This document shows positions 1 to 64,000 of a stretch of 64,000 nucleotides of DNA, one piece after another. Within the stretch, counting starts at the first letter, position 1; every line of letters begins with the position of its first letter. The notes beneath the pieces were generated by a model. The model saw only the letters and a program-made list of their open reading frames with translations, was not told where the DNA came from and searched no databases. Made by a program: the position numbers and the translations under genes. This stretch comes from Acidaminococcus fermentans DSM 20731 (lineage in GTDB: Bacteria; Bacillota; Negativicutes; Acidaminococcales; Acidaminococcaceae): positions 434,001 to 498,000 of the forward strand of contig NC_013740.1 of assembly GCF_000025305.1 (NCBI RefSeq), given 5' to 3'.

Positions 1-99
1 CTGTTCTTTTCCTGCCAGCGCCTCTCCCTGTATAATGAACACAACGAAACGAACCAAAGAGCAAGTTGCCTTGAGAAGGCATTTTAGGAGGTAGATCAT

Positions 100-897
100 A
101 TGAAAATCGAACAGATCCGCAACGCAACCAATAAGATCCAATTCGGGGACAAAACATTCCTGCTTGACCCCTGGCTGGCGCCGCAGTATGGCATTGGCAC
201 GGTTGCTACCATTCCCGGCCATCCGTTTACGGTGCCGGATCCGGTGAAGGAGCAGATCCCTATGCCGTTATTCGGTCTGCCGGAATCAGTGGAATCCATC
301 CTGGCCGGCGTGGACGCCTATATCCTGACCCATATCCATCCCGATCACATCGACATGGATATGGCCCAGGGGACCATCGGTGCTCCTCTGGACCACAGCC
401 TGCCGATCTTCACCCAGGATGAAGCCGATGCGGCGGTCCTGCGGAAATCCGGCTTTACGGATGTCCGTCTGCTGACGGCAGAAGGCGTCTCTTTCGGGAA
501 CGTGACGCTGCATCGCGCTCCGGCCCGTCACGGTCTGGTCAAGGCATCCTGTGAAGCCTGCGGGGTGGTTTTCGAGGCAGCCGGCGAAAAGAAACTGTAC
601 GTCACCGGGGATACGGTCTGGTATCAGGGCGTCCAGGATACGCTGCTCCAATACAAGCCCGATGTGGTGACGCTGAACGCCTGTGCCGCGGAACTGGTGG
701 GCTTCGGCCGTCTGATCATGGATGACGAAGATGTGGATTGCGTCCACCAGACTCTGCCGGAAGCGAAGCTCTTCCTCACGCACTTTGACAATGTATCCCA
801 TGCTTCCATTACCCGTATGGAAATGCGCGGCCGTCTGCAGAAGCGGGGCATCACCGATTACGATATGCCGGAAGACGGGGAGACTGTAGAATATTGA
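100..897 (+). CDS. MBL-fold metallo-hydrolase
   Basis: This is a 265-residue soluble protein of the metallo-beta-lactamase fold. The metal-binding signature HIHPDH lies at residues 78-83. Further candidate ligands are His144 in PARHG, Asp171 in the VTGDT loop and His228 in THFDN. The family hydrolyses varied substrates and nothing here identifies the substrate. The start is set by an AGGAGG Shine-Dalgarno just upstream of the ATG, and a TATAAT hexamer sits at 31-36. The 3' end overlaps the 3' end of the convergent LysR gene by 40 bp. There is no signal peptide. Confidence 0.85.
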   Translation: MKIEQIRNATNKIQFGDKTFLLDPWLAPQYGIGTVATIPGHPFTVPDPVKEQIPMPLFGLPESVESILAGVDAYILTHIHPDHIDMDMAQGTIGAPLDHSLPIFTQDEADAAVLRKSGFTDVRLLTAEGVSFGNVTLHRAPARHGLVKASCEACGVVFEAAGEKKLYVTGDTVWYQGVQDTLLQYKPDVVTLNACAAELVGFGRLIMDDEDVDCVHQTLPEAKLFLTHFDNVSHASITRMEMRGRLQKRGITDYDMPEDGETVEY

Positions 898-1811
898 GCT
901 CCTGGCCAGGCAATCTGATCTTTGCCATGGGCTGGGATCCAGTCCAGCAGAAATTGCCGGAACTGGCGGGCGCTTTTCCGGGGCAGGGTATTCTTCAAGG
1001 TGACCAGATAGAGCTCCGAGCCCGATTCGGAAGCGTCCAGGGGACGGACGGCGATGTCCGGGGCGGGATGCAGCAAATCCATATAGTCGTAACCGATGGA
1101 GATGACCCCTTCCTTCCGGATCAGGTCCAGAGCGATGGTTTCATCCGACGTTTCGGCAAAAATATCCACGGCGATGCCGGCACCCAGAATCTTTTCATCC
1201 ATATGGGTGCGGAAACAGCGGTACGCCCGCCCCTTGCTGATGATTTTCTGACCTGCCAGATCCTGGTAGGTCAGTTTTTCTTTGCGTGCCAGCGGATGAT
1301 CGGCGGCCATGCGGAAGCAGAAACGGGAATAGAACAGAGGGCCAGCGGTAAAACGGGTGCTGTCGATGGGACCGGTGGTGATGGCGAAATCGGCTTCCTG
1401 CGCAAGCAGGCCGTTGAGCGCTCCTGTATCCGTACTTTCCACCGTACTCAGGATCGTATGGGGGAACGCTTTCCGGAAATCCCGCAGGAAATCCGCAGAC
1501 AGGTATTCCAGGACATGGTCCAGTGCATACAGGGTGACCACGTTCTGCTTCTGGCCGGCCAGGGTGTTCATGCCGGTGATGCACGCGTATTCGTCCAGCA
1601 GGTTCCGGGCATGGGGAATCAGAGAAAACGCAAAATCCGTAGGTTCCAGCCCCTTTTGGGAGCGGTGGAACAGCGGTGTCCCCAATTCGGTTTCCAGGTC
1701 CCGGATCATTTTGCTGACGCCCTGACGGGAGACAAAAAGCCGGTCCGCCGTCTTTTGCATGTTTTTTGTTTCGCAGCAATCGAGAAAATATTGCAGCTGT
1801 TTCTGGTTCAT
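858..1811 (-). CDS. LysR-family transcriptional regulator
   Basis: The protein has about 317 residues and typical LysR layout. An N-terminal winged helix-turn-helix covers about residues 1-60, with the recognition segment ADRLFVSRQGVSKMIRDLE. A periplasmic-binding-protein-like effector domain follows. Two in-frame ATGs exist. The second (1811) is preferred because GGAGGG is 6 nt upstream of it, whereas the first (1817) abuts the Shine-Dalgarno. The gene is convergent with and overlaps the MBL gene, so it is not in the usual divergent LysR arrangement and its target is unknown. Confidence 0.88.
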   Translation of the reverse strand: MNQKQLQYFLDCCETKNMQKTADRLFVSRQGVSKMIRDLETELGTPLFHRSQKGLEPTDFAFSLIPHARNLLDEYACITGMNTLAGQKQNVVTLYALDHVLEYLSADFLRDFRKAFPHTILSTVESTDTGALNGLLAQEADFAITTGPIDSTRFTAGPLFYSRFCFRMAADHPLARKEKLTYQDLAGQKIISKGRAYRCFRTHMDEKILGAGIAVDIFAETSDETIALDLIRKEGVISIGYDYMDLLHPAPDIAVRPLDASESGSELYLVTLKNTLPRKSARQFRQFLLDWIPAHGKDQIAWPGAQYSTVSPSSGIS

Positions 1812-2040
1812 AACCATCCCTCCTGCCGTGCCGTATTTTCTCTATGATACCATAGTTACCGGGAAAGAGAGGGTGTTTCCACGCATTTTTGCACCCACCG
1901 GCCCATTCTTGGTTCACATAACAGGCATTGATTTTCATGGAAAGGCCTCCTCTTTGTTCAGATGCCTTGATTATACAATTTACGGAACGTCGGCAGGCTG
2001 CCCGACCGGAAAGATAGGGAGAAAATAAGGAACCATTTGC
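1812..2040. other. intergenic region with a minus-strand promoter
   Basis: Reading the minus strand there is a TGn-extended TATAAT at 1970-1975. It is followed by an AGGAGG and an ATG at 1938 that opens a frame running out of register into the LysR gene. The region therefore probably holds the LysR promoter and leader. The frame has no recognisable product and I do not call it a gene. Confidence 0.35.
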
Positions 2041-2068
2041 GTTAACCTGCTTGCGAAAATAGTTGAAC
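2041..2068. promoter_or_regulatory. weak BirA-like operator (copy 1)
   Basis: GTTAACC at 2041-2047 and GTTGAAC at 2062-2068 are separated by 14 bp. The left half matches BirA half-sites and the right half is degenerate. The 36 bp starting here match about 24 of the 36 bp starting at 2342, including the AT-rich spacer and the trailing AAAGCA, so the two sites look related by duplication. A possible promoter (TTGAAC-N17-TACGCT) overlaps it. Confidence 0.45.
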
Positions 2069-2101
2069 AGAAAGCAAAAATCTGCTACGCTTATACGTAT
2101 T

Positions 2102-2938
2102 ATGAGAGAAAACATGGATGGTTACATCAGGGGCCTGGGTGCGTTCCAGGGTCCCGCTTACGACAACAGCTATATCGGCCGGCTCCATTACCGGCGCTTC
2201 CAGCCGGCAGGACCGGAAACCCGGTTCACAGCCCGGTGCCGGCGGCAGCGGAAGAATTACCAGCAGCTGCTGGTGGAAGGCTGGGAACGGGGTGAACAGG
2301 TGGGCTGGCTCCAGGCGGAGCTGCTCTTTTTTGCCCAAAAGGTAAACCATAGCGAAAAAATAGGTTTACAAAAAGCAGAAGATGGAAGCCTGGAAGGCTA
2401 TACCCCCTGGCGGAGTTTTTCGTCGGAGGAACTGCGGGCCTTTGCCCGGGTTACCGGAGACACGAATCCTATCCATCTGGGTGTGGTTCCGGTGGTCCAG
2501 GGGTTATTGCTGTGGCGGAGCCTGTTCGAACAGCTGGGAGAACCGGAGCGGTTCCATATGGCCTTTTACGTTCCCGTCCATGCGGGAAACATGATCTATA
2601 TCAGGGAGGAAGAAAAGAATGAGCGAAATGAGAGAGAATTTGCATCCATCTGCGGCCGCAGTGACCGGCCAGCGGGAACAGGTACGGGTGATGACGGCCA
2701 GTGCGGTCTGTGTCGCGCTGCTGGCCGTCTCGGCGTACATTTCTTTTCCGCTGCCTTTTACACCGGCCATGGTGACGGCACTGACCATCATGGTGAACCT
2801 GGTGGCCTTTGTCATGAAACCAAAACAGGCAGGGATCATCCTGGGCATCTACCTGCTACTGGGGGCTGTGGGGGTGCCGGTGTTCGTGGGCGGTACGTCC
2901 GGGCTGATCAAATTGATCGGGCCTACCGGGGGCTTTAA
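2102..2938 (+). CDS. hotdog-fold (MaoC/FabZ-like) protein, possibly degenerate
   Basis: I recognise two hotdog-like segments in one frame. The first (about residues 20-80) resembles the C-terminal half of a hotdog thioester dehydratase. The second (about residues 100-165) carries FSSEELRAF and GDTNPIHL, which resemble the MaoC/R-hydratase active-site region. The start is uncertain: ATG codons occur at 2102 and 2114 without a good Shine-Dalgarno. The frame stays open to 2938, but everything after about 2620 is the bioY gene read in another frame, so the functional protein may end early or be damaged. A strong BirA-like operator lies inside the frame. The position directly upstream of bioY suggests a role linked to biotin or its fatty-acyl precursor. 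Confidence 0.45.
   Translation: MRENMDGYIRGLGAFQGPAYDNSYIGRLHYRRFQPAGPETRFTARCRRQRKNYQQLLVEGWERGEQVGWLQAELLFFAQKVNHSEKIGLQKAEDGSLEGYTPWRSFSSEELRAFARVTGDTNPIHLGVVPVVQGLLLWRSLFEQLGEPERFHMAFYVPVHAGNMIYIREEEKNERNEREFASICGRSDRPAGTGTGDDGQCGLCRAAGRLGVHFFSAAFYTGHGDGTDHHGEPGGLCHETKTGRDHPGHLPATGGCGGAGVRGRYVRADQIDRAYRGL
2342..2369. promoter_or_regulatory. BirA-like operator (copy 2), intragenic
   Basis: GTAAACC-N14-GGTTTAC is a perfect 7+7 bp palindrome, and the right half extends to GGTTTACAA. This is the form of known BirA operators (TTGTAAACC...GGTTTACAA in enterobacteria). It lies upstream of bioY but inside the open frame of the preceding hotdog gene, at codons about 81-90 of that frame. Confidence 0.65.
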
Positions 2939-3197
2939 CCTGGGCTTTCTGGTGGCGGCCATCGCCATGAGCGCTGTGCGGGGCAACAGCCGTTCCTTCA
3001 AGAAACTGGTAGCCATCGGCATCTGCGTGGGCATGCCCATCATCTACATCGGCGGCTGCATCAGCATGTACGCGGTGGCCAAAGTGGGCGTGTGGAAGAC
3101 TCTGGTCATGGCCGTGTTCCCCTTCCTGATCGGGGATACCCTGAAGGTGGTACTGGCTGCGTTCCTGGCCAACCGGCTGCAGCGGTACGGGTTCTGA
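2619..3197 (+). CDS. bioY: biotin transporter BioY (ECF substrate-binding subunit)
   Basis: The protein has 192 residues, the usual BioY length, with about six hydrophobic segments. Recognisable BioY features are SFPLPFTPAMVTA near the N terminus, LLLGAVGVPVF, GPTGGFNLGF and the late segment FPFLIGDTLKVVLAA. BioY is the substrate-capturing S component for biotin uptake and works with shared EcfA/EcfT subunits, none of which are here. GGAGGA sits 8 nt before the ATG. It is followed after one base by a thiolase-like gene, indicating an operon. BirA-like operators upstream suggest biotin repression. Confidence 0.93.
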   Translation: MSEMRENLHPSAAAVTGQREQVRVMTASAVCVALLAVSAYISFPLPFTPAMVTALTIMVNLVAFVMKPKQAGIILGIYLLLGAVGVPVFVGGTSGLIKLIGPTGGFNLGFLVAAIAMSAVRGNSRSFKKLVAIGICVGMPIIYIGGCISMYAVAKVGVWKTLVMAVFPFLIGDTLKVVLAAFLANRLQRYGF

Positions 3198-3198
3198 T

Positions 3199-4407
3199 AT
3201 GGAGGGCCGTGACGTCTATCTGGTGGCCGGGCTGCGCAGCCACCTGGGATTACAGAATGGCATATTTAAGGAAGTTCCGCCGGAGAAGCTGGGCGCTGCC
3301 CTTCTCCGGCAGCTTTGCGTCCAGGTGCCGGTGGCCAGGGAGGCTCAGCTGGTCATTGGAGGCAACGCCGTGGGCAGTGGCGGCAACCTGATGCGGCTCA
3401 TGGCCCTGACGGCCGGACTGCCAGCGGAACTGCCCGCCATGACCCTAGACATGCAGTGCGCTTCCGCCCTGGGAGCCCTATCCCTGGCCTGGGGGCAGAT
3501 CGCCAGCGGTCAGCTGGAGCTGGTGCTGTGCGGGGGCGTGGAATCGTCCTCCCTGCAGCCCCGACGGGTGTACCAGCCCTGGGACAGCCGGTACACTCCG
3601 GAAGGATATATGACCGCCCAGTTTTCTCCGGATACCCACAGCCCCCGGGCCATGCTGGAAGGGGCGGAACGGACGGCCCAGGTGTACGGGGTTTCCCGGG
3701 AGGAACTGGACCGGTGGGCGGTACGCAGCCACCGGAAGGCGGCGGAAGCCTGGGAGGAAGGACGGCTGGAACCCTGGGTGGTGTCCCTGTTCGGCAGTAC
3801 CCGGGATGAAAGCATCCGGCCCCGGATGAACGGACGGCTGGCCCGGCGGATGCCCACCCTGTTCACCCGGGAGGAAACGGAAATCCTGCTGACCCCGGAA
3901 GAAGCGAAACTGGCGGGGGACGGCACCCCCACCTTGACCGCGGCCAATGCCTGCCTGACCCAGGACGGGGCGGCGTTCCTGGTGCTGGCCTCCGGAGAAA
4001 AACTGGCGGAGTGGCGCCGGGCAGGAAAGCCGGTGCGCCCTCTGGCCCGGATCCTCCACTGCACGGCGGCAGGGGTGGATCCCCGGTTCAGTCCCCTGGG
4101 AGCCCTGGCAGTGGGGGAAAAGCTGCTGGAAGAAACCGGCCTGCCGGTGGAGGCCATCGATGATTTTGAATACAATGAAGCCTTTGCCGTGATCTCCGCC
4201 CTGTTTGCCCGGCATTACCCCACCTGTACGGACCGATACCTGCCCTTGGGGGGTGCTCTGGCCTACGGCCATCCCTATGGGTGCAGTGGAGCCGTGCTGG
4301 TGCTCCATGCTCTGGCAGCCCTGGAGGGCCAGGAAGGAAAGAAAGCCCTGTGCGCCATTGCCGGTGCCGGGGGAACGGGAGCCGGGGTGCTCCTGGAAAC
4401 GCTGTAG
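3199..4407 (+). CDS. thiolase-family acyltransferase
   Basis: This 402-residue protein has the thiolase fold. The nucleophile is in MQCASAL (Cys87), the His-containing loop is NEAFA, a GGALAYGHPYGCSG block follows, and the C-terminal segment is CAIAGAGGTGAG. All expected catalytic positions are present, so an acyl-CoA acetyltransferase or beta-ketothiolase reaction is plausible. From memory, Bacillus subtilis has a comparable yhfS (thiolase)-yhfT (ligase)-bioY2 group predicted to be BirA-controlled. A role in making or salvaging a pimelate-type biotin precursor is inference. The start is 1 bp after the bioY stop, suggesting translational coupling. Confidence 0.88.
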   Translation: MEGRDVYLVAGLRSHLGLQNGIFKEVPPEKLGAALLRQLCVQVPVAREAQLVIGGNAVGSGGNLMRLMALTAGLPAELPAMTLDMQCASALGALSLAWGQIASGQLELVLCGGVESSSLQPRRVYQPWDSRYTPEGYMTAQFSPDTHSPRAMLEGAERTAQVYGVSREELDRWAVRSHRKAAEAWEEGRLEPWVVSLFGSTRDESIRPRMNGRLARRMPTLFTREETEILLTPEEAKLAGDGTPTLTAANACLTQDGAAFLVLASGEKLAEWRRAGKPVRPLARILHCTAAGVDPRFSPLGALAVGEKLLEETGLPVEAIDDFEYNEAFAVISALFARHYPTCTDRYLPLGGALAYGHPYGCSGAVLVLHALAALEGQEGKKALCAIAGAGGTGAGVLLETL

Positions 4408-4423
4408 CAGAAAGAAGAAAAAA

Positions 4424-5740
4424 ATGGATTATGCAAAAATACTGGAACAATGGGCCCGGATCCAGCCGGACAAACCCTGTCTGGTGGAAGAGGGACGGAC
4501 CCTGACCTATGGCCGGATGGCCGCCCTGGCCCGGGCATACGGGAAAAAACTGGAAGGGCTGGAAATCCCCCGGCAGACGGTGCTGATCGTCCGTCAGGAA
4601 CCGGCGGACCAGCTGGCCGCCTTTCTGGGGGCGGAACAGGCGGGCTGGGTGCCGGTGCTGGGACATCCGGATCTGTCCCTGGAAGGAGCGGAGGAACTGG
4701 CCCGGGTGCGGCAGATCGGCTGGATCGATGACGGGAACCTGCGGCCCGGCTGTGGGGACGCACCGGTGCCGGCACCGGAGTGGTGCATGGGAGTTCTGAG
4801 CAGCGGCTCTACCGGTCTTCCCAAGCTGATGTTCCGGACCTGGGAAAGCTGGGGGGATTTCTTTCCGGAACAGGACAGGAAATTCCAGGTGGACCGGGAT
4901 ACCCTGGGCTTTGCGGAAGGCAGCATGAGCTTTACCGGAAACCTGAATGTGTGGGCCCAGCTCCTCCATGCCGGAGCCACCCTGGTGCTGGCCACGAGCC
5001 TTCGGAGCACCCGCTGGCGGGCCCTGCTGGACCGGTATCCGGTGACCCTGCTGTACCTGGTGCCGGTGAAGCTGAAGCTGCTGCTCCAGGTACTGGAAAA
5101 GGAGTATCCGTCTTTAAAAATGGTACTGGCCGGTTCCCAGCTGCTGGATGCGGAAACGGCCCGGGCCCTGAAAAAGCATTTTCCCCGGAGCCAGATCCTG
5201 CTGTATTACGGAGCCAGCGAACTGGATTACATCACCTGGCTCACCTATGAGGAACTGCTGGCCCATCCCCAGAGCGTGGGAAAGCCCTGTCCCGGGGTGA
5301 AGGTGGAGATCCGGGAGGGAATGATTTACATCGATACGCCTTACCGGGTAGACGGCATGCCCCGGCCCTGCACCCTGGAAGACATGGGATATTTCGACCG
5401 GGATGGGTATCTGATCTTCCAGGGACGGCGGGGGCAGGTGGTCAACAAGGGCGGCCTCACCGTCAGCTGCAGCCGGGTGGAACAGGCCCTGATGAAGGTC
5501 CCCGGAGTCCGGGATGCCTGCGTGGTGCCCATCCGGGACAAAGAGCGGGGAGAAGACCTGGGAGCGGCGGTGGTGCTGGAACCGGGCATCCCCCTGGCCC
5601 AGGTGCGGAAAGCGCTCCGGAAGAACCTGCTTCCGGGAGAGATCCCCGGCCAGTGGAAGACATGGGAAGCCCTGCCCCTCAGCGGGGTGGGGAAGGTGGA
5701 CTGCAGGAAGGTGAGGGATAATCTGGAGTCGGGAGTCTGA
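4424..5740 (+). CDS. AMP-binding acyl-CoA ligase-like protein
   Basis: The protein has about 438 residues and belongs to the ANL adenylating superfamily. Visible motifs are the P-loop SSGSTGLPK, YYGASE, the hinge region GRRGQVVNKGG and the late GKVDCRK containing the expected catalytic lysine. It is somewhat shorter than typical fatty acyl-CoA ligases (500 or more residues), mainly in the N-terminal domain. It would activate a carboxylate as an acyl-AMP and transfer it to CoA. The ATG at 4424 is chosen because upstream in-frame codons are thiolase sequence read in another frame. It is the last gene of the bioY cluster and is followed by a terminator. Confidence 0.82.
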   Translation: MDYAKILEQWARIQPDKPCLVEEGRTLTYGRMAALARAYGKKLEGLEIPRQTVLIVRQEPADQLAAFLGAEQAGWVPVLGHPDLSLEGAEELARVRQIGWIDDGNLRPGCGDAPVPAPEWCMGVLSSGSTGLPKLMFRTWESWGDFFPEQDRKFQVDRDTLGFAEGSMSFTGNLNVWAQLLHAGATLVLATSLRSTRWRALLDRYPVTLLYLVPVKLKLLLQVLEKEYPSLKMVLAGSQLLDAETARALKKHFPRSQILLYYGASELDYITWLTYEELLAHPQSVGKPCPGVKVEIREGMIYIDTPYRVDGMPRPCTLEDMGYFDRDGYLIFQGRRGQVVNKGGLTVSCSRVEQALMKVPGVRDACVVPIRDKERGEDLGAAVVLEPGIPLAQVRKALRKNLLPGEIPGQWKTWEALPLSGVGKVDCRKVRDNLESGV

Positions 5741-5755
5741 AGTCTGAAGTCGTGA
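5724..5755. repeat. GTC-spaced intergenic microrepeat
   Basis: The words GTCGGGAGTCTGAAGTCTGA and AAGTCGTGAC form a short tandem array straddling the ligase stop codon. It sits just ahead of a terminator. Similar arrays recur at 8777, 19857, 31832, 31951, 52415, 54131 and 61160, almost always next to a terminator. Confidence 0.45.
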
Positions 5756-5761
5756 CAAAAA

Positions 5762-5790
5762 GGTGCCATCGTTTACGGTGGCACCCTTTT
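5762..5790 (+). terminator. intrinsic terminator after the bioY cluster
   Basis: GGTGCCA (5762-5768) pairs with TGGCACC (5779-5785) and is followed by CTTTT. The loop also supplies TTTACG, a possible -35 for the next gene. Confidence 0.75.
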
Positions 5791-5800
5791 GCGTTATACT
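5772..5800 (+). promoter_or_regulatory. promoter of the beta-helix gene
   Basis: TTTACG (5772-5777) and TATACT (5795-5800) are separated by 17 bp. The -35 lies in the terminator loop, so terminator and promoter are interleaved. Confidence 0.55.
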
Positions 5801-5839
5801 ATACTATGTAGAAGTCTATACAGGAAAGTAGGGATTCCC

Positions 5840-7240
5840 ATGAAAAGTTCAAAAATTTTAACTCTGGCCATTATGGCCTCTTTACTGTCCAGTCCCTGTG
5901 CCTGGGCAGCCCATAAGACTGGGGCAGCTGCGGATGCCAAACCGGCCGCCCAGACAGAAACGGTAAAACCGGCCAAGACGGAAAAGACTGCCGCAGCCAC
6001 GGAAATGGCTGCCGAAACAGCGGCTGAACCTCTGCCGGCGGACAGCTACAGTGCCGCCAAGGTGGTCAGCGGAGAAAAGACCGCCCTGGCGGACAGCTAT
6101 GCGGCACTGGTAGCGGACGAAAGCGCCCTGCTGGTGAAGAACGGGGCGGAGGTGACACTGTCCCACGGGGCCATTACCAAAAGCGGCGCCACCACCGATG
6201 TGCTGGGGAGCAAATTCCACGGCCAGAATGCCGCCGTGCTGGCCGCAGATGGGGCCCTCTCCATGGATGGCTGCACCATCCGCACGGAAGCGGACGGGGC
6301 CAATGCGGTGTTCGCCACCGGCGCCAAGGGCAGCGTGAAGCTCCACGATTCCAACATCCGGACCACTGGCGCTTCCTCCCGGGGTCTGGACGCCACCGAA
6401 GGGGGCAAGATCACCGCGGACAACATCAACATCGGCACCGCCGGGATCCGTTCCGCCGCCCTGGCCACGGAACCCTCCGGTGCCAGCGTCACCGTGAGCA
6501 AGAGTACCATCAACACCTCCGGGGAAGGATCCCCTCTCATCTATTCCAAAGGCTCCATCAAAGTCAGCGAAGCCAAGGGTACGGCCGGTGCCAGTGAAAT
6601 CGCCGTGGTGGAAGGGAACAATGCCATCCATCTGGAATATGTGGACCTGTCCGGCAACGGAACCCATGGGGTGATGCTCTACCAGAACAAGTCCCGGGAC
6701 AACGGCGCTGACGGCAAGGGCCTGGGCCGGTTCTCCGCCAAAGGTTCCGCTCTCCGGAGCCTGAAGGAAGGCCCCCTGTTCTATGTGACCAACACGGCGG
6801 CCCGGATCTATTCGGAAATGACCACCATGCAGTATCTGGGGGGCACCCTGATCCGGGTGGAAGCCAACCAGTTTGGAGATGCCGGCTCCAACGGCGGCGA
6901 CCTGACCTTCATGGCCAACAACCAGGGGCTCTATGGCAATGTGTCCGCTGACGGAAGCAGCACCATCATGATGGATCTCCAGAACGGCAGCCACTGGTCC
7001 GGGGCCATCAACACGGACAATTCCGCCAAAAAGATCGATGTGAACCTGGACGCTTCCTCCAGCTGGTCCCTGACGGCTGACTGTCATGTGGATGGCTTTA
7101 CCGACGGGACCACGGCCCTGACCAACCTGAAAGGCAACGGCCATACCCTGTTCTACAACAGCAGCAACGCCGCCAACGCCTGGCTGGGAGGCAAGACCTA
7201 CGAGCTCCAGGGCGGCGGGTATCTGAAGCCGAATAAATAA
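5840..7240 (+). CDS. secreted beta-helix (pectate-lyase-like fold) protein
   Basis: This 466-residue protein has an N-terminal signal peptide that ends near AWA-AHK (about residue 24). An Ala/Thr/Lys-rich linker to about residue 70 follows. The rest is a regular run of short turns (AVLAADGALSMDGCTI, AVFATGAKGSVKLHDSNI, GLDATEGGKITADNINI) typical of right-handed parallel beta-helices in adhesins and autotransporter passengers. No C-terminal beta-barrel or anchoring domain is present, so it is either released or held by another factor. The start is the ATG preceded by AAAGTAGGG rather than an upstream in-frame alternative codon. No catalytic residues are recognisable. Confidence 0.7.
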   Translation: MKSSKILTLAIMASLLSSPCAWAAHKTGAAADAKPAAQTETVKPAKTEKTAAATEMAAETAAEPLPADSYSAAKVVSGEKTALADSYAALVADESALLVKNGAEVTLSHGAITKSGATTDVLGSKFHGQNAAVLAADGALSMDGCTIRTEADGANAVFATGAKGSVKLHDSNIRTTGASSRGLDATEGGKITADNINIGTAGIRSAALATEPSGASVTVSKSTINTSGEGSPLIYSKGSIKVSEAKGTAGASEIAVVEGNNAIHLEYVDLSGNGTHGVMLYQNKSRDNGADGKGLGRFSAKGSALRSLKEGPLFYVTNTAARIYSEMTTMQYLGGTLIRVEANQFGDAGSNGGDLTFMANNQGLYGNVSADGSSTIMMDLQNGSHWSGAINTDNSAKKIDVNLDASSSWSLTADCHVDGFTDGTTALTNLKGNGHTLFYNSSNAANAWLGGKTYELQGGGYLKPNK

Positions 7241-7257
7241 TTCAATAAGAAGTCAGA

Positions 7258-7400
7258 GCGGCCACGCTGTGGCCTTTGAGATGTCAGATAGCAGCGAGTT
7301 GACAGAAAGTCAGACGGTCGGTTTTCTGGAACAAGCTGGCTTCTGACATCTTTGAGCCCGTCAGGGCGGTCTGACATCTTACCAGGATGAGGTGATCTCT
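7258..7400 (+). other. intergenic leader with hairpin
   Basis: GGCCAC and GTGGCC at 7260-7274 form a small hairpin without a clear T run. Several GTCAGA words follow. No convincing promoter is visible, so the SYLF gene may be read from the upstream promoter or from a weak site. Confidence 0.3.
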
Positions 7401-8042
7401 ATGAAAAAAGCAAGAACGATGGCAGCAACGCTGCTGGCCACACTCACCTTGAGTGCCACGGCGTTGGGAGCGGTACCGGCGGTGGTGCAGGCTGCTGCCG
7501 GGACGCAGCCTGCAGCGGCGGCCACGGTGACCAAAGAGGACAAGGAACGGGCGGAACTGCGGACCAAGACCTATAAGGCCCTGCTGGACTTGTACCAGAA
7601 GAAGCCCAACTCCCGGAAGGCCATCCAGAACGCCTTCGGCTATGCGGTGTTCGTGGATACCAGCTACAGCCTGGGAATCCTGGGTGGGGGCCATGGCCGG
7701 GGTAGGGCCATCAACCAGCACAGCGGCCGGGAAGTATTCATGAAAATGGGTGAGATGAAAGTGGGCCTGGGCCTGGGGGTCCGGCAGTCCAACATCATCT
7801 TCGTGTTCGGCAATGAAGACGCCTTCAATTCCTTCATCACCAAAGGCTGGTCCTTTGGGGGCGAAGCGGTGGCCGCCGCCGGAGACGGGGTCAGCGGGGA
7901 TGCCCTGGAAGGCTCCTTCCAGGTGGCCCCCGGCATGTGGATGTACCAGGTGACCACCAAGGGCCTGGCTGCGGATCTTACGGTGAAAGGCACCCGGTTC
8001 TACGTGGACAAGGACCTGAACGTGGATACGGTGGTGAAATGA
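7401..8042 (+). CDS. SYLF/Ysc84-domain secreted protein
   Basis: The protein has 213 residues with a signal peptide (basic start KKARTMAATLLATLTLSATALG, likely cleaved near VQA-AAG). The mature part matches the SYLF (Ysc84) layout: AIQNAFGYAVF, a glycine-rich GILGGGHGRG, NIIFVFGNEDAFNSFITKGWSFGGEA and a final TTKGLAADLTVKGTRF. SYLF domains bind lipids in eukaryotes; bacterial secreted members lack an established role. GAGGTG lies 6 nt before the ATG. Its stop overlaps the trmO start (ATGA). Confidence 0.8.
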   Translation: MKKARTMAATLLATLTLSATALGAVPAVVQAAAGTQPAAAATVTKEDKERAELRTKTYKALLDLYQKKPNSRKAIQNAFGYAVFVDTSYSLGILGGGHGRGRAINQHSGREVFMKMGEMKVGLGLGVRQSNIIFVFGNEDAFNSFITKGWSFGGEAVAAAGDGVSGDALEGSFQVAPGMWMYQVTTKGLAADLTVKGTRFYVDKDLNVDTVVK

Positions 8043-8740
8043 CGGAACCGCAGCATCCGGAAGAAGGCCTGCTGACGATCCGCCCGGTGGCCTGGTACCG
8101 GGGCCTGCTGCCGGAGAAATTCGGCCTGCCCCGGCAGAGCGGTCTGGTGCCGGATCTGGCCGGACGGGTGGAAATGGCAGAAGGATTCCGGCAGCGGGAA
8201 GCCCTCCGGGGACTGGAAGGGTTCTCCCATGTGTGGCTGGTCTGGGGCTTTTCCCGGAATCACACCTGGTCCACCACCGTGCGGCCGCCCCGGCTGGGGG
8301 GCAATACCCGGCTGGGGGTGTTCGCCACCCGGTCCCCTTTCCGGCCCAACCCTCTGGGGCTTTCCCTGGTGGAACTGGAAAAGGTGGTCTGGGATGGCCC
8401 CCATGGTCCGGAACTGCAGGTGAAGGGGGCGGACCTGATGGACGGCACGCCCATTTACGACATCAAGCCCTATGTGCCCTACGCCGATGCCCGGCCAGAG
8501 GCCCGGAGCGGTTTTGCCCAGGGAGCGGACGGCACCCTGGAAGTCCAGTGCCCGCCGGACCTTCTGGCCAGACTGCCGGAAGACCAGCGGGCTGCCCTGC
8601 TGGGGGTCCTGGCCCAGGATCCAAGGCCCCATTACCAGAACGATCCGGACCGGATCTACGGCATGGCCTTTGGAGAATGGAATGTAAAGTTCCAGGTGGA
8701 ACAGGGAATGGTACGGGTCATTGGTTTGGAAAAAGGATGA
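8039..8740 (+). CDS. trmO: tRNA (adenine-N6) methyltransferase TrmO (TsaA/YaeB family)
   Basis: This 233-residue protein belongs to the TsaA/VirR family. The signatures GLEGFSHVWLVWGFSR, GVFATRSPFRPNPLGLS and YDIKPYVPYADA are intact. Family members use SAM to methylate N6 of t6A37 in Thr-tRNAs. The C-terminal part with DPRPHYQNDPDRIYGM is the usual extension of the long form. The ATG overlaps the preceding stop by 4 bp, so the gene is translationally coupled to the SYLF gene, an unexpected partner. Confidence 0.92.
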   Translation: MTEPQHPEEGLLTIRPVAWYRGLLPEKFGLPRQSGLVPDLAGRVEMAEGFRQREALRGLEGFSHVWLVWGFSRNHTWSTTVRPPRLGGNTRLGVFATRSPFRPNPLGLSLVELEKVVWDGPHGPELQVKGADLMDGTPIYDIKPYVPYADARPEARSGFAQGADGTLEVQCPPDLLARLPEDQRAALLGVLAQDPRPHYQNDPDRIYGMAFGEWNVKFQVEQGMVRVIGLEKG

Positions 8741-8744
8741 GGAA

Positions 8745-8776
8745 GGGGGCTGTTGCCATGCAACAGCCTCTTTTTT
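8745..8776 (+). terminator. intrinsic terminator after trmO
   Basis: GGCTGTTGC (8748-8756) pairs with GCAACAGCC (8760-8768), followed by TCTTTTTT. Confidence 0.85.
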
Positions 8777-8801
8777 GTCAGCTGACCGTTGACCGTTGAC
8801 A
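8777..8801. repeat. CTGACCGTTGAC-type microrepeat
   Basis: GCTGACCGTTGACCGTTGAC lies between two terminator hairpins. Related words occur at 30470, 52415, 54131 and 61160. Confidence 0.45.
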
Positions 8802-8838
8802 GGGGGTGTGAAAGCTATTTTTTCACACCCCCTTTTCT
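8801..8838 (+). terminator. second terminator hairpin
   Basis: GGGGGTGTGAAA pairs with TTTCACACCCCC, followed by TTTTCTTTTT. The same hairpin type recurs at 25312, 30484 and 31984. Confidence 0.75.
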
Positions 8839-8882
8839 TTTTAAGAAAAACGCAGCCCATATTTACAATTAAAATCTGAATG

Positions 8883-8912
8883 TTGAAATTGTGTAAGAAA
8901 AAGGTATATAAT
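8883..8912 (+). promoter_or_regulatory. promoter of the trimeric autotransporter gene
   Basis: TTGAAA (8883-8888) and TATAAT (8907-8912) are separated by 18 bp. The leader downstream contains a CTGTC/GACAG hairpin at about 8946-8958. Confidence 0.55.
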
Positions 8913-8976
8913 TTTGACTAAAGAGTCTATACACATGCTGACTGTCGAAGGGACAGCAGTCAAAGGGGTTGTATTT

Positions 8977-11900
8977 ATGAATCGGATTTTCAAGGTTATT
9001 TTCAACAGGAACCGCCAGCTGGTCCAGGTGGTGCCAGAATATGCCAAAAACAGAGGCAAAGAAGTGTCAGAATCCCGGAAAGGAGGAGTACGGGGGCTGG
9101 CCAAAGTCCTGCTCACCTTCCTGGCCACCCTGATGATCGCATCCCCGGGGTATGCGGCGGATGGGAACAGTACAGGGAGCGGGGATACTACCTATATCTC
9201 TGATACCAATACAGAAGCCCAGAATATCCAGGCTCTGGACAAGCAGGTAGTCAAGAATGCTCAAGATATCGCTGCCAGCAAATCTACGACGGATACCAAT
9301 AAATCCGATATTGCTGCAAATAGAGCCGATATAGAAGCCAACAAAACATCTATTGATTCCAACAAGACAAAAATAAGCAAGAATACCTCGGATATTGCGA
9401 CGAATACAACCAATATCTCTGAGAATAAAACGGCCATTGCGGATAACAAGACGGCCATTGACAAAAACGCATCTGCCATTTCCACCAATACCCAAAAAAT
9501 TGCAGCCAACACAACAAATATTGCCAACAACACAACTGCCATAACTTCCAATAAAACCAGTATTGCTGCCAACGCTTCGGATATTACAGACCTGAAGGAT
9601 CTTGCCAACATTACAGATGCCGGGAAAACTGTCATCAAAAAGCAGGCCAAGCAGGCGGTGAAAGTGGCCGCTACGGGCAATGCCACGGTCAGCACCACCG
9701 GTTCGGAAGATGATGACAGCACGTTGATCTATACCATCAATGTGGCCAACAATGGGGCCATTTCCGTCGGCGATACGAACCTGGTTTCCGGCGGTACGAT
9801 GTATACGGAACTGCGGCCGACGGGTGGCACCTATGTTCTGGCAGGAAATACCACGGCTGCCAATCTGCTGGCTCTGGATACGAACCTGGTGAACGTGGTC
9901 AATGCCCTGGGGCTGGATGTCAATGATACGACGAAGAGCTATACGTCCAAGCTGAATAAATACTTCAAGGTCAATCCGAAGATTACAACCAGCACGGATG
10001 GCACGACGACCACCACGACGTATGCCCCCGACGCCGCCGCCAACGGCACGAACGCGGTGGCCATCGGCCCCAGCGCCCAGGCCGGCGAAAGCACGACAGA
10101 TGCCACCACTTCCACGACGACTGTGACCGGCGGCACCAGCAGCACCGCTGTGGGCGACAGTGCCAAGGCCAATGGCAATCAGGCGGTGGCCCTGGGCTAT
10201 GGCTCCGAGGTTCTCAATACGACAGATCAGTCGGGTAAGACGACAGCGACGATTTCTGGCAGCACAGCTATCGGCAATGGTGCCAAGGTCAACGGCGCAA
10301 CGGATGCAGCGGCTGTCGGCACGAGTGCTCAGGTCAACGAAACGGCAACGGGCGGCATTGCCTTTGGTAAAAATGCAGTCACAGGAGAAGACAAAGGAAC
10401 TGTGACAGTTGGCGATGTAACGGCCAATGTGGCTGCTGTGGGCGGTGAAAACAGCGTGGCTCTGGGGACTTCTGCCAAGGCCAGCGGCAACACGGCCCTG
10501 GCTCTGGGCAAGGGAGCACAGGTCAACAACTATACCACCCAGTCCGGTACCACCGTGACCAAGACAGTCAATTCCGGCAGTACAGCTATCGGCAGCGGCG
10601 CTGTCGTTACCGGCGCCAACGATGCTGTGGCTTTCGGGAGCGGTGCAAAAGTCGAAGGAACGGGAACCAATGCTGATGATTCCCTGGCCCTCGGTAAGAG
10701 TGCTTCTGTAGCGACGGCAAAAGATGCCATGGCTTTGGGTACCAGTGCGTCCGTTGCCAGTGGGGCAGATAATGCCATAGCATTGGGCAATGGGGCCAAG
10801 GCCAATACCTCTAATACCACTGCCATTGGTTACAACGCCAGTGCTACCGGCGCAGGGGCGGTCGCTATTGGTGAAAATACATCCACCTCCACAGAAGGCG
10901 GCATCAGCATCGGCAGCGGTACCAGCGTATCTGGCAAGTCCATTGTCATTGGCTATGCGACAGATAACGCTGGTAATGCAGTAAAAACGGAGTCCAATAA
11001 TACCGATGCGGTTGCTATCGGCAACGGGGCCCAGGCCAATGCCAATGATTCCATTTCCATCGGCCATCAGGCAGGCAAGGATACGGCCGAGGGCCGTACC
11101 AGTGGCTATGGTTCCCTTATTGCCATCGGTACCAATGCAGGCAACAATGTCAAAGGCATGCAGAACGTGGCCCTGGGCAGCGGGGCCGGCAGTAACGTCA
11201 AGAGCAGTTACAACGTGGCCATCGGGTCCAATGCCGGGTCCGGCATCAACTATGCAGCCGCTGCCGATTCCAATCCTCAGAATGGCTACAACATTTCCAT
11301 TGGTTACGAAGCCAATTACCAGAGTGCTGATGCCAATGCCAAAAACATTAAGGAATCCATCGCCATTGGGCACAGTGCCAATGCGGTGTCTGAGGCAACA
11401 GCTTTAGGTACGGGAGCAGCGGCGTCGGGAGATAAATCCATGGCTTTGGGGTACAATGCCACAGCTGCTGATACAGACAGTATCGCATTGGGAGACAACG
11501 CCAGTGCGGGAGGCGGGAATATTGCCATCGGCAGCGGTTCCCAGGCTCCGGCTGTTGCATCCTATGACAAAGGGTATCTGACCGGCAGCACTTCTGTTAA
11601 CGGCTATATTTCCGTAGGCGGTACTACCAGTGCCACGGGCACTACGGTCCTGCGCCGGATTTCCAATGTTGCCGATGGGGCGGCCGATCAGGATGCAGTT
11701 ACGGTAGCCCAGTTGAAACAGGCTTATACGAATTTGGAAGGTACCATCAAGACCACCGATAATAAAATTACGGATACCTACACCCAGTCGGCCATCGATT
11801 CCAAAATTTCCACTGTAGAGAGAAAAATCACTGCATCCCAGACCAAATATTTTTCCATCAATCCGTCCAGTGATACCCTGACGGCCAATGTGAACAATGA

Positions 11901-14900
11901 TGGGGCCAGCACTACTGGCGCTGCCGACGCCATGGCCATCGGTCCTAACGCTACTGCCACCAGCGCCAAGGCCGTAGCCATTGGCAACAACGTTTCCGCC
12001 AGCGGCAAGGGAAGTATCGCCCTCGGCACGGCAGATAATCCGGCCACAAGTACAACTGTTGCAGCAGGCGGTAATACCAGCGCCAATCCCCATGTAACTT
12101 CCGCCGAAGGGGTAAATAGTGTGGCCATCGGTACGTCAGCCATTGCTCAGACCGATAATTCTGTTGCTTTAGGTACTCGCGCATCCGTTTATACATCAGA
12201 TATGACGGACAAGACGACCGGTACAACAATGAAGGTCGGCCAGCAGTCCATTGCCATTGGCTATCAGGCTGAAACAAGAAACAGTAATGCTACCTCTATC
12301 GGCAGTGATGCCAAGGCCTATAGCAATGGTTCGACAGCTATCGGCCACGGCGCCTATGCCCAGGGAACCGATGCCATCGTTCTCGGTACATCCAGCACGG
12401 CTAATGGTGCCTCTTCCGGCATTTTGGGCAAGAGCAATACCGTCAACGGCAGCAATACCTATACCGTAGGCAGTGAAAACAAGGTTAATGGCAATTGGGG
12501 AGCCGTTACCTATAGCGGTCTCTATGGCAGCAAGAACATCGTCAATCCGGTATCTGATACGTCGGGCAATACGAAACACGGCATGGACAGCCTTTTCATC
12601 ACCGGCAACAGCAATACCATCGGCCAGGGATCCTATTCTGATACGGTACAGAATATCTCTATTCTGGGTAACAGCAACAGTGTTACCGGTGCCAGCAGTG
12701 ATGAAGCCAATGCAGGGACCACGGCCAACATCACTGTGATTGGCGGAAACAATGAAGTCACTGGCCGTGATGGGGCAGGCTCCGACTACATGGGCAAGAC
12801 CTGGAACCAGCTGACCCGCACGTCCATTATCGGTTATGGCAATAAGGTCAATCAGAAAGAGGCCACTACTTCTCTGGCGAATACCCAGATTCTGGGCAAT
12901 GATGTGACCGCAACTTTGGGGAATTCCGTCTACCTGGGTACTGGCTCGGCTGCCAAGAATGCCAATTCTCCAGACACCGATACCCTGGTCAAAGCGGAAA
13001 CGGACGCGGCCAATGCAGTGGATACCACGGGCATGACCGATGATGAAAAAACCACTGCCCTCAGCGATGCCAAGGCCAAGGCACGCTATGCAGTCAAGCT
13101 GGCTGCCATGAAAGCCAATAAAGGGTCCACTGCCGGAACAGAGGTACTCAATACCGATACCACCTATGATGATGGTACCAGTTACACCTATGCCGGTTCC
13201 AGTCCGGTGGGCGTGGTGACCGTAGGCAAGGCAGGCAGCGAACGCCGGATCCAGAACGTGGCCGCCGGCCTGGTCAGCGCTTCCAGCACCGATGCTGTCA
13301 ACGGGTCCCAGCTCTATGCCCTGACCCGGCAGATCCGTTTTGGCGGCGACAATTCCAGCTTCGGTACCACTACGGCCGATGACCAGAACGTAGTGGCCCG
13401 GGGCTCCAATGAAACCCTGAATATTATTGGTGGTGAGAAAGATACCACCAAGCTTACGGATAATAACATCGGGGTCCTGGCTGACAGCACCAACAATACC
13501 CTGACGGTGAAGCTGGCCAGCAATCTGGAGGATCTGAACACCGCTCAGCTGGGTTCCGGCAGTGGAGATAGTTATAAAGAAACCATCAAGCTCGACGGCA
13601 CCGGGACCACCGGCGGCCAGATGACATTGGCTGGTGCTGATGGAACCGTAAAGACTACCCTGGATACCACAGGCCTTACGATTGCCAATGGGCCCAAATT
13701 CACCAGCAGCGGCATTGATGCAGCCAGCCAGAAAATCAACCATGTGACGGCAGGTACGGATGATGCAGATGCGGCCAATGTGGGACAGGTGAATGCGGCG
13801 GCTGCTGAAGCAACGACAGAAGTGAAAGCCGGGACCAATGCATCCTTGGGAACAGTGGAGACCAGTGCAGCCGATAAACACAAGATTTATACGGTGAATG
13901 TGGATAACCTGGCAGTGAAAGCAGCAAATGGTAATGCTTCTGTTGCACTGGCCAATGGCATCAACTTCAAGAACGGTACCAACACTACCAGTGCTGTCGA
14001 TGCCAGTGGCAACGTCACCATCGATACCAAGAACCTGACGCTCGAAGCCAATGGCACCAATAAGGCATCTGTCAGCATGGATGGCGGCATCAACTTTAAG
14101 AATGGTACGAATACCACGGCGACCGTCGATACGGATGGCACAGTGACCATCAGCGCTACCCACAACAAATTGGATTCTGCGTCCTATACGGCGTCTAAGC
14201 CGTCTGATTCCAGCAACCAGACGACGGTGAAACTGAAGGATACGGATGGTAACGAAACCACGCTGAATCTGACTGACACCTATACCACCGTTTCTAAGAA
14301 TACGGATCACACCATTTCTTTCAAGCGCAATGATGGAAGCAACCCGGTCAGCATTTCTCTGGATGATCTCGATGGTGCCAGCAATGAAGCACTGACAAAG
14401 GCTGCGGCCAAAGCAACCACGACGGTAATCAAGGGTACCAACGTTGATAGTGTAGATGATGATACTACTTCTGCTGATGGTCACCATATCTACAAAGTGA
14501 ATGTCAGCAATCTGGGTGTCAAGGTGGCTGATGGACAGAAGAAGAGCGTTGCGCTCAGCGAAGGTCTCGTCTTTGGCAACGGCACCAACACCACTGCTTC
14601 TGTTGGTGACAATGGCGCTATTACCTTCAATGTGTCCAATGATGCCATCAAGACACAGGCCAAGGATGCCATCAATATGTCTGCCGGTTCGAATGTAAAG
14701 GTAGAGACCACCAGTACGGATGGCCTGTCCAAAACCTTCACCATCAGTGCCACTCACAATGCTCTGAAATCAGCTACTTTGACGCCAAAGTCCAATGATG
14801 TGTCCACGCTGACCATCACCGGCAATGATGGTGATACTGCGTCTGTTGATATCAAGAACACGCATCTTACGGTCACGAAAGACTCCGAAGCCAAGACTGT

Positions 14901-17900
14901 CACGTTCACCAGCAACGACGGCACCACTCCGGAAACGACTTTGAGCCTTAGTGATTTGGGCGCTGCCAGCACAGCAGACATGAATGCAGCGAAGGCAGCC
15001 GCATCGACTGAAGTCAAGGCTGGAACCAATGCATCGTTGGGGACGGTAGAGACCAATCAGACGGATCAGCATAAAATTTATACGGTCAATGTCGACAACC
15101 TGGGCTTGAAACAGAATGGCACGGCGGCTGGTACAGTCACGTTGGCTGATGGCATCAATTTTGCGGATGGAACCAATACGTCGGCCACGGTGTCGAATGG
15201 AAAGGTGACGTTTGACCTAAAGAAGGACATCACTAATATTGATACCATTACGGCAAGTAACTCCATTCAGGCAGGCAATGTCGAAGTTGGCAAGCAGGGG
15301 GCGGACAACAAGAACTACGTCACCGGATTGGAGAATAAGAATTGGACAGTCGGACAGACCACCTACGAGGCAGGCCGGGCGGCTACAGAAGATCAGCTGA
15401 AATCCGTCAGCGATAAAGTCGCAAGCGGTTTCCAGGTAACTGACGGTACGACCTCTGCCAATATCGGTGCCGACAAGAAAGTCACCTTCACGAATGGCAA
15501 TTATACGACCGCGAAGGTGACCCAGGCCACGGATGGGGCTAATGTTCAGTATGATATCAATACGGCCAAACTCACTACTGGTGCCAATGGCACGATAACT
15601 GCGCCGACAACTGACGGCGTAGCGACGGCAGCGAATGTAGCTGAGGCCATCAACAGTGCGGCTTGGAAAATCAAGGCCAACGATAATGATACTACTGCAA
15701 TCAAGGCTGGAACGACTGTCGGACTCAAGGCGGGCAACAACTTGACACTTTCCCAGAGTGGCACGGCTTTCACCTATGCACTGAAGGATGAGCTGACTGG
15801 TATCAAGAGCCTGACGACTGCTGCTCAGGATGGAGTCACTACGACTCTTGCCGCAAGTGGCGTGACAATTGCTTCGTCGGGTACTGGCAATAAGTCGGTC
15901 TCCTTGACTGCCAACGGCTTGAACAATGGTGGCAAGCAGATCACTGATGTGGCAAGCGGCGGCGATACAGACACCAATGCGGCCAATATCAGCGATGTCA
16001 AGCGTCTGGTGCAGGCTTCGGCTAGTGGTACGACTGAGACAGGCTTCAACGTCAAAGGCGATGATGTAACTGCTAAGAAGGTGAAACTTGGCAAGCAGCT
16101 TAATGTGGTAGGCGGAACCAATGATACCAGCAAGCTGTCGGATGGCAACATCGGTGTAGTAACTAAAGATGATGGACAAGGCAATGCTACCTTGACGGTA
16201 AAGCTGAATAAGAATATCAACCTTGACTCTGTGAAGGCTGGTAATACAACCCTGGATACCAATGGCTTGGCTATCTCGGGCGGCCCGACGATTGCAGCTG
16301 GCGGGATTAACGCTGGAGGCAAGACAATCACTGGCGTTGCTAATGGCGTTGGCGACAACGATGCCGTCAATATATCTCAGCTCAAAGCTGTTCAGTCGGA
16401 TATCAATGCAGGCTGGACAATCAAAGGCAAGGATACGGCGAATGCAGATGTAAGCGCCAATATCGGTAAGGGCAAGACCGTGACCTATGATAACGGCAAC
16501 TATACCAAGTCCGTGGTGACGAAGGATGACAGTACTGGCAATGCCACGGTGAAGGTGGATGTGACTACCGGCACTTTTGGCTCGGGAGCTGGCGACAAAG
16601 CTGGTACAGTCACTTCCACGGCTAAGGGCCTGGCAACGACCCAGGATGTGGCCAACGCCATCAACAGCGCAGCTATCAATGTAGTAGCCGATAATACGCC
16701 GGACAACAAGACCTCAGTCAAAGCCGGGGATACCATCCATTTTGCCAAGGATGGCAACCTGACTTTGGTGCAGAATGGTACTACCTTTACCTATGGACTG
16801 AATTCAGAAATCAGTATTTCCAAAGTCACTACGTCCGATGCGACGAATGGGTCCACGGTTCAGGATGCGAAGGGGATTACGACCACTGACGCCGCGGGCA
16901 ATACCTATATCCAGAACGGACAGGGCATTACCCTGACGTCTTCTGATAAGACCAAGTCTCCTGTGAAACTGACCAATACTGGCCTGAATAATGGCGGTAA
17001 TAAGATTACCGGAGTTGGAAAAGGTACAGATGATGCCGATGCAGTCAATGTAGCCCAGCTAAAAGAAGTCAATGACAAGGTGGGCAGCGGCTGGCAGATT
17101 GCCGGTAATGATGGACAGAAGGTCGCGGATATCGGTGCCGGCAAGAAGGTATCCTTCAAGACGGGCAGCCAGTATCTGACCGCTAACACAGAATCTGCCG
17201 GAACTGATGCAGCGAATGTGACCTATGGACTGAAGACCAAGGCACTGACGGCTGTGGATGGCAAAGTATCTGCCGTTGATACGGCAGAGGATGGTCTGGC
17301 TACCGCCAAGAACGTGGCGGAAACCATCAATCAGACGTACTGGACGGCGGCTTCCGGAACATTCGGCAGCGGCAGCCATACGGATGAAACGGCCAACCCT
17401 GTGGACAAACAAATTTCGGCCGGAGATACGGTAACCTTCAATGCCGGGAACAACCTGTCCCTGGTCCAGAACGGAGCTTCCTTCACCTATGGGCTCCAGG
17501 CGAATCTGACTGGCATGAATACCATTACCTTTACTCCGAGAAATGACGCTGACGGACATCCTATCAGTCTGGTCATCGGCAAGCAGAAAGACGGGGTAAG
17601 CAACGATGAAGGGTACTACATCACCGGTCTGGACAATACATCCTGGAACCAGTCCAACTATGTAAAGAACCGGGCGGCTACGGAAGCCCAGCTGGCTTCC
17701 GCCATTCAACAGGTGACCCTGGCTTCCCAGTCCGGCGGTTTCAAGCTGTCTGACGATAACAATAACGAAGTTTCCCAGGTACTGGGCCAGGCTATCGGAG
17801 TTGTAGGGGACAGCAATATTACCACTACTGCGGAAACGACGACTGCGGATCCCAATGGGCATATCAAAGTCAGCCTGAACAAGCACATCGATCTGGGTAC

Positions 17901-19656
17901 GGACGGATCTCTCCAGGCAGGCGGCGTAACGTTGAAGAACAACAGGGTCACCGTAGGAAACAATGGAATTGTAATCAGCAGCAGTGATTCAGAAAGAACG
18001 GTCAGCAATCTGAGCAATACCACTTGGGAGACAGCTAAAGTCAACCAGGAAGCATCGGCTGGCGGCTATAAGGGTTCCACCAAAGCTGCCACGGAAAGCC
18101 AGCTGGCAGAAGCTATCTCCACAGCTACTTCTACGGCTGCCCAGAATGAGCAACATATCAGAAATGGTGAGTACAGTGTCCAGACCATAAACAATGGGGA
18201 TGGATCGAAGTCTCAGGGAGTATCCATTGACATTATTACCGGAGATGGTTCCAAACCGGAAGCTGTCAAAGGACATGTGGTCATCAAAGATGTGGCCAAG
18301 GCCAGTGATTTGGGGAATGTAAGTGATCTACACGATACCCTGAAAAATGCCGATGGAAAAAAGAATGTCACCGGAGCTTTGAACAACTTGGATGACCGGG
18401 TAACTGGGCTGGATAACCGGATGGACAACATTTACACCACGGCCGGTCAGCATTCCTCTGTCAGCTCCGAGAGCAATATCGTTGTGGACCATTCTGCCAA
18501 AAATGAATCCGGCGGCACGGACTACAAATTGAGCCTGAACAGGGAAAAAATCGACTTGGACAAAGTGACCATCGAAGGCAAGAGCGGGGCTGTGACGGCC
18601 AAGACCGTGACGGCAGAAGAATACAAGGTGGGCAACAAGACCTACATCTCCAGCGACGGCCTGAACGCCAACAGCCAGAAGATCACCAATGTCCAGGCGG
18701 GCACGGCGGATACGGATGCGGCCAATGTGGGCCAGGTCCGGGAAGCCGATGAACAGCTGGCCGGAGGCATTGCACAGAATGCCCGGAACATCTCCCAGCT
18801 GGGCCGGGAAGTGGACAAACTGGATTCCCGGATCGACCGGGTGGGCGCCGGTGCTGCGGCTCTGGCCGCCCTCCATCCGGGAGCCTATGATCCCAACGAC
18901 AAAGTGGACTTCTCCGCCGGGTACGGCAACTACCGGGGCGCCAGCGCTGCGGCCGTGGGTATGTATTACCATCCCGATGAACGGACCATCCTGTCCATGG
19001 GGGTTGCCATGGGCGGCGGCGAAAACATGGTGAACGCCGGGGTTACCTGGAAACTGGGCCGGCGGACACCTGCTGCACCCCAGCCGGTACCGGTGAAAGC
19101 GGCTCCTGGGACTCCTGCCCTGGTACCTGTTTCCACGGCAGCGGCGGCACCGGTCCGTCCTGTGGAAACCGCACCGGCAGTGAGACCTGTGGTGGTACGG
19201 ACTTCCGTCCGGCCGGTGGAAACGGTGGCACTGGTGGCTCCTGCGGCCCGGGTACGGCCCGTACAGCCGGCTGTGGCTCCGGTCAGAACGGCGGACACCA
19301 ATGCCCAGCTGATGGAACTGCTGGCCCGGCAGACCGCCATCCTGGAGAAACTGTCGGAACAGAAAGCGGTTCCGGCGGCAGCACCGGCAGCGAGCGGAGA
19401 CGACCTGTTCACCGATGTGCCGGAAAACCACTGGGCCTATGAATGTGCCCTGAAGATGGAAAAGGCCGGGGTGCTGAAAGGCCTTGGCGGGCTCCAGGTG
19501 GAGGGGAATCCTCTCCTGACCCGGAAGGACTTCGCCCGGATCCTCTACACCGCCCTGAAGAACGGGGCCACCACCAACCCGGCCCTGAACAGTGACAACA
19601 GCCTGAACCGGATGGCCAGCGAGTTCCGGGGAGAATTGAAGATGGTGAAGGGATAA
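8977..19656 (+). CDS. giant YadA-type trimeric autotransporter adhesin with post-barrel SLH domain
   Basis: The protein has 3559 residues. Residues 1-25 form an extended signal peptide of type V secretion (MNRIFKVIFNRNRQLVQVVP), with the hydrophobic core and a cut near GYA-ADG at about 60. A coiled coil follows (about 80-208; NT-N-K-I heptads). YadA head beta-roll repeats (AVAIG, ALG, TAIG words) cover about 350-910 and 980-1165. A YadA stalk motif (RRIQNVAAGLVSASSTDAVN) is near residue 1420. Repeated stalk and ring modules run to about 3240, and the four-strand membrane anchor to about 3360. After the barrel come a Pro/Val linker, a short coiled coil and an SLH domain (FTDVPENHWAYECALKME at about 3480). 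In Negativicutes, SLH domains bind peptidoglycan, so the protein may link outer membrane and cell wall. The start at 8977 gives the canonical signal, with AAAGGGG upstream. Confidence 0.96.
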   Translation: MNRIFKVIFNRNRQLVQVVPEYAKNRGKEVSESRKGGVRGLAKVLLTFLATLMIASPGYAADGNSTGSGDTTYISDTNTEAQNIQALDKQVVKNAQDIAASKSTTDTNKSDIAANRADIEANKTSIDSNKTKISKNTSDIATNTTNISENKTAIADNKTAIDKNASAISTNTQKIAANTTNIANNTTAITSNKTSIAANASDITDLKDLANITDAGKTVIKKQAKQAVKVAATGNATVSTTGSEDDDSTLIYTINVANNGAISVGDTNLVSGGTMYTELRPTGGTYVLAGNTTAANLLALDTNLVNVVNALGLDVNDTTKSYTSKLNKYFKVNPKITTSTDGTTTTTTYAPDAAANGTNAVAIGPSAQAGESTTDATTSTTTVTGGTSSTAVGDSAKANGNQAVALGYGSEVLNTTDQSGKTTATISGSTAIGNGAKVNGATDAAAVGTSAQVNETATGGIAFGKNAVTGEDKGTVTVGDVTANVAAVGGENSVALGTSAKASGNTALALGKGAQVNNYTTQSGTTVTKTVNSGSTAIGSGAVVTGANDAVAFGSGAKVEGTGTNADDSLALGKSASVATAKDAMALGTSASVASGADNAIALGNGAKANTSNTTAIGYNASATGAGAVAIGENTSTSTEGGISIGSGTSVSGKSIVIGYATDNAGNAVKTESNNTDAVAIGNGAQANANDSISIGHQAGKDTAEGRTSGYGSLIAIGTNAGNNVKGMQNVALGSGAGSNVKSSYNVAIGSNAGSGINYAAAADSNPQNGYNISIGYEANYQSADANAKNIKESIAIGHSANAVSEATALGTGAAASGDKSMALGYNATAADTDSIALGDNASAGGGNIAIGSGSQAPAVASYDKGYLTGSTSVNGYISVGGTTSATGTTVLRRISNVADGAADQDAVTVAQLKQAYTNLEGTIKTTDNKITDTYTQSAIDSKISTVERKITASQTKYFSINPSSDTLTANVNNDGASTTGAADAMAIGPNATATSAKAVAIGNNVSASGKGSIALGTADNPATSTTVAAGGNTSANPHVTSAEGVNSVAIGTSAIAQTDNSVALGTRASVYTSDMTDKTTGTTMKVGQQSIAIGYQAETRNSNATSIGSDAKAYSNGSTAIGHGAYAQGTDAIVLGTSSTANGASSGILGKSNTVNGSNTYTVGSENKVNGNWGAVTYSGLYGSKNIVNPVSDTSGNTKHGMDSLFITGNSNTIGQGSYSDTVQNISILGNSNSVTGASSDEANAGTTANITVIGGNNEVTGRDGAGSDYMGKTWNQLTRTSIIGYGNKVNQKEATTSLANTQILGNDVTATLGNSVYLGTGSAAKNANSPDTDTLVKAETDAANAVDTTGMTDDEKTTALSDAKAKARYAVKLAAMKANKGSTAGTEVLNTDTTYDDGTSYTYAGSSPVGVVTVGKAGSERRIQNVAAGLVSASSTDAVNGSQLYALTRQIRFGGDNSSFGTTTADDQNVVARGSNETLNIIGGEKDTTKLTDNNIGVLADSTNNTLTVKLASNLEDLNTAQLGSGSGDSYKETIKLDGTGTTGGQMTLAGADGTVKTTLDTTGLTIANGPKFTSSGIDAASQKINHVTAGTDDADAANVGQVNAAAAEATTEVKAGTNASLGTVETSAADKHKIYTVNVDNLAVKAANGNASVALANGINFKNGTNTTSAVDASGNVTIDTKNLTLEANGTNKASVSMDGGINFKNGTNTTATVDTDGTVTISATHNKLDSASYTASKPSDSSNQTTVKLKDTDGNETTLNLTDTYTTVSKNTDHTISFKRNDGSNPVSISLDDLDGASNEALTKAAAKATTTVIKGTNVDSVDDDTTSADGHHIYKVNVSNLGVKVADGQKKSVALSEGLVFGNGTNTTASVGDNGAITFNVSNDAIKTQAKDAINMSAGSNVKVETTSTDGLSKTFTISATHNALKSATLTPKSNDVSTLTITGNDGDTASVDIKNTHLTVTKDSEAKTVTFTSNDGTTPETTLSLSDLGAASTADMNAAKAAASTEVKAGTNASLGTVETNQTDQHKIYTVNVDNLGLKQNGTAAGTVTLADGINFADGTNTSATVSNGKVTFDLKKDITNIDTITASNSIQAGNVEVGKQGADNKNYVTGLENKNWTVGQTTYEAGRAATEDQLKSVSDKVASGFQVTDGTTSANIGADKKVTFTNGNYTTAKVTQATDGANVQYDINTAKLTTGANGTITAPTTDGVATAANVAEAINSAAWKIKANDNDTTAIKAGTTVGLKAGNNLTLSQSGTAFTYALKDELTGIKSLTTAAQDGVTTTLAASGVTIASSGTGNKSVSLTANGLNNGGKQITDVASGGDTDTNAANISDVKRLVQASASGTTETGFNVKGDDVTAKKVKLGKQLNVVGGTNDTSKLSDGNIGVVTKDDGQGNATLTVKLNKNINLDSVKAGNTTLDTNGLAISGGPTIAAGGINAGGKTITGVANGVGDNDAVNISQLKAVQSDINAGWTIKGKDTANADVSANIGKGKTVTYDNGNYTKSVVTKDDSTGNATVKVDVTTGTFGSGAGDKAGTVTSTAKGLATTQDVANAINSAAINVVADNTPDNKTSVKAGDTIHFAKDGNLTLVQNGTTFTYGLNSEISISKVTTSDATNGSTVQDAKGITTTDAAGNTYIQNGQGITLTSSDKTKSPVKLTNTGLNNGGNKITGVGKGTDDADAVNVAQLKEVNDKVGSGWQIAGNDGQKVADIGAGKKVSFKTGSQYLTANTESAGTDAANVTYGLKTKALTAVDGKVSAVDTAEDGLATAKNVAETINQTYWTAASGTFGSGSHTDETANPVDKQISAGDTVTFNAGNNLSLVQNGASFTYGLQANLTGMNTITFTPRNDADGHPISLVIGKQKDGVSNDEGYYITGLDNTSWNQSNYVKNRAATEAQLASAIQQVTLASQSGGFKLSDDNNNEVSQVLGQAIGVVGDSNITTTAETTTADPNGHIKVSLNKHIDLGTDGSLQAGGVTLKNNRVTVGNNGIVISSSDSERTVSNLSNTTWETAKVNQEASAGGYKGSTKAATESQLAEAISTATSTAAQNEQHIRNGEYSVQTINNGDGSKSQGVSIDIITGDGSKPEAVKGHVVIKDVAKASDLGNVSDLHDTLKNADGKKNVTGALNNLDDRVTGLDNRMDNIYTTAGQHSSVSSESNIVVDHSAKNESGGTDYKLSLNREKIDLDKVTIEGKSGAVTAKTVTAEEYKVGNKTYISSDGLNANSQKITNVQAGTADTDAANVGQVREADEQLAGGIAQNARNISQLGREVDKLDSRIDRVGAGAAALAALHPGAYDPNDKVDFSAGYGNYRGASAAAVGMYYHPDERTILSMGVAMGGGENMVNAGVTWKLGRRTPAAPQPVPVKAAPGTPALVPVSTAAAAPVRPVETAPAVRPVVVRTSVRPVETVALVAPAARVRPVQPAVAPVRTADTNAQLMELLARQTAILEKLSEQKAVPAAAPAASGDDLFTDVPENHWAYECALKMEKAGVLKGLGGLQVEGNPLLTRKDFARILYTALKNGATTNPALNSDNSLNRMASEFRGELKMVKG

Positions 19657-19688
19657 AAAACGGATAAAAGAGTCGGGAGCCAAAGGAT

Positions 19689-19708
19689 AAATTTGCAGGC
19701 AAATTTTT
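19689..19708 (+). terminator. AAATTTGC hairpin after the autotransporter gene
   Basis: AAATTTGC (19689-19696) and GCAAATTT (19699-19706) form a perfect stem with a two-base loop, followed by TT. A longer relative (AAATTTGCC/GGCAAATTT) is at about 25363-25382. Confidence 0.55.
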
Positions 19709-19727
19709 GAAGGTGTAAATCGAATCT

Positions 19728-19806
19728 GTAGGGGATCCACGCCGGGGAGCCCGCCGATTTGCCGGCAGTCTGTGTATTTTGCGGGGCGCCGGGCCTGCGC
19801 CCCTAC
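19728..19806. repeat. palindromic GTAGGGG...CCCCTAC intergenic repeat, copy A
   Basis: The element of about 79 bp starts GTAGGGG with CACGCCGGGG and ends GCGCCGGGCCTGCGCCCCTAC-like, so the ends are imperfect inverted repeats. A full relative lies at 34777-34856 and a half copy at 30427-30453. It carries no coding capacity and resembles REP/MITE-class repeats. Confidence 0.7.
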
Positions 19807-19856
19807 GGTTTTACACAATCAAAAGAATCCGACTTGCCAGGCGGATTCTATCCTGA

Positions 19857-19888
19857 GGCTTCAGACTTCAGACTCCCGACTTCCGACC
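19857..19888. repeat. GTC-spaced microrepeat, inverted orientation
   Basis: GGCTTCAGACTTCAGACTCC followed by CGACTTCCGACC is the reverse complement of the array at 5724-5755. It again sits directly before a terminator. Confidence 0.45.
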
Positions 19889-19890
19889 AG

Positions 19891-19920
19891 ATGCGGTTGC
19901 TTATGCAACCGCATCTTTTT
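19891..19920 (+). terminator. intrinsic terminator ahead of the DUF3298 gene
   Basis: ATGCGGTTGC pairs with GCAACCGCAT (19905-19914), followed by CTTTTT. The extended -10 TGTTATACT begins only a few bases later (TATACT at 19925-19930), so terminator and promoter are fused. Confidence 0.8.
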
Positions 19921-19962
19921 GTGTTATACTAGGACTATTAAGGAAAAAAGGAGCGTGGAACC

Positions 19963-20583
19963 ATGTTCAAAAAAGCGACTCTGGCGGCCATGGCCCTTTG
20001 CCTCAGCCTGTCCGTCCCGGCTTTTGCCGAGGTGGAAAGCGAACAGGCCCAGGTGGGGAACCTGGAAATGACCTGGCCGGTGGTCCATACGAAAAACAAA
20101 AAAGCCGATACCCTGATCAACAAGGACATCAAGACCTTCATGGATGATTTCCGGGGTGGCTTTGTGGACCGGAAATTCACTGCAGGCCGTACCTGGTACG
20201 AAACCAAATACGAAGATACCCAGCTGGTATCCCTGGTGCTCAGCGACCTGCGGACCCAGGGCGGCAACAACAAGGTCCGGACCAGCGGCGTGGTGTACGA
20301 ACTGGCCAGCGGCCAGCGGCTGCCTCTGTCCGCCTTTGTCCGGGTCACGGTCAGCGACCTGAACGGCTATCTGGCCACCCAGTGCTACAACAGCAGTGAT
20401 GTGAAGATCCATCCGGCGAAGCAGGTGACCCGGGTGCCGGAGGACTTCTTCCTGAACCAGGACGGCAGCATTTCCGTCCTGTTCCAGACCGACGAGCTGG
20501 GCACCCTGCTGGACGGGCCGGTGTACATCCGGCTGACCCAGCAGGATCTCCGGGAACTGAATGCCCGGAATCCCCGTGTCTGA
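19963..20583 (+). CDS. secreted DUF3298/RsiV-like domain protein
   Basis: This 206-residue protein has a clear signal peptide ending AFA-EVE (about residue 22). The mature region (INKDIKTFMDDFRGGFVD, LVSLVLSDLRTQGG, GVVYELASGQRLPLSAFV, DFFLNQDGSISVLFQTDEL) follows the DUF4163/DUF3298 layout seen in PdaC and RsiV extracellular domains. That layout is a folded domain with lysozyme or peptidoglycan associations in some members. Its function here is unknown. A GGAG Shine-Dalgarno precedes the ATG. The end overlaps the start of the lipase gene by 23 bp. Confidence 0.72.
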   Translation: MFKKATLAAMALCLSLSVPAFAEVESEQAQVGNLEMTWPVVHTKNKKADTLINKDIKTFMDDFRGGFVDRKFTAGRTWYETKYEDTQLVSLVLSDLRTQGGNNKVRTSGVVYELASGQRLPLSAFVRVTVSDLNGYLATQCYNSSDVKIHPAKQVTRVPEDFFLNQDGSISVLFQTDELGTLLDGPVYIRLTQQDLRELNARNPRV

Positions 20584-22021
20584 CCGGAACGGCTGGAAGC
20601 AGCGGCTGGGCCGGGTACTGGTGACGGGGCTCTGCCTGGCTGCCCTGGGCCTTCCCCAGGCGGCCCGGGCCGCTGCTCCGGTGTCTCCGGACCATCCGGT
20701 GGAACAGGCGGCCATGACGGCCATGGCCGCAGCTGTGTGCGCCGGCAGCTACCACCCGGAAAACAGTCGGGAGATCCGGTATCTGGAAGACTATGGCTGG
20801 ACCATGACCCCTTATACCCTGAAGGATGGGGACACAGAAGTGAACTTCACCCTGGCCCGGAAACAGGGACTGCTCCGGGGTAAAAACTGGACCGTACTGG
20901 CTTTCCGGGGCAGTGCCACCCGGGACGACTGGAAGCTGAACATGAAGATGAAGGCAGTGCCCTATCCGGAAGGGAGCAATGCCCGGAAAAATCAGGATGG
21001 GGAGGAGAAAGGTCCCGCCGTCCATGAAGGGTTCCTCCGGTATGCCCGGGCGGCCCTTTCCCGGCCTCTGGATGTGGACGGGGACGGCCGGGAGGAAACC
21101 CTGGCGGCCTATCTGAAGGAGCATCCCCAAGAAAAGATGGTGCTCACCGGCCACAGCCTGGGAGGAGCCGGCGCTACCCTGGCGGGAGAAGAACTAGTCC
21201 GCCAGGGAGTGGACAAAAACCGGATCCCGGTGATCACCTTCGGAGCCCCGGCGGTGGGGAACCGGGATTTTGCCCGGAGGTACGGATCCAAAATCGATCT
21301 GCTCCGGGTGGTAACCACCCTGGACCCGGTGGCCGGCGCCCTCCAGACCGTGACCCGGTCCGGGTACCAGCAGTTCGGGGAGAAAAAGGAATACGCCCTG
21401 TCCGGCAAGTACACCGATTACCAGCATCCCATTTCCTATTACCTGGACCTGGCGGTGCAGGATTATTACCGGCAGCGGGATCAGGCGGAAAAAGACGGTT
21501 TGTGGGCCCCGGTTCCCCTGGAACGGAGAAAGGGGGAGGGGCCTTTGGCAGCTCTGGCGGTGCTGTGCCTGGACAATGGGGCGGACACCCGGTTTTCCCC
21601 GGATCTGGGCCAGTTCCTGCTGGACGAATACAGAGGGGCGCTGCCCCGGTATGTGGTGCTGGATTACCGGCACACCGCCGGCAGCGATCTTCCCGCCTTC
21701 CAGGAAGAACTGCGGCAGAAAGCCCGGAAGGCCGGGGCCGATGTGCTGGTGATCGCCCAGGTGGAACGGCAGCGGCTGGGACAGACGGATAAATGGTCCA
21801 TCCTGCTGGGCCAGGAAGTGGTGGGCCTACAGCCGGGAGGCGTCCATTCCGTCACCGCCGGCAGCACCCGGGTGCGCTTTGAACAGGGGGTCGTCCAAAG
21901 CCTCCTGAGCCTGTGGGAAGACCAGAAAAAAGAACTGAAGAAGGCCCTGCCGGAAACCCGGGATCAGGAGCCGTTATGGATATTTTTACGAGAAGAGGGG
22001 ACTTGGGATGAAAATCATTGA
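20561..22021 (+). CDS. exported class 3 lipase-family protein
   Basis: The protein has 486 residues. A signal peptide covers about residues 1-38 (hydrophobic core VLVTGLCLAALGL, cut near ARA-AAP). The alpha/beta hydrolase core has the nucleophile elbow TGHSLGG (Ser199), Asp255 in TTLDPVAG and His289 in DYQHPI, a complete lipase_3 triad. The residues after about 300 form a second region with no family I recognise. The substrate cannot be told; an acyl ester of lipid or cell-surface glycan is plausible. It overlaps its neighbours on both sides, indicating an operon of at least five genes. Confidence 0.85.
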   Translation: MPGIPVSDRNGWKQRLGRVLVTGLCLAALGLPQAARAAAPVSPDHPVEQAAMTAMAAAVCAGSYHPENSREIRYLEDYGWTMTPYTLKDGDTEVNFTLARKQGLLRGKNWTVLAFRGSATRDDWKLNMKMKAVPYPEGSNARKNQDGEEKGPAVHEGFLRYARAALSRPLDVDGDGREETLAAYLKEHPQEKMVLTGHSLGGAGATLAGEELVRQGVDKNRIPVITFGAPAVGNRDFARRYGSKIDLLRVVTTLDPVAGALQTVTRSGYQQFGEKKEYALSGKYTDYQHPISYYLDLAVQDYYRQRDQAEKDGLWAPVPLERRKGEGPLAALAVLCLDNGADTRFSPDLGQFLLDEYRGALPRYVVLDYRHTAGSDLPAFQEELRQKARKAGADVLVIAQVERQRLGQTDKWSILLGQEVVGLQPGGVHSVTAGSTRVRFEQGVVQSLLSLWEDQKKELKKALPETRDQEPLWIFLREEGTWDENH

Positions 22022-22901
22022 TGCCCATATGCATTTTTTCCGGTACGCCGGATTCGACCAGGTGGCCAGAGCCGCCGGTCACGAAAATACAGTGGAGAAC
22101 TATCTCCAGGCCTGCCGGGAGAACAACGTGGTGCTGTCGGTGGCCATGGGCAATGCGCCCCTGGGGCCCAGCCGGTTCGGAGGGGTGGTGCCCCGGGTGC
22201 CGGATCTGGCGGGCCCCTGCACCCTGGAGCCCTACAACCAGCCGGCGGAGATTGCCTTCTGCGCCGGACTGGAAAGCAATGGCCTGACGGAGGAGAACTG
22301 CGAAAAAACCGCCCGGGAATTCGAACCGGTGGTCCGGAATCCCCACTGTGTGGGCATCAAGATCTATACCGGCTACAATCAGGTCTATGCTTACGATCCC
22401 CGGCATTTTCCCCTGTACGAACTGGCGGAAGCCTACCAGGTGCCGGTGGTGTTCCACACGGGAGATACCGCCGGGGGCCACGGGCTGCTGAAATACGCCC
22501 ATCCCCTCACCATCGACGAGGTGGCGTCCCAGTTCCCCCGGGTGAAGTTCGTCATCGCCCACTGCGGCAATCCCTGGATCCTGGACGCCATGGAAGTGGT
22601 GGCCAAGAACCCCAATGTGTATGTGGATCTGTCCGGACTTCTGGAAGGGAAGTTCGACGGGGCGCTCTTCTATGAAAGACATCGGGATTATTTCCGCTAC
22701 ATCCGGATGTGGCTGGATTATGTGAACCGGTACGACAAGGTGCTTTACGGCACCGACTGGCCCCTGATCAACATCCAAAGCTATATCGACAACATGAAAC
22801 TGGTGGTGCCGGAAGCCCACCATGAGGAGTTTTTCTACAGAAACGCCCTGCGGGTGTATACCAAACTGCTGGGCCTTTTGCCCAAGGAGGGAAACGCATG
22901 A
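22008..22901 (+). CDS. amidohydrolase-family metal-dependent hydrolase
   Basis: This 297-residue TIM-barrel protein belongs to the amidohydrolase_2 group. Metal-ligand motifs are present: DAHMHF at residues 5-10, GIKIYTGY with a possible bridging lysine, VVFHTGD, FVIAHCG and the late YGTDWP aspartate. There is no signal peptide, so it acts in the cytoplasm. The substrate is unknown; related enzymes decarboxylate aromatic acids or hydrolyse lactones and amides. It overlaps the lipase gene by 14 bp and the next gene by 4 bp (ATGA). Confidence 0.87.
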   Translation: MKIIDAHMHFFRYAGFDQVARAAGHENTVENYLQACRENNVVLSVAMGNAPLGPSRFGGVVPRVPDLAGPCTLEPYNQPAEIAFCAGLESNGLTEENCEKTAREFEPVVRNPHCVGIKIYTGYNQVYAYDPRHFPLYELAEAYQVPVVFHTGDTAGGHGLLKYAHPLTIDEVASQFPRVKFVIAHCGNPWILDAMEVVAKNPNVYVDLSGLLEGKFDGALFYERHRDYFRYIRMWLDYVNRYDKVLYGTDWPLINIQSYIDNMKLVVPEAHHEEFFYRNALRVYTKLLGLLPKEGNA

Positions 22902-23362
22902 TTACAGGAAATCTGGACCATCTGGACCGGCTGGCCGGTCAGCTCACCGGACCGGTGAAAAAAGCCCTGGAACTGCTGGCGGAACGGGACGTGACGGAAC
23001 TGCCGGTGGGGAAAACGCCCCTGGCCGGTGAGGACATCTTCGCCAGTGTCAATGAATATGAAACGGAACCGGTGGAAGACCGGCGGCCGGAAAAACATTT
23101 CCAGTACATCGACATCCAGGTGCTGGGCGCCGGCCGGGAATCCATCGGGTACACGGATGTGGAAAACGTCGGCAGCCTGACGGAGGACCGCCGGGAAAAG
23201 GACGATGTGGTGTTCTATGGCAGCACCCGAAAAGAGAACTTTGTGAAGCTGGAGAAAGGAGATTTCGCCATTTTCTTCCCCTGGGAAGTCCATCGGCCCA
23301 ACTGCTGGTTTGGAGAGGGACCGGAAACGGTGAAGAAGATCGTGGTGAAGGTACGGGCGTAA
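22898..23362 (+). CDS. YhcH/YjgK/YiaL-family protein (DUF386)
   Basis: This 154-residue cupin-like protein has the family pattern: an early GNLDHL, EKHFQYIDIQVLGAGRESIGY in the middle, FAIFFPWEVHRPNCW and a final KKIVVKV. The histidines of EKHFQYID and EVHRP are the likely metal ligands. Family members are linked to sugar-acid metabolism (for example sialic acid or gulonate pathways) and may be sugar anomerases. Pairing with the amidohydrolase suggests a small catabolic unit whose substrate I cannot name. Confidence 0.85.
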   Translation: MITGNLDHLDRLAGQLTGPVKKALELLAERDVTELPVGKTPLAGEDIFASVNEYETEPVEDRRPEKHFQYIDIQVLGAGRESIGYTDVENVGSLTEDRREKDDVVFYGSTRKENFVKLEKGDFAIFFPWEVHRPNCWFGEGPETVKKIVVKVRA

Positions 23363-23366
23363 GTTG

Positions 23367-25304
23367 ATGCGGAAAAGGAAGCTGCTGTGGGGAGGGGTCC
23401 CCGCTCTGGTGCTGCTGGTTTGTACGGCGGTCCAGGCGGCACCTCAGAAAATCGTGATTACGGCCACCCGGAACGCCACCGGGGAGGACCGGGTGCCGGC
23501 CGGGGTGACGGTGCTGACGCCAAAAGACTGGGAAAAGACCGGGGCCCTGACGGTACGGGATGCCCTGGAGCGGGTCCCGGGCCTGAACGTGGTGGAAGGG
23601 GGCATGACCGGCAATAAGGTGTCCCTGCGGGGTATGGGCAATGGCAGTACCCTGATCCTGGTGGACGGACGGCGACTGGCCGGCGAAGATTCGCCCCAGA
23701 CCATGAATGTGTACGAACTGAACCGGCTGAACCTGGATCGGGTGCGACGCATCGAAGTGGTGCGGGGTGCGGCTTCAGCCATGTACGGCAGTGATGCCAT
23801 GGGTGGCATCATCCAGATTTTCACCCGGAAGCCCGGCCGGGCGGGGGGCTATGCCGGCACCCGGATCGGTACCCGGGAAAAAACGGTGTACGGTGGCGTG
23901 TCCACGGGCAAGGTGGGCAAGCTGGACCTTTCCGTCGACGCCAAGCTCCAGGACCTGCGGAAAATGACCAACGGGGGTTATTCCAATTTCTACGGACCCC
24001 GGCGGTTCCTGGACATTACGGGGACGTATCGGTTCGACAGCAGTCGCAGCCTGGAATTCGGGGCTTCGTACCTGCGGGAGCAGTTGCGCCAGGATACGGC
24101 GGCGGGAAAGCTGCCCATGCACGGCTACAGCTCCGTGGCCAGCCGGGAATGGAACGACAACAACCGACAGGACTACCACCTGCGCTACAGCGGTAGCGAT
24201 GCCCGGAATGATTACAATGTACTGTTGTACACCAACCGGCTGGGAAAGGAGTCCCACACGGCCACGCCCCTGCTGGGACGGGATTTCGACCACAGTGAAT
24301 ACCGGACCTGGGGCGCGGAATTCAAAAATGCATATACGGCCAGTGACCGGCACATCCTGACCTACGGGGCGGAATACAGGAAGGAAAAGGCCGGGGGCAC
24401 CCGCATGGGCCGGGGCACCGGGGACTACCGGCTGGAATGGTCCGGCGGCCAGGCCAAGCCCTGGTCTTCGGCCCAGGTGGAGACCAGCGGGGCCTACCTG
24501 CAGGATGAGTGGGACCTGGGCGGCAATGTGTATTTCGTGCCCGGGCTCCGGTACGACCATTATCAGAGCTTCGGTGGCCGCTGGTCGCCCAGGGCCGGGC
24601 TCACCTGGAAGATGACACCGGGCCTGTCCGTGAAGACCAATTACGGCTGGGGCTACCGGGCGCCCACCATCTTCGAGCTGTACGCCCGTATGGAACGGGC
24701 CATGGGCATGGTATACGAGGTGGACGGCAATCCGGACCTGCGGCCGGAAAAATCCCGGGACTTCGACTTCGCCCTGGAGATGCAGCGGGGCAAGAGCAGC
24801 GGCAGCGTGCGGTATTTCCACAATAAAATCGACGATATGATCCGGACCCATCTGCTGGGATTCTACGGCGGCCGGCTGCGGTATCAGTACGAAAATATCG
24901 ACAAGGCACAGACCCAGGGGGTGGAGGCCGAGGGGAAGTACGCCTTCGACCGCCACTGGAGCCTGGGGGCCGGGTACACGTATCTGGATGCGCGGAACCG
25001 GAAGGACCACAGCCGGCTGACGGGGGACGCCCGCACCAGCGGCAATGTGGAACTTTCCTGGAAGGACGGCGGGGCCCATCCCTGGACCCTGACCCTGGAC
25101 AACAGGTGGTACCGGGATTACCTGAACGACGACGGCAGGCAGTATACGTACAGCCTGACCGGGTTCCACGCCGTGAAGGACCTGGGGCACCGGACCACCC
25201 TGCAGCTGGGGGTGGACAACCTGTTCGACAAGAAGTTCGGACGGGAGGACCTGATGGGGCTGTACGGCCGCACCTGGGAAGCCGGGGTCGAGCTGAAATG
25301 GTAA
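23367..25304 (+). CDS. TonB-dependent outer-membrane receptor
   Basis: The protein has 645 residues. A signal peptide ends near VQA-APQ (about residue 23). The TonB box is KIVITATRN, the plug domain covers about 40-150 (VRDALERVPGLNVV, SLRGMGNGSTLILVDG, RIEVVRGAASAMYGSDAMGGIIQI), and the 22-strand barrel ends GVELKW. YRAP and NPDLRPE boxes match the FRAP/NPNL region common in heme receptors, but no histidine lies between them, so heme specificity is not assured. The gene looks intact, whereas the ABC and ExbB/ExbD genes downstream are broken. No strong Shine-Dalgarno; the ATG lies 5 bp after the previous stop. Confidence 0.92.
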   Translation: MRKRKLLWGGVPALVLLVCTAVQAAPQKIVITATRNATGEDRVPAGVTVLTPKDWEKTGALTVRDALERVPGLNVVEGGMTGNKVSLRGMGNGSTLILVDGRRLAGEDSPQTMNVYELNRLNLDRVRRIEVVRGAASAMYGSDAMGGIIQIFTRKPGRAGGYAGTRIGTREKTVYGGVSTGKVGKLDLSVDAKLQDLRKMTNGGYSNFYGPRRFLDITGTYRFDSSRSLEFGASYLREQLRQDTAAGKLPMHGYSSVASREWNDNNRQDYHLRYSGSDARNDYNVLLYTNRLGKESHTATPLLGRDFDHSEYRTWGAEFKNAYTASDRHILTYGAEYRKEKAGGTRMGRGTGDYRLEWSGGQAKPWSSAQVETSGAYLQDEWDLGGNVYFVPGLRYDHYQSFGGRWSPRAGLTWKMTPGLSVKTNYGWGYRAPTIFELYARMERAMGMVYEVDGNPDLRPEKSRDFDFALEMQRGKSSGSVRYFHNKIDDMIRTHLLGFYGGRLRYQYENIDKAQTQGVEAEGKYAFDRHWSLGAGYTYLDARNRKDHSRLTGDARTSGNVELSWKDGGAHPWTLTLDNRWYRDYLNDDGRQYTYSLTGFHAVKDLGHRTTLQLGVDNLFDKKFGREDLMGLYGRTWEAGVELKW

Positions 25305-25307
25305 GGA

Positions 25308-25342
25308 AAACAGGGGGTGTGGAAGTTCCACCCCCCTGTCAT
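25308..25342 (+). terminator. hairpin after the TonB receptor gene
   Basis: ACAGGGGG and CCCCCTGT flank TGTGG/CCAC to form a strong stem, but no T run follows. It belongs to the same hairpin family as 8801 and 31984. Confidence 0.45.
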
Positions 25343-25393
25343 ACGTCATACGCCGAAGGATAAAATTTGCCGGGGCAAATTTTAACAGAATAT

Positions 25394-25515
25394 ACCCTCC
25401 GGATACCTGGTTCGGACGTTCCTACGCATAAAAACGGAATTTGCGAAATCATGCGTAGGGTCTACCCGTAAGGGGAGACCGTCGCCAGGTCACCCGGAGG
25501 GTCATATTTTTTTTT
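25394..25515 (+). ncRNA. multi-helix structured RNA candidate ending in a T run
   Basis: Nested perfect helices can be read directly. P1 is ACCCTCCGG (25394-25402) with CCGGAGGGT (25494-25502). P2 is ACCTGG (25405-25410) with CCAGGT (25485-25490). GACG (25415-25418) pairs with CGTC (25480-25483). P3 is CCTACGCAT (25421-25429) with ATGCGTAGG (25451-25459). P4 is GTCT-A-CCC (25460-25467) capped by a GTAA tetraloop and closed by GGG-G-AGAC. A run of nine or more T residues follows at 25507. It may be an elaborate terminator of the receptor transcript, a riboswitch-like leader or an independent RNA. I cannot match it to a known family. Confidence 0.5.
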
Positions 25516-25542
25516 GACATTTTTTCTATGTGATGGTATAGT
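25514..25542 (+). promoter_or_regulatory. consensus promoter with palindromic -10
   Basis: TTGACA (25514-25519) and TATAGT (25537-25542) are separated by exactly 17 bp. ATGGTATA-GT-TATACCAT (25533-25550) is a perfect palindrome over the -10 and is a candidate operator. Confidence 0.75.
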
Positions 25543-25552
25543 TATACCATGT

Positions 25553-25574
25553 TTAGTTAGATTACACTAACTTA
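25553..25574. promoter_or_regulatory. TTAGTTAG-N6-CTAAC box 1
   Basis: TTAGTTAG-N6-CTAACTTA lies just downstream of the promoter. Two more boxes of the same form and spacing lie at 25618 and 25986. The half-site resembles the TTAGGTTAG half of DtxR/IdeR sites, with a wider spacer, so an iron- or manganese-dependent regulator is a guess. Confidence 0.5.
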
Positions 25575-25617
25575 TCGAGAATGACAAATGAATAAGTTAC
25601 TAGGTTATGCCACTGTA

Positions 25618-25638
25618 TAGTTAGGAGAAACTAATTTA
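25618..25638. promoter_or_regulatory. TTAGTTAG-N6-CTAAC box 2
   Basis: TAGTTAG-N6-CTAATTTA overlaps the Shine-Dalgarno (AGGAG) of the fragment beginning at 25638. Confidence 0.4.
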
Positions 25639-25975
25639 TGGGTAAAAAATGGATGGTATTGGGGGCGCTCTGCCTGCTGGCCCTGGGCCTGGGCAGCACT
25701 TGGATTTCACCGTACGGGATCTGGTGAGCTTTGGACGTGTACCCTACCAGAACTGGCACGGGGGCAATACGGAGAAAGATGACCGGGTGGTGGACTGAGC
25801 CATGGAAGTCAGCGACCGGATCGTAGTCATCAAGGACGGGAAAAAGTATGCGGAAGGGCCACCGGAAGAAATTATCACGCCCCGGATGATGAAGGAAGTC
25901 TACCAGGTGGACTGTGATGTGGTCAAACTGCCGGGACGGAAACGACCCGTCCTGGTGTATGGAGAAATCCGGTAA
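25638..25975 (+). pseudogene. remnant of an iron-siderophore/heme ABC transporter (FecCD-FecE type)
   Basis: The first 29 codons read like the N terminus of a FecCD permease (a hydrophobic LGALCLLALGLGS then ISP) and stop at 25727. In another frame, 25706-25795 encodes a piece of a FecE/FhuC-type ATPase (TVRDLVSFGRVPY), then a TGA, then 25802-25975 encodes the ATPase C terminus (SDRIVVIKDGKKYAEGPPEE, KEVYQVDCDVV). Walker A, the signature motif and Walker B are all missing, so at least two large deletions have joined these ends. The position between a TonB receptor and exbB fits a former iron or heme uptake operon. Confidence 0.75.
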
Positions 25976-25985
25976 ATAGTACCTA

Positions 25986-26008
25986 TTAGTTAGCTAAAAC
26001 TAACGTTA
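25986..26008. promoter_or_regulatory. TTAGTTAG-N6-CTAAC box 3
   Basis: TTAGTTAG-N6-CTAACGTTA lies 24 bp before the exbB start codon, so the box sits in the exbB leader. Confidence 0.5.
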
Positions 26009-26031
26009 AAAATACAGGAGGAACGACGTCT

Positions 26032-26684
26032 ATGAATCTGTTTGCAGCAGGAATCGATTATTTCATCAAAGGGGGCTGGGTCATGTGGCCCCTGCTGGTC
26101 TGCTCCATCGCTGCACTGGCCATTGGGGTGGAACGGACCCTGTACTTCCGGAAAGCGGACAGCGGACGGGGATTCACCGAGAAGTTCTGCACGTATATCG
26201 AAGAAAACAACTGGGATGCGGCCAAACAGCTGGCGGATACCACCCGGGGAGAAATTGTCAAACTGGCCACCATTGTCATGGCAGCCATGGAAATTATGAG
26301 TTCCTGGAAAATTTCATCAGCTACCGGGCAGAGCGGGCCCTGGACAAATTTGAACAGAACCTGCCCTATTTGAACATCATTGTGACGTTGGCACTGGTAC
26401 TGGGGCTTCTGGGCACGGTTACCCGGATGATGGGTGCCTTCAACCACATTACCCAGCGGATGGAAAATCCCATGGGGGTCACGGCCGGCCTGGCAGAAGC
26501 TTTGATCACCACCGTATTCGGACTGTGCATTTTCATTGTGGCCGTGTGCTTCCATGGATACTTTGAACGGCGGATGAAAATCATCACCCTGAACATCGAG
26601 GAAATGGGCAATACCCTGCTGGAAGCCGTGCGCAAGAAGGAAACCTGCAGCGTATGCTGCCATCCGGAACGGAGGCGGGCATGA
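26032..26684 (+). pseudogene. exbB: frameshifted exbB (MotA/TolQ/ExbB proton-channel family)
   Basis: The first part (26032 to about 26300) encodes an ExbB N terminus with its first membrane segment (GGWVMWPLLVCSIAALAIGVERTLYF). The reading then shifts frame. The second part encodes the rest (FEQNLPYLNIIVTLALVLGL, GLLGTV, GVTAGLAEALITTVFGLCIF). The switch is near 26290-26305 around GGAAATTATGAG and needs one base of indel. Without the shift the product would be a full-length ExbB of about 217 residues. AGGAGG precedes the ATG at 26032. The stop overlaps the next ATG (ATGA), as in intact exbB-exbD pairs. A sequencing error cannot be excluded. Confidence 0.8.
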
Positions 26685-27286
26685 TCAAGCTGAAGAAGCG
26701 GGGGAATCTGTCACCGGCTGCCACCACAAAGGAGCAGACCGCCATGTTCGCCTTCGGGAAGAAATACCTGGATGCCCTGGGGTACAAGCGGCTCAGCTTC
26801 TGTCACTGGGCCCGGAACAACCGGGAACGGAGCCTGTATAACACCCTGGCCCGGGGCGGAGTCCATCTGTTCCCCTTCGGCTGCGGGGCTGGAGGCCATG
26901 TGGACGGTATTTCCACCATGCTCCACCGGACCTTGCCCATGTACGAAAAAATGGTATCCGCCGGTCAGAAACCCCTTATGTTCCTCCAGCAGGAATCGCC
27001 TTATGCCCGGATCGCTGACCGGATCCAGGCTCAGCTGAACCAGTGCCGTCTGGATTTGGAGGACTTGGCCCGTATGGACAGCCGTCTTTCTGACCTCCAG
27101 TGGCTGGGTGACCTATGGGAAGAGTATGGGCTCTGGAAGCACAATGGATATCTGTATCATCTTACCGAAGCTGGACAGTTCTGGGAAGTGAACATGACCC
27201 AGACGGTCCTGGAATGTGTGGAACTGCTCATGGAAGGAGCGGAACAGGGGAAAGCAGCGGAGGCAAGGGTGGCGGAGCAGGGCTAA
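26681..27286 (+). pseudogene. exbD start fused to the C-terminal part of HutW/ChuW-like heme-utilisation protein
   Basis: The first residues, MIKLKKRG, look like an ExbD N terminus coupled to exbB through ATGA. No ExbD membrane segment or periplasmic domain follows. Instead, from about residue 25 the sequence (LGYKRLSFCHWARNNRERSL, HLFPFGCGAGGHVDG, AGQKPLMFLQQ) resembles the C-terminal half of radical-SAM heme-degrading HutW/ChuW proteins. The radical-SAM CxxxCxxC domain is absent. The simplest explanation is a deletion that joined exbD codon 8 or so to the middle of hutW, removing exbD, any tonB and the catalytic half. The frame is intact for 201 residues but is unlikely to be functional. 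Confidence 0.65.
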
Positions 27287-27491
27287 CGCTACCATTACTG
27301 CTGCCGCGTAACCCAGGCGCACGATATGAATCCAGCTGTTTTGTCAGCGGGGATTTTCGAAAGCGACATGTACCATTTAGTACTATGCCGCATTCGAAAA
27401 TCCCTGCTTTCGCGCATCTGACCTACTCTGACATCTTTTTTAGCGTGAGGCAGGGCATCTCAAATTTTCTTGAAAAATTTTAGAAAACCTG
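27287..27491. other. intergenic region with long imperfect hairpin
   Basis: GGGATTTTCGAA (27350-27361) and TTCGAAAATCCC (27393-27404) are perfectly complementary and separated by 31 bp, with AGC/GCT extending the stem. There is no strong T run. It separates the decayed uptake locus from the tRNA operon. Confidence 0.4.
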
Positions 27492-27520
27492 TTGACATTT
27501 TGTACCATCTTTTATATAAT
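27492..27520 (+). promoter_or_regulatory. consensus promoter of the tRNA operon
   Basis: TTGACA (27492-27497), a 17 bp spacer and TATAAT (27515-27520) form a perfect sigma-70-type promoter 33 bp before the first tRNA. Confidence 0.9.
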
Positions 27521-27552
27521 AACACTCGCAGCGCATGAGCGTCGCAAGAAAT

Positions 27553-27627
27553 TCCCCGATAGCTCAATGGTAGAGCACTCGACTGTTAATCGAGTTGTTG
27601 TAAGTTCGAGTCTTACTCGGGGAGCCA
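27553..27627 (+). tRNA. tRNA-Asn(GTT)
   Basis: The 75-nt cloverleaf has TCCCCGA/TCGGGGA acceptor arms, anticodon GTT at 27585-27587 in the loop CTGTTAA, T-loop GTTCGAGT and an encoded CCA. Confidence 0.97.
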
Positions 27628-27630
27628 AGT

Positions 27631-27705
27631 GGCCGGATGGTCAAGCGGTTAAGACACCGCCCTTTCACGGCGGTATCGGGGGTTCGATTCCCCCTCCGGT
27701 CACCA
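27631..27705 (+). tRNA. tRNA-Glu(TTC)
   Basis: The 75-nt cloverleaf has GGCCGGA/TCCGGTC acceptor arms, anticodon TTC at 27664-27666 in the loop CTTTCAC, and an encoded CCA. It starts three bases after the tRNA-Asn CCA. Confidence 0.97.
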
Positions 27706-27713
27706 CTTCTTTT

Positions 27714-27789
27714 GGGCGCTTAGCTCAGCTGGGAGAGCGTCTGCCTTACAAGCAGAATGTCAGCAGTTCGATCCTGTTAGCGCCCACCA
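27714..27789 (+). tRNA. tRNA-Val(TAC)
   Basis: The 76-nt cloverleaf has GGGCGCT/AGCGCCC acceptor arms, anticodon TAC at 27747-27749 and an encoded CCA. Confidence 0.97.
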
Positions 27790-27839
27790 TATTTTTTTTA
27801 CCCTTTTTTGCTTATAATCAAGTTGGCCTGTTTGTGCGA

Positions 27840-27916
27840 CGGGGCGTAGCTCAGTTTGGTAGAGCACCTGCCTTGGGAGCAGGGGGTCGTAGGTTCAAAT
27901 CCTGTCGCTCCGACCA
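27840..27916 (+). tRNA. tRNA-Pro(TGG)
   Basis: The 77-nt cloverleaf has CGGGGCG/CGCTCCG acceptor arms (one G-U), anticodon TGG at 27874-27876 and an encoded CCA. The 50-bp gap before it contains a TATAAT at 27813-27818 but no good -35. Confidence 0.97.
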
Positions 27917-27927
27917 ATTTTCACTTT

Positions 27928-28001
27928 GCGGGTGTAGCTCAATGGTAGAGCCCTAGCCTTCCAAGCTAGTTACGTGGGTTCGATTCCCATCACCCGCTCC
28001 A
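27928..28001 (+). tRNA. tRNA-Gly(TCC)
   Basis: The 74-nt cloverleaf has GCGGGTG/CACCCGC acceptor arms, anticodon TCC at 27960-27962 and an encoded CCA. Confidence 0.97.
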
Positions 28002-28009
28002 TTTTATTT

Positions 28010-28086
28010 GGCCCCGTAGCTCAGCTGGATAGAGCAACGGCCTTCTAAGCCGTGTGTCGAGTGTTCGAATCACTCCGGGGTCACCA
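28010..28086 (+). tRNA. tRNA-Arg(TCT)
   Basis: The 77-nt cloverleaf has GGCCCCG/CGGGGTC acceptor arms, anticodon TCT at 28044-28046 and an encoded CCA. Its 3' 44 nt recur with four differences at 30278-30321, which makes it a candidate attachment site. Confidence 0.97.
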
Positions 28087-28097
28087 CTTGAAACCAC

Positions 28098-28145
28098 AGA
28101 AGCTGTGAGAAAATGAGAAATCATTTTTCACAGCTTCTTTTTTAT
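28098..28145 (+). terminator. terminator of the tRNA operon
   Basis: AGAAGCTGTGA pairs with TCACAGCTTCT, and the stem continues with AAAATGA/TCATTTT around a GAAA loop. A TTTTTT run follows. A remnant of its 3' arm and T run is found after the tRNA fragment at about 30333-30352. Confidence 0.85.
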
Positions 28146-28157
28146 TTTATTTTTTTC

Positions 28158-28214
28158 ATATTGACAATCATCTATATTATGCTATACTGGTATCAGATAG
28201 ATAATAATCAATAT
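28158..28214. promoter_or_regulatory. promoter and inverted-repeat operator of the permease/ArsR operon
   Basis: TTGACA (28161-28166) and TATACT (28183-28188) have a 16 bp spacer. The promoter is bracketed by two arms (28158-28175 and 28197-28214) that are reverse complements at 15 of 18 positions, with core CATCTAT against ATAGATA. This would suit a dimeric ArsR/SmtB repressor encoded by the second gene. Confidence 0.65.
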
Positions 28215-28231
28215 GATGGAGGCAGAAAGAA

Positions 28232-29230
28232 ATGTGGACATTTATACAAAATGAAATCCTGGGAATGCAGTGGCTGAACCGTCTGATTGGGGCCGGTCTT
28301 GGGGCGGCAGGGATGGACCTGGGGTCTCGGCTGGGGGGCAGTGTGCAGTTTTTCTTGTACGATGTGATCAAGATCTCTGTATTGCTGGTAGTGCTGATTT
28401 TCTGTGTCTCCTATATCCAGAGCTACTTCCCGCCGGAACGAAGCCGACAGATCCTGGGCCGATTCCATGGGTTGGGTGCCAATCTGATTGGGGCCCTTCT
28501 GGGAACGGTGACACCGTTCTGCTCCTGCTCCTCCATTCCCCTTTTCATGGGATTTACCAGCGCCGGCTTGTCCCAGGGGGTTACCTTTTCTTTCCTGATT
28601 TCTTCTCCCATGGTAGATCTGGGGAGCCTGGTACTGCTGATGGGAGTATTCGGTTATAAAATCGCCCTGGCCTATGTGGTGATGGGACTGGTGATTGCCG
28701 TGGCCGGCGGGACTTTGATTGAACATCTCCATATGGAGGATCAGGTGGCGGATTTCATTCGGCAGGCCCGGATAGAAACCAGCCTGGCTCCGGAACATCT
28801 GACGGTCGGGCAGCGGACCGCTTTTGCCCGGGAGCAGGTGGAAAACACCTTCCGGAAAGTCTTTCCCTATATTCTCCTGGGGGTGGGCATCGGGGCAGTG
28901 ATCCATGAATGGGTTCCGGAACATCTGGTGACGGCTGTACTTGGGAGTCGGAACTCCTTTGGAGTGGTGCTGGCCACACTGGTGGGGGTACCCATGTATG
29001 CGGACATTTTCGGCACCATACCGGTGGCGGAGGCATTGCTGGGAAAAGGAGCCCAGCTGGGGACGGTACTGAGCTTCATGATGGCGGTGACCACCCTGAG
29101 CCTGCCCTCCATGATCATGCTGGGCAAGGCGGTGAAACCCAAACTGTTGCGGACGTTTGTGGCCATCTGTACGGCGGGAATCATTGCCGTAGGATATGGA
29201 TTCAATCTGTTCCAGGCCTGGCTGCTGTAA
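28232..29230 (+). CDS. UPF0718/ArsP-like permease
   Basis: This 332-residue polytopic membrane protein has about eight hydrophobic segments in two halves. The cysteine-rich TPFCSCSSIPLFMG motif (about residues 89-102) and GVPMYADIFGTIPV in the second half are typical of the DUF318 permease family. That family includes ArsP, which exports trivalent organoarsenicals. With an ArsR-type repressor and a small redox disulfide protein downstream, export of a thiophilic or metalloid compound is likely, but the exact substrate is not shown. GGAGG lies upstream of the ATG. Confidence 0.85.
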   Translation: MWTFIQNEILGMQWLNRLIGAGLGAAGMDLGSRLGGSVQFFLYDVIKISVLLVVLIFCVSYIQSYFPPERSRQILGRFHGLGANLIGALLGTVTPFCSCSSIPLFMGFTSAGLSQGVTFSFLISSPMVDLGSLVLLMGVFGYKIALAYVVMGLVIAVAGGTLIEHLHMEDQVADFIRQARIETSLAPEHLTVGQRTAFAREQVENTFRKVFPYILLGVGIGAVIHEWVPEHLVTAVLGSRNSFGVVLATLVGVPMYADIFGTIPVAEALLGKGAQLGTVLSFMMAVTTLSLPSMIMLGKAVKPKLLRTFVAICTAGIIAVGYGFNLFQAWLL

Positions 29231-29242
29231 GGAGGTGAAGAC

Positions 29243-29554
29243 ATGAATGCAATGGACGCGGCAGTAATCTGCAAGGCCCTGGGAGATTCCAACCGGATCC
29301 GAATCGTGGAGCTGCTGACCCAGGGGGAACTGTGTGGCTGCAAACTGCTGGAGTATTTTAACATTACCCAGCCTACCCTGTCCCACCATATGAAGGTACT
29401 GGCAGAATGTGGGTTGATCTGCAGCCGGAAGGAATGGAAGAATACCTATTATTCCCTGAACTGTGAAACTCTCACGGCATTCAGGAATTATATAGGAACG
29501 CTGACCTGCCGAAAAGGGAGAGCCTGCAGCTGCATGGATGAAAGCGGAAGATAG
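29243..29554 (+). CDS. ArsR/SmtB-family repressor
   Basis: This 103-residue winged-helix protein has ALGDSNRIRIVELL at the start and the recognition helix around TQPTLSHHMKVL. The ELCGCKL sequence matches the ELCxC metal-binding site of ArsR. Extra cysteines near the C terminus (CRKGRACSC) could also bind metal. It probably represses its own operon through the inverted repeat at 28158-28214. AAGGAGGTG precedes the ATG. Confidence 0.92.
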   Translation: MNAMDAAVICKALGDSNRIRIVELLTQGELCGCKLLEYFNITQPTLSHHMKVLAECGLICSRKEWKNTYYSLNCETLTAFRNYIGTLTCRKGRACSCMDESGR

Positions 29555-29580
29555 AAAGCAATAAGAAAGGATGAGAAAAT

Positions 29581-29811
29581 ATGGTTATTCAAGTCATGGG
29601 CGGAGGATGCAGCAAATGTGAAACGCTGCTGGAAAATGTCAAGGAAGCGGTGGCCCATACGGGGAAAACGGCGGAAATCCAATATGTTACGGATTTTGCC
29701 ATCATTGCCGGCAAGGGAATCATGAGTACTCCAGCTCTGGTTATTGATGGAAAGGTGGTTTCATCTGGACGCGTACTGAAGACCAAGGAAATCGAATCAC
29801 TCTTAGGTTGA
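29581..29811 (+). CDS. small thioredoxin-like redox disulfide protein
   Basis: This 76-residue protein matches the MTH895-type redox-active disulfide family. It has an early GGGCSKCETL with a CxxC pair at residues 9-12, and MSTPALVIDGKVVSSGRV with the cis-Pro loop. It often accompanies the DUF318 permease and an ArsR regulator and is presumed to reduce or shuttle the substrate. It shares the operon with the two preceding genes. Confidence 0.88.
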   Translation: MVIQVMGGGCSKCETLLENVKEAVAHTGKTAEIQYVTDFAIIAGKGIMSTPALVIDGKVVSSGRVLKTKEIESLLG

Positions 29812-29815
29812 AAAA

Positions 29816-29960
29816 TGATCTGTGTCCTGGGAGCAGGACTGAATCCGGAGCTGCTTGGGCAGGAAGATGCTCCAAAGATACAGGATGGAGTATGCTTCCT
29901 GCCTTTCCTGTTGCATTCATAGTATAACGGCCACGTGACACGTTATAAGGCGTCTGCCAT
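29816..29960. other. gene remnant region
   Basis: A 35-codon frame at 29816-29923 starts with an ATG a few bases after the thioredoxin stop and has no recognisable family or Shine-Dalgarno. I treat it as non-coding or a remnant. Confidence 0.25.
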
Positions 29961-30014
29961 TCAGAAAGCCTATGAAGATAACCGCAAGCACAGTTATCTT
30001 CATAGGCTTTCTGA
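29961..30014. repeat. perfect 22-bp inverted repeat
   Basis: The arms at 29961-29982 and 29993-30014 are exactly complementary over 22 bp with a 10-base loop (CGCAAGCACA). No T run follows, so it is not a standard terminator. It borders the IS30-like remnant. Confidence 0.8.
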
Positions 30015-30041
30015 GTAGATCAGCATTTCTCAATTATGTAC

Positions 30042-30250
30042 GTAAATGCTTTACAGGAGATGGCTGGTCATTGGACGCCTGTGTAGGATGCGCTGTCCTC
30101 AATGATGACTTAACTGGTCAGCAGATCTCCGATGTGGAGACCTGGTGTAACTGCCTCCCAAGAAAGGTCCTGGGGCATAAAAAACTGATGAAATATTCGA
30201 GGAGAAAATAGACCGAATCCACCAGGCTGCTGCCTGGTGGAGGGTGCCCA
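30042..30250 (+). pseudogene. IS30-like transposase remnant
   Basis: One frame reads GDGWSLDACVGCAVLN, then LTGQQISDVETWCNCLPRKV and LGHK. A one-base shift at the AAAAAA run (about 30179) continues KTDEIFEEKIDRIHQ. The block PRKVLG-K-T-DEIFEE resembles the end of IS30-family transposases, and DACVG resembles their middle. The catalytic core is deleted. No terminal repeats are recognisable. Confidence 0.5.
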
Positions 30251-30277
30251 ACTTGTAATTGCGATTCACCTGCTAAA

Positions 30278-30321
30278 TTCTAAGTCGTGTGTCGAGCGTT
30301 CGAATCGCTCCGGGGTCACCA
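30278..30321 (+). other. tRNA-Arg 3'-half duplicate (possible attachment-site repeat)
   Basis: The 44 bases match the 3' end of tRNA-Arg (28043-28086) from the anticodon loop through CCA, with four differences. Two of these keep the T stem paired (GTG/CAC became GCG/CGC). After the CCA there is a shortened copy of the downstream terminator. It could be the right junction of an inserted segment 28087-30321 or the leftover of a second tRNA-Arg gene. Confidence 0.75.
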
Positions 30322-30426
30322 ATTGAAAACAAATTTTCACAGCTTCTTTTTTGTTACTGGCCAACGGTCACGAGCCACTGGCCGATGGAAATCGATTTTG
30401 CAAATTGATTTTAAACAGCATGAACC

Positions 30427-30453
30427 GTAGGGGGCGCAGGCCCGGCGTCCCGC
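30427..30453. repeat. half copy of the GTAGGGG palindromic repeat
   Basis: GTAGGGGGCGCAGGCCCGGC and GTCCCGC match the reverse complement of the right end of copy A (19728-19806). Confidence 0.6.
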
Positions 30454-30483
30454 ATAACACCTGGACAAACGCCGACCGTTGAC

Positions 30484-30519
30484 AGGGGGATGTGAAATTT
30501 TTTCACCCCCCCTTTTTTT
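30484..30519 (+). terminator. terminator-like hairpin with T run
   Basis: GGGGGATGTGAAA pairs imperfectly with TTTCACCCCCC, followed by a TTTTTTT run. It lies directly after a GACCGTTGAC microrepeat. Confidence 0.65.
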
Positions 30520-30532
30520 GTATGATTGCATT

Positions 30533-30561
30533 TCGACAATTATAAGTAATTGTGATAGAAT
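30533..30561 (+). promoter_or_regulatory. promoter of the NiaR-like gene with palindromic spacer
   Basis: TCGACA (30533-30538) and TAGAAT (30556-30561) are 17 bp apart. The spacer region is the palindrome ACAATTA-TAAG-TAATTGT (30537-30554), a likely operator, possibly for autoregulation. Confidence 0.6.
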
Positions 30562-30659
30562 ACATATGAATGCTCTAGGAATGACACCCTGCCGTACAGC
30601 CATTGCGCATCTGTTCCCGGCGCAGGGAATCCAAAAGAAATCTTAGGGGGAGGGGTATG

Positions 30660-31193
30660 ATGAAGAATCAAGAACGCAGAAAGAAAATCATGGAGATCTT
30701 ACGGAACAGCAACGGTCCGGTGACCGGGGATCAGCTGGCCAAGGACCTGAATGTGTCCCGGCAGGTGATCGTCCTGGATATGGCCCTTTTGCGGAGCGCC
30801 GGTACGGCCATTGTTTCCACCCGCCGGGGTTACCAGATCAATGGACGGAGCCTGACCATGGATTTCGAATGCCGGTACAAAGCCATGGATACGGACAGTG
30901 CCCGGGATGAAATGAACATCGTGGTGGACAACGGGGGCATGATCGTCAGCATTACCCTGGTGCCGGATTTCTGCGGTCCCATCCAGGCATTCCTGAACCT
31001 GAAGAACCGGCGGGATGTGAACCAGTATCTGGAGAATTTCCGCAAGTACAACATTCCGCTGATCGCCACCCTGTCCCAGGGGGTCCATACTCTTTCCGTA
31101 GCGGCGGATTCCCAGGAAGAACTGGAAGCCATCCGGGATGGACTGGCGGAAGGCGGTTTCCTGGTGGAAGAAACGGACGGAGAAAAGAAGTAA
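30660..31193 (+). CDS. NiaR-like (HTH_11 + 3H-domain) transcriptional regulator
   Basis: The protein has 177 residues. A winged helix (about 1-60, GDQLAKDLNVSRQVIVLDMA) is followed by a domain that aligns with the 3H domain of NiaR/YrxA niacin-responsive repressors (IVVDNGGMIVSITLVPDF, LNLKNRRDVNQYLENFRK, LSQGVHTLSVAA). The positions I expect to hold metal-binding histidines are mostly replaced (for example PDF where HPV is usual), and only the VH of QGVH remains. Ligand binding may therefore differ. Of two ATGs, the second (30660) has the better spacing from GGAGG. The target genes are not adjacent. Confidence 0.75.
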   Translation: MKNQERRKKIMEILRNSNGPVTGDQLAKDLNVSRQVIVLDMALLRSAGTAIVSTRRGYQINGRSLTMDFECRYKAMDTDSARDEMNIVVDNGGMIVSITLVPDFCGPIQAFLNLKNRRDVNQYLENFRKYNIPLIATLSQGVHTLSVAADSQEELEAIRDGLAEGGFLVEETDGEKK

Positions 31194-31199
31194 GCAGGA

Positions 31200-31243
31200 G
31201 CGCATTTTACAGGCATGGTTTTCCTGTAAAATGCGTCTTTTTT
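31200..31243 (+). terminator. terminator after the NiaR-like gene
   Basis: CGCATTTTACAGG (31201-31213) pairs with CCTGTAAAATGCG (31223-31235), followed by TCTTTTTT. Confidence 0.88.
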
Positions 31244-31330
31244 ATGTCCTGCCCCTTTTCTTTCCGGGCAAAAATGGATATAATATCTTTCGACTGAATA
31301 GATAGGAATCGCTGATGGTAAGGAGGATGT

Positions 31331-31801
31331 ATGGACTTGAATGGCGGAATGGTTGAAAACAAATTGGAGAATCTTTCTCCCTACCAGTGGATGGAACAGC
31401 ATTTTTTCGCCCGGCAGATTCCCCGGGACTGGCCGTCCCTGCTTGCTCTGTATCTGAACTTCCACGGCCGTCTGGGCCGGGTGGAACTGGCCCTGCGGGG
31501 AGCGCTCCTGTTGGGGGGCGCCAGCTGCCTGACGTTTTTCCTGATGGGCTGTGTCTTTCTCTTTACCCTGTTTGAAAGCGGGGTGGGGGCCATTGCCCTG
31601 ATGGGCCTGTGGCTGCTGACCTATTTTGTCATGTTTTTATGCGGGCTGTCCCTGCTGGCCCGCCGGTTCCATGATATGGACAAAAGCGGCTGGTGGGTGA
31701 TGCTGTTCTGCGTGCCCATCGTCAACCTGGCCACCTACATCTACCTGATGACGAAAAAGGGCACCCCGGGAGCAAACCGGTTCGGAGGGGTGCCGGAGTG
31801 A
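31331..31801 (+). CDS. DUF805 membrane protein
   Basis: This 156-residue inner-membrane protein has three to four hydrophobic segments. The DUF805 hallmarks are present: LNFHGRLGRVEL near residue 43, LLARRFHDMDKSGWW in the loop and the closing GTPGANRFG. The function of the family is unknown. A TATAAT at 31279-31284 and an AGGAGG-type Shine-Dalgarno (GGTAAGGAGGATG) support the start. Confidence 0.88.
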   Translation: MDLNGGMVENKLENLSPYQWMEQHFFARQIPRDWPSLLALYLNFHGRLGRVELALRGALLLGGASCLTFFLMGCVFLFTLFESGVGAIALMGLWLLTYFVMFLCGLSLLARRFHDMDKSGWWVMLFCVPIVNLATYIYLMTKKGTPGANRFGGVPE

Positions 31802-31831
31802 GGTTCTGCTGCAGGGGCGGCAGAACTTCTG

Positions 31832-31862
31832 GCCGCGGGCCGAGGGTCGCGAGTCGCGGGTT
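31832..31862. repeat. GTC-type microrepeat, left arm
   Basis: CCGCGGGCCGAGGGTCGCGA and GTCGCGGG form an array that is partly the reverse complement of the one at 31951-31984, so a long-range hairpin is possible. Confidence 0.45.
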
Positions 31863-31950
31863 TGTTGCTGCAGACCGAAGATTCAGCTTTACGGATTCCG
31901 GTCGAATTTGTCTTATCATTCTATAGAAAAAGGACGAACGGTTTAGACGT

Positions 31951-31984
31951 CCAGGCTCGCGACCCGTGACCTGCGGCCCGCGAC
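31951..31984. repeat. GTC-type microrepeat, right arm
   Basis: GGCTCGCGACCCGTGACCTG followed by CGGCCCGCGAC precedes a terminator. It pairs with the array at 31832. Confidence 0.45.
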
Positions 31985-32018
31985 AGGGGGGTGTGAATTT
32001 CTTTCACACCCCCCTTTT
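31984..32018 (+). terminator. terminator ahead of the MoxR gene
   Basis: GGGGGGTGTGAA pairs with TTTCACACCCCCC, followed by TTTT. The extended -10 TGCTATAAT (TATAAT at 32023-32028) starts two bases after the T run. Confidence 0.75.
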
Positions 32019-32068
32019 GTGCTATAATAAATACTGATGCAACGACTAGTCAATCGAGGGGAGCCCTT

Positions 32069-32986
32069 ATGATGCTGGAATTTTTAGAGAATGAACATAT
32101 CAATCCGGACCTGCTCCGGGGACTGGAGGCCTATCGGAAAGAATTCCCCACGCCGGCGGAACTCCAGGCCCGGGTCCCCATCCCTCACTTCCATTATTAT
32201 GGCAAAGACGTGTGGGAAGAGGCCATTGCCGCCCTGCTGTGCGGGCAGAACCTGCTGCTGGCCGGCCCCAAGGCCACCGGGAAGAACGTGCTGGCGGAAA
32301 ACCTGGCGGCGGTGTTCGGACGGCCCATGTGGAACGTGTCCTTCCACATCAATATGGATGCCACCGGGATGCTGGGAACCGATACCTTTAAAAACGGAGA
32401 AGTGGAATTCCGCCCCGGTCCCGTGTACCAGTGCGCGGTAAAAGGCGGCTTCGGGGTCTTCGATGAAATCAACATGGCCCGGAACGAAGCCATGGCCGTA
32501 CTCCATTCTCTGCTGGACTTCCGTCATACGGTGGATATCCCCGGCTATGACCTGCTCCATGCGGACAAGGCCTGCCGGTTCATCGCCACCATGAACTACG
32601 GGTATTCCGGCACCCGGGAACTGAACGAAGCCCTGGCTTCCCGGTTTGCAGTGATCCAGCTGCCATCCATTTCCATGGATGCCCTGGAACGGCTGCTCCG
32701 GGATGAATTCCCCACCCTCCGGAAGGAATCCCTGAAGGCTTTCTGCCAGATCTTCAAGGATCTGGAAAAGAAATGCCGGGAAAGCGAAATTTCGGAAAAA
32801 GCCCTGGACCTGCGGGGGATGCTGGATGCCATCCATCTGATGGAAGCGGGGCTGGAAGCCCACAAAGCCCTGGATCTGGGGATTGTGAACAAGTCCTTTG
32901 ATGAATACGAACCGGGGCTGATCCGGGATGTGATCAATCTCCACATTCCCGGGAATTATACCAAAAAGGACATTTTCGAGGACTGA
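32069..32986 (+). CDS. MoxR-type AAA+ ATPase
   Basis: This 305-residue AAA+ protein has Walker A GPKATGKN (residues 66-73), Walker B FDEIN (131-135) and sensor-1-like ATMNYGYSG. MoxR ATPases act as chaperones that mature or insert metals into partner complexes. They are typically paired with a von Willebrand factor A protein, as here with the next gene 6 bp away. GAGGGGAG precedes two adjacent ATGs; the first is used. The client of this pair is not evident from the neighbourhood. Confidence 0.88.
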   Translation: MMLEFLENEHINPDLLRGLEAYRKEFPTPAELQARVPIPHFHYYGKDVWEEAIAALLCGQNLLLAGPKATGKNVLAENLAAVFGRPMWNVSFHINMDATGMLGTDTFKNGEVEFRPGPVYQCAVKGGFGVFDEINMARNEAMAVLHSLLDFRHTVDIPGYDLLHADKACRFIATMNYGYSGTRELNEALASRFAVIQLPSISMDALERLLRDEFPTLRKESLKAFCQIFKDLEKKCRESEISEKALDLRGMLDAIHLMEAGLEAHKALDLGIVNKSFDEYEPGLIRDVINLHIPGNYTKKDIFED

Positions 32987-32992
32987 GGAACC

Positions 32993-34717
32993 ATGGGAAA
33001 ACTGAAATACGATGCCAAACGCCGCCGGGCTTTGAATATCGTATGGGATGTATCCTGGGACTACCGGTTCAATCCGGATTTCCTGGCCTATACGGAGCAG
33101 GGCACTCCGGATCTGTATCTGAATGCGGTGGTGGGGTTCACCCGGAAATACTATGATGTGAAGCTGATCCACCAGATGTTCGAAGAAATGGAGGACAGCG
33201 CCCTCCGGGATACTTTTACGGACCTGTTCTGGCTGGGACTGGAATACGCCACCTATGCCAAAGAGGCTCCGGTGCGTCCGGTGCTGCCCTATTTGCGGCA
33301 GCAGCATGCCCGGGCCTATTTTGACGGCACCAAACTGGACAAGACCGGGGTGGCCCACGAGATGCAGGCGGCCCGGTGGCACGAAGTGCTGGGAGAAGGG
33401 CTGGATCTCCACGATCCCTGGGCCAAAGGGCTGTATGCCAATCTGTGCTTCGATCCTTCCTGGGATACCCGGACCCTGTGTGACCATTTCCGGAAAATCA
33501 CCAAAAAGTACTTCGTCTCCCATTTCCTGGTCCGGGAAAGCCTGGAAAAGGTGATCATCAGCAAGGGATTGGGGGATTTCATGGACTGGCTGCTGCCCCA
33601 TGTGTTCCGGAAGCAGGAAAGCGTGTTCAATTTCCTGTATTCCAAGAAACAGGCCATGGATATCCTGGCCGGGAAAAAGGCCCACAACGGACTGATGGCC
33701 ATCATCACCGGCCAGACCGCAGCGGAAAACTACCAGTACATCGTGGATTGTTTCGGGGCCAGCATCTATCCGCCCCGGAAAATGCTGGACATCGACCAGG
33801 CCTGGTGCAGCGGGCCCCATCAGGGCTGTCACCTGCACTTTACCCGGGGCCGGCTGGGTAGCAAAGGCGCCACGGGGGAAGCCTCCCGGTGGCTCCAGGG
33901 AGCCCATGCCCAGCGGGTGAAGAACCTGGCCTACTACAAGGATCACGGAGAACAGTGCCGGAAGAGCATTGCCCGGCTCACCACCCAGCTCCGGAGCGTC
34001 ATGCGCATGGCCCGGACCAGACTGCCGGTGCCCGCCAAGGAAGGGGAACTGGTGCCCGGAATGGTGTGGCGGGCACTGAAGGTGAATGATCCCCGGGTGT
34101 TCTACCAGCGGGAAACGGTCTCCAGCCCGGATTTTACCGTGGATCTGATGCTGGATGCTTCGGCATCCCGGGGCGAATACCAGCAGGTGATTGCTTCCCA
34201 GGCTTATGTGATCGCTGAAAGCCTGCGCCAGTGCGGGATCCCCTACCAGGTGTATTCCTTCTGCACCCTGCGGAATTATACGGTGCTCACCCTGTTCAAG
34301 GATTATGCCGACAAGAAGCGGTGTACCAACATCTTCAACTATGTAGCAACCGGCTGGAACCGGGACGGCCTGGCCCTTCGGGGTGCCCGGCAGCTGATGG
34401 GGGATTTTACCCGGACAAAAAAAATCCTGATTATGCTCACCGACGGGGAACCCAACGACGACAAGCCCCTGGTGGGGGACGGACTGTTCAGTTCCTCAGA
34501 ATACCGGGATGAAAAGGCCGTGGCCAATACGGCGGATGAAGCTGCCGCCCTCCGCCGGGAGGGAATCCGGATCATTGGCCTGATCAACGGGGAGAACCAG
34601 CACATCATGAAAGACGCCCGGAAGATCTTCGGGGAGGACTGTGTGGAAGTCCGGGACCTGGACAAAATGGCCGACAGCGTGGGCAGGATGCTCACCCGGC
34701 AGATCGAGGCGCTGTGA
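32993..34717 (+). CDS. VWA-domain protein (partner of the MoxR ATPase)
   Basis: This 574-residue soluble protein has a C-terminal von Willebrand A domain. The MIDAS motif DASAS begins at about residue 388, followed by GWNRDGLAL and IMLTDGEPNDD. The N-terminal 350 residues are family-specific, with EEMEDSALRDTFTDLFWLGL. Such CoxE/NorD-like proteins bind Mg2+ and act with the MoxR ATPase on a client enzyme or membrane complex. The gene starts 6 bp after the moxR-like stop. Confidence 0.85.
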   Translation: MGKLKYDAKRRRALNIVWDVSWDYRFNPDFLAYTEQGTPDLYLNAVVGFTRKYYDVKLIHQMFEEMEDSALRDTFTDLFWLGLEYATYAKEAPVRPVLPYLRQQHARAYFDGTKLDKTGVAHEMQAARWHEVLGEGLDLHDPWAKGLYANLCFDPSWDTRTLCDHFRKITKKYFVSHFLVRESLEKVIISKGLGDFMDWLLPHVFRKQESVFNFLYSKKQAMDILAGKKAHNGLMAIITGQTAAENYQYIVDCFGASIYPPRKMLDIDQAWCSGPHQGCHLHFTRGRLGSKGATGEASRWLQGAHAQRVKNLAYYKDHGEQCRKSIARLTTQLRSVMRMARTRLPVPAKEGELVPGMVWRALKVNDPRVFYQRETVSSPDFTVDLMLDASASRGEYQQVIASQAYVIAESLRQCGIPYQVYSFCTLRNYTVLTLFKDYADKKRCTNIFNYVATGWNRDGLALRGARQLMGDFTRTKKILIMLTDGEPNDDKPLVGDGLFSSSEYRDEKAVANTADEAAALRREGIRIIGLINGENQHIMKDARKIFGEDCVEVRDLDKMADSVGRMLTRQIEAL

Positions 34718-34900
34718 AAAGCAGTGCAGGGTGAAGAGCCAGGAACGGTGGAAATCCAATGCTGCATTGCAATGCTGTAGGGGCCGCACGCCGGGCGGCC
34801 CGCTGGATGATCGTCTGGCGGTGCATTCTGCGGGGCGCCGGGCCTGCACCCCCTGCGGTTTTATGTTGATTGCGGGCAAACTGACATCTTCCATTCCCCA
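34718..34900. other. non-coding region with repeat copy B
   Basis: The region contains the palindrome GCATTGCAATGC (34764-34775) followed by the GTAGGGG repeat. I see no gene in it. Confidence 0.5.
34777..34856. repeat. palindromic GTAGGGG repeat, copy B
   Basis: The element of about 80 bp starts GTAGGGGCCGCACGCCGGGC and ends GCGGGGCGCCGGGCCTGCAC-CCCCTGC. It matches copy A at 19728-19806 in both arms. It lies immediately upstream of the valS promoter. Confidence 0.7.
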
Positions 34901-34929
34901 TTGACAATCCTGCGCCCCCTTGTTACAAT
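34901..34929 (+). promoter_or_regulatory. valS promoter
   Basis: TTGACA (34901-34906) and TACAAT (34924-34929) are separated by 17 bp. Confidence 0.85.
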
Positions 34930-34935
34930 GACTCC

Positions 34936-35172
34936 ATACACCCATACAGTCAGAGGCTGTGACGGGAAGGAGTACAGCGCCCCTTGCATCGGCAGAGAGG
35001 ATGCGGTTGGTGGAAGCATCCGGGCAATGCGCTGGAAGTCGTCCCTGAGCCGGCAGGAGGAAAGACCTGCCCGTTTCGGCACGTTACGCCTTTGAGGTGC
35101 TCAAGCAATTGAGAATGTAGGTGGTACCGCGAACAACTCGTCCTATACAGCAGGACGGGTTTATTTTTTTAA
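34936..35172 (+). promoter_or_regulatory. T-box riboswitch of valS
   Basis: The leader contains the T-box core TAGGTGGTACCGCG (35118-35131). A terminator follows, TCGTCCT (35139-35145) with AGGACGG (35152-35158) and a TTTATTTTTTT tail. A GTC at 35038-35040 followed by G in the 3' side of the putative Stem I is a plausible valine specifier. Uncharged tRNA-Val would stabilise the antiterminator and allow valS transcription. Confidence 0.92.
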
Positions 35173-35184
35173 GGAGGCAGAGTT

Positions 35185-37839
35185 ATGGCAGAAGAAAACA
35201 ACATCCCCAAGGTCTATGATCCGGCTGCGGTGGAGAAAAAATGGTATGCATACTGGACCGAAAAGGGCTTTTTCCATCAGCCGGTGGACAAGAGCCGGAA
35301 ACCCTTCAGTGTGGTGATCCCGCCTCCCAACATCACCGGCAAGCTCCACATGGGCCATGCCCTGGACAATACCCTCCAGGACATCCTGGTGCGCTGGCAC
35401 CGGATGATGGGGGACAACACCTGCTGGCTGCCGGGCTATGACCATGCAGGCCTGGCCACCCAGATCAAGGTGGAAGAAGAACTGAAGAAGAAGGAAGGCC
35501 TGACTCGCTACGACCTGGGCCGGGAAGAATTCGTGAAACGGGTCTGGAAATGGAAGGAAGCCTACGGGGACGAAATCGTCCGCCAGCTGAAGAGCCTGGG
35601 GATTTCCTGCGACTGGGACCGGCAGCGGTTCACCATGGATGAAGGCCTGAGCCGGGCTGTCCGGGAAGCTTTCGTGAGCCTTTATGAAAAGGGCCTGATC
35701 TACAAGGGAACCCGGATGATCAACTGGTGCGTGAACTGCCGCACGGCTCTGTCCGACGTGGAAGTGGAACACCAGGATGATGCAGGGGCCCTGTGGCACA
35801 TCAACTACCCCATCGTGGGCGAAAAGGACCAGTATCTGACCATTGCCACCAGCCGTCCGGAAACCATCCCTGGGGATACGGCCGTGGCCGTGAATCCCAA
35901 GGATGAACGGTACGGGAAACTGGTGGGGAAGAAAATCGCCCTGCCCACCACCAACCGGGAAATCCCCATCATCGCCGATGAATATGTGGACCTGGAATTC
36001 GGTACCGGCGCGGTGAAGATCACCCCGGCCCATGACCCCAACGACTATGAAGTGGGCCAGCGGCACAACCTGGAACAGATCGTGGTCATCGGTCTGGACG
36101 GGAAGATGACCAGGGAAGCCGGCAAATATGAAGGGGAAGACCGGTATGAATGCCGGAAGCACATTGTCCAGGATCTGAAGGATATGGGCCTGCTGGTGAA
36201 GATCGAAGACGCTCCCCACTCCGTAGGCCACTGCCAGCGCTGCCACCATGTGGTGGAACCCATGGTGTCCACCCAGTGGTTCGTGAAGATGAAACCCCTG
36301 GCGGAAGCCGCCATCAAATGCGTCACTGAAGGCCACACGGAATTCGTGCCCAGCCGGTTCACCAAGACCTATCTCCAGTGGATGGAAAACATCCATGACT
36401 GGTGCATTTCCCGGCAGATCTGGTGGGGCCACCGGATCCCGGTCTGGTACTGCGACGACTGCGGGGAAGTGGCTGCCTCCCGGACGGACCTGACTGCCTG
36501 CCCCAAATGCGGCAGCACCCACATCCATCAGGAGGAAGACTGCCTGGATACCTGGTTCAGCTCCGGCCTGTGGCCTTTCTCCACCTTCGGCTGGCCGGAC
36601 AAGACGGAAGAACTGGAACACTGGTATCCTACCAGCGTGCTGGTCACCGGCTATGACATCATCTTCTTCTGGGTGGCCCGGATGATCACCATGGGCGAAG
36701 AATTCATGGGCAAGGAACCCTTCAAGCACGTGTTCATCCACGGTCTGGTACGGGATGAACAGGGCCGGAAGATGAGCAAATCCCTGGGCAACGGCATCGA
36801 CCCGGTGGAAGTGGTGAACCAGTACGGGGCGGATACCCTGCGGTTCATGCTGATCACCGGCAATACCCCGGGCAACGACATGCGGTTCTACTGGAACCGG
36901 ATCGAAAGCACCCGGAACTTTGCCAACAAGATCTGGAACGCCTCCCGGTTCGCCCTGATGAACCTGGACGGCTATGACAAGGATGCGGAAAAGGCGCCCC
37001 TTACCCTGGCGGACAAATGGATCCTGTCCCGGCTCCAGCACACCATCCAGGACGTGTCCACCTATCTGGAGAAATTCGAACTGGGCGAAGCGGGCCGGCT
37101 GATCTACGACTTCATCTGGGGCGAAGTATGCGACTGGTACATCGAACTGGCCAAACCCCGTCTCTACGACCGGGAAAATGCCCCTGCCCGGGCCACGGCC
37201 CAGACGGTGCTGTGCCGGGTACTGGGAGACGCCATGAAGCTGCTGCACCCCTATATGCCCTTCATTACGGAAGAAATCTGGCAGCACCTGCCCCACGAAG
37301 GCCAGAGCATCATGATCGCTCCCTGGCCTGTGGCTGATGACAGCCTGATGGACGACTCGGTGGAAAAACAGATGACCGCCGTCATGGACGTGATCAAGGC
37401 CATCCGGAACATGCGGGCGGAAGTGAATGCGGCTCCCGGCCACAAGGCTCCGGCTACGGTGCTGGTGGATGCAGACCTGAAGGATGTGTTCGCCGGCAAC
37501 GGGGATTACATCCGGCAGCTGGGTACGGTGGATGAACTGACCCTGGGTGCCATGGAGGATGCAGCTCCGGAAAACGCCATGGCCGCTGTGGTGAATGGCG
37601 CCAAAGTGTACCTGCCCCTCAAGGGCCTGATCGACGTGGAAAAGGAACTGGCCCGGCTCCAGAAGGAACTGGACGGGGCGGAAAAGGAAGCCAAGCGGGC
37701 TGCCGGGAAACTGAGCAACCAGAACTTCCTGGCCAAGGCACCTGCTGAAGTGGTGGAAAAGGAAAAAAACAAACAGACGGAGATCCTGGCGCGGATCGAC
37801 GGCCTGAAGGAACGGATCGCAACCCTGCGCAGCCTGTAA
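35185..37839 (+). CDS. valS: valyl-tRNA synthetase
   Basis: This 884-residue class I synthetase charges tRNA-Val. The HIGH-type motif is HMGH (residues 55-58) in PPNITGKLHMGHAL and the KMSKS motif is at about residues 529-533. The editing domain lies between them (about 200-340, TIATSRPETIPGDTAVAV). The C-terminal coiled coil (LARLQKELDGAEKEAKRAAG) is present. AAGGAGG precedes the ATG. It is controlled by the T-box leader and followed 18 bp later by folC. Confidence 0.98.
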   Translation: MAEENNIPKVYDPAAVEKKWYAYWTEKGFFHQPVDKSRKPFSVVIPPPNITGKLHMGHALDNTLQDILVRWHRMMGDNTCWLPGYDHAGLATQIKVEEELKKKEGLTRYDLGREEFVKRVWKWKEAYGDEIVRQLKSLGISCDWDRQRFTMDEGLSRAVREAFVSLYEKGLIYKGTRMINWCVNCRTALSDVEVEHQDDAGALWHINYPIVGEKDQYLTIATSRPETIPGDTAVAVNPKDERYGKLVGKKIALPTTNREIPIIADEYVDLEFGTGAVKITPAHDPNDYEVGQRHNLEQIVVIGLDGKMTREAGKYEGEDRYECRKHIVQDLKDMGLLVKIEDAPHSVGHCQRCHHVVEPMVSTQWFVKMKPLAEAAIKCVTEGHTEFVPSRFTKTYLQWMENIHDWCISRQIWWGHRIPVWYCDDCGEVAASRTDLTACPKCGSTHIHQEEDCLDTWFSSGLWPFSTFGWPDKTEELEHWYPTSVLVTGYDIIFFWVARMITMGEEFMGKEPFKHVFIHGLVRDEQGRKMSKSLGNGIDPVEVVNQYGADTLRFMLITGNTPGNDMRFYWNRIESTRNFANKIWNASRFALMNLDGYDKDAEKAPLTLADKWILSRLQHTIQDVSTYLEKFELGEAGRLIYDFIWGEVCDWYIELAKPRLYDRENAPARATAQTVLCRVLGDAMKLLHPYMPFITEEIWQHLPHEGQSIMIAPWPVADDSLMDDSVEKQMTAVMDVIKAIRNMRAEVNAAPGHKAPATVLVDADLKDVFAGNGDYIRQLGTVDELTLGAMEDAAPENAMAAVVNGAKVYLPLKGLIDVEKELARLQKELDGAEKEAKRAAGKLSNQNFLAKAPAEVVEKEKNKQTEILARIDGLKERIATLRSL

Positions 37840-37857
37840 AAGGGAAAGGAGCAGACT

Positions 37858-39138
37858 ATGGAATATTCGGCCGCAGTAACATATGTGGAAAGCCTGGGAA
37901 AATTCGGCATCCATCTGGGGATGGAACGGATCCAGGGCCTGACAGCCCTTCTGGACCATCCGGAACGGAAGATCCGGACCATCCATGTGACCGGGACCAA
38001 CGGCAAGGGCAGTGTCACCACGTTCCTGGCCAATATGCTCCAGCAGGCGGGGAAAAAGGTGGGGAGCTACACCTCCCCCCATTTTGTCCGCTACAATGAA
38101 CGGATCTGCCTGAACGGGGAGGAAATCTCCAACGAGGATTTCGCCGCCGTGACGGAGCGGACCAAAGCCGCCCTGGACCGGTTCCTGGCGGAAGGGGGCG
38201 AACAGCCCACCCAGTTTGAATTCATCACTGCCATGGCTTTCCTGTATTTTGCGGAAAAACAGGTGGATTACGCGGTGATCGAAGTGGGCATGGGAGGCCT
38301 GTGGGATTCCACCAACATCATCACTCCGGAAGTTTCGGTGATCACCAATGTGACCCTGGAACACACGGATCGGCTGGGGAAGACCATCGAAGCCATTGCC
38401 GCCCAGAAAGCCGGGATCATCAAACCGGGGGTCCCGGTGGTGACGGAAGCGGAAGGCAAGGCCCTGGAAGTGATCCGGGGCACGGCGGAAGCCAGCCACG
38501 CACCCCTGTATGTGTACGGGGATGACTTCTCTACGGAAGAACTGACCAGTTCCATGGATGCCCAGACCTTCCTGTACCGGATGGGAGAAAAGGAAATGGA
38601 AGTGACCATCCATCTGCCGGGAGAGCACCAGATCCTCAACGGGGCGGCAGCCCTTGCGGCAGCGGAAATCCTCCGGGAAAAGGACGGCAGCATCGATGAG
38701 GCCGCCATGCTCCGGGGCATGGACGCAGCCCGGTGGCCGGGCCGGCTGGAACGGATCCACCGGAATCCGGACATCATCCTGGACGGGGCCCACAATCCCT
38801 CCGGGGTGACGGTGCTCCGGAAGGCCCTGGATGAATATTATCCCGGGGCCCGGCGGATCTATGTGTTCGGCATGATGGCGGACAAGGATGTGAGCCAGGT
38901 ATCGGAGATCCTGTTCCGGCCGGAGGACACCATCTACACGGTGCTGGCCCACGAGGGAGACCGGTCGGAAAAACCGGAGAAACTGGCCCGGCGGCTCCAC
39001 AAGAATGCGGTGCCCATGGATGAACTGGCGGCGGCCTACCGCCGGGCGGTACAGGAAGCCGGTCCGGAGGATGTGGTGATCGTCTGCGGATCCCTGTATC
39101 TGATCGGCACCTTCAAGGAACTGGGACTGGACCGGTAG
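37858..39138 (+). CDS. folC: folylpolyglutamate synthase / dihydrofolate synthase
   Basis: This 426-residue Mur-ligase-like protein has the ATP loop GTNGKGS at residues 46-52, VGMGGLWDSTN in the middle and EHQILNGAAALAAAE. DGAHNPSG follows in the C-terminal domain. It adds glutamate to dihydropteroate or folates. The valS-folC order is common in Firmicutes. GGAAAGGAG precedes the ATG. Confidence 0.96.
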   Translation: MEYSAAVTYVESLGKFGIHLGMERIQGLTALLDHPERKIRTIHVTGTNGKGSVTTFLANMLQQAGKKVGSYTSPHFVRYNERICLNGEEISNEDFAAVTERTKAALDRFLAEGGEQPTQFEFITAMAFLYFAEKQVDYAVIEVGMGGLWDSTNIITPEVSVITNVTLEHTDRLGKTIEAIAAQKAGIIKPGVPVVTEAEGKALEVIRGTAEASHAPLYVYGDDFSTEELTSSMDAQTFLYRMGEKEMEVTIHLPGEHQILNGAAALAAAEILREKDGSIDEAAMLRGMDAARWPGRLERIHRNPDIILDGAHNPSGVTVLRKALDEYYPGARRIYVFGMMADKDVSQVSEILFRPEDTIYTVLAHEGDRSEKPEKLARRLHKNAVPMDELAAAYRRAVQEAGPEDVVIVCGSLYLIGTFKELGLDR

Positions 39139-39142
39139 GATC

Positions 39143-40414
39143 ATGGAGCGACCGAGAGGCTGGGGCCTCCCAGCATCCTGGAACCTGAACCAGATTACTT
39201 TCGGGGTCCTTTGCGTACTGTTTTTCGTGCTGCCCCTGCACCAGCTGGGAGCAGGGATCATCTTCGGCATCTGCTTTGCGCTGAACCTGGTGAACATCTG
39301 GAAGACCGGACAGTTCTGGCCGGCCATCCAGATTCCCCGGACCATCAGCCGGCCCCTGTGGGCCCTGTTCCTCCTGAGCGGGGTCAGCACCCTGTGGTCG
39401 GCCAACCCGGCTGCCTGTGCCCTGAACTGGCTGTGGGTGGTGGGCCAGGAGGCGGGGATCTTCTATCTGGTGCTCCGGTATGCCAGCACCGGACGGCGGA
39501 CCCTGTTCCTGATCAAGATCTTCATGATCTCCGCCGGACTGGTGGCGGCCTACGGCATCTGGCAGTACTTTTTCAGCAGCAGTCTCCAGAACCTGGAATG
39601 GATCGACCACCAGGCCTTCAAGCATCTGTCCCGGCGGGCTTTTTCCACCCTGGTGAACCCCAATATCCTGGGAACCTTCCTGGTGACCACGGTGGCCTAC
39701 TGCGAAGGACTCTTTGCGCCCCTGAAAGGGGGGAGGACCCGGTGGGCCCTGGTGGGGATTTTTCTCCTGGCCACGGCCTGCCTGATCCTGACTTTTTCCC
39801 GGGGCAACTGGGTGGCTTATTTCTGGGTGCTGTTCATTTTTGCCGGGGCCTTTTACCACAAGGCCTTTCTGCCCTTTATCGGGGGCGGGCTGGGGGTGCT
39901 GTATCTGTTCTGGAACCAGCTGGCGGAACGGCTCATGTCCATTTTTTCCGTCCATGACACCTCGGCGGAACTGCGGTTCTTTTATTTGGAAAGTTCCCTG
40001 GACATGATCCGGGACCATCCCTTCGGGGTGGGCTGGTACGGGTACGGCTATGCTTTCCCGGACTACAATTTCTTCATCGATGAAGAAGTGTTCATGTATC
40101 ACAGCCACAACCTGCTGCTGAATGTGACGGCGGAACTGGGGATCCCCGGGCTGCTGCTGTTCCTGTATGTGATGGTCCGGCTGTTCCTGCTGGCCCGGGA
40201 AATCCGGCACCGGCAGCGGACCCGGCCCTGGCTGCGGGGGGTGGCCTGCGGGTACATGGCGTCCCTGGTGGGAATCTTCATCAGTGGACTGACGGACCAC
40301 ACCCTGTTCAACAGCCAGCTGGGCATGCTGTTCTGGGCAGGGAATGCCATCCTGCTCATAGCGGACCGGCTGAGCAGCGGAAGAAGCGGCGCAGCCTCTT
40401 CCCGTTGCCTGTGA
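39143..40414 (+). CDS. O-antigen ligase/polymerase family (Wzy_C) membrane protein
   Basis: This 423-residue inner-membrane protein has about ten to twelve hydrophobic segments. NPNILGTFL, LTFSRGNWVAYF and a large loop after residue 270 ending with MYHSHNLLLNVTAELG match the Wzy_C (WaaL-like) family. It would join or polymerise glycans on lipid carriers at the outer face of the inner membrane. No other polysaccharide genes are nearby, so the acceptor is unknown. It starts 4 bp after folC. Confidence 0.85.
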   Translation: MERPRGWGLPASWNLNQITFGVLCVLFFVLPLHQLGAGIIFGICFALNLVNIWKTGQFWPAIQIPRTISRPLWALFLLSGVSTLWSANPAACALNWLWVVGQEAGIFYLVLRYASTGRRTLFLIKIFMISAGLVAAYGIWQYFFSSSLQNLEWIDHQAFKHLSRRAFSTLVNPNILGTFLVTTVAYCEGLFAPLKGGRTRWALVGIFLLATACLILTFSRGNWVAYFWVLFIFAGAFYHKAFLPFIGGGLGVLYLFWNQLAERLMSIFSVHDTSAELRFFYLESSLDMIRDHPFGVGWYGYGYAFPDYNFFIDEEVFMYHSHNLLLNVTAELGIPGLLLFLYVMVRLFLLAREIRHRQRTRPWLRGVACGYMASLVGIFISGLTDHTLFNSQLGMLFWAGNAILLIADRLSSGRSGAASSRCL

Positions 40415-40421
40415 CTTTCAA

Positions 40422-40459
40422 AAAGGGAGCTGTTGCTTTTGCAGCAGCCCCCTTTTTTT
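40422..40459 (+). terminator. terminator after the ligase gene
   Basis: AAAAAGGGAGCTGTTGC pairs with GCAGCAGCCCCCTTTTT around a TTTT loop. A likely glg promoter (TGG-TAAAAT, 40468-40476) follows. Confidence 0.85.
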
Positions 40460-40579
40460 CGTAAATATGGTAAAATAAACAGAAGAACAGTCATGGTGCA
40501 GCTGTCGAGAGTCCTGTCCGTTAAACCATCTGGAACAATGTACTGACAATGGACGCGGCACCCATAGAAACAGGAGGCG

Positions 40580-41812
40580 ATGACCTTGAGAAAAATAGAA
40601 TGTCTTGCCATGATCCTGGCCGGCGGCAAAGGAAGCCGGCTGGGGGTCCTGACGAAAAATGTGGCCAAACCGGCGGTGCTTTTCGGCGCCAAATACCGGA
40701 TCATCGACTTTACCCTCAGCAACTGCCGGAATTCCGGCATCGGCACCGTGGGGATCCTGACCCAGTACCAGCCCCTGGAACTGAACTGGTACATCGGCAA
40801 CGGCAGCAGCTGGGATCTGGACAGCGGGGACAACGGGGGCACCTTTGTGCTGCCGCCCTACATGAACGACAAGGATTCCTCCAACTGGTACCAGGGCACG
40901 GCGGATGCCATTTACCAGAACCTGAATTTCCTGGACATGATCGATCCGGAGTATGTGCTGATCCTGTCCGGGGACCATATCTATTCCATGGATTACAGCA
41001 CCATGCTGGCCTTCCACAAGAAACATCAGGCAAAGGTCACCGTCAGCACCTTCCGGGTGCCCCTTTCCGAAGCCTCCCGGTTCGGCATCATGAACGCCAA
41101 TGAGGACATGAGCATCCGGGAATTCGAGGAAAAGCCCGCCCATCCCAAAAGCACCCTGGCTTCCATGGGCATCTACATCTTCAACAAGGATGTGCTGAAG
41201 AAATACCTGATGGAAGACGCGGCCCGGGAAGATTCCGACCACGATTTCGGCAAGAACATCATCCCCCGGCTCCTGGAAGACCAGGTGCCCACCTACGCCT
41301 ATCCCTTCGAAGGGTACTGGAAGGACGTGGGAACCTTTGAAAGCCTGTGGCAGGCCAATATGGACCTTTTGTCCGACAATCCGCCCATCAGCCTGAACGA
41401 TCCCCACTGGCGGATCTATTCCGGGAACCAGTCCCTGCCCGCCCACTATGTGGGGCCCAATGCTTCGGTGATCAGCTCGCTCACCGGGGAAGGGGCCGTG
41501 ATCCTGGGGAATGTGTTCCATTCGGTGATCTTCTACAATGTAACGGTGGAAGAAGGGGCCACGGTGACGGATTCGGTGCTGATGCCCGGCACGGTGGTGG
41601 AAAAAGGCGCCGTGGTGGACCATGCCATCCTGGGAGAACGCTGCCGGGTACGGGCCGGCTGTGTGGTCCGGGGAGCGGCAGGCAGCATCCAGGTGTACGG
41701 CAATGACGATGTGGTGCCGGGAACGGATGTGCTGGAATCCTCGGCCCAGCCGGTTACCGGCGCTGTCGGAGAAATGAAATCCAAGGAAAAAGGAGCGGTG
41801 GTCAATGGATAA
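40580..41812 (+). CDS. glgC: glucose-1-phosphate adenylyltransferase GlgC
   Basis: This 410-residue nucleotidyltransferase makes ADP-glucose. The catalytic loop is [18 protein letters not shown], followed by [32 protein letters not shown] and a C-terminal left-handed beta-helix. The ATG at 40580 is only 2 nt from AGGAGG. A TTG at 40586 has an 8-nt spacing and would give MRKIECLAM, closer to Bacillus GlgC, so the true start may be 40586. It overlaps glgD by 8 bp. Confidence 0.96.
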
Positions 41813-42917
41813 CAACATCATCGGCCTGATCAATCTGCAGGGGCCCAATTACATGGAAGAACTGAGCCGGAAGCGTCCCATGGCTTCCGAACCCTTTGCC
41901 GGCAAATACCGGCTCATCGATTTCGCCCTGTCTACCATGGTCAACGCCGGGGTGGACACGGTGGGGCTGCTGCTGCCTTTCCACAGCCGTTCCGTCCTGG
42001 ATCATGTCCGGTCCGGGAAGGACTGGAGCCTGGCCCGGAAACAGCACGGTCTGTTCTATCTGCCGGTGGATGAAGCCCGGGAAGTGACCAATCCCCAGGT
42101 GGGGGACATCCGCACCTATTACAAGAACCTGCGGTTCGTGGAACGGGAACAGAACCACTACCTGCTGCTGAGCCGCTGCGATGTGGTCCACAACATCGAC
42201 TACAAGGAGATGCTCCACTATCACCGGAACCGGAATGCGGATGTGACCCTGGCCTACAAGACCCTGGAAAAGGATTATGAAGGGGAAGGGTATGCGGTAT
42301 CCGTCAACGAGGCCGGCCATGTGACCCGTCTGGTAAAGACCAGCAAACTGAAAAAAGGAGACAGGATCCTTTTGGGCAGCGTGCTCATGGACGGGAACCT
42401 GTTCGTGGCCATGGTCCGCCGGGCCTTTGCCCAGGATCCCAACCAGTACCTGATCGATGTGCTGGCCCGGAACGTGTCCCGTCCCGGGATCTACGGCTAT
42501 GAATACCGGGGCTATGCCAAACGGATCCACTCTCTCAAAAGCTATTACGAAGCCAATATGGACATGCTGCAGCTGGAAAACTGGAAGGCCATCTACCGGC
42601 CGGACCGGAAGATCTACACCAAGGTGAAGGACGAGGCACCGGCCAAGTACATGGCGGATGCCAAGGTGACCAATTCCCTGGTGGGGGATGGCTGCATCAT
42701 CGAAGGCACCGTGGAAAATTCCATCCTGTTCCGCCGGGTGCGGGTGGGACGGAACGCGGTGGTGAAGAATTCCATCATCATGCAGAATACGGAAATCGGG
42801 GAAGAAGCACGGGTGGACCGGGTGATCTGTGACAAGAACCAGGAAATCCAGCCGGAAGCCTATCTGAACGGCAAACCGGAGGCACCTCTGTGTGTAACCC
42901 AGTACGATATCCTCTGA
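41805..42917 (+). CDS. glgD: glucose-1-phosphate adenylyltransferase regulatory subunit GlgD
   Basis: This 370-residue GlgC paralogue has [21 protein letters not shown] and [10 protein letters not shown] but lacks the GGKGSRL catalytic loop, as is usual for GlgD. It forms a mixed enzyme with GlgC in Firmicutes and raises its activity. It overlaps glgC. Confidence 0.95.
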
Positions 42918-42950
42918 CCCTGGGGGCAGAGGAACAGGAAGGCAGGGGTC

Positions 42951-45368
42951 ATTACGAAAAACTGGAAAAGTCCGAAACAATTTGTCTGTCTCTTCACCCA
43001 GAAGGCCAAGATCCTTTTCAATGAGGAACCGGCAGCGCTGACACCGAAAAAAGTGTACCTGGTGCTGGCCAACCTGGTGAAGGACCTGATTTACGATGAC
43101 TGGCTGGCTACGGAACAGCGGTATGACGCCCGGCAGACCAAACAGGTGTATTATTTCAGCATCGAATTCCTGCTGGGCCGGCTGCTGGATGCCAACCTGA
43201 TGAACTGCGGCATGGAGAACATGGCCCGGGAGGGCCTGAAGGAACTGGGATTCGACCTGGATGCCATCATGCCCCTGGAGGCGGATCCGGGGCTGGGCAA
43301 CGGGGGCCTGGGCCGTCTGGCGGCCTGTTTCATCGATTCCCTGGCGGCTCTCCAGCTGCCGGGCCACGGGTGCAGCATCCGGTACCAGTACGGTCTCTTC
43401 GAACAGCATATTGTGGACGGCCAGCAGGTGGAACTGCCGGATACCTGGCTCCAGGACGGATTCCCCTGGGAAACCAAAAGGTCGGACAAGGCGGTCCATG
43501 TCCGGTACGGGGGCTCCGCCTACATGCGGCCGGACGGCAAGGGGGGACTGGAATGTGTCCATGAAGGGTACAGCTCGGTGCTGGCCATCCCCTACGATGT
43601 GCCGGTGCCCGGGTATCGGAACCATACGGTGAACACCCTGCGGCTGTGGCAGGCGGAATACACCCCGGACGGGCTGTTCGGCCAGGGCCAGGGGGGCGAT
43701 TTCCGGAAAGTGCTCCAGTACCGGGACACCACCCAGCAGATTTCCCGGTTCCTGTATCCGGATGATTCCACGGAAGAGGGCCGGAAGCTGCGGCTGATGC
43801 AGGAGTATTTCTTCGTGTCCGCCGGACTCCAGAGCATCGTCCGTCATTACCGGGGCCAGCACCGGGATCTCCGGGAGTTCGACCGGTATGTGGCCCTCCA
43901 CATCAATGACACCCATCCGGCCCTTCTGATCCCGGAACTGATGCGGATCCTGATGGACGAGGAAGGGATGGGCTGGGAGGAAGCCTGGCGGATCACCGTA
44001 GCCAGCACCTCCTACACCAACCACACCATTATGCCGGAAGCCCTGGAACGGTGGTCCATTCCCCTGTTCCAGAGCCTGCTGCCCCGGGTGTATCTGATCG
44101 TGGAGGAACTGAACCGGCGCTGGCTGGCGGCCTATCGGAGAAAATTCCCGGGACGGGAGGACAAGGCGGAACAGGTGGCCATCCTCTGGGGCGGCCAGGT
44201 GCGCATGGCCAACCTGGCGGTGGTGGGGAGCCACAGTGTCAACGGGGTGGCGGAACTCCACACGAAGATCCTGGAAGAGAGCACCCTCCATCCCTTCTAC
44301 GAAGTGTATCCGGAACGGTTCAACAACAAGACCAACGGGGTGACCCACCGGCGCTGGCTGCTGGAATCCAATCCGCCCCTGGCGGCGCTGATTTCGGACA
44401 CCATCGGTACGGACTGGATCCGGCATCCGAAGAAACTGAAGGAACTGCTGCCCTACCGGGACGACCCGTCTTTCCAGGAGAAACTGGCCCAGGTGAAACA
44501 GGACCGGAAGGATGCCCTGGTCCGGTGGATCCAGGAAACCAGGGGAGTGGCGGTGGATCCCCATTCCCTGTTCGATATCCAGATCAAACGGTTCCATATG
44601 TACAAGCGGCAGCTGCTGAACATCCTCCATGTGTATTCCCTGTATCTGCGGCTGCTGGATGATCCGGATGCGGTGCCCCTGCCCCAGACCTTCCTGTTCG
44701 GAGGCAAGGCGGCGGCGTCCTACGGGGAAGCCAAGGTGGTGATCAAGCTGATCCATACCGTGGCCCGGCTCATCGACCAGGAACCCCGGGTCCGGGAGAA
44801 GCTGAAGGTGCTGTTCCTGGAAAACTACAACGTGTCCCTGGGCCAGCGGCTGTTCCCGGCGGCGGATGTGAGCGAGCAGATCTCCACGGCCAGCAAGGAG
44901 GCCTCCGGCACCGGCAACATGAAGTTCATGATGAACGGGGCCATTACCCTGGGCACCCTGGACGGGGCCAATGTGGAGATCCACCGGCTGGTGGGGGACG
45001 AAAACTGCGTGATCTTCGGCCTCCGGGCGGAAGAAGTCCAGAAGTACTACCGGGAAGGGGGGTATTCTTCCTGGGATCTGTACCGGCAGGATGAGGAAAT
45101 CCGCCGGGTGCTGGACGTGTTCCAGAAGAATCCCCTGTTCAGCCAGCTGTATGAAGACCTGCTCCGGCGGAATGATGAATATTTCGTCCTGAAGGATTTC
45201 GCCGCCTACCGGGAAGCCCATCAGGAGATCCTCCGCCGGTATCAGGACCGGCCGGGCTGGCTCCGGGCGTCGGCGGTGAACATCGCCCAGTCCGGCCATT
45301 TTTCCAGCGACCGGACCGTGTCCCAGTACGCCCGGGATATCTGGAAGGTCAAGCCCATACGGGTGTAA
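42951..45368 (+). CDS. glgP: glycogen/starch phosphorylase with probable ATT start
   Basis: The protein of about 805 residues releases glucose-1-phosphate from glycogen. Conserved blocks are FSIEFLLGR, EADPGLGNGGLGRLAACF, NDTHPAL, NNKTNGVTHRRWL and the PLP site KEASGTGNMKFMMNGA. Reading from the first standard start, GTG at 43053, would remove 34 residues that look like the normal N terminus (KNWKSPKQFVCLFTQKAKIL). In frame upstream of it there is no ATG, GTG, TTG or CTG as far as the glgD stop, only ATT at 42951, with GGAAGGCAGGGG before it. Starting there gives the usual family length. It follows glgD by 33 bp. Confidence 0.9.
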   Translation: MTKNWKSPKQFVCLFTQKAKILFNEEPAALTPKKVYLVLANLVKDLIYDDWLATEQRYDARQTKQVYYFSIEFLLGRLLDANLMNCGMENMAREGLKELGFDLDAIMPLEADPGLGNGGLGRLAACFIDSLAALQLPGHGCSIRYQYGLFEQHIVDGQQVELPDTWLQDGFPWETKRSDKAVHVRYGGSAYMRPDGKGGLECVHEGYSSVLAIPYDVPVPGYRNHTVNTLRLWQAEYTPDGLFGQGQGGDFRKVLQYRDTTQQISRFLYPDDSTEEGRKLRLMQEYFFVSAGLQSIVRHYRGQHRDLREFDRYVALHINDTHPALLIPELMRILMDEEGMGWEEAWRITVASTSYTNHTIMPEALERWSIPLFQSLLPRVYLIVEELNRRWLAAYRRKFPGREDKAEQVAILWGGQVRMANLAVVGSHSVNGVAELHTKILEESTLHPFYEVYPERFNNKTNGVTHRRWLLESNPPLAALISDTIGTDWIRHPKKLKELLPYRDDPSFQEKLAQVKQDRKDALVRWIQETRGVAVDPHSLFDIQIKRFHMYKRQLLNILHVYSLYLRLLDDPDAVPLPQTFLFGGKAAASYGEAKVVIKLIHTVARLIDQEPRVREKLKVLFLENYNVSLGQRLFPAADVSEQISTASKEASGTGNMKFMMNGAITLGTLDGANVEIHRLVGDENCVIFGLRAEEVQKYYREGGYSSWDLYRQDEEIRRVLDVFQKNPLFSQLYEDLLRRNDEYFVLKDFAAYREAHQEILRRYQDRPGWLRASAVNIAQSGHFSSDRTVSQYARDIWKVKPIRV

Positions 45369-45372
45369 TCTG

Positions 45373-45390
45373 CCCCGGTCCCCACCGGGG
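45373..45390 (+). other. intergenic hairpin between glgP and glgB
   Basis: CCCCGGT pairs with ACCGGGG with a short C-rich loop. It lacks a T run, so it may stabilise a processed end or give partial termination. Confidence 0.4.
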
Positions 45391-45416
45391 CCGGAATCAT
45401 TTTGAAAGGAGTCCTT

Positions 45417-47408
45417 ATGCGTCTCAGTGCCATTGATTCTTACAGTATGTACCTGTTCCACAACGGGACCAACGGAAGCAGCTGCCGGCTGCTGGGGGCT
45501 CATCGGACGGTATGGCGCCGGAAGCCCTGTGTCCGGTTTTCCGTCTGGGCGCCCCATGCCCAAAAAGTCAGCGTGGTGGGGGATTTCAATGACTGGAATC
45601 CGGAAACCCACCCCATGGAACGGGCGGAGGACGGAGAGATCTGGAAACGCTACATCCCGGATCTGCCGGAAGGGACTCTTTACAAATATGCCATTGTCAC
45701 CCCCTCGGGAGAAACCATCCTGAAGGCGGATCCCTACGGGTTCCGGGCCCAGCTGCGGCCGGATACGGCGTCGGTGGTGGCGTCCCTGAACTACCGGTGG
45801 CGGGACGGGGCCTGGCGGAAGAAACAGGCAGCGGGGGATTCCTACAGCCGTCCCATGAATATCTATGAAGTCCACGCAGGCAGCTGGCGGCAGCACCCGG
45901 ACGGCAGTTTCTACAGCTACCGGGAGCTGGCGGAGGAACTGGTCCCCTATGTGAAGGACATGAACTACACCCATGTGGAGCTGATGCCCCTGTGCGAATA
46001 TCCCTTTGACGGATCCTGGGGGTATCAGGCCACCGGGTATTTTGCACCCACCAGCCGGTACGGGGAGCCGGAAGACCTGATGTATCTGGTGGACCAGTGC
46101 CACCGGAACGGCATCGGGGTGATCCTGGACTGGGTGCCCGGCCATTTCTGCCGGGACGCCCACGGCCTGCGCCATTTCGACGGGGAACCCCTGTATGAAT
46201 CCGGGAACCCCCTGCTGGCGGAAAATAAGGACTGGGACACCATGAACTTTGATTACGGCCGTCCGGAAGTCCGGAGTTTCCTGATTTCCAGCGCCCTGTT
46301 CTGGCTGGAGGAATACCATTTCGACGGGCTGCGGATCGATGCGGTAGCCAGCATGCTCTACCTGGACTATGGGAAAAAAGAGGGAGAATGGCAGGCCAAC
46401 AAGTACGGAGGACGGGAGAACCTGGAAGCCGTGGAATTCCTCCGGCAGCTGAACACGGCGGTGTTCCGGGAAATGCCCCAGGCCCTGATGGTGGCCGAGG
46501 AAAGCACCACCTGGCCGCTGGTTTCCCGGCCGGTGGACCAGGGGGGCCTGGGCTTCAACTACAAATGGAACATGGGCTGGATGAACGACATGCTCCAGTA
46601 CATGAGCACGGATCCCCTGTTCCGGAAAGGGTGCCAGGACCTGATTACCTTTTCCCTGTATTATGCGTTTTCCGAGAATTTTATCCTGCCCCTGTCCCAT
46701 GACGAAGTGGTCCACGGGAAGAAATCCCTCATCGACCGGATGCCTGGGGATTACTGGCAGAAATTCGCCGGGCTCCGGGCCTTTTACGGGTACTGGATGA
46801 GCCATCCCGGGAAGAAACTGCTCTTTATGGGCGGGGAATTCGGTCAGTTCATCGAATGGCGGTATGCGGAGCAGCTGGACTGGCTGCTGCTGGACTACCC
46901 CATGCACCGGCAGATGCAGGATTACAGCCGGGATCTGAACCGGTACTATCTGGACCATCCGGAATTCTGGCAGGAGGATTTTGACTGGAAGGGGTTCCAG
47001 TGGATCAGCTGCGACGACCGGGACAACAGCGTCATTGCCTTTGTCCGTACCGGGAAAGAGCCGGGGACGGAAACGGTGGTGGTGTGCAATTTCACCCCGG
47101 TGGTCCGGCGGGAATACCGGATCGGGGCTCCTGAGCCGGGAACCTGGCAGGAAGTGTTCAACAGTGATGCAGAAGCCTTCGGGGGCAGCGGAGTCCGGAG
47201 CGGCACCCTCCAGGAAAACGGAAAAGTGGAGATCCGGACGGAAAAGGTTCCCTGCCACGGCCGGGAGCAATCCCTGGTGCTGACACTGCCGCCTCTGGCA
47301 GTGGTGTATTTCCAGCGGAAAAAGGAAACAGCAGAAAAACAGAATACCCCTCTGGGGAAAAAGAAAATGGAAGGTGATTCCCATGAAAGTGTTATTGGCA
47401 GCGTCTGA
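45417..47408 (+). CDS. glgB: 1,4-alpha-glucan branching enzyme GlgB
   Basis: The protein has 663 residues. The N-terminal CBM48 domain (VRFSVWAPHAQKVSVVGDFN) precedes the GH13 barrel with catalytic Asp308 in LRIDAVAS, Glu361 in VAEES and the third Asp in LSHDEVVHG. It cuts alpha-1,4 links and makes alpha-1,6 branches. AAAGGAG lies before the ATG. The end overlaps glgA by 26 bp. Confidence 0.96.
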   Translation: MRLSAIDSYSMYLFHNGTNGSSCRLLGAHRTVWRRKPCVRFSVWAPHAQKVSVVGDFNDWNPETHPMERAEDGEIWKRYIPDLPEGTLYKYAIVTPSGETILKADPYGFRAQLRPDTASVVASLNYRWRDGAWRKKQAAGDSYSRPMNIYEVHAGSWRQHPDGSFYSYRELAEELVPYVKDMNYTHVELMPLCEYPFDGSWGYQATGYFAPTSRYGEPEDLMYLVDQCHRNGIGVILDWVPGHFCRDAHGLRHFDGEPLYESGNPLLAENKDWDTMNFDYGRPEVRSFLISSALFWLEEYHFDGLRIDAVASMLYLDYGKKEGEWQANKYGGRENLEAVEFLRQLNTAVFREMPQALMVAEESTTWPLVSRPVDQGGLGFNYKWNMGWMNDMLQYMSTDPLFRKGCQDLITFSLYYAFSENFILPLSHDEVVHGKKSLIDRMPGDYWQKFAGLRAFYGYWMSHPGKKLLFMGGEFGQFIEWRYAEQLDWLLLDYPMHRQMQDYSRDLNRYYLDHPEFWQEDFDWKGFQWISCDDRDNSVIAFVRTGKEPGTETVVVCNFTPVVRREYRIGAPEPGTWQEVFNSDAEAFGGSGVRSGTLQENGKVEIRTEKVPCHGREQSLVLTLPPLAVVYFQRKKETAEKQNTPLGKKKMEGDSHESVIGSV

Positions 47409-49014
47409 GGCTGTGCCCTTCATCAAAACCGGGGGACTGGCCGATGTAATGGGGGCCCTGCCGGCCAAACTGCGCCGGGAAGGGGTGGAAACGGCCCTGG
47501 TGATCCCCAAGTACAGCCGGGTGGCAGAACGGTTCGGCAGCCAGATGGAAACGGTCTGGGAAGGCACGGTGGACCTGGCCTGGCGCCGGCAGTACGTGGG
47601 GGTGGAGAAAATCGTCCTGGACGGGGTCCCGGTGTTCTTCATCGACAACGAATACTATTTCAAACGGGACGGCCTGTACGGGTTCTATGACGACGGGGAA
47701 CGGTTCGCCTATTTCTGCCGGGCCCTGCTGGCCATGCTGCCCCATATCGGGTTCCGGCCGGATGTGATCCACAGCAACGACTGGCACACCGGGCTGGTGG
47801 GGGTCTACCTGAAGGAGGATTTCCAGAAGGATTCCTTCTACCAGGGGATGAAGAGCCTGTTCACCGTCCACAACATGAAATACCAGGGCATCTTCTCCCC
47901 GGAAGTGGTGGAGGATGTGCTGGGACTCTCCCGGAGCCTGTTTGACAGTGGACGGATCGAGAACAACGGCTGCGTGAACTACCTGAAGGCGGGGATGGAA
48001 TACGCGGACGCGGTGAACACCGTAAGTCCTTCCTATGCGGAGGAAATCCAGTATCCCTATTTCGGGGAAGGGCTGGACGGGTATGTGCGGCTCTGCCGGG
48101 GGAAAATCACCGGCATCCTCAACGGTATGGACGAAAAGGCCTATGATCCGGCGGAGGATCCCCGGATCCCTTATGGGTATACGGACAAGGATGTGTTCAT
48201 CCGGAAACCCCTGGACAAGGAAGCCCTCCAGAAGGAACTGGGGCTGCCGGTGAACCGGCGGATCCCGGTGTTTGCCATGATTTCCCGGCTGGTGGAGGCC
48301 AAGGGACTGGATCTCCTCACCTGCATCATGGATGAAATGCTCCAGGAGGATGTGCAGCTGGTAATCGTGGGCACCGGGGACAAGGCCTATGAACAGGCCC
48401 TGACGGCCCTGGCAGCCCGGTATCCGGACAAGGTGTCCGTGAACATCCTGTTCAGCGAGGATCTGGCCCACCGGGTCTATGCCGGGGCGGATTTCTTCCT
48501 GATGCCCTCCCGGTACGAAGCCTGCGGCCTGAGCCAGATGATTTCCATGAAGTACGGGACCATTCCCGTGGTCCATGCCACCGGCGGCCTGAAGGATTCG
48601 GTGCAGGATTTTCAGAAATTCACCGGGGAGGGCAACGGGCTGTCCTTTGCCCATTTCAATGCCCATGAGCTGCTGTTCACCATCAAGCGGGGGCTCAGCG
48701 ACTATGAGGAAGACACGGTGTGGGAGAAACTGGTGCTGAACGCCATGCACAGCGACAACAGCTGGGACAGATCCGCCCGGGCCTACAAAGCCCTGTATGA
48801 AAAGCTGGCGGGCCGGAGAGAAGAAGCACCGGCACCCCGGCTGACCCTGAAGGAAGCGGATATGCCGCTGCCGGAAAAGCCGGCGGGAGACGGGATCCGG
48901 GCCAAAGCCGCCGGGACCCGGAAAAAGACCGTCCGGAAAACCACTGAAAGAAAGAAACCGGTCCGGAAAGCAACGGTCCGGAAAGCCGTCCGGAAAAAGC
49001 CGGAATTCCGCTGA
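47383..49014 (+). CDS. glgA: glycogen synthase GlgA with basic C-terminal tail
   Basis: This 543-residue GT5 glycogen synthase has the ADP-glucose loop KTGGLADV at residues 15-22, VHNMKYQGIF and PSRYEACGLSQM. The conserved enzyme ends at about residue 480. The last 60-65 residues are an unusual tail rich in Lys and Arg (KKTVRKTTERKKPVRKATVR) preceded by a Pro/Glu linker, which is absent from typical GlgA proteins of about 477 residues. The tail resembles histone-like repeats and could bind polyanions. It overlaps glgB. Confidence 0.95.
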   Translation: MKVLLAASEAVPFIKTGGLADVMGALPAKLRREGVETALVIPKYSRVAERFGSQMETVWEGTVDLAWRRQYVGVEKIVLDGVPVFFIDNEYYFKRDGLYGFYDDGERFAYFCRALLAMLPHIGFRPDVIHSNDWHTGLVGVYLKEDFQKDSFYQGMKSLFTVHNMKYQGIFSPEVVEDVLGLSRSLFDSGRIENNGCVNYLKAGMEYADAVNTVSPSYAEEIQYPYFGEGLDGYVRLCRGKITGILNGMDEKAYDPAEDPRIPYGYTDKDVFIRKPLDKEALQKELGLPVNRRIPVFAMISRLVEAKGLDLLTCIMDEMLQEDVQLVIVGTGDKAYEQALTALAARYPDKVSVNILFSEDLAHRVYAGADFFLMPSRYEACGLSQMISMKYGTIPVVHATGGLKDSVQDFQKFTGEGNGLSFAHFNAHELLFTIKRGLSDYEEDTVWEKLVLNAMHSDNSWDRSARAYKALYEKLAGRREEAPAPRLTLKEADMPLPEKPAGDGIRAKAAGTRKKTVRKTTERKKPVRKATVRKAVRKKPEFR

Positions 49015-49056
49015 GGGATCCCGGCGGCAGGATGGCAGAAAGACAAGGATAGGAAC

Positions 49057-52000
49057 GTGGAGATTACTGCTTATCATGATTCACGCCAGACAGCTTGCCG
49101 TTTTCCCTTTGGAGCGGTCCCCGGAGGGACTGCCGTTACCCTGCATCTTACGGTGCAGGGCGACGGGACGGAAGCTGTTTTTTTGCGTCTCTGGCAGGAC
49201 AACCGGGAAATCCTCCTGCCCATGGCCTGCAGGGAGACGGAACCGGAGCCGCCGGACAGGACGGAAATCCGGGAACGCCGGTACGGGGTGACCTTTTCCG
49301 TGCCGGACCGGGGAACCCTGGTCTGGTATTATTTTGTCCTCCGTCTGGGGGAGAGGACCCTGTATTACGGGAACAATGAGGCCCGGCAGGGAGGCATGGG
49401 CCGGCTGTGGGACCGGGAGCCTCCCTCTTACCAGATTACTGTGTATGACCGGGATTCCGTGACGCCGGCCTGGCTGAAACAGGCGGTGGTGTACCAGATC
49501 TTCCCGGACCGGTTCTGCCGGGGACCGGTATCTGCAGACCGGTTCCAGGGAAAGCCGGGGGCCCTGATCCACAGCACCTGGGAAGGGAATCCCTGCTATG
49601 TGAAGGATGAACGGGGCCAGGTACGGTATTACGATTTTTACGGTGGGACCCTGGAGGGAATCCTGGAAAAACTGCCTTACCTGGAGGAGCTGGGGGTGAA
49701 CTGCCTGTACCTGAACCCCATTTTCCAGGCCCGGAGCAACCACCGGTACGATACCGGGGACTACAAAGCCATCGATCCCTTCCTGGGCACGGAGGAGACC
49801 TTCCGGACCCTGTGCCGGGAAGCACGGCGCCATGGGATGCGGATTATCCTGGACGGGGTGTTCAGCCACACCGGAGCGGACAGCCGGTACTTCAACCGGG
49901 AAGGGACCTATGGGGAGCCGGGGGCCTGGCAGGGACCGGATTCCCCTTATTATGGCTGGTACCAGTTCCGGGACGGTGGGGAGGACTATGCCTGCTGGTG
50001 GGGGGATCATTCCCTGCCGGAAGTGACGGAAACGGAGCCCTCCTACCTGGATTTCATCATCCGGGACCGGGACAGCGTGCTGAAGCACTGGCTGGATGCA
50101 GGAATCAGCGGCTGGCGGCTGGATGTGGCCGATGAACTGCCGGACGGATTCCTCACCTGTTTCTACCGGGAACTGAAACAGAAGGATCCGGAAGCGGTGC
50201 TGATCGGGGAGGTGTGGGAGGATGCCTCCAACAAGGAAAGCTACGGGGTCCAGCGCCAGTATCTGTCCGGGGGAAAACTGGACAGTGTGATGAACTATGT
50301 GCTCCGGGATCTGATGCTTGATTTTGCCCTGGGACGGGCCGATGCAGGGGAAGCGGACCGCCGGTACTGGCACCAGGCGGAAAACTATCCCCGGGAGAAC
50401 CTGTACGCCATGCTGAACCTGCTGGGCAGCCATGATGTGGAGCGGATCCGGACCCTGCTGGAGGCCCGGTATCCCGGAGGGGAGGCCCTGCGGATGGAAG
50501 GGCTGCTCCGGGCCTGGCAGATGACCCTGCCGGGGGCTCCTTCGGTGTATTATGGGGACGAAGCGGGCCTGACCGGGGGCAAAGACCCGGAGAACCGGAA
50601 GCCCTTTCCCTGGGGGAAGGAAGAGCCTTCCCTGGAAGGCTGCTGCCGGAGCCTGATCCATCTCCGCCGGCAGCACACCGCCCTGTCCACCGGCCGGTTC
50701 CAGACCTTCCTGGCCCGGGGAGATGTGTATGTGTACGGTCGGTTCCTGGAAGGGGGCCGGGATGTGTTCGGTCAGCCGGGCGAAAACGGGGTCTTTGTTA
50801 CCGCCCTGAACCGGGGGGAGCAGGCTCTGCAGGTGGAGGTCCAGACAGATGGACCGGCCTGGGGCGAACTGGAGCCTCTCTGGAGCCTGGAAGACTGGAT
50901 GGGGTATGGCGATACAGGAAAGGAACCGAAACAGGCTCCAAAGCCCATTCCGGTGACAGGCGGGGATTTTGTCCTGGACCTGCCGCCCCGGAGTGGGTTG
51001 ATCTACCGGTGCCGGGAAAAGAAGGCTCTGCCGCCGGAACGGCCCCGGATGGAACGGGGAGCCGGGGTGCTGCTCCATCCCACTTCCCTGCCGGGAGAAA
51101 ACGGCCGGGAGATCCTGGAATCCGCCATCCGGTTCCTGGATTTCCTCCAGGCCGCCGGCCAGAAGATCTGGCAGATCCTGCCCCTGAATCCGCCGGGCCT
51201 GGGGGATTCTCCCTATCTCTCTCTTTCGGCTTTTGCCGGACAGGAAGAACTGCTGGCCGGAGCTTTTCCCCTGCCCCGGGCGGATGATCCGGAATTTGCT
51301 GTGTTCCGCCGGAGACAGCAGTACTGGCTGGAGGACTATGCCCTGTTCCAGGCCATCCGGAAGCAGTATGGAGGAATGCCCTGGCAGCAGTGGCCGGAAG
51401 CCCTGAAGGAACGGAATCCGGAAGCCCTGGCCAGGGCCGGACAGGAGCTGGCGGAAGAAGTGACCCGGGCGGCCGGAAAGCAGTATGTGTTCTTCAAGGC
51501 ATGGGGGAAGATCCGCCGGGCGGCCCGGGACAGGGGCATCACCCTCCTGGGAGACATGCCCCTTTTCGTGGCTCCGGACAGCGCCGATGTGTGGGCCCAC
51601 CGGGAATATTTCCAGCTGGACGGGGACGGCTATCCTACGGAAGTGGCCGGGGTGCCCCCGGATTATTTCAGCGCCCAGGGCCAGGTGTGGGGGAATCCCC
51701 TGTACCGGTGGGATGCCATGGCTCAGGACGGCTGGCGCTGGTGGCAGGAACGGTTCCGGGTACTGGGCGAAGAAGCGGACTGGGTGCGGATCGACCATTT
51801 CCGGGGCTTTGAGGCTCTGTGGGCGGTGCCTGCAGGAGCCCGGGATGCCCGTCAGGGCCGGTGGAAACCGGGTCCCGGCGCTGCCCTGTTCCATGCAGTG
51901 GAACAGGCGGTGCCGGACCTGGGATTTGTGGCCGAAGACCTGGGGCTCATCACCCGGCCGGTGACGGAACTCCGGGAAGGGCTGGGCTTTCCGGGGATGC

Positions 52001-52419
52001 GGATCCTCCAGTTCCATACCCGGACCCGGCAGGACGGGCTCACGGATTTTGCCACGGAGCCCGGCTGCCTGGCCTATACCGGGACCCACGACAACAATAC
52101 CCTGCTGGGCTGGCTCCAGGAAGATCTGGATGAGGAAACCTTCGCCCGGATCTGGCAGATGGTGATGCCCGGGGAAGCCGGTGCTCCGGACCGGAGCCGG
52201 GCCAGGGAAATGACGGAGCCCCTGCTCCGGTACCTGTACAGCCGGAATGCCAGGTGGGCCATGGTGCCGGGCCAGGATCTCCTGGGCCTGGGCTCCGGCA
52301 GCCGGATGAACATTCCCGGTACCCCCGAGGGCAACTGGCAGTGGAAGCTGAAAAAAGGCCAGCTGCCCCGGGAGCTGGCGGAAAGATTGAGAAAGATGGT
52401 GAGGGAATGGGGCCGCTGA
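49057..52419 (+). CDS. GH13 alpha-amylase/neopullulanase fused to GH77 4-alpha-glucanotransferase
   Basis: The protein has 1120 residues. An N-terminal beta-domain (about 1-130) precedes a GH13 barrel with AVVYQIFPDRF, catalytic Asp356 in GWRLDVADE, Glu385 in IGEVWED and Asp460 in GSHDVER. From about residue 665 a full GH77 MalQ domain follows, with Asp913 in VRIDHFRGF, Glu960 in VAEDLG and Asp1012 in GTHDNNT. Both active sites are complete. It should hydrolyse and disproportionate maltodextrins released from glycogen. The start is GTG with AAGGA upstream. It is the last gene of the glycogen cluster. Confidence 0.93.
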   Translation: MEITAYHDSRQTACRFPFGAVPGGTAVTLHLTVQGDGTEAVFLRLWQDNREILLPMACRETEPEPPDRTEIRERRYGVTFSVPDRGTLVWYYFVLRLGERTLYYGNNEARQGGMGRLWDREPPSYQITVYDRDSVTPAWLKQAVVYQIFPDRFCRGPVSADRFQGKPGALIHSTWEGNPCYVKDERGQVRYYDFYGGTLEGILEKLPYLEELGVNCLYLNPIFQARSNHRYDTGDYKAIDPFLGTEETFRTLCREARRHGMRIILDGVFSHTGADSRYFNREGTYGEPGAWQGPDSPYYGWYQFRDGGEDYACWWGDHSLPEVTETEPSYLDFIIRDRDSVLKHWLDAGISGWRLDVADELPDGFLTCFYRELKQKDPEAVLIGEVWEDASNKESYGVQRQYLSGGKLDSVMNYVLRDLMLDFALGRADAGEADRRYWHQAENYPRENLYAMLNLLGSHDVERIRTLLEARYPGGEALRMEGLLRAWQMTLPGAPSVYYGDEAGLTGGKDPENRKPFPWGKEEPSLEGCCRSLIHLRRQHTALSTGRFQTFLARGDVYVYGRFLEGGRDVFGQPGENGVFVTALNRGEQALQVEVQTDGPAWGELEPLWSLEDWMGYGDTGKEPKQAPKPIPVTGGDFVLDLPPRSGLIYRCREKKALPPERPRMERGAGVLLHPTSLPGENGREILESAIRFLDFLQAAGQKIWQILPLNPPGLGDSPYLSLSAFAGQEELLAGAFPLPRADDPEFAVFRRRQQYWLEDYALFQAIRKQYGGMPWQQWPEALKERNPEALARAGQELAEEVTRAAGKQYVFFKAWGKIRRAARDRGITLLGDMPLFVAPDSADVWAHREYFQLDGDGYPTEVAGVPPDYFSAQGQVWGNPLYRWDAMAQDGWRWWQERFRVLGEEADWVRIDHFRGFEALWAVPAGARDARQGRWKPGPGAALFHAVEQAVPDLGFVAEDLGLITRPVTELREGLGFPGMRILQFHTRTRQDGLTDFATEPGCLAYTGTHDNNTLLGWLQEDLDEETFARIWQMVMPGEAGAPDRSRAREMTEPLLRYLYSRNARWAMVPGQDLLGLGSGSRMNIPGTPEGNWQWKLKKGQLPRELAERLRKMVREWGR

Positions 52420-52434
52420 CCGTTGACAGCTGAC
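52415..52434. repeat. CTGACCGTTGAC microrepeat
   Basis: CGCTGACCGTTGACAGCTGA is next to the terminator and is also found, with one change, at 54131. Confidence 0.5.
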
Positions 52435-52468
52435 AAAAAAGCCACCCCCGAAAGGAGGTGGCTTTTTT
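52435..52468. terminator. bidirectional terminator between the glycogen and citrate genes
   Basis: AAAAAAGCCACC (52435-52446) and GGTGGCTTTTTT (52457-52468) form a stem with A and T tails on opposite sides, serving the convergent GH13-GH77 gene and citrate transporter 1. Confidence 0.9.
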
Positions 52469-52476
52469 CTTGAATC

Positions 52477-53811
52477 TTACAGATGGAACAGACCCAGCAC
52501 CAGGCCGCAAGCCAGGGAAATCCAGGACAGGACCCACAGGCGGGGAGCACAGAAGGTGAGCAGTTCTTTGATGGAGATACCAGCCAGGCCGCAGGCCAGG
52601 AAGGTGGTGGCGGCGTGAGGAGTGACCATAACGCCGTAGTTCTTGCCGATCAGCATGGCCATGGCCATGTTGTGAGGATCAACGCCGAACTGCTGGCCAA
52701 CACCGATGGCCAGAGGCAGCAGGCCGAAGAAGTAGGAGTCGGTACCCAGCATCATGCCGATGGGCACGGCGAAGAACCCGAACACATCCTGCAGATGGGG
52801 CCCCAGAGCAGCCGGAACAATGGCAATCAGCATCTGGGCCATGGCCTTCATCATGCCGGTCTTGGACAGCACACCCAGGAACACGCCGGAAGCCAGCAGG
52901 ATCATGGGCATGGTCAGAGCAGTGGCAGCGTGCATCTTAATGGCACGGGCCTGGTCCTTGGCGGTGTGGAAGTTGGCAATCAGGGCCACAGCCAGACCGA
53001 ACATGAAAGCACCGTACAGAGGAATCTTGGTGAAGCACAGCAGGCCGATGACGAACAGGGTCAGGATGCCGTTGAACCAGATCATCTTGGGACGGCGCAT
53101 GAAAGCGGCGTCGTCAGCGGACAGATCGTCGTCAGCGGATTTTTCGTCTTCGTCTTCAGACAGTTCAGCTGCTTTACCGGTGGCGTTCAGGCCGGCGCCC
53201 CGGCGTTTTTCCATCATGCCCATGTAAGCGGCGAAGATCAGCAGGATTACCAGGCCAACGCCCTGGAGGGGAATCAGCTGCTGCCACAGCGCATTTACGT
53301 CCGCATTCAGCACCACGCCGGTACGGGCCACAGGGCCGCCCCAGGGCAGCAGGTTCATGATGGACATGGCGGCACCGATGATGCAGACCAGCACCACGGG
53401 ACGCATGTGCAGCTTCTTGTAGATGGGCAGCATGGCGGGGATGGTGATCAGCAGGGTGGAAGCCAGAGCACCGTCCAGGTGGGAGATTACGGCGATGCAG
53501 GCGGTGGCCACGGTAACCATCACAATGTTGTCACCGGCTTTTTTCACCAGCCAGTTCACCATGGGGTCAAACAGACCCATATCACCCATCATGGAGAAGT
53601 AAACGATGGAGAAGATGAACAGTACGGCAGTGGACCAGGTCTTGGCCACACCAGCCTTCACGAATCCGAAAATTTCTACAGGAGTGAACCCACAGATCAG
53701 TGCCGCGATGACAGGAACCATCACGAACAGCGGTACAGGGTTGGACTTGCCGCGGATCAGGGCCGCCACAATGATCACAACCATCAGGAAACCAACAACG
53801 CCCAAGAACAT
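52477..53811 (-). CDS. CitMHS-family citrate transporter, copy 1
   Basis: The protein has 444 residues and about eleven to twelve membrane segments with an acidic cytoplasmic loop (SEDEDEKSADDDLSADD) in the middle. It has the CitMHS pattern (SHLDGALASTLLITIPAMLP, GTDSYFFGLLP). The family symports citrate complexed with divalent metal ions and protons. The start at 53811 has GGGGG upstream; longer upstream frames are not conserved in copy 2. The protein is nearly identical to copy 2. An ATAAG-N6-CTTAT box lies at 53953-53968. Confidence 0.92.
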   Translation of the reverse strand: MFLGVVGFLMVVIIVAALIRGKSNPVPLFVMVPVIAALICGFTPVEIFGFVKAGVAKTWSTAVLFIFSIVYFSMMGDMGLFDPMVNWLVKKAGDNIVMVTVATACIAVISHLDGALASTLLITIPAMLPIYKKLHMRPVVLVCIIGAAMSIMNLLPWGGPVARTGVVLNADVNALWQQLIPLQGVGLVILLIFAAYMGMMEKRRGAGLNATGKAAELSEDEDEKSADDDLSADDAAFMRRPKMIWFNGILTLFVIGLLCFTKIPLYGAFMFGLAVALIANFHTAKDQARAIKMHAATALTMPMILLASGVFLGVLSKTGMMKAMAQMLIAIVPAALGPHLQDVFGFFAVPIGMMLGTDSYFFGLLPLAIGVGQQFGVDPHNMAMAMLIGKNYGVMVTPHAATTFLACGLAGISIKELLTFCAPRLWVLSWISLACGLVLGLFHL

Positions 53812-54130
53812 AATGCATTTCCCCCTTTGATTGGACTGGTGCTTCCGGGGCGGGCAGGCCGCCGGAAGCGGATTGGATGAATCCTTTTTTCTATGGCTCC
53901 AGTGTAACATATGAACTTTCTGAAAACTAATATAAATATGAATATAAAAGCCATAAGAAAATTCTTATAAAACGGGCCCAAAGCAAGGCGGGATGCGGGG
54001 AAACGGGGATGAGAACAATTATCTGAAGTAACCGGCAATAAAAATAACTTGGGAAATCCCGGCAAAGGCGAGACTGATGAAGTCCGGAGCCCATGGAGAA
54101 AATCTGCCGACAAATTTTCTGAATGGGTAA
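53812..54130. other. intergenic region upstream of transporter copy 1
   Basis: It contains the LysR-type box at 53953 and AT-rich promoter words (TTTATATT on the minus strand). Beyond about 53990 lies non-coding sequence in which I see no gene. Confidence 0.4.
53953..53968. promoter_or_regulatory. ATAAG-N6-CTTAT box upstream of transporter copy 1
   Basis: A 5+5 bp inverted repeat with the T-N11-A layout of LysR sites. Identical half-sites and spacing recur at 55679 and 58723. Confidence 0.65.
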
Positions 54131-54161
54131 ATCGAACAGCCGCTGACCGCTGACAGCTGAC
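54131..54161. repeat. CTGACCGCTGAC microrepeat, duplicate
   Basis: CGCTGACCGCTGACAGCTGA repeats the 52415 element with one change, as part of the duplicated 3' flank. Confidence 0.5.
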
Positions 54162-54196
54162 AAAAAAAGCCACCCCCGAAAGGAGATGGCTTTTTT
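54162..54196 (-). terminator. terminator of transporter copy 2
   Basis: This duplicate of 52435-52468 has GGAGATGGC instead of GGAGGTGGC, which weakens the inner stem. Tails of A and T remain. Confidence 0.7.
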
Positions 54197-54204
54197 CTTG
54201 AATC

Positions 54205-55539
54205 TTACAGATGGAACAGACCCAGCACCAGGCCGCAGGCCAGGGAAATCCAGGACAGGACCCACAGGCGGGGAGCACAGAAGGTGAGCAGTTCTTTGAT
54301 GGAGATACCAGCCAGGCCGCAGGCCAGGAAGGTGGTGGCGGCGTGAGGAGTGACCATAACGCCGTAGTTCTTGCCGATCAGCATGGCCATGGCCATGTTG
54401 TGAGGATCAACGCCGAACTGCTGGCCAACACCGATGGCCAGAGGCAGCAGGCCGAAGAAGTAGGAGTCGGTACCCAGCATCATGCCGATGGGCACGGCGA
54501 AGAATCCGAACACATCCTGCAGATGGGGCCCCAGAGCAGCCGGAATGATGTTAATCAGCATCTGGGCCATGGCTTTCATCATGCCGGTCTTGGACAGCAC
54601 ACCCAGGAACACGCCGGAAGCCAGCAGGATCATGGGCATGGTCAGAGCAGTGGCAGCGTGCATCTTAATGGCACGGGCCTGGTCCTTGGCGGTGTGGAAG
54701 TTGGCAATCAGGGCTACAGCCAGACCGAACATGAAAGCACCGTACAGAGGAATCTTGGTGAAGCACAGCAGGCCGATGACGAACAGGGTCAGGATGCCGT
54801 TGAACCAGATCATCTTGGGACGGCGCATGAAAGCGGCGTCGTCAGCGGACAGATCGTCGTCAGCGGATTTTTCGTCTTCGTCTTCGGACAGTTCAGCTGC
54901 TTTGCCGGTAGCGTTCAGGCCGGCGCCACGGCGTTTTTCCATAACGCCCATGTAAGCGGCGAAAATCAGCAGGATCACCAGGCCGGCACCCTGCAGAGGC
55001 AGCAGCTGCTGCCACAGAACGTTAACGTCCGCATTCAGCACCACGCCGGTACGGGCCACAGGGCCGCCCCAGGGCAGCAGGTTCATGATGGACATGGCGG
55101 CACCGATGATGCAGACCAGCACCACAGGACGCATGTGCAGCTTCTTGTAGATGGGCAGCATGGCGGGGATGGTGATCAGCAGGGTGGAAGCCAGAGCACC
55201 ATCCAGGTGGGAGATAACGGCGATGCAGGCGGTGGCCACGGTAACCATCACAATGTTGTCACCGGCTTTTTTCACCAGCCAGTTTACCATGGGATCAAAC
55301 AGACCCATATCACCCATCATGGAGAAGTAAACGATGGAGAAGATGAACAGTACGGCAGTGGACCAGGTCTTGGCCACACCAGCCTTCACGAATCCGAAAA
55401 TTTCTACAGGAGTGAACCCGCAGATCAGAGCAGCGATGACGGGAACCATCACGAACAGAGGAACCGGGTTGGATTTACCACGGATCAGAGCTGCCACGAT
55501 GATGACAACCATCAAGAAACCAACAACGCCCAAAAACAT
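54205..55539 (-). CDS. CitMHS-family citrate transporter, copy 2
   Basis: This 444-residue protein has the same topology as copy 1. Protein differences I can see are few and clustered around residues 180-225 (NALWQQLIPLQGVG against NVLWQQLLPLQGAG, MGMMEK against MGVMEK), plus LIAIVPA against LINIIPA later. AAAGGAGG precedes the ATG at 55539. Together with citF-E-D upstream it completes a citrate uptake and cleavage unit. Confidence 0.93.
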   Translation of the reverse strand: MFLGVVGFLMVVIIVAALIRGKSNPVPLFVMVPVIAALICGFTPVEIFGFVKAGVAKTWSTAVLFIFSIVYFSMMGDMGLFDPMVNWLVKKAGDNIVMVTVATACIAVISHLDGALASTLLITIPAMLPIYKKLHMRPVVLVCIIGAAMSIMNLLPWGGPVARTGVVLNADVNVLWQQLLPLQGAGLVILLIFAAYMGVMEKRRGAGLNATGKAAELSEDEDEKSADDDLSADDAAFMRRPKMIWFNGILTLFVIGLLCFTKIPLYGAFMFGLAVALIANFHTAKDQARAIKMHAATALTMPMILLASGVFLGVLSKTGMMKAMAQMLINIIPAALGPHLQDVFGFFAVPIGMMLGTDSYFFGLLPLAIGVGQQFGVDPHNMAMAMLIGKNYGVMVTPHAATTFLACGLAGISIKELLTFCAPRLWVLSWISLACGLVLGLFHL

Positions 55540-55678
55540 AGTGCAATTTCCTCCTTTGGAAATAAAATGGGTGTCTCTGAGACGGGCAAGCCCCAGAAAC
55601 CGGAAAGTAGTGCATAACACTCATACATAGTACCATAGGAACATTTTGAAAACGAATATAAAAATCGGAATAAACCCC

Positions 55679-55694
55679 ATAAGTATATGCTTAT
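55679..55694. promoter_or_regulatory. ATAAG-N6-CTTAT box upstream of transporter copy 2
   Basis: Same half-sites and spacing as 53953 and 58723, with similar flanks (CCATAAG and CTTATA-GAACG). Confidence 0.65.
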
Positions 55695-55791
55695 AGAACG
55701 CCTGCAGAGCCAGGCAGGATGCGGGTTCCCGCCGAAATTTAAAATTGTTTCATTTGAACATAAATAAAGATAATTTGAGAAAATTTTAATA

Positions 55792-55833
55792 AAAGGGGGT
55801 TGTTGCACAGGACGTGCAACAACCCCCTTTTTA
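55792..55833. terminator. bidirectional terminator after citF
   Basis: AAAAGGGGGTTGTTGCAC pairs with GTGCAACAACCCCCTTTTT around AGGAC. It separates citF from transporter 2, which therefore has its own promoter. Confidence 0.9.
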
Positions 55834-55842
55834 CAGATTCAA

Positions 55843-57405
55843 TCAGAATTCAGCTTTCTTCACCTGGCGTACAACGTCCATGACGGAACCGTCACGGGCT
55901 TCGATGATGCCCACGATCCGGTCGCCGAACTGTACAGGGTCAGGAGTGCCTACCATCTTGTAAGCGGTATCCCGCAGTTCTTCGATGGTGCAGATGGGCA
56001 GATCGGTGTCTTTTACTGCATCGATGATGTCCTGACGGCGGGGGTTGATGGCGATGCCGTAGTCGGTGACAACCACGTCAACGGTTTCACCCGGAGTGGT
56101 AACCGTGGTGCATTCGGTGCAGATTGCCGGGATACGGCCCTGCAGCAGGGGAGCGATGACGATGGTGCATTTGGCACCGGCAGCGGTATCCGGATGGCCG
56201 CCCTGGGCACCGGTGATCACGCCGTCGGAACCTACCACAACGTTGACGTTGAAGTGGGTATCCACTTCCAGTGCGCCCAGGATGACATAGTCCAGCTTGT
56301 TCACATAAGCGCCCTTGTTGAAGGGATCAGCGTACTGGGAGGTGGTGATTTCGTAATGGTTGGGGTTGGTCTTGATGTCTTCGATGGAAGCCATGTCGAA
56401 ATCCTGGGTGTCGGCGATTTTGTCGATCAGGCCTTCATGCTGGAGTTCGCAGATGGCCTGGGCAATACCGCCCATGGCAACCCCGATATGGATGTTGTCT
56501 TTCCGCAGATGTTCAGCCAGGAACTTGGTGGAAGCGATGGAAGCACCGCCTACGCCGGTCTGGTAAATGAAGCCGTCCTTGTACCAGGGAGTATGCACCA
56601 TGAAGTCAGCGGCATACTTGGCCATCAGGAGCTTTCTCTGGTCCGTGGTGGGTTTGGCAGCGCCGGTGGCAATCTTGGTGGGATCGCCGATGGCATCCAC
56701 TTTTACCACATAGTCCACGTTGGTCATATCGATGGAGGCAGGAACGTTGGGGAAGGGTACCAGGGTATCGGTGACCACAACCACTTTGTCCGCATACTGG
56801 GCGTCGATGGCGGCATAGCCCAGCACGCCGCAGTCAGCGCCGTTCTGGCTGCCGATGGCACGGCAGTTCCCCATGTCGTCAGCGCTGGGAGCGCCGATGA
56901 AGGAGATGTCGATGTGGGTTTCGCCGGATTCGATGGCACGGACACGGCCGCCGTGGCTGCGCATGATGGCCAGGCCCTTCAGTTTGCCGTTGGAGATGGC
57001 TTCACCGATCTTGCCCCGTACGCCGGAAGCCTGGATGTTGGTAATGGTGCCGTCTTCGATCATGGGAACGATGGCGTTCTGGGCTTTCCCCAGAGAGGTG
57101 GCGCAGATGGTCAGGTCTTTGATGCCCATTTTGTGGACAGCTTCCATAACCATGTTCACCACATAGTCCCCTTCACGGAAATGATGGTGGAAGCCCAGGG
57201 TCATGCCGTCTTTGATGCCGCATTTCTTCAGGACTTCTTCAATGGAATCCACTACTTTGCTGTAGTTGGGATCGATTACAGGAGCAACTTTGTGGGTTGC
57301 GGCCTGGTATACAGCCTGATGTTTTGCATAGCTGCCGGCAAAAGCTTCTTTCCCGGTCAGCTTCAGGATTTCTTCCGGAATCTCTCTACCTACTGCGTTC
57401 TTCAT
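55843..57405 (-). CDS. citF: citrate lyase alpha subunit (citrate CoA-transferase)
   Basis: This 520-residue protein has KNAVGREIPEEI at the start, GFHHHFREGD, IQASGVRGKIGEAIS, FIGAPSADDMGN and the late GGHPDTAAGAKCTIV. It exchanges acetyl-ACP for citryl-ACP in the citrate lyase complex. The start at 57405 follows AGGGGGA and lies just after the citE stop. Confidence 0.97.
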   Translation of the reverse strand: MKNAVGREIPEEILKLTGKEAFAGSYAKHQAVYQAATHKVAPVIDPNYSKVVDSIEEVLKKCGIKDGMTLGFHHHFREGDYVVNMVMEAVHKMGIKDLTICATSLGKAQNAIVPMIEDGTITNIQASGVRGKIGEAISNGKLKGLAIMRSHGGRVRAIESGETHIDISFIGAPSADDMGNCRAIGSQNGADCGVLGYAAIDAQYADKVVVVTDTLVPFPNVPASIDMTNVDYVVKVDAIGDPTKIATGAAKPTTDQRKLLMAKYAADFMVHTPWYKDGFIYQTGVGGASIASTKFLAEHLRKDNIHIGVAMGGIAQAICELQHEGLIDKIADTQDFDMASIEDIKTNPNHYEITTSQYADPFNKGAYVNKLDYVILGALEVDTHFNVNVVVGSDGVITGAQGGHPDTAAGAKCTIVIAPLLQGRIPAICTECTTVTTPGETVDVVVTDYGIAINPRRQDIIDAVKDTDLPICTIEELRDTAYKMVGTPDPVQFGDRIVGIIEARDGSVMDVVRQVKKAEF

Positions 57406-57406
57406 C

Positions 57407-58318
57407 TTATAAATCCCCCTTGTACACACCGGCAGCCTTGGCCATGGAAATGGTTCTCTTGGCGCCGTCATAGAAGGCGATATCCAGCATCTTGCCGTTC
57501 AGCTGGAATACACCGATACCCATGGCTTTCTTGGTATCGATTTCCCGTACCACAGCTTCAGCCCAGTGGATCTGTTTTTCAGTCGGGGTGAATACGTCAT
57601 GGCAGACAGGGATCTGACGGGGGTTGATGATGGATTTCCCATCGAAGCCCATTTGTTTGATCATTTCCACGTCTTTGCGGAAGCCTTCCATGTCGTCCAG
57701 GTCGGTGTAAACAGTATCAAAGCACATACGGCCGGTGGCACGGGCAGTGATCACCATCTGCTGACGGGCGCCCATCAGTTCCACACCGCTCTTGGAAATG
57801 CTGGTCTGCAGGTCACGGGTGTAGTCCCCGCCGGACAGGGCAATCCCGAACAGACGGTCGGAAGAGGTGCAGATGTCATACAGGTTCAGCATCCCTTTGG
57901 TGGATTCAATGGCAGCCATGATCAGGGTGCTGCCGATGGGACGGTGGAATTCCTTTTCTGCAGCCAGGATGTGTTCTTCCACAGTCTTGATGTCTTTGCC
58001 GGATTCCGTCTTGGCCAGACGGATGGCATCGCAGCCACCGGCAACGGAAACCCGGATATCTTCTTTCCAGTGAGGAGTTTCCAGACCGTTGATCCGGACC
58101 ACTCTTTCACAGCCATGATAATCGATTTCTTTCAGGGCATGGAACAGGGAGTAGCGGGCAGCATCCTTCTGGTTTTCTGCCACAGCATCTTCCAGGTCCA
58201 GCATAATGGAATCGGGTTTATATACATACGGGTCTTTGACCAGGCTCGGTTTTTGCGCGTTCAGGAACATCATGGATCTTCTCAGACGCTTGAAGTTCGG
58301 ATTCGTATTGATAACCAT
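57407..58318 (-). CDS. citE: citrate lyase beta subunit (citryl-ACP lyase)
   Basis: This 303-residue HpcH/HpaI-fold protein has RRSMMFLNAQKP, DSIMLDLEDAV, RINGLETPHW, IMAAIESTKGM and GKSIINPRQI, which include the Mg2+-binding acidic residues. It splits citryl-ACP into oxaloacetate and acetyl-ACP. It starts 1 bp after the citD stop. Confidence 0.97.
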   Translation of the reverse strand: MVINTNPNFKRLRRSMMFLNAQKPSLVKDPYVYKPDSIMLDLEDAVAENQKDAARYSLFHALKEIDYHGCERVVRINGLETPHWKEDIRVSVAGGCDAIRLAKTESGKDIKTVEEHILAAEKEFHRPIGSTLIMAAIESTKGMLNLYDICTSSDRLFGIALSGGDYTRDLQTSISKSGVELMGARQQMVITARATGRMCFDTVYTDLDDMEGFRKDVEMIKQMGFDGKSIINPRQIPVCHDVFTPTEKQIHWAEAVVREIDTKKAMGIGVFQLNGKMLDIAFYDGAKRTISMAKAAGVYKGDL

Positions 58319-58319
58319 A

Positions 58320-58619
58320 TTACAGCACCTCCCAGGGATTCGGCGTATCAGGATCCTCGTTGACAGAACGGAACACTGCGCCTTCCACGCGTGCTTTTAA
58401 AGTGCAGTCCAGAGCGCCCTTGTCCACAACAGAAACTTTCGCGTTGGTCACGTCCAGTTTCTTCAGGGTTTCCAGGACAACAGCTTTGATCTGCCGTCCA
58501 TACTGATGGATGACGCTGCTTTCAACAGTGAGCTCAATGCCGTTGGTCCCGGGTTCAACCGTGATCTGGGCATCGGAAGACTCAACAGTGCCAGCCATGG
58601 CTGCCTTCTTCAATTCCAT
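58320..58619 (-). CDS. citD: citrate lyase acyl carrier protein (gamma subunit)
   Basis: This 99-residue protein carries the prosthetic-group serine in GTVESSD (Ser14, as in known CitD proteins). AAGGAG precedes the ATG. It is the first gene of citDEF. The carrier needs CitX and CitG for attachment of triphosphoribosyl-dephospho-CoA, supplied by the divergent citXG fusion. Confidence 0.96.
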   Translation of the reverse strand: MELKKAAMAGTVESSDAQITVEPGTNGIELTVESSVIHQYGRQIKAVVLETLKKLDVTNAKVSVVDKGALDCTLKARVEGAVFRSVNEDPDTPNPWEVL

Positions 58620-58722
58620 TAAAATCACTCCTTCTGAAAATCGGTACAATGTACATTTTGGTGCACTTTGATAGTATCACAGGAAAAAATGGAAATCGAA
58701 TATAAATAATGATATAATCTGT

Positions 58723-58738
58723 ATAAGCCATTCCTTAT
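58723..58738. promoter_or_regulatory. ATAAG-N6-CTTAT box between citD and the LysR gene
   Basis: This inverted repeat lies in the divergent promoter region, with AT-rich words (TTTATATTCG on the minus strand) toward citD. It is the third copy of the box found before both transporters. Confidence 0.7.
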
Positions 58739-58860
58739 TATAGGGCGAAAACTCCCATTCCATGCGGAGTTTGGGGATTCATTCAATTGTGTCAAAATAT
58801 GCGAAATTAAAATTTCTTTGGAAATAGAAGGATTTTGGGGAAACGGAAAGCGAGGGGCTT

Positions 58861-59772
58861 ATGAATCTGAAACATGCGCAGTACATTATGGAGATCATCA
58901 AGGAAGGGAGCATCACCAATGCTTCCAAGACCATGCATGTCTCCCAGCCGGCGCTGAGCCAGACCATCAAGGCGGTGGAAAAATATCTGGGAGCGCCGAT
59001 TTTTTTGCGGAACACCAACCCCATTGTGCTGACGGAGGCCGGGAAAAAGTACATTGCCGCTGTGAAGCAGGTAATCACCATCAGTTCCAATCTGCTCCAT
59101 GAAGTGGCGGACATCCAGTATGAAGGGTATGGCACCCTCCGGCTGGGGATTCCGGTCCAGCGGGCCATGCAGATGCTGCCGGCGGTGATGCCGATATTCC
59201 GTCAGCGGTATCCCCACATCAAGCTCCAGATCCATGAAGCCGGGAGCAACATCACGGAAAACGAAGTGCTCAACGGAGGCGTGGACCTGGCCATCCTGAC
59301 CACCACCCCCACCAATGACGAACTGAAGTATGAACTGGTGGAAACGGAAGATGTGGTGCTTGTGGCCAACAAGATGACCACACTGGCCCAGCGGGTGAAG
59401 GCGGGGACGCCCATCCACATCACCGAAGCCAAGAATGAGGAATTCGTTTCCATTACGGAAGGCCACAATGTGCGGCGGGTCCAGGATACCCTGTTCAGCG
59501 TGTATGAAATCAAACCCAATGTGATCCTGGAAACTTCCAGCATTGAAGTGGGCAAGCGGCTGGTCTCCGCCATGGAAGCGGTGTTCATCTGTCCGGATGT
59601 ATATCTGGATGATTACTTCTTGTCACAGGACAAGTGTGTGTTGTATCCTTTATTGGGTGTGGCCAACAAACGGTACTGCTATGTCTGCTGCCGGAAGGAC
59701 GCCTATCTCAGCCCCTATGCCCGGGCCTTCATTGAACTGATCCGGACCCTGGGGAAAACAAGGAAGGAATAA
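58861..59772 (+). CDS. LysR-family regulator of the citrate genes
   Basis: This 303-residue LysR protein has a winged helix at about residues 1-60 (GSITNASKTMHVSQPALSQT) and a substrate-binding effector domain. It is divergent from citD and followed 9 bp later by citXG. Shared boxes at three promoters make it the likely citrate-responsive regulator of citDEF and both transporters. Similarity of box form to Bacillus CcpC sites (ATAA-N7-TTAT) is suggestive only. Confidence 0.92.
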   Translation: MNLKHAQYIMEIIKEGSITNASKTMHVSQPALSQTIKAVEKYLGAPIFLRNTNPIVLTEAGKKYIAAVKQVITISSNLLHEVADIQYEGYGTLRLGIPVQRAMQMLPAVMPIFRQRYPHIKLQIHEAGSNITENEVLNGGVDLAILTTTPTNDELKYELVETEDVVLVANKMTTLAQRVKAGTPIHITEAKNEEFVSITEGHNVRRVQDTLFSVYEIKPNVILETSSIEVGKRLVSAMEAVFICPDVYLDDYFLSQDKCVLYPLLGVANKRYCYVCCRKDAYLSPYARAFIELIRTLGKTRKE

Positions 59773-59780
59773 AGACCATT

Positions 59781-61169
59781 ATGAAAGAACCTGTAATCCG
59801 TCTGGCAGGCCCTGCTGTGGAAGTGCCGGACATGCTCCTGGCCCGGGACGGCCGGGCGGCAGCCCAGAAAAAGCTCCTGGAACGGTATCATCGTCCCCTG
59901 CTGTTCTTCACCCAGAACATCCCGGGACCGGTGAAGACGTCCGTCCTGATCCATCTGGGATTCCTGGAAGGGATCCGTCGGCTGGAAAAAGCCCTGGAGA
60001 AAGCCGGGATCCCCATCCTGTTCCAGAAAACCATTGAATGGAAAACCGGCTATGAAAAATATTATGTGCTGGACGGGAACGCCCTGGCCATCAAGAAAAT
60101 CGCCTGCGCCATAGAGGGACAGGACCGGCTGGGCCGTCTCTACGACATGGATGTACTGGCGGAAGACGGACACAAGATTTCCCGGACGGACATCGGGCTC
60201 CCCGGGCGGCTGTGCCTGATATGTTCCCAGCCGGCCCAGGCCTGTGCCCGGAGCCGGAAGCACAGTGTGCCGGTACTGGTGCGGAACGTGCACCGGGTGC
60301 TGGGGGATTTCCTCATGGACCGGGTGGAGGACGCCCTGCGCCAGGGCCTCCAGGGGGAAGTGGACGCCACCCCCAAACCGGGACTGGTGGACCGGGACAA
60401 TCCGGGAGCCCACCGGGATATGGACTGGCATACCTTTGCCCGGAGCACCGATGCCATTGTGCCTCATCTCCGGCAGATGGGAGAAAAAGGCTGGGACTGG
60501 GAAGGCACGGGAGAAGCGCTGTTCGCGGCTCTGCGGCCCATGGGGGCGGCAGCCGAAAAGGCCATGTTCCGGGCTACGGGCAATGTGAATACCCACAAGG
60601 GCATCATCTTTTCCCTGGGCCTGGTGACCAGCTTCACCCTCTGGCATCTGGCCCGGACAGGGAAAGTGGAAAGCGAAGCTGTGCTCCGGGAAATCGGGGA
60701 AGCGGTAACCCCTCTCCTGGAAAGGGATTTTGCCAGAATCGACCGGTATCATCCCCATACCCATGGGGAAGTGCTGTATGTGGAGCAGGGTTGCCGGGGG
60801 ATCCGGGGCGAAGCCATGGACGGATTCCCGGCAGTGGCCCGGATCGCCCTGCCGGCTCTGCGCCGGTTCCGGCAGGAAGGACGTCCGGACAATGAGGCCT
60901 ATATCCAGACCCTGCTGCTGCTCCTGAGCCAGGTGGAAGACACCAACATCCTGAGCCGGTCCGATGCCGCCACCCTCCGGCAGGCCCAGGAAGAAGCCCG
61001 GGCCGTATTGGACCGGGGCGGTGCCTTCACCCCGGAAGGGATCCAGGCGGTGTGGGATCTGAACGCAAGCTTCGTGGAGAAGAACATCAGCCCCGGCGGC
61101 TGTGCCGATCTGCTGATCCTGGCCATCTTCCTGGAGAAGATGGAGGGGCTGGGTCCAGCTGACCGTTGA
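59781..61169 (+). CDS. citXG: fused CitX-CitG (apo-citrate lyase prosthetic-group transferase and synthase)
   Basis: This 462-residue protein has a CitX domain at about residues 1-175 (FTQNIPGPVKTS, EWKTGYEKYYVLDGN, GRLYDMDVLAEDG). A CitG domain follows at about 180-455 (GEVDATPKPGLVDRDNPGAH, ATGNVNTHKG). CitG makes triphosphoribosyl-dephospho-CoA and CitX transfers it to CitD. The fusion is known from several bacteria. The citrate lyase ligase gene citC is not in this window. Confidence 0.94.
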   Translation: MKEPVIRLAGPAVEVPDMLLARDGRAAAQKKLLERYHRPLLFFTQNIPGPVKTSVLIHLGFLEGIRRLEKALEKAGIPILFQKTIEWKTGYEKYYVLDGNALAIKKIACAIEGQDRLGRLYDMDVLAEDGHKISRTDIGLPGRLCLICSQPAQACARSRKHSVPVLVRNVHRVLGDFLMDRVEDALRQGLQGEVDATPKPGLVDRDNPGAHRDMDWHTFARSTDAIVPHLRQMGEKGWDWEGTGEALFAALRPMGAAAEKAMFRATGNVNTHKGIIFSLGLVTSFTLWHLARTGKVESEAVLREIGEAVTPLLERDFARIDRYHPHTHGEVLYVEQGCRGIRGEAMDGFPAVARIALPALRRFRQEGRPDNEAYIQTLLLLLSQVEDTNILSRSDAATLRQAQEEARAVLDRGGAFTPEGIQAVWDLNASFVEKNISPGGCADLLILAIFLEKMEGLGPADR

Positions 61170-61178
61170 CTGCTGACA
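61160..61178. repeat. CTGACCGTTGAC microrepeat
   Basis: AGCTGACCGTTGACTGCTGA overlaps the citXG stop and precedes a terminator. Confidence 0.45.
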
Positions 61179-61182
61179 AAAA

Positions 61183-61229
61183 TGGACCGTAAAAAAATGA
61201 GAAATCATTTTTTTACGGCCCATTTTTTT
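61183..61229 (+). terminator. terminator after citXG
   Basis: TGGACCGTAAAAAAATGA pairs with TCATTTTTTTACGG-CCA around a GAAA loop, followed by TTTTTTT. Confidence 0.88.
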
Positions 61230-61230
61230 C

Positions 61231-61259
61231 TTGACAAATCCCCACCAATTAACTATACT
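61231..61259 (+). promoter_or_regulatory. promoter of the sulfur-regulated YeiH operon
   Basis: TTGACA (61231-61236), a 17 bp spacer and TATACT (61254-61259). It drives a leader of about 360 nt. Confidence 0.9.
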
Positions 61260-61327
61260 TTCCCTATGCAGAAAAATGCATATTGAAATCATAGGAATTA
61301 CAAATCTGGAAATGGGGAGAAGAAATC

Positions 61328-61396
61328 ATGGGAATTCTGAACATGTGCTGCTGTTGTTGCCGAATGTGCAGCCACAGCGGAACGGGAGGCCGGTAA
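61328..61396 (+). CDS. cysteine-rich leader peptide (22 residues)
   Basis: The ATG at 61328 follows GGGGAG. The peptide starts MGILNM, then has five consecutive Cys at residues 7-11 and a sixth at residue 14, and ends SGTGGR before TAA at 61394. The stop codon sits in the loop of a GCCGG/CCGGC hairpin (61389-61401). A run of identical codons in a short leader is the classic form of a ribosome-stalling sensor for that amino acid, so it probably reports Cys-tRNA supply. It is too short for homology calls. Confidence 0.75.
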   Translation: MGILNMCCCCCRMCSHSGTGGR

Positions 61397-61420
61397 CCGG
61401 CATCCGGACAAGTGAAAAGA

Positions 61421-61588
61421 CTGCACAGAAAATCATCCGCAGCGGAGGGACTGGCCCCTGGGAAGCTGCCGCCGATGGAACATGGTTCCGATGGTGCTGC
61501 CAGCGGGAAATAGCCCGGCAGATGAGTCTGTGCAGACCCATGGTTGATTCTTTTGCGCGCCATCTGTCGGACAGGTGGCGCATTTTTT
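61421..61588 (+). promoter_or_regulatory. SAM-I-like riboswitch with transcription terminator
   Basis: P1 is CTGCACAGA (61421-61429) with TCTGTGCAG (61527-61535), continued by TCATC (61433-61437) with GATGA (61521-61525). P2 is GCAGC/GCTGC around GGAGGGACTGGCCC. CTGGC in that loop can pair with GCCAG (61499-61503) as the SAM-I pseudoknot. GGTGCT and GATGAG also match the family. The usual GCAACC of J2/3 reads GCCGAT here. The terminator GCGCCATCTG-TCGGA-CAGGTGGCGC (61557-61581) is followed by ATTTTTT. GGCAGATG of the P1 3' side can pair with CATCTGTC of the terminator, giving an OFF switch. Confidence 0.82.
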
Positions 61589-61622
61589 ACGCCTCCTGAA
61601 AAAAATGCAGATGAGGTGGTTC

Positions 61623-63104
61623 ATGATGACAAACGAAAAAACGATTCCGGCGGTCCGTCCCACAGGACTGCTGGGCAGCGAAGACTGGTGGGCGGTATGG
61701 CTGGGCCTGTTCATTACCCTGTTGGGCCTGGGGAAAATCTGGGGCTTTGACCTGCTGGGCTGGGCCGCCACTTTCGGGGTGTGGATCGATCCCGCCAAGG
61801 CGGTGGGCACCGGATCCAAGGCCTATGCCTGGCTGGGCAGCGCCGGAGCGCTGGCGGCCACCTGGCTGTTCACCCTGGGGGTCACTTCCCTGGGCGCCCA
61901 TTTCATGAAGGCGGATGTGAAGAAGTTCGCCGGGGGATTCTCCGTGATCTACTGGATCACCATCCTGTCCAACATCCTGGGGAATTACGCCTATCTGGCC
62001 GCCACCCCCAACAAACGGGAAGCCTTCCACATCGGCTGGTCCCTGAGCCTGGGGGAACTGGGCTTTGTGTTCGCCCTGCTGGCCGGACTGGTGATCGGCA
62101 ACTTCTTCCCGGGTCTGGCCCGGTACCTGTCCCATGCGGCCAAACCGGAGTGGTACATTAAAACCGGCATCGTGATCCTGGGGGCCAACATCGGGATCCA
62201 GGCCATCAGTGCCCTGGGCCTGGCCAGCACCGTCATCCTCCGGGGGCTGTGCGCTGTGGTGGAAGCCTATCTGATCTACTGGCCGGTGGTGTATTTTGTG
62301 GCCCGGAAATTCTTCAAATTCACGCCGGAATGGGCCGCTCCCATGGCTTCCGGCATCTCCATCTGCGGGGTGGCTGCCGCCATTGCCACCGGCAGCGCCA
62401 TCAAGGCCCGGCAGATCATCCCCACCATCCTGGCGTCGGTGATCATTGTCTTCGTGGCGGTTGAACTGCTGATCCTGCCCTTTGCCGCCGCCTATTTCCT
62501 GCCGGGGGATCCCATGGTGGCCGGCTCCTGGCTGGGGCTGGTGGTGAAAAGTGACGGCGGGGCCGTGGCCTCCGGGGCCATTGCCGACAGCCTGATCCGC
62601 AGCCGTGCCCTGGAACTGTTCGGAGTCCGCTACCAGGAAGGCTGGATCCTCATGGCCGCCACCACTTCCAAGGTATTCATCGACATTTTCATCGGTGTAT
62701 GGTCCTTTATCCTGGCGGTGGTCTGGTCCGTATACCATCTGAACGACCCCAAGGCAGCTGCCGGCAGCGGCAGGGTTTCCAAAGGGGAAATCTGGAACCG
62801 GTTCCCCAAATTCATCCTGGGCTTCGTCCTGGCCCTGGTGGGGATCTTCCTGGCCGGCTGGGCCCATCCCTCCATTGTGGCCGGCGCCAAAGCCGGTGCC
62901 GGGCAGGCCAACCTGCTCCGGGCGGTGTTCTTCGGTCTCTGCTTCTTCTCCATCGGTCTGGTGACCAATGTGCGGAAACTGTGGAAGGCCGGCCTGAGCC
63001 GGGTAATCGGGGTGTATTCCGTTGCCCTGGCCGGATTCATCATCTGGGTGGGGCTGGGCATTTCCTACATTTTCTATCATGGCATCCTGCCGCCCACCCT
63101 GTAA
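61623..63104 (+). CDS. YeiH-family (UPF0324) putative sulfate exporter
   Basis: This 493-residue inner-membrane protein has about eleven hydrophobic segments. It has the YeiH pattern: AKPEWYIKTGIVILGANIG, SGISICGVAAAIATGSAIKA, GSWLGLVVKSDGGAVASGAIADS and the late FFGLCFFSIGLVTNV. PGAP-style names call it a putative sulfate exporter; the substrate is not proven. Two adjacent ATGs (61623, 61626) follow GAGGTGG. Control by the Cys-rich leader and SAM-type switch supports a sulfur role. Confidence 0.88.
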   Translation: MMTNEKTIPAVRPTGLLGSEDWWAVWLGLFITLLGLGKIWGFDLLGWAATFGVWIDPAKAVGTGSKAYAWLGSAGALAATWLFTLGVTSLGAHFMKADVKKFAGGFSVIYWITILSNILGNYAYLAATPNKREAFHIGWSLSLGELGFVFALLAGLVIGNFFPGLARYLSHAAKPEWYIKTGIVILGANIGIQAISALGLASTVILRGLCAVVEAYLIYWPVVYFVARKFFKFTPEWAAPMASGISICGVAAAIATGSAIKARQIIPTILASVIIVFVAVELLILPFAAAYFLPGDPMVAGSWLGLVVKSDGGAVASGAIADSLIRSRALELFGVRYQEGWILMAATTSKVFIDIFIGVWSFILAVVWSVYHLNDPKAAAGSGRVSKGEIWNRFPKFILGFVLALVGIFLAGWAHPSIVAGAKAGAGQANLLRAVFFGLCFFSIGLVTNVRKLWKAGLSRVIGVYSVALAGFIIWVGLGISYIFYHGILPPTL

Positions 63105-63150
63105 GGAAGGGTTGAAAGTCCCATTCTGTCCAAGAAAGAAGGTATATAAT

Positions 63151-63372
63151 ATGGAAAGCGAAATTTTGACCAATGTCCATTCCACGGCGGACCAGTATTA
63201 TGAAAAACAGGTGGTCCGTCCCACCGGGGCCCGGGTCCACGCTGCCGAGCTGGACGCCGACGAAGAAGAATACTTCCCCCTCCAGCCCATCGAGAAAAAA
63301 CTCTGCGCCTGGTCCCTGGGAGTGGGGCTGACCCTGATGGCGGTGTTTATTGGAGTGTTTGAGAGAATATGA
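63151..63372 (+). CDS. small single-span membrane protein
   Basis: This 73-residue protein has an acidic N-terminal part (AELDADEEEYFPLQPIEKK) and one C-terminal membrane span (AWSLGVGLTLMAVFIGVF). AGAAGG lies 8 nt before the ATG. It follows the YeiH gene by 46 bp and shares its terminator, so it may be an accessory subunit. No family recognised. Confidence 0.65.
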   Translation: MESEILTNVHSTADQYYEKQVVRPTGARVHAAELDADEEEYFPLQPIEKKLCAWSLGVGLTLMAVFIGVFERI

Positions 63373-63412
63373 AAAAAAGGGGCTGTTGCATGCGCAACAG
63401 CTCCCCTTTTTT
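63373..63412. terminator. bidirectional terminator
   Basis: AAAAAAAGGGGCTGTTGC pairs with GCAACAGCTCCCCTTTTTT. It serves the small membrane protein gene and the convergent serine dehydratase gene. Confidence 0.88.
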
Positions 63413-64000
63413 ATTCCTTCCCAAACACCTTTTCCTTCAGCTTTATCCCCGTTTTGGTGACGGCCAGGCCGCCTCCGGCAGTTTCCCGGAGAGAGGCGGG
63501 GAGAGCATTGCCCACGGCCCGCATGGCTTCCACACATTCATCCACGGGAATGCAGGAGCGGATCCCGGCCAGGGCCATATCCGCTGCGGAGAAGGCGATG
63601 ACCACCCCGCTGGCATTCCGTTTGATGCAGGGGATTTCCACCAGTCCGGCCACCGGGTCGCAGACCAGGCCTAGCTGGTTGGCGATGGCCATGGCACAGG
63701 CATCGGCAGCCTGCTGGGGCGTCCCCCCGGCCAGTTCCACCAGGGCTGCTGCTGCCATGCCGGAAGCGCTGCCGCATTCTGCCTGGCAGCCGCCCTGGGC
63801 ACCGGCGATGCAGGCGTTCTGGGCGATGACCATGCCGAAAGCACCGGCGGTGAAGATGGACATGATCACATCTTTCCGGTCCATGCCCTTTTCTTCCATC
63901 ATGGTCAGGAGACAGCCGGGGAGGATGCCGCAGCTGCCGGCGGTGGGGGTGGCCACGATCCGGCCCATGGAGGCATTGCAGCCGGCCACGGACAGGGCCC
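63411..64000 (-). CDS. sdaAA: L-serine dehydratase, iron-sulfur-dependent, alpha subunit (partial)
   Basis: The gene is cut by the window edge; about 196 C-terminal codons are visible. VAGCNASMGRIVATPTAGSC, GAQGGCQAECGSASGMAAAA and GLVCDPVAGLVEIPC match SdaAA, and the cysteines in the latter two segments are the candidate cluster ligands. It deaminates serine to pyruvate. The Fe-S form is typical of anaerobic Firmicutes with separate alpha and beta subunits. Confidence 0.93.
   Translation of the reverse strand, partial: ALSVAGCNASMGRIVATPTAGSCGILPGCLLTMMEEKGMDRKDVIMSIFTAGAFGMVIAQNACIAGAQGGCQAECGSASGMAAAALVELAGGTPQQAADACAMAIANQLGLVCDPVAGLVEIPCIKRNASGVVIAFSAADMALAGIRSCIPVDECVEAMRAVGNALPASLRETAGGGLAVTKTGIKLKEKVFGKE

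Follow-up and report, generated by a model that had tools for sequence, protein, structure and literature searches.

The window analysed here is a 64,000-bp stretch (positions 434001-498000) of the single 2,329,769-bp contig of Acidaminococcus fermentans DSM 20731 (genome coded G000); strain VR4T of this species is a pig gut isolate (PMC3035267). Within the window, a 2.2-kb island lies between the 3' end of a complete tRNA-Arg(UCU) gene and a displaced copy of that end. The following features were delimited:

28010-28086, + strand: complete tRNA-Arg(UCU) gene (ARAGORN; Rfam 66.9 bits), whose 3' 44 nt (28043-28086) are the proximal repeat copy (attL) by repeat comparison
28096-28146, + strand: intact intrinsic terminator on the island side, belonging to a terminator family dispersed in the genome (fold -23 kcal/mol, z -5.6)
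28156-28216, + strand: imperfect 25-bp inverted repeat that overlies the promoter of the operon (TTGACA at 28161, TATACT at 28183-28188), a putative ArsR operator
28232-29230, + strand: arsP-like permease of 332 aa with a TPF-CSC motif (PF03773, ArsP_1, 5.5e-65)
29243-29554, + strand: ArsR-family regulator of 103 aa (HTH_5/PF01022, 3e-14; NF033788, 83 bits, cut-off 55)
29581-29811, + strand: small thioredoxin-like protein of ArsE/MTH895 type, 76 aa (Thioredoxin_3, PF13192, 4.5e-26; TIGR00412, 89 bits, cut-off 62)
29961-30014, no strand assigned: perfect 22-bp inverted repeat with a 10-nt loop and no T run (fold -37 kcal/mol, z -9.9)
29972-30211, + strand: 79-aa ORF with a remnant of an IS30-type transposase that has lost its start and catalytic middle (two-sequence comparison)
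30278-30321, + strand: displaced tRNA-Arg 3' end starting in the anticodon loop at TTCTAA (attR; repeat comparison)
30322-30355, + strand: degenerate terminator copy, about 26 nt shorter and without a stable stem (repeat comparison; fold -3 kcal/mol)
30356-30660, + strand: resident downstream flank, in part common to the tRNA-Arg downstream flank of A. fermentans WCA-389-WT-5B (sequence comparison), holding a dispersed repeat

The original prediction, read from the letters of the DNA, had proposed that the last 44 nt of the tRNA-Arg recur at 30278-30321, followed by a shortened copy of the tRNA terminator, and that a permease/ArsR/thioredoxin operon, a perfect 22-bp inverted repeat and an IS30-like remnant lie in between. 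Each of these parts was recovered. The segments 28043-28086 and 30278-30321 were identical at 41 of 44 nt, and the match extended to 54 nt at 91%, the similarity of the two copies continuing past the tRNA into the terminator. When the tRNA plus its terminator was used as a query against the 2.33-Mb genome, the copy at 30278-30321 stood third among the matches listed, the query itself being counted (E 4e-15). By a crude uniform-base estimate, 5.5e-15 chance matches of 41/44 would be expected per genome, a figure that serves as a yardstick only since tRNA genes are mutually similar. The copy at 30278 has no tRNA 5' half and was not called as a tRNA by ARAGORN or Rfam; over 27400-31300, Rfam at gathering cut-offs returned six tRNAs and nothing else. 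The two copies agree over the initial 7 nt of the core (TTCTAAG), and two of the three differences form a compensatory T-stem pair, which is T-A in the complete gene and C-G in the displaced copy. The C-G pair was also present in both tRNA end copies of a related genome (G005, see below). Given that 3 of the 44 nt differ, either the event is old or the two copies come from different lineages.

The terminator part of the repeat was compared by alignment and folding. Positions 28118-28146 and 30327-30355 were 86% alike, with about 26 nt, including one stem arm, gone from the distal copy, and the fold weakened from -23 to -3 kcal/mol. This part is weaker evidence than the tRNA part because the terminator (28098-28146) belongs to a dispersed family, represented by at least 39 of the 46 genome matches listed (the self-match and both strands of palindromes counted; 40 of 61 candidates scored). 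A consensus terminator scan recovered neither the tRNA terminator nor the 22-bp hairpin (1 site, against a mean of 3.3 in shuffled sequence); both probably fail its loop and T-tail criteria, and folding was used in its place. When the island was removed and its flanks were joined in a script, a complete tRNA-Arg was obtained. We infer that the island could by now hardly be lost without cost, because excision would leave a whole tRNA but a broken terminator behind. Further downstream, positions 30340-30525 are a dispersed repeat with at least 45 further partial matches in the genome (40 of 188 candidates scored); many matches were also found in G007 and G003 (defined below) and none in G001, G002, G004, G006 and G008.

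All three genes of the operon gave Pfam matches, the permease scoring 219.9 bits against PF03773, above the Pfam gathering cut-off of 32.3. No NCBIfam equivalog model exceeded its cut-off for the permease, and the SaoE and SO_0444 Cu/Zn models were far below theirs. The promoter is of sigma-70 type with 11 of 12 matches; 8 promoter-like sites were found in 27400-30700, against a mean of 3.1 in shuffled sequence. A motif resembling the inverted repeat over this promoter was recognised by eye upstream of arsR-first operons in G001, G008, G025, G019 and G011 (5 of the 8 other upstream stretches) and not in three upstream stretches of G002. As in the ArsP-family permease operons described in PMC4435449, the permease has the universal CSC motif preceded by TPF (cluster 2 of that work) with ArsR adjacent; the operon differs from those presented there in that none of its three genes is an arsB, acr3 or arsC. 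Within the genus, close ArsP relatives (70-73% identity) were found in G001, G002 (two) and G008, only weak matches in G006, and none in G003, G004, G005 or G007. In G002, one of the operons keeps this gene order and adds a gene of the low-molecular-weight phosphatase/ArsC type (PF01451); the 11-kb stretch around it held no tRNA and, by eye, no integrase. Seven of eight ArsP loci of relatives had no tRNA in the stretch fetched; in G011, a tRNA-Thr lies about 3 kb away. In the ArsP tree, the place of the window protein inside its 8-row group was not resolved, so the tree favours neither a vertical nor a lateral origin. A distant blastn search of island DNA against plasmids returned 18 records at 60-80% identity, 14 of them under a feature named permease, and none of the 18 covered 80% of the island query. 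The G+C content of the island (50.3%, against 57.5% for the window and 55.9% for arsP) was not counted as evidence.

Downstream of the operon, the arms of the 22-bp inverted repeat (29961-29982 and 29993-30014) are perfect, and the structure is possibly an end-of-operon hairpin. The 79-aa ORF that overlaps it has no Pfam or NCBIfam match, though two of its stretches matched residues 102-160 (3e-11) and 318-343 (6e-9) of an intact 361-aa transposase of G024 in a two-sequence comparison. That transposase has HTH_38 and rve domains, and the name IS30 was taken from annotations. The C-terminal similarity of the remnant continues, by eye, in another frame to about 30250; with no catalytic core, the ORF is not a complete IS30 transposase.

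No integrase was found among the island ORFs or their Pfam matches, as had been anticipated, and the same search gave no relaxase, coupling protein or type IV secretion system (T4SS) gene. No attP arm was recognised in the island. When the integrase of the G005 element described below was used as a query against the window's genome, five matches were obtained; the four of these that were listed are 27-32% identical and fall outside the window. The G005 relaxase gave one match, to its helicase part only.

In order to look for an empty site, the locus was compared with those of relatives. Over 32-40 kb, the closest relatives of the window were a contig of A. fermentans WCA-389-WT-5B (G007, 90-92% identity), a contig of A. 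massiliensis (G003, 88-89%) and G005 (83-85%). Both G007 and G003 have a single tRNA-Arg, one terminator (by eye) and no operon, the arrangement expected if the island had been inserted. Their 3H-regulator gene begins 369 bp (G007) or 413 bp (G003) after the tRNA, and in the window the same gene follows the distal copy. The tRNA-Arg(UCU) loci of nine relatives (seven of the same genus and two from other genera of the family, in stretches of 6.5-10.5 kb) each hold one complete tRNA-Arg(UCU), and the two complete tandem genes that would have told against the prediction were seen in none of them. G006 was left out of this set, its matches to the tRNA cluster being on separate contigs. In G001, G002, G004 and G008 other sequence stands next to the tRNA, and downstream flanks vary among relatives. 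Among the genomes searched, the island was found in the window's genome only.

Two other regions of the window differed among the same relatives. Positions 23000-26850 (a TonB-dependent receptor and neighbours) were 92-99% identical to G005 per 500 bp; outside them, identity to G005 was 71-84% to the left and 78% at 27000-27500, and inside them G007 and G003 were mostly 65-82% identical where aligned. On these identities, the region looks like a recent exchange. Positions 8700-19900 are absent at the locus in G005 and G007, where the points at about 8.7 kb and 19.9 kb lie within about 1.3 kb and about 0.1 kb of each other; G003 aligns with the window from 15899, near the end of its fetched stretch.

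An occupied site was found in G005 (G005:C6:69800-88200), where a 16.7-kb element lies between tRNA-Arg and a 47-nt repeat that matches the tRNA 3' end perfectly; the 3H gene comes next. Among the proteins of this element are a tyrosine integrase (PF00589), a relaxase of MobF type (NF041492, 155 bits against a cut-off of 100), a coupling protein of TrwB/TraD type and a regulator, together with a type ISP restriction-modification protein that istA/istB-type genes separate from its C-terminal domain. Eleven proteins of the element were scanned against Pfam and none gave a VirB4-like match. According to a 2017 review (PMC5704250), none of the canonical integrative and mobilizable elements (IMEs) then known had a MobF relaxase. 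The G005 element resembles the island in its target gene, in the start of its displaced end (within 2 nt of that in the window, the distal copies matching at 51 of 52 nt) and in the gene downstream, and differs in carrying the integrase, relaxase, coupling protein and split type ISP gene, and no arsP operon. Apart from the tRNA end and the 3H region, blastn at E 1e-3 showed no DNA common to the two.

Related elements were found at the same tRNA in two other families of the class. In G042 (G042:C7:1-19900), an element bounded by tRNA-Arg(UCU) and by a perfect repeat of the tRNA end, 65 bp long and starting 1 nt before TTCTAA, carries relatives of three G005 proteins: the integrase (44%), the relaxase (37%) and the coupling protein (32%); five ORFs of at least 200 aa inside the repeats gave no VirB4 match. 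In G056 (G056:C1:1650000-1729900), three truncated tRNA-Arg ends lie 26.6, 35.5 and 43.1 kb from the complete gene, have 44, 38 and 40 of 44 nt identical and start at TTCTAA or 1 nt before it. A related integrase (42%) lies between the first and second ends, and another, more distant at 26%, is next to the complete tRNA; the locus is apparently a tandem array of integrated elements. In G047, a related integrase (45%) is near a fragment that by eye resembles the end of another tRNA. More distant integrases (28-31% identity) stand directly 3' of tRNA-Arg(UCU) in G021 and G037, with no second tRNA-Arg copy within the 14-kb stretches. Six peptide patterns of the G005 integrase found no match in viral contigs. 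Crossover sites centred on the anticodon are a recognised class (PMC4383910).

Taken with the empty sites in G007 and G003 and the occupied site in G005, the repeat supports what had been predicted, namely the footprint of an integration at a tRNA 3' end, and of this footprint we are confident. The island is probably a decayed integrative element of the cis-mobilizable (CIME) type, in which the att sites were kept and the integrase and transfer genes lost, while the surviving cargo has a promoter of its own and a putative ArsR operator. We are less confident that the operon was the original cargo. Within this reading, a true att pair that the ArsP operon entered later, for example by homologous or IS-mediated recombination, is a serious though minority possibility. 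The operon occurs in several relatives, such as G002, away from tRNAs and (by eye) integrases; association with a tRNA is thus not the rule for it, and it may have come independently of the element. In the window the IS30 remnant adjoins it. Against late entry, the operon showed no insertion boundary of its own, and no IS copy was seen to its left.

The other variant concerns the founding element, which might have been not a mobilizable element like that of G005 but a phage or some other carrier of an integrase. The distant integrases directly 3' of tRNA-Arg(UCU) in G021 and G037, and the 26% one in G056, are consistent with such a founder, which we nevertheless consider somewhat unlikely. The near-coincident starts and the 51/52 agreement of the window and G005 distal copies speak for a G005-like founder, but weakly, because most of the matched sequence is conserved tRNA. 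A decayed tandem duplication, in which a second tRNA-Arg and terminator were copied and the operon and IS30 insertions then replaced the 5' half, would account for a similarity that takes in the terminator besides the tRNA, but is highly improbable: the copy begins in the anticodon loop, at most 2 nt from the point where the displaced ends of G005, G042 and G056 begin, a single tRNA-Arg(UCU) stands at all nine of the relatives' loci compared, and the terminator family is dispersed.

Under the preferred reading of a decayed integrative element, a tyrosine-integrase element would have inserted into the 3' half of tRNA-Arg(UCU), with the crossover in or beside the anticodon loop. The element's own 3' half would have rebuilt the tRNA, and the resident 3' half would have been pushed downstream to where it now lies, at 30278. 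Later deletions, together with insertion and decay of the IS30 element, may then have removed the integrase and any transfer genes, leaving a CIME-like relic of attL, a self-contained operon and attR. An arsenical or related thiol-reactive compound would probably release ArsR from its operator, whereupon the operon would be induced and the compound exported.

CIMEs are described as elements that keep their att sites and have lost their integration and transfer genes, the classical ones of S. salivarius measuring 1.2-13 kb (PMC5704250, PMC7563491). The island agrees with this description in having both attL and attR (41/44), about 2.2 kb of cargo and, among its ORFs, neither an integrase nor a relaxase, coupling protein or T4SS gene; it differs in standing alone and not in tandem with a full element, and the likeness is one of sequence. 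Descent by deletion from an integrative and conjugative or mobilizable element would fit the IME-like element at the same site in G005, yet the island has no residual transfer gene and has no DNA in common with that element outside the tRNA end. It is also like the tDNA islands of Islander, as these are set out in PMC4383910, with a complete tRNA at one end, a displaced 3' fragment in the right orientation at the other and an anticodon-centred crossover, but an integrase gene is required there and none was found here. Among the papers listed by a search on integrative and conjugative elements of Acidaminococcus, none dealt with this locus by its title and abstract opening. A relic island at a tRNA is a known kind of thing, and this locus is probably a new case of it.

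More broadly, the anticodon loop of tRNA-Arg(UCU) might be a class-wide docking site for a family of mobilizable elements with tyrosine integrase, MobF relaxase and TraD/TrwB-type coupling protein genes, as in G005 and G042, with the island a worn relic that could still be mobilized in cis and spread an arsenical operon between gut bacteria; as a whole, this proposal is doubtful. At this locus, an integration footprint without an integrase, guessed from raw sequence, was borne out by empty and occupied sites in relatives. In this class of bacteria, integration at the tRNA-Arg(UCU) gene is recurrent, and a small operon for metalloid efflux can become fixed next to a tRNA operon, the intact terminator of which is now on the side of the island.
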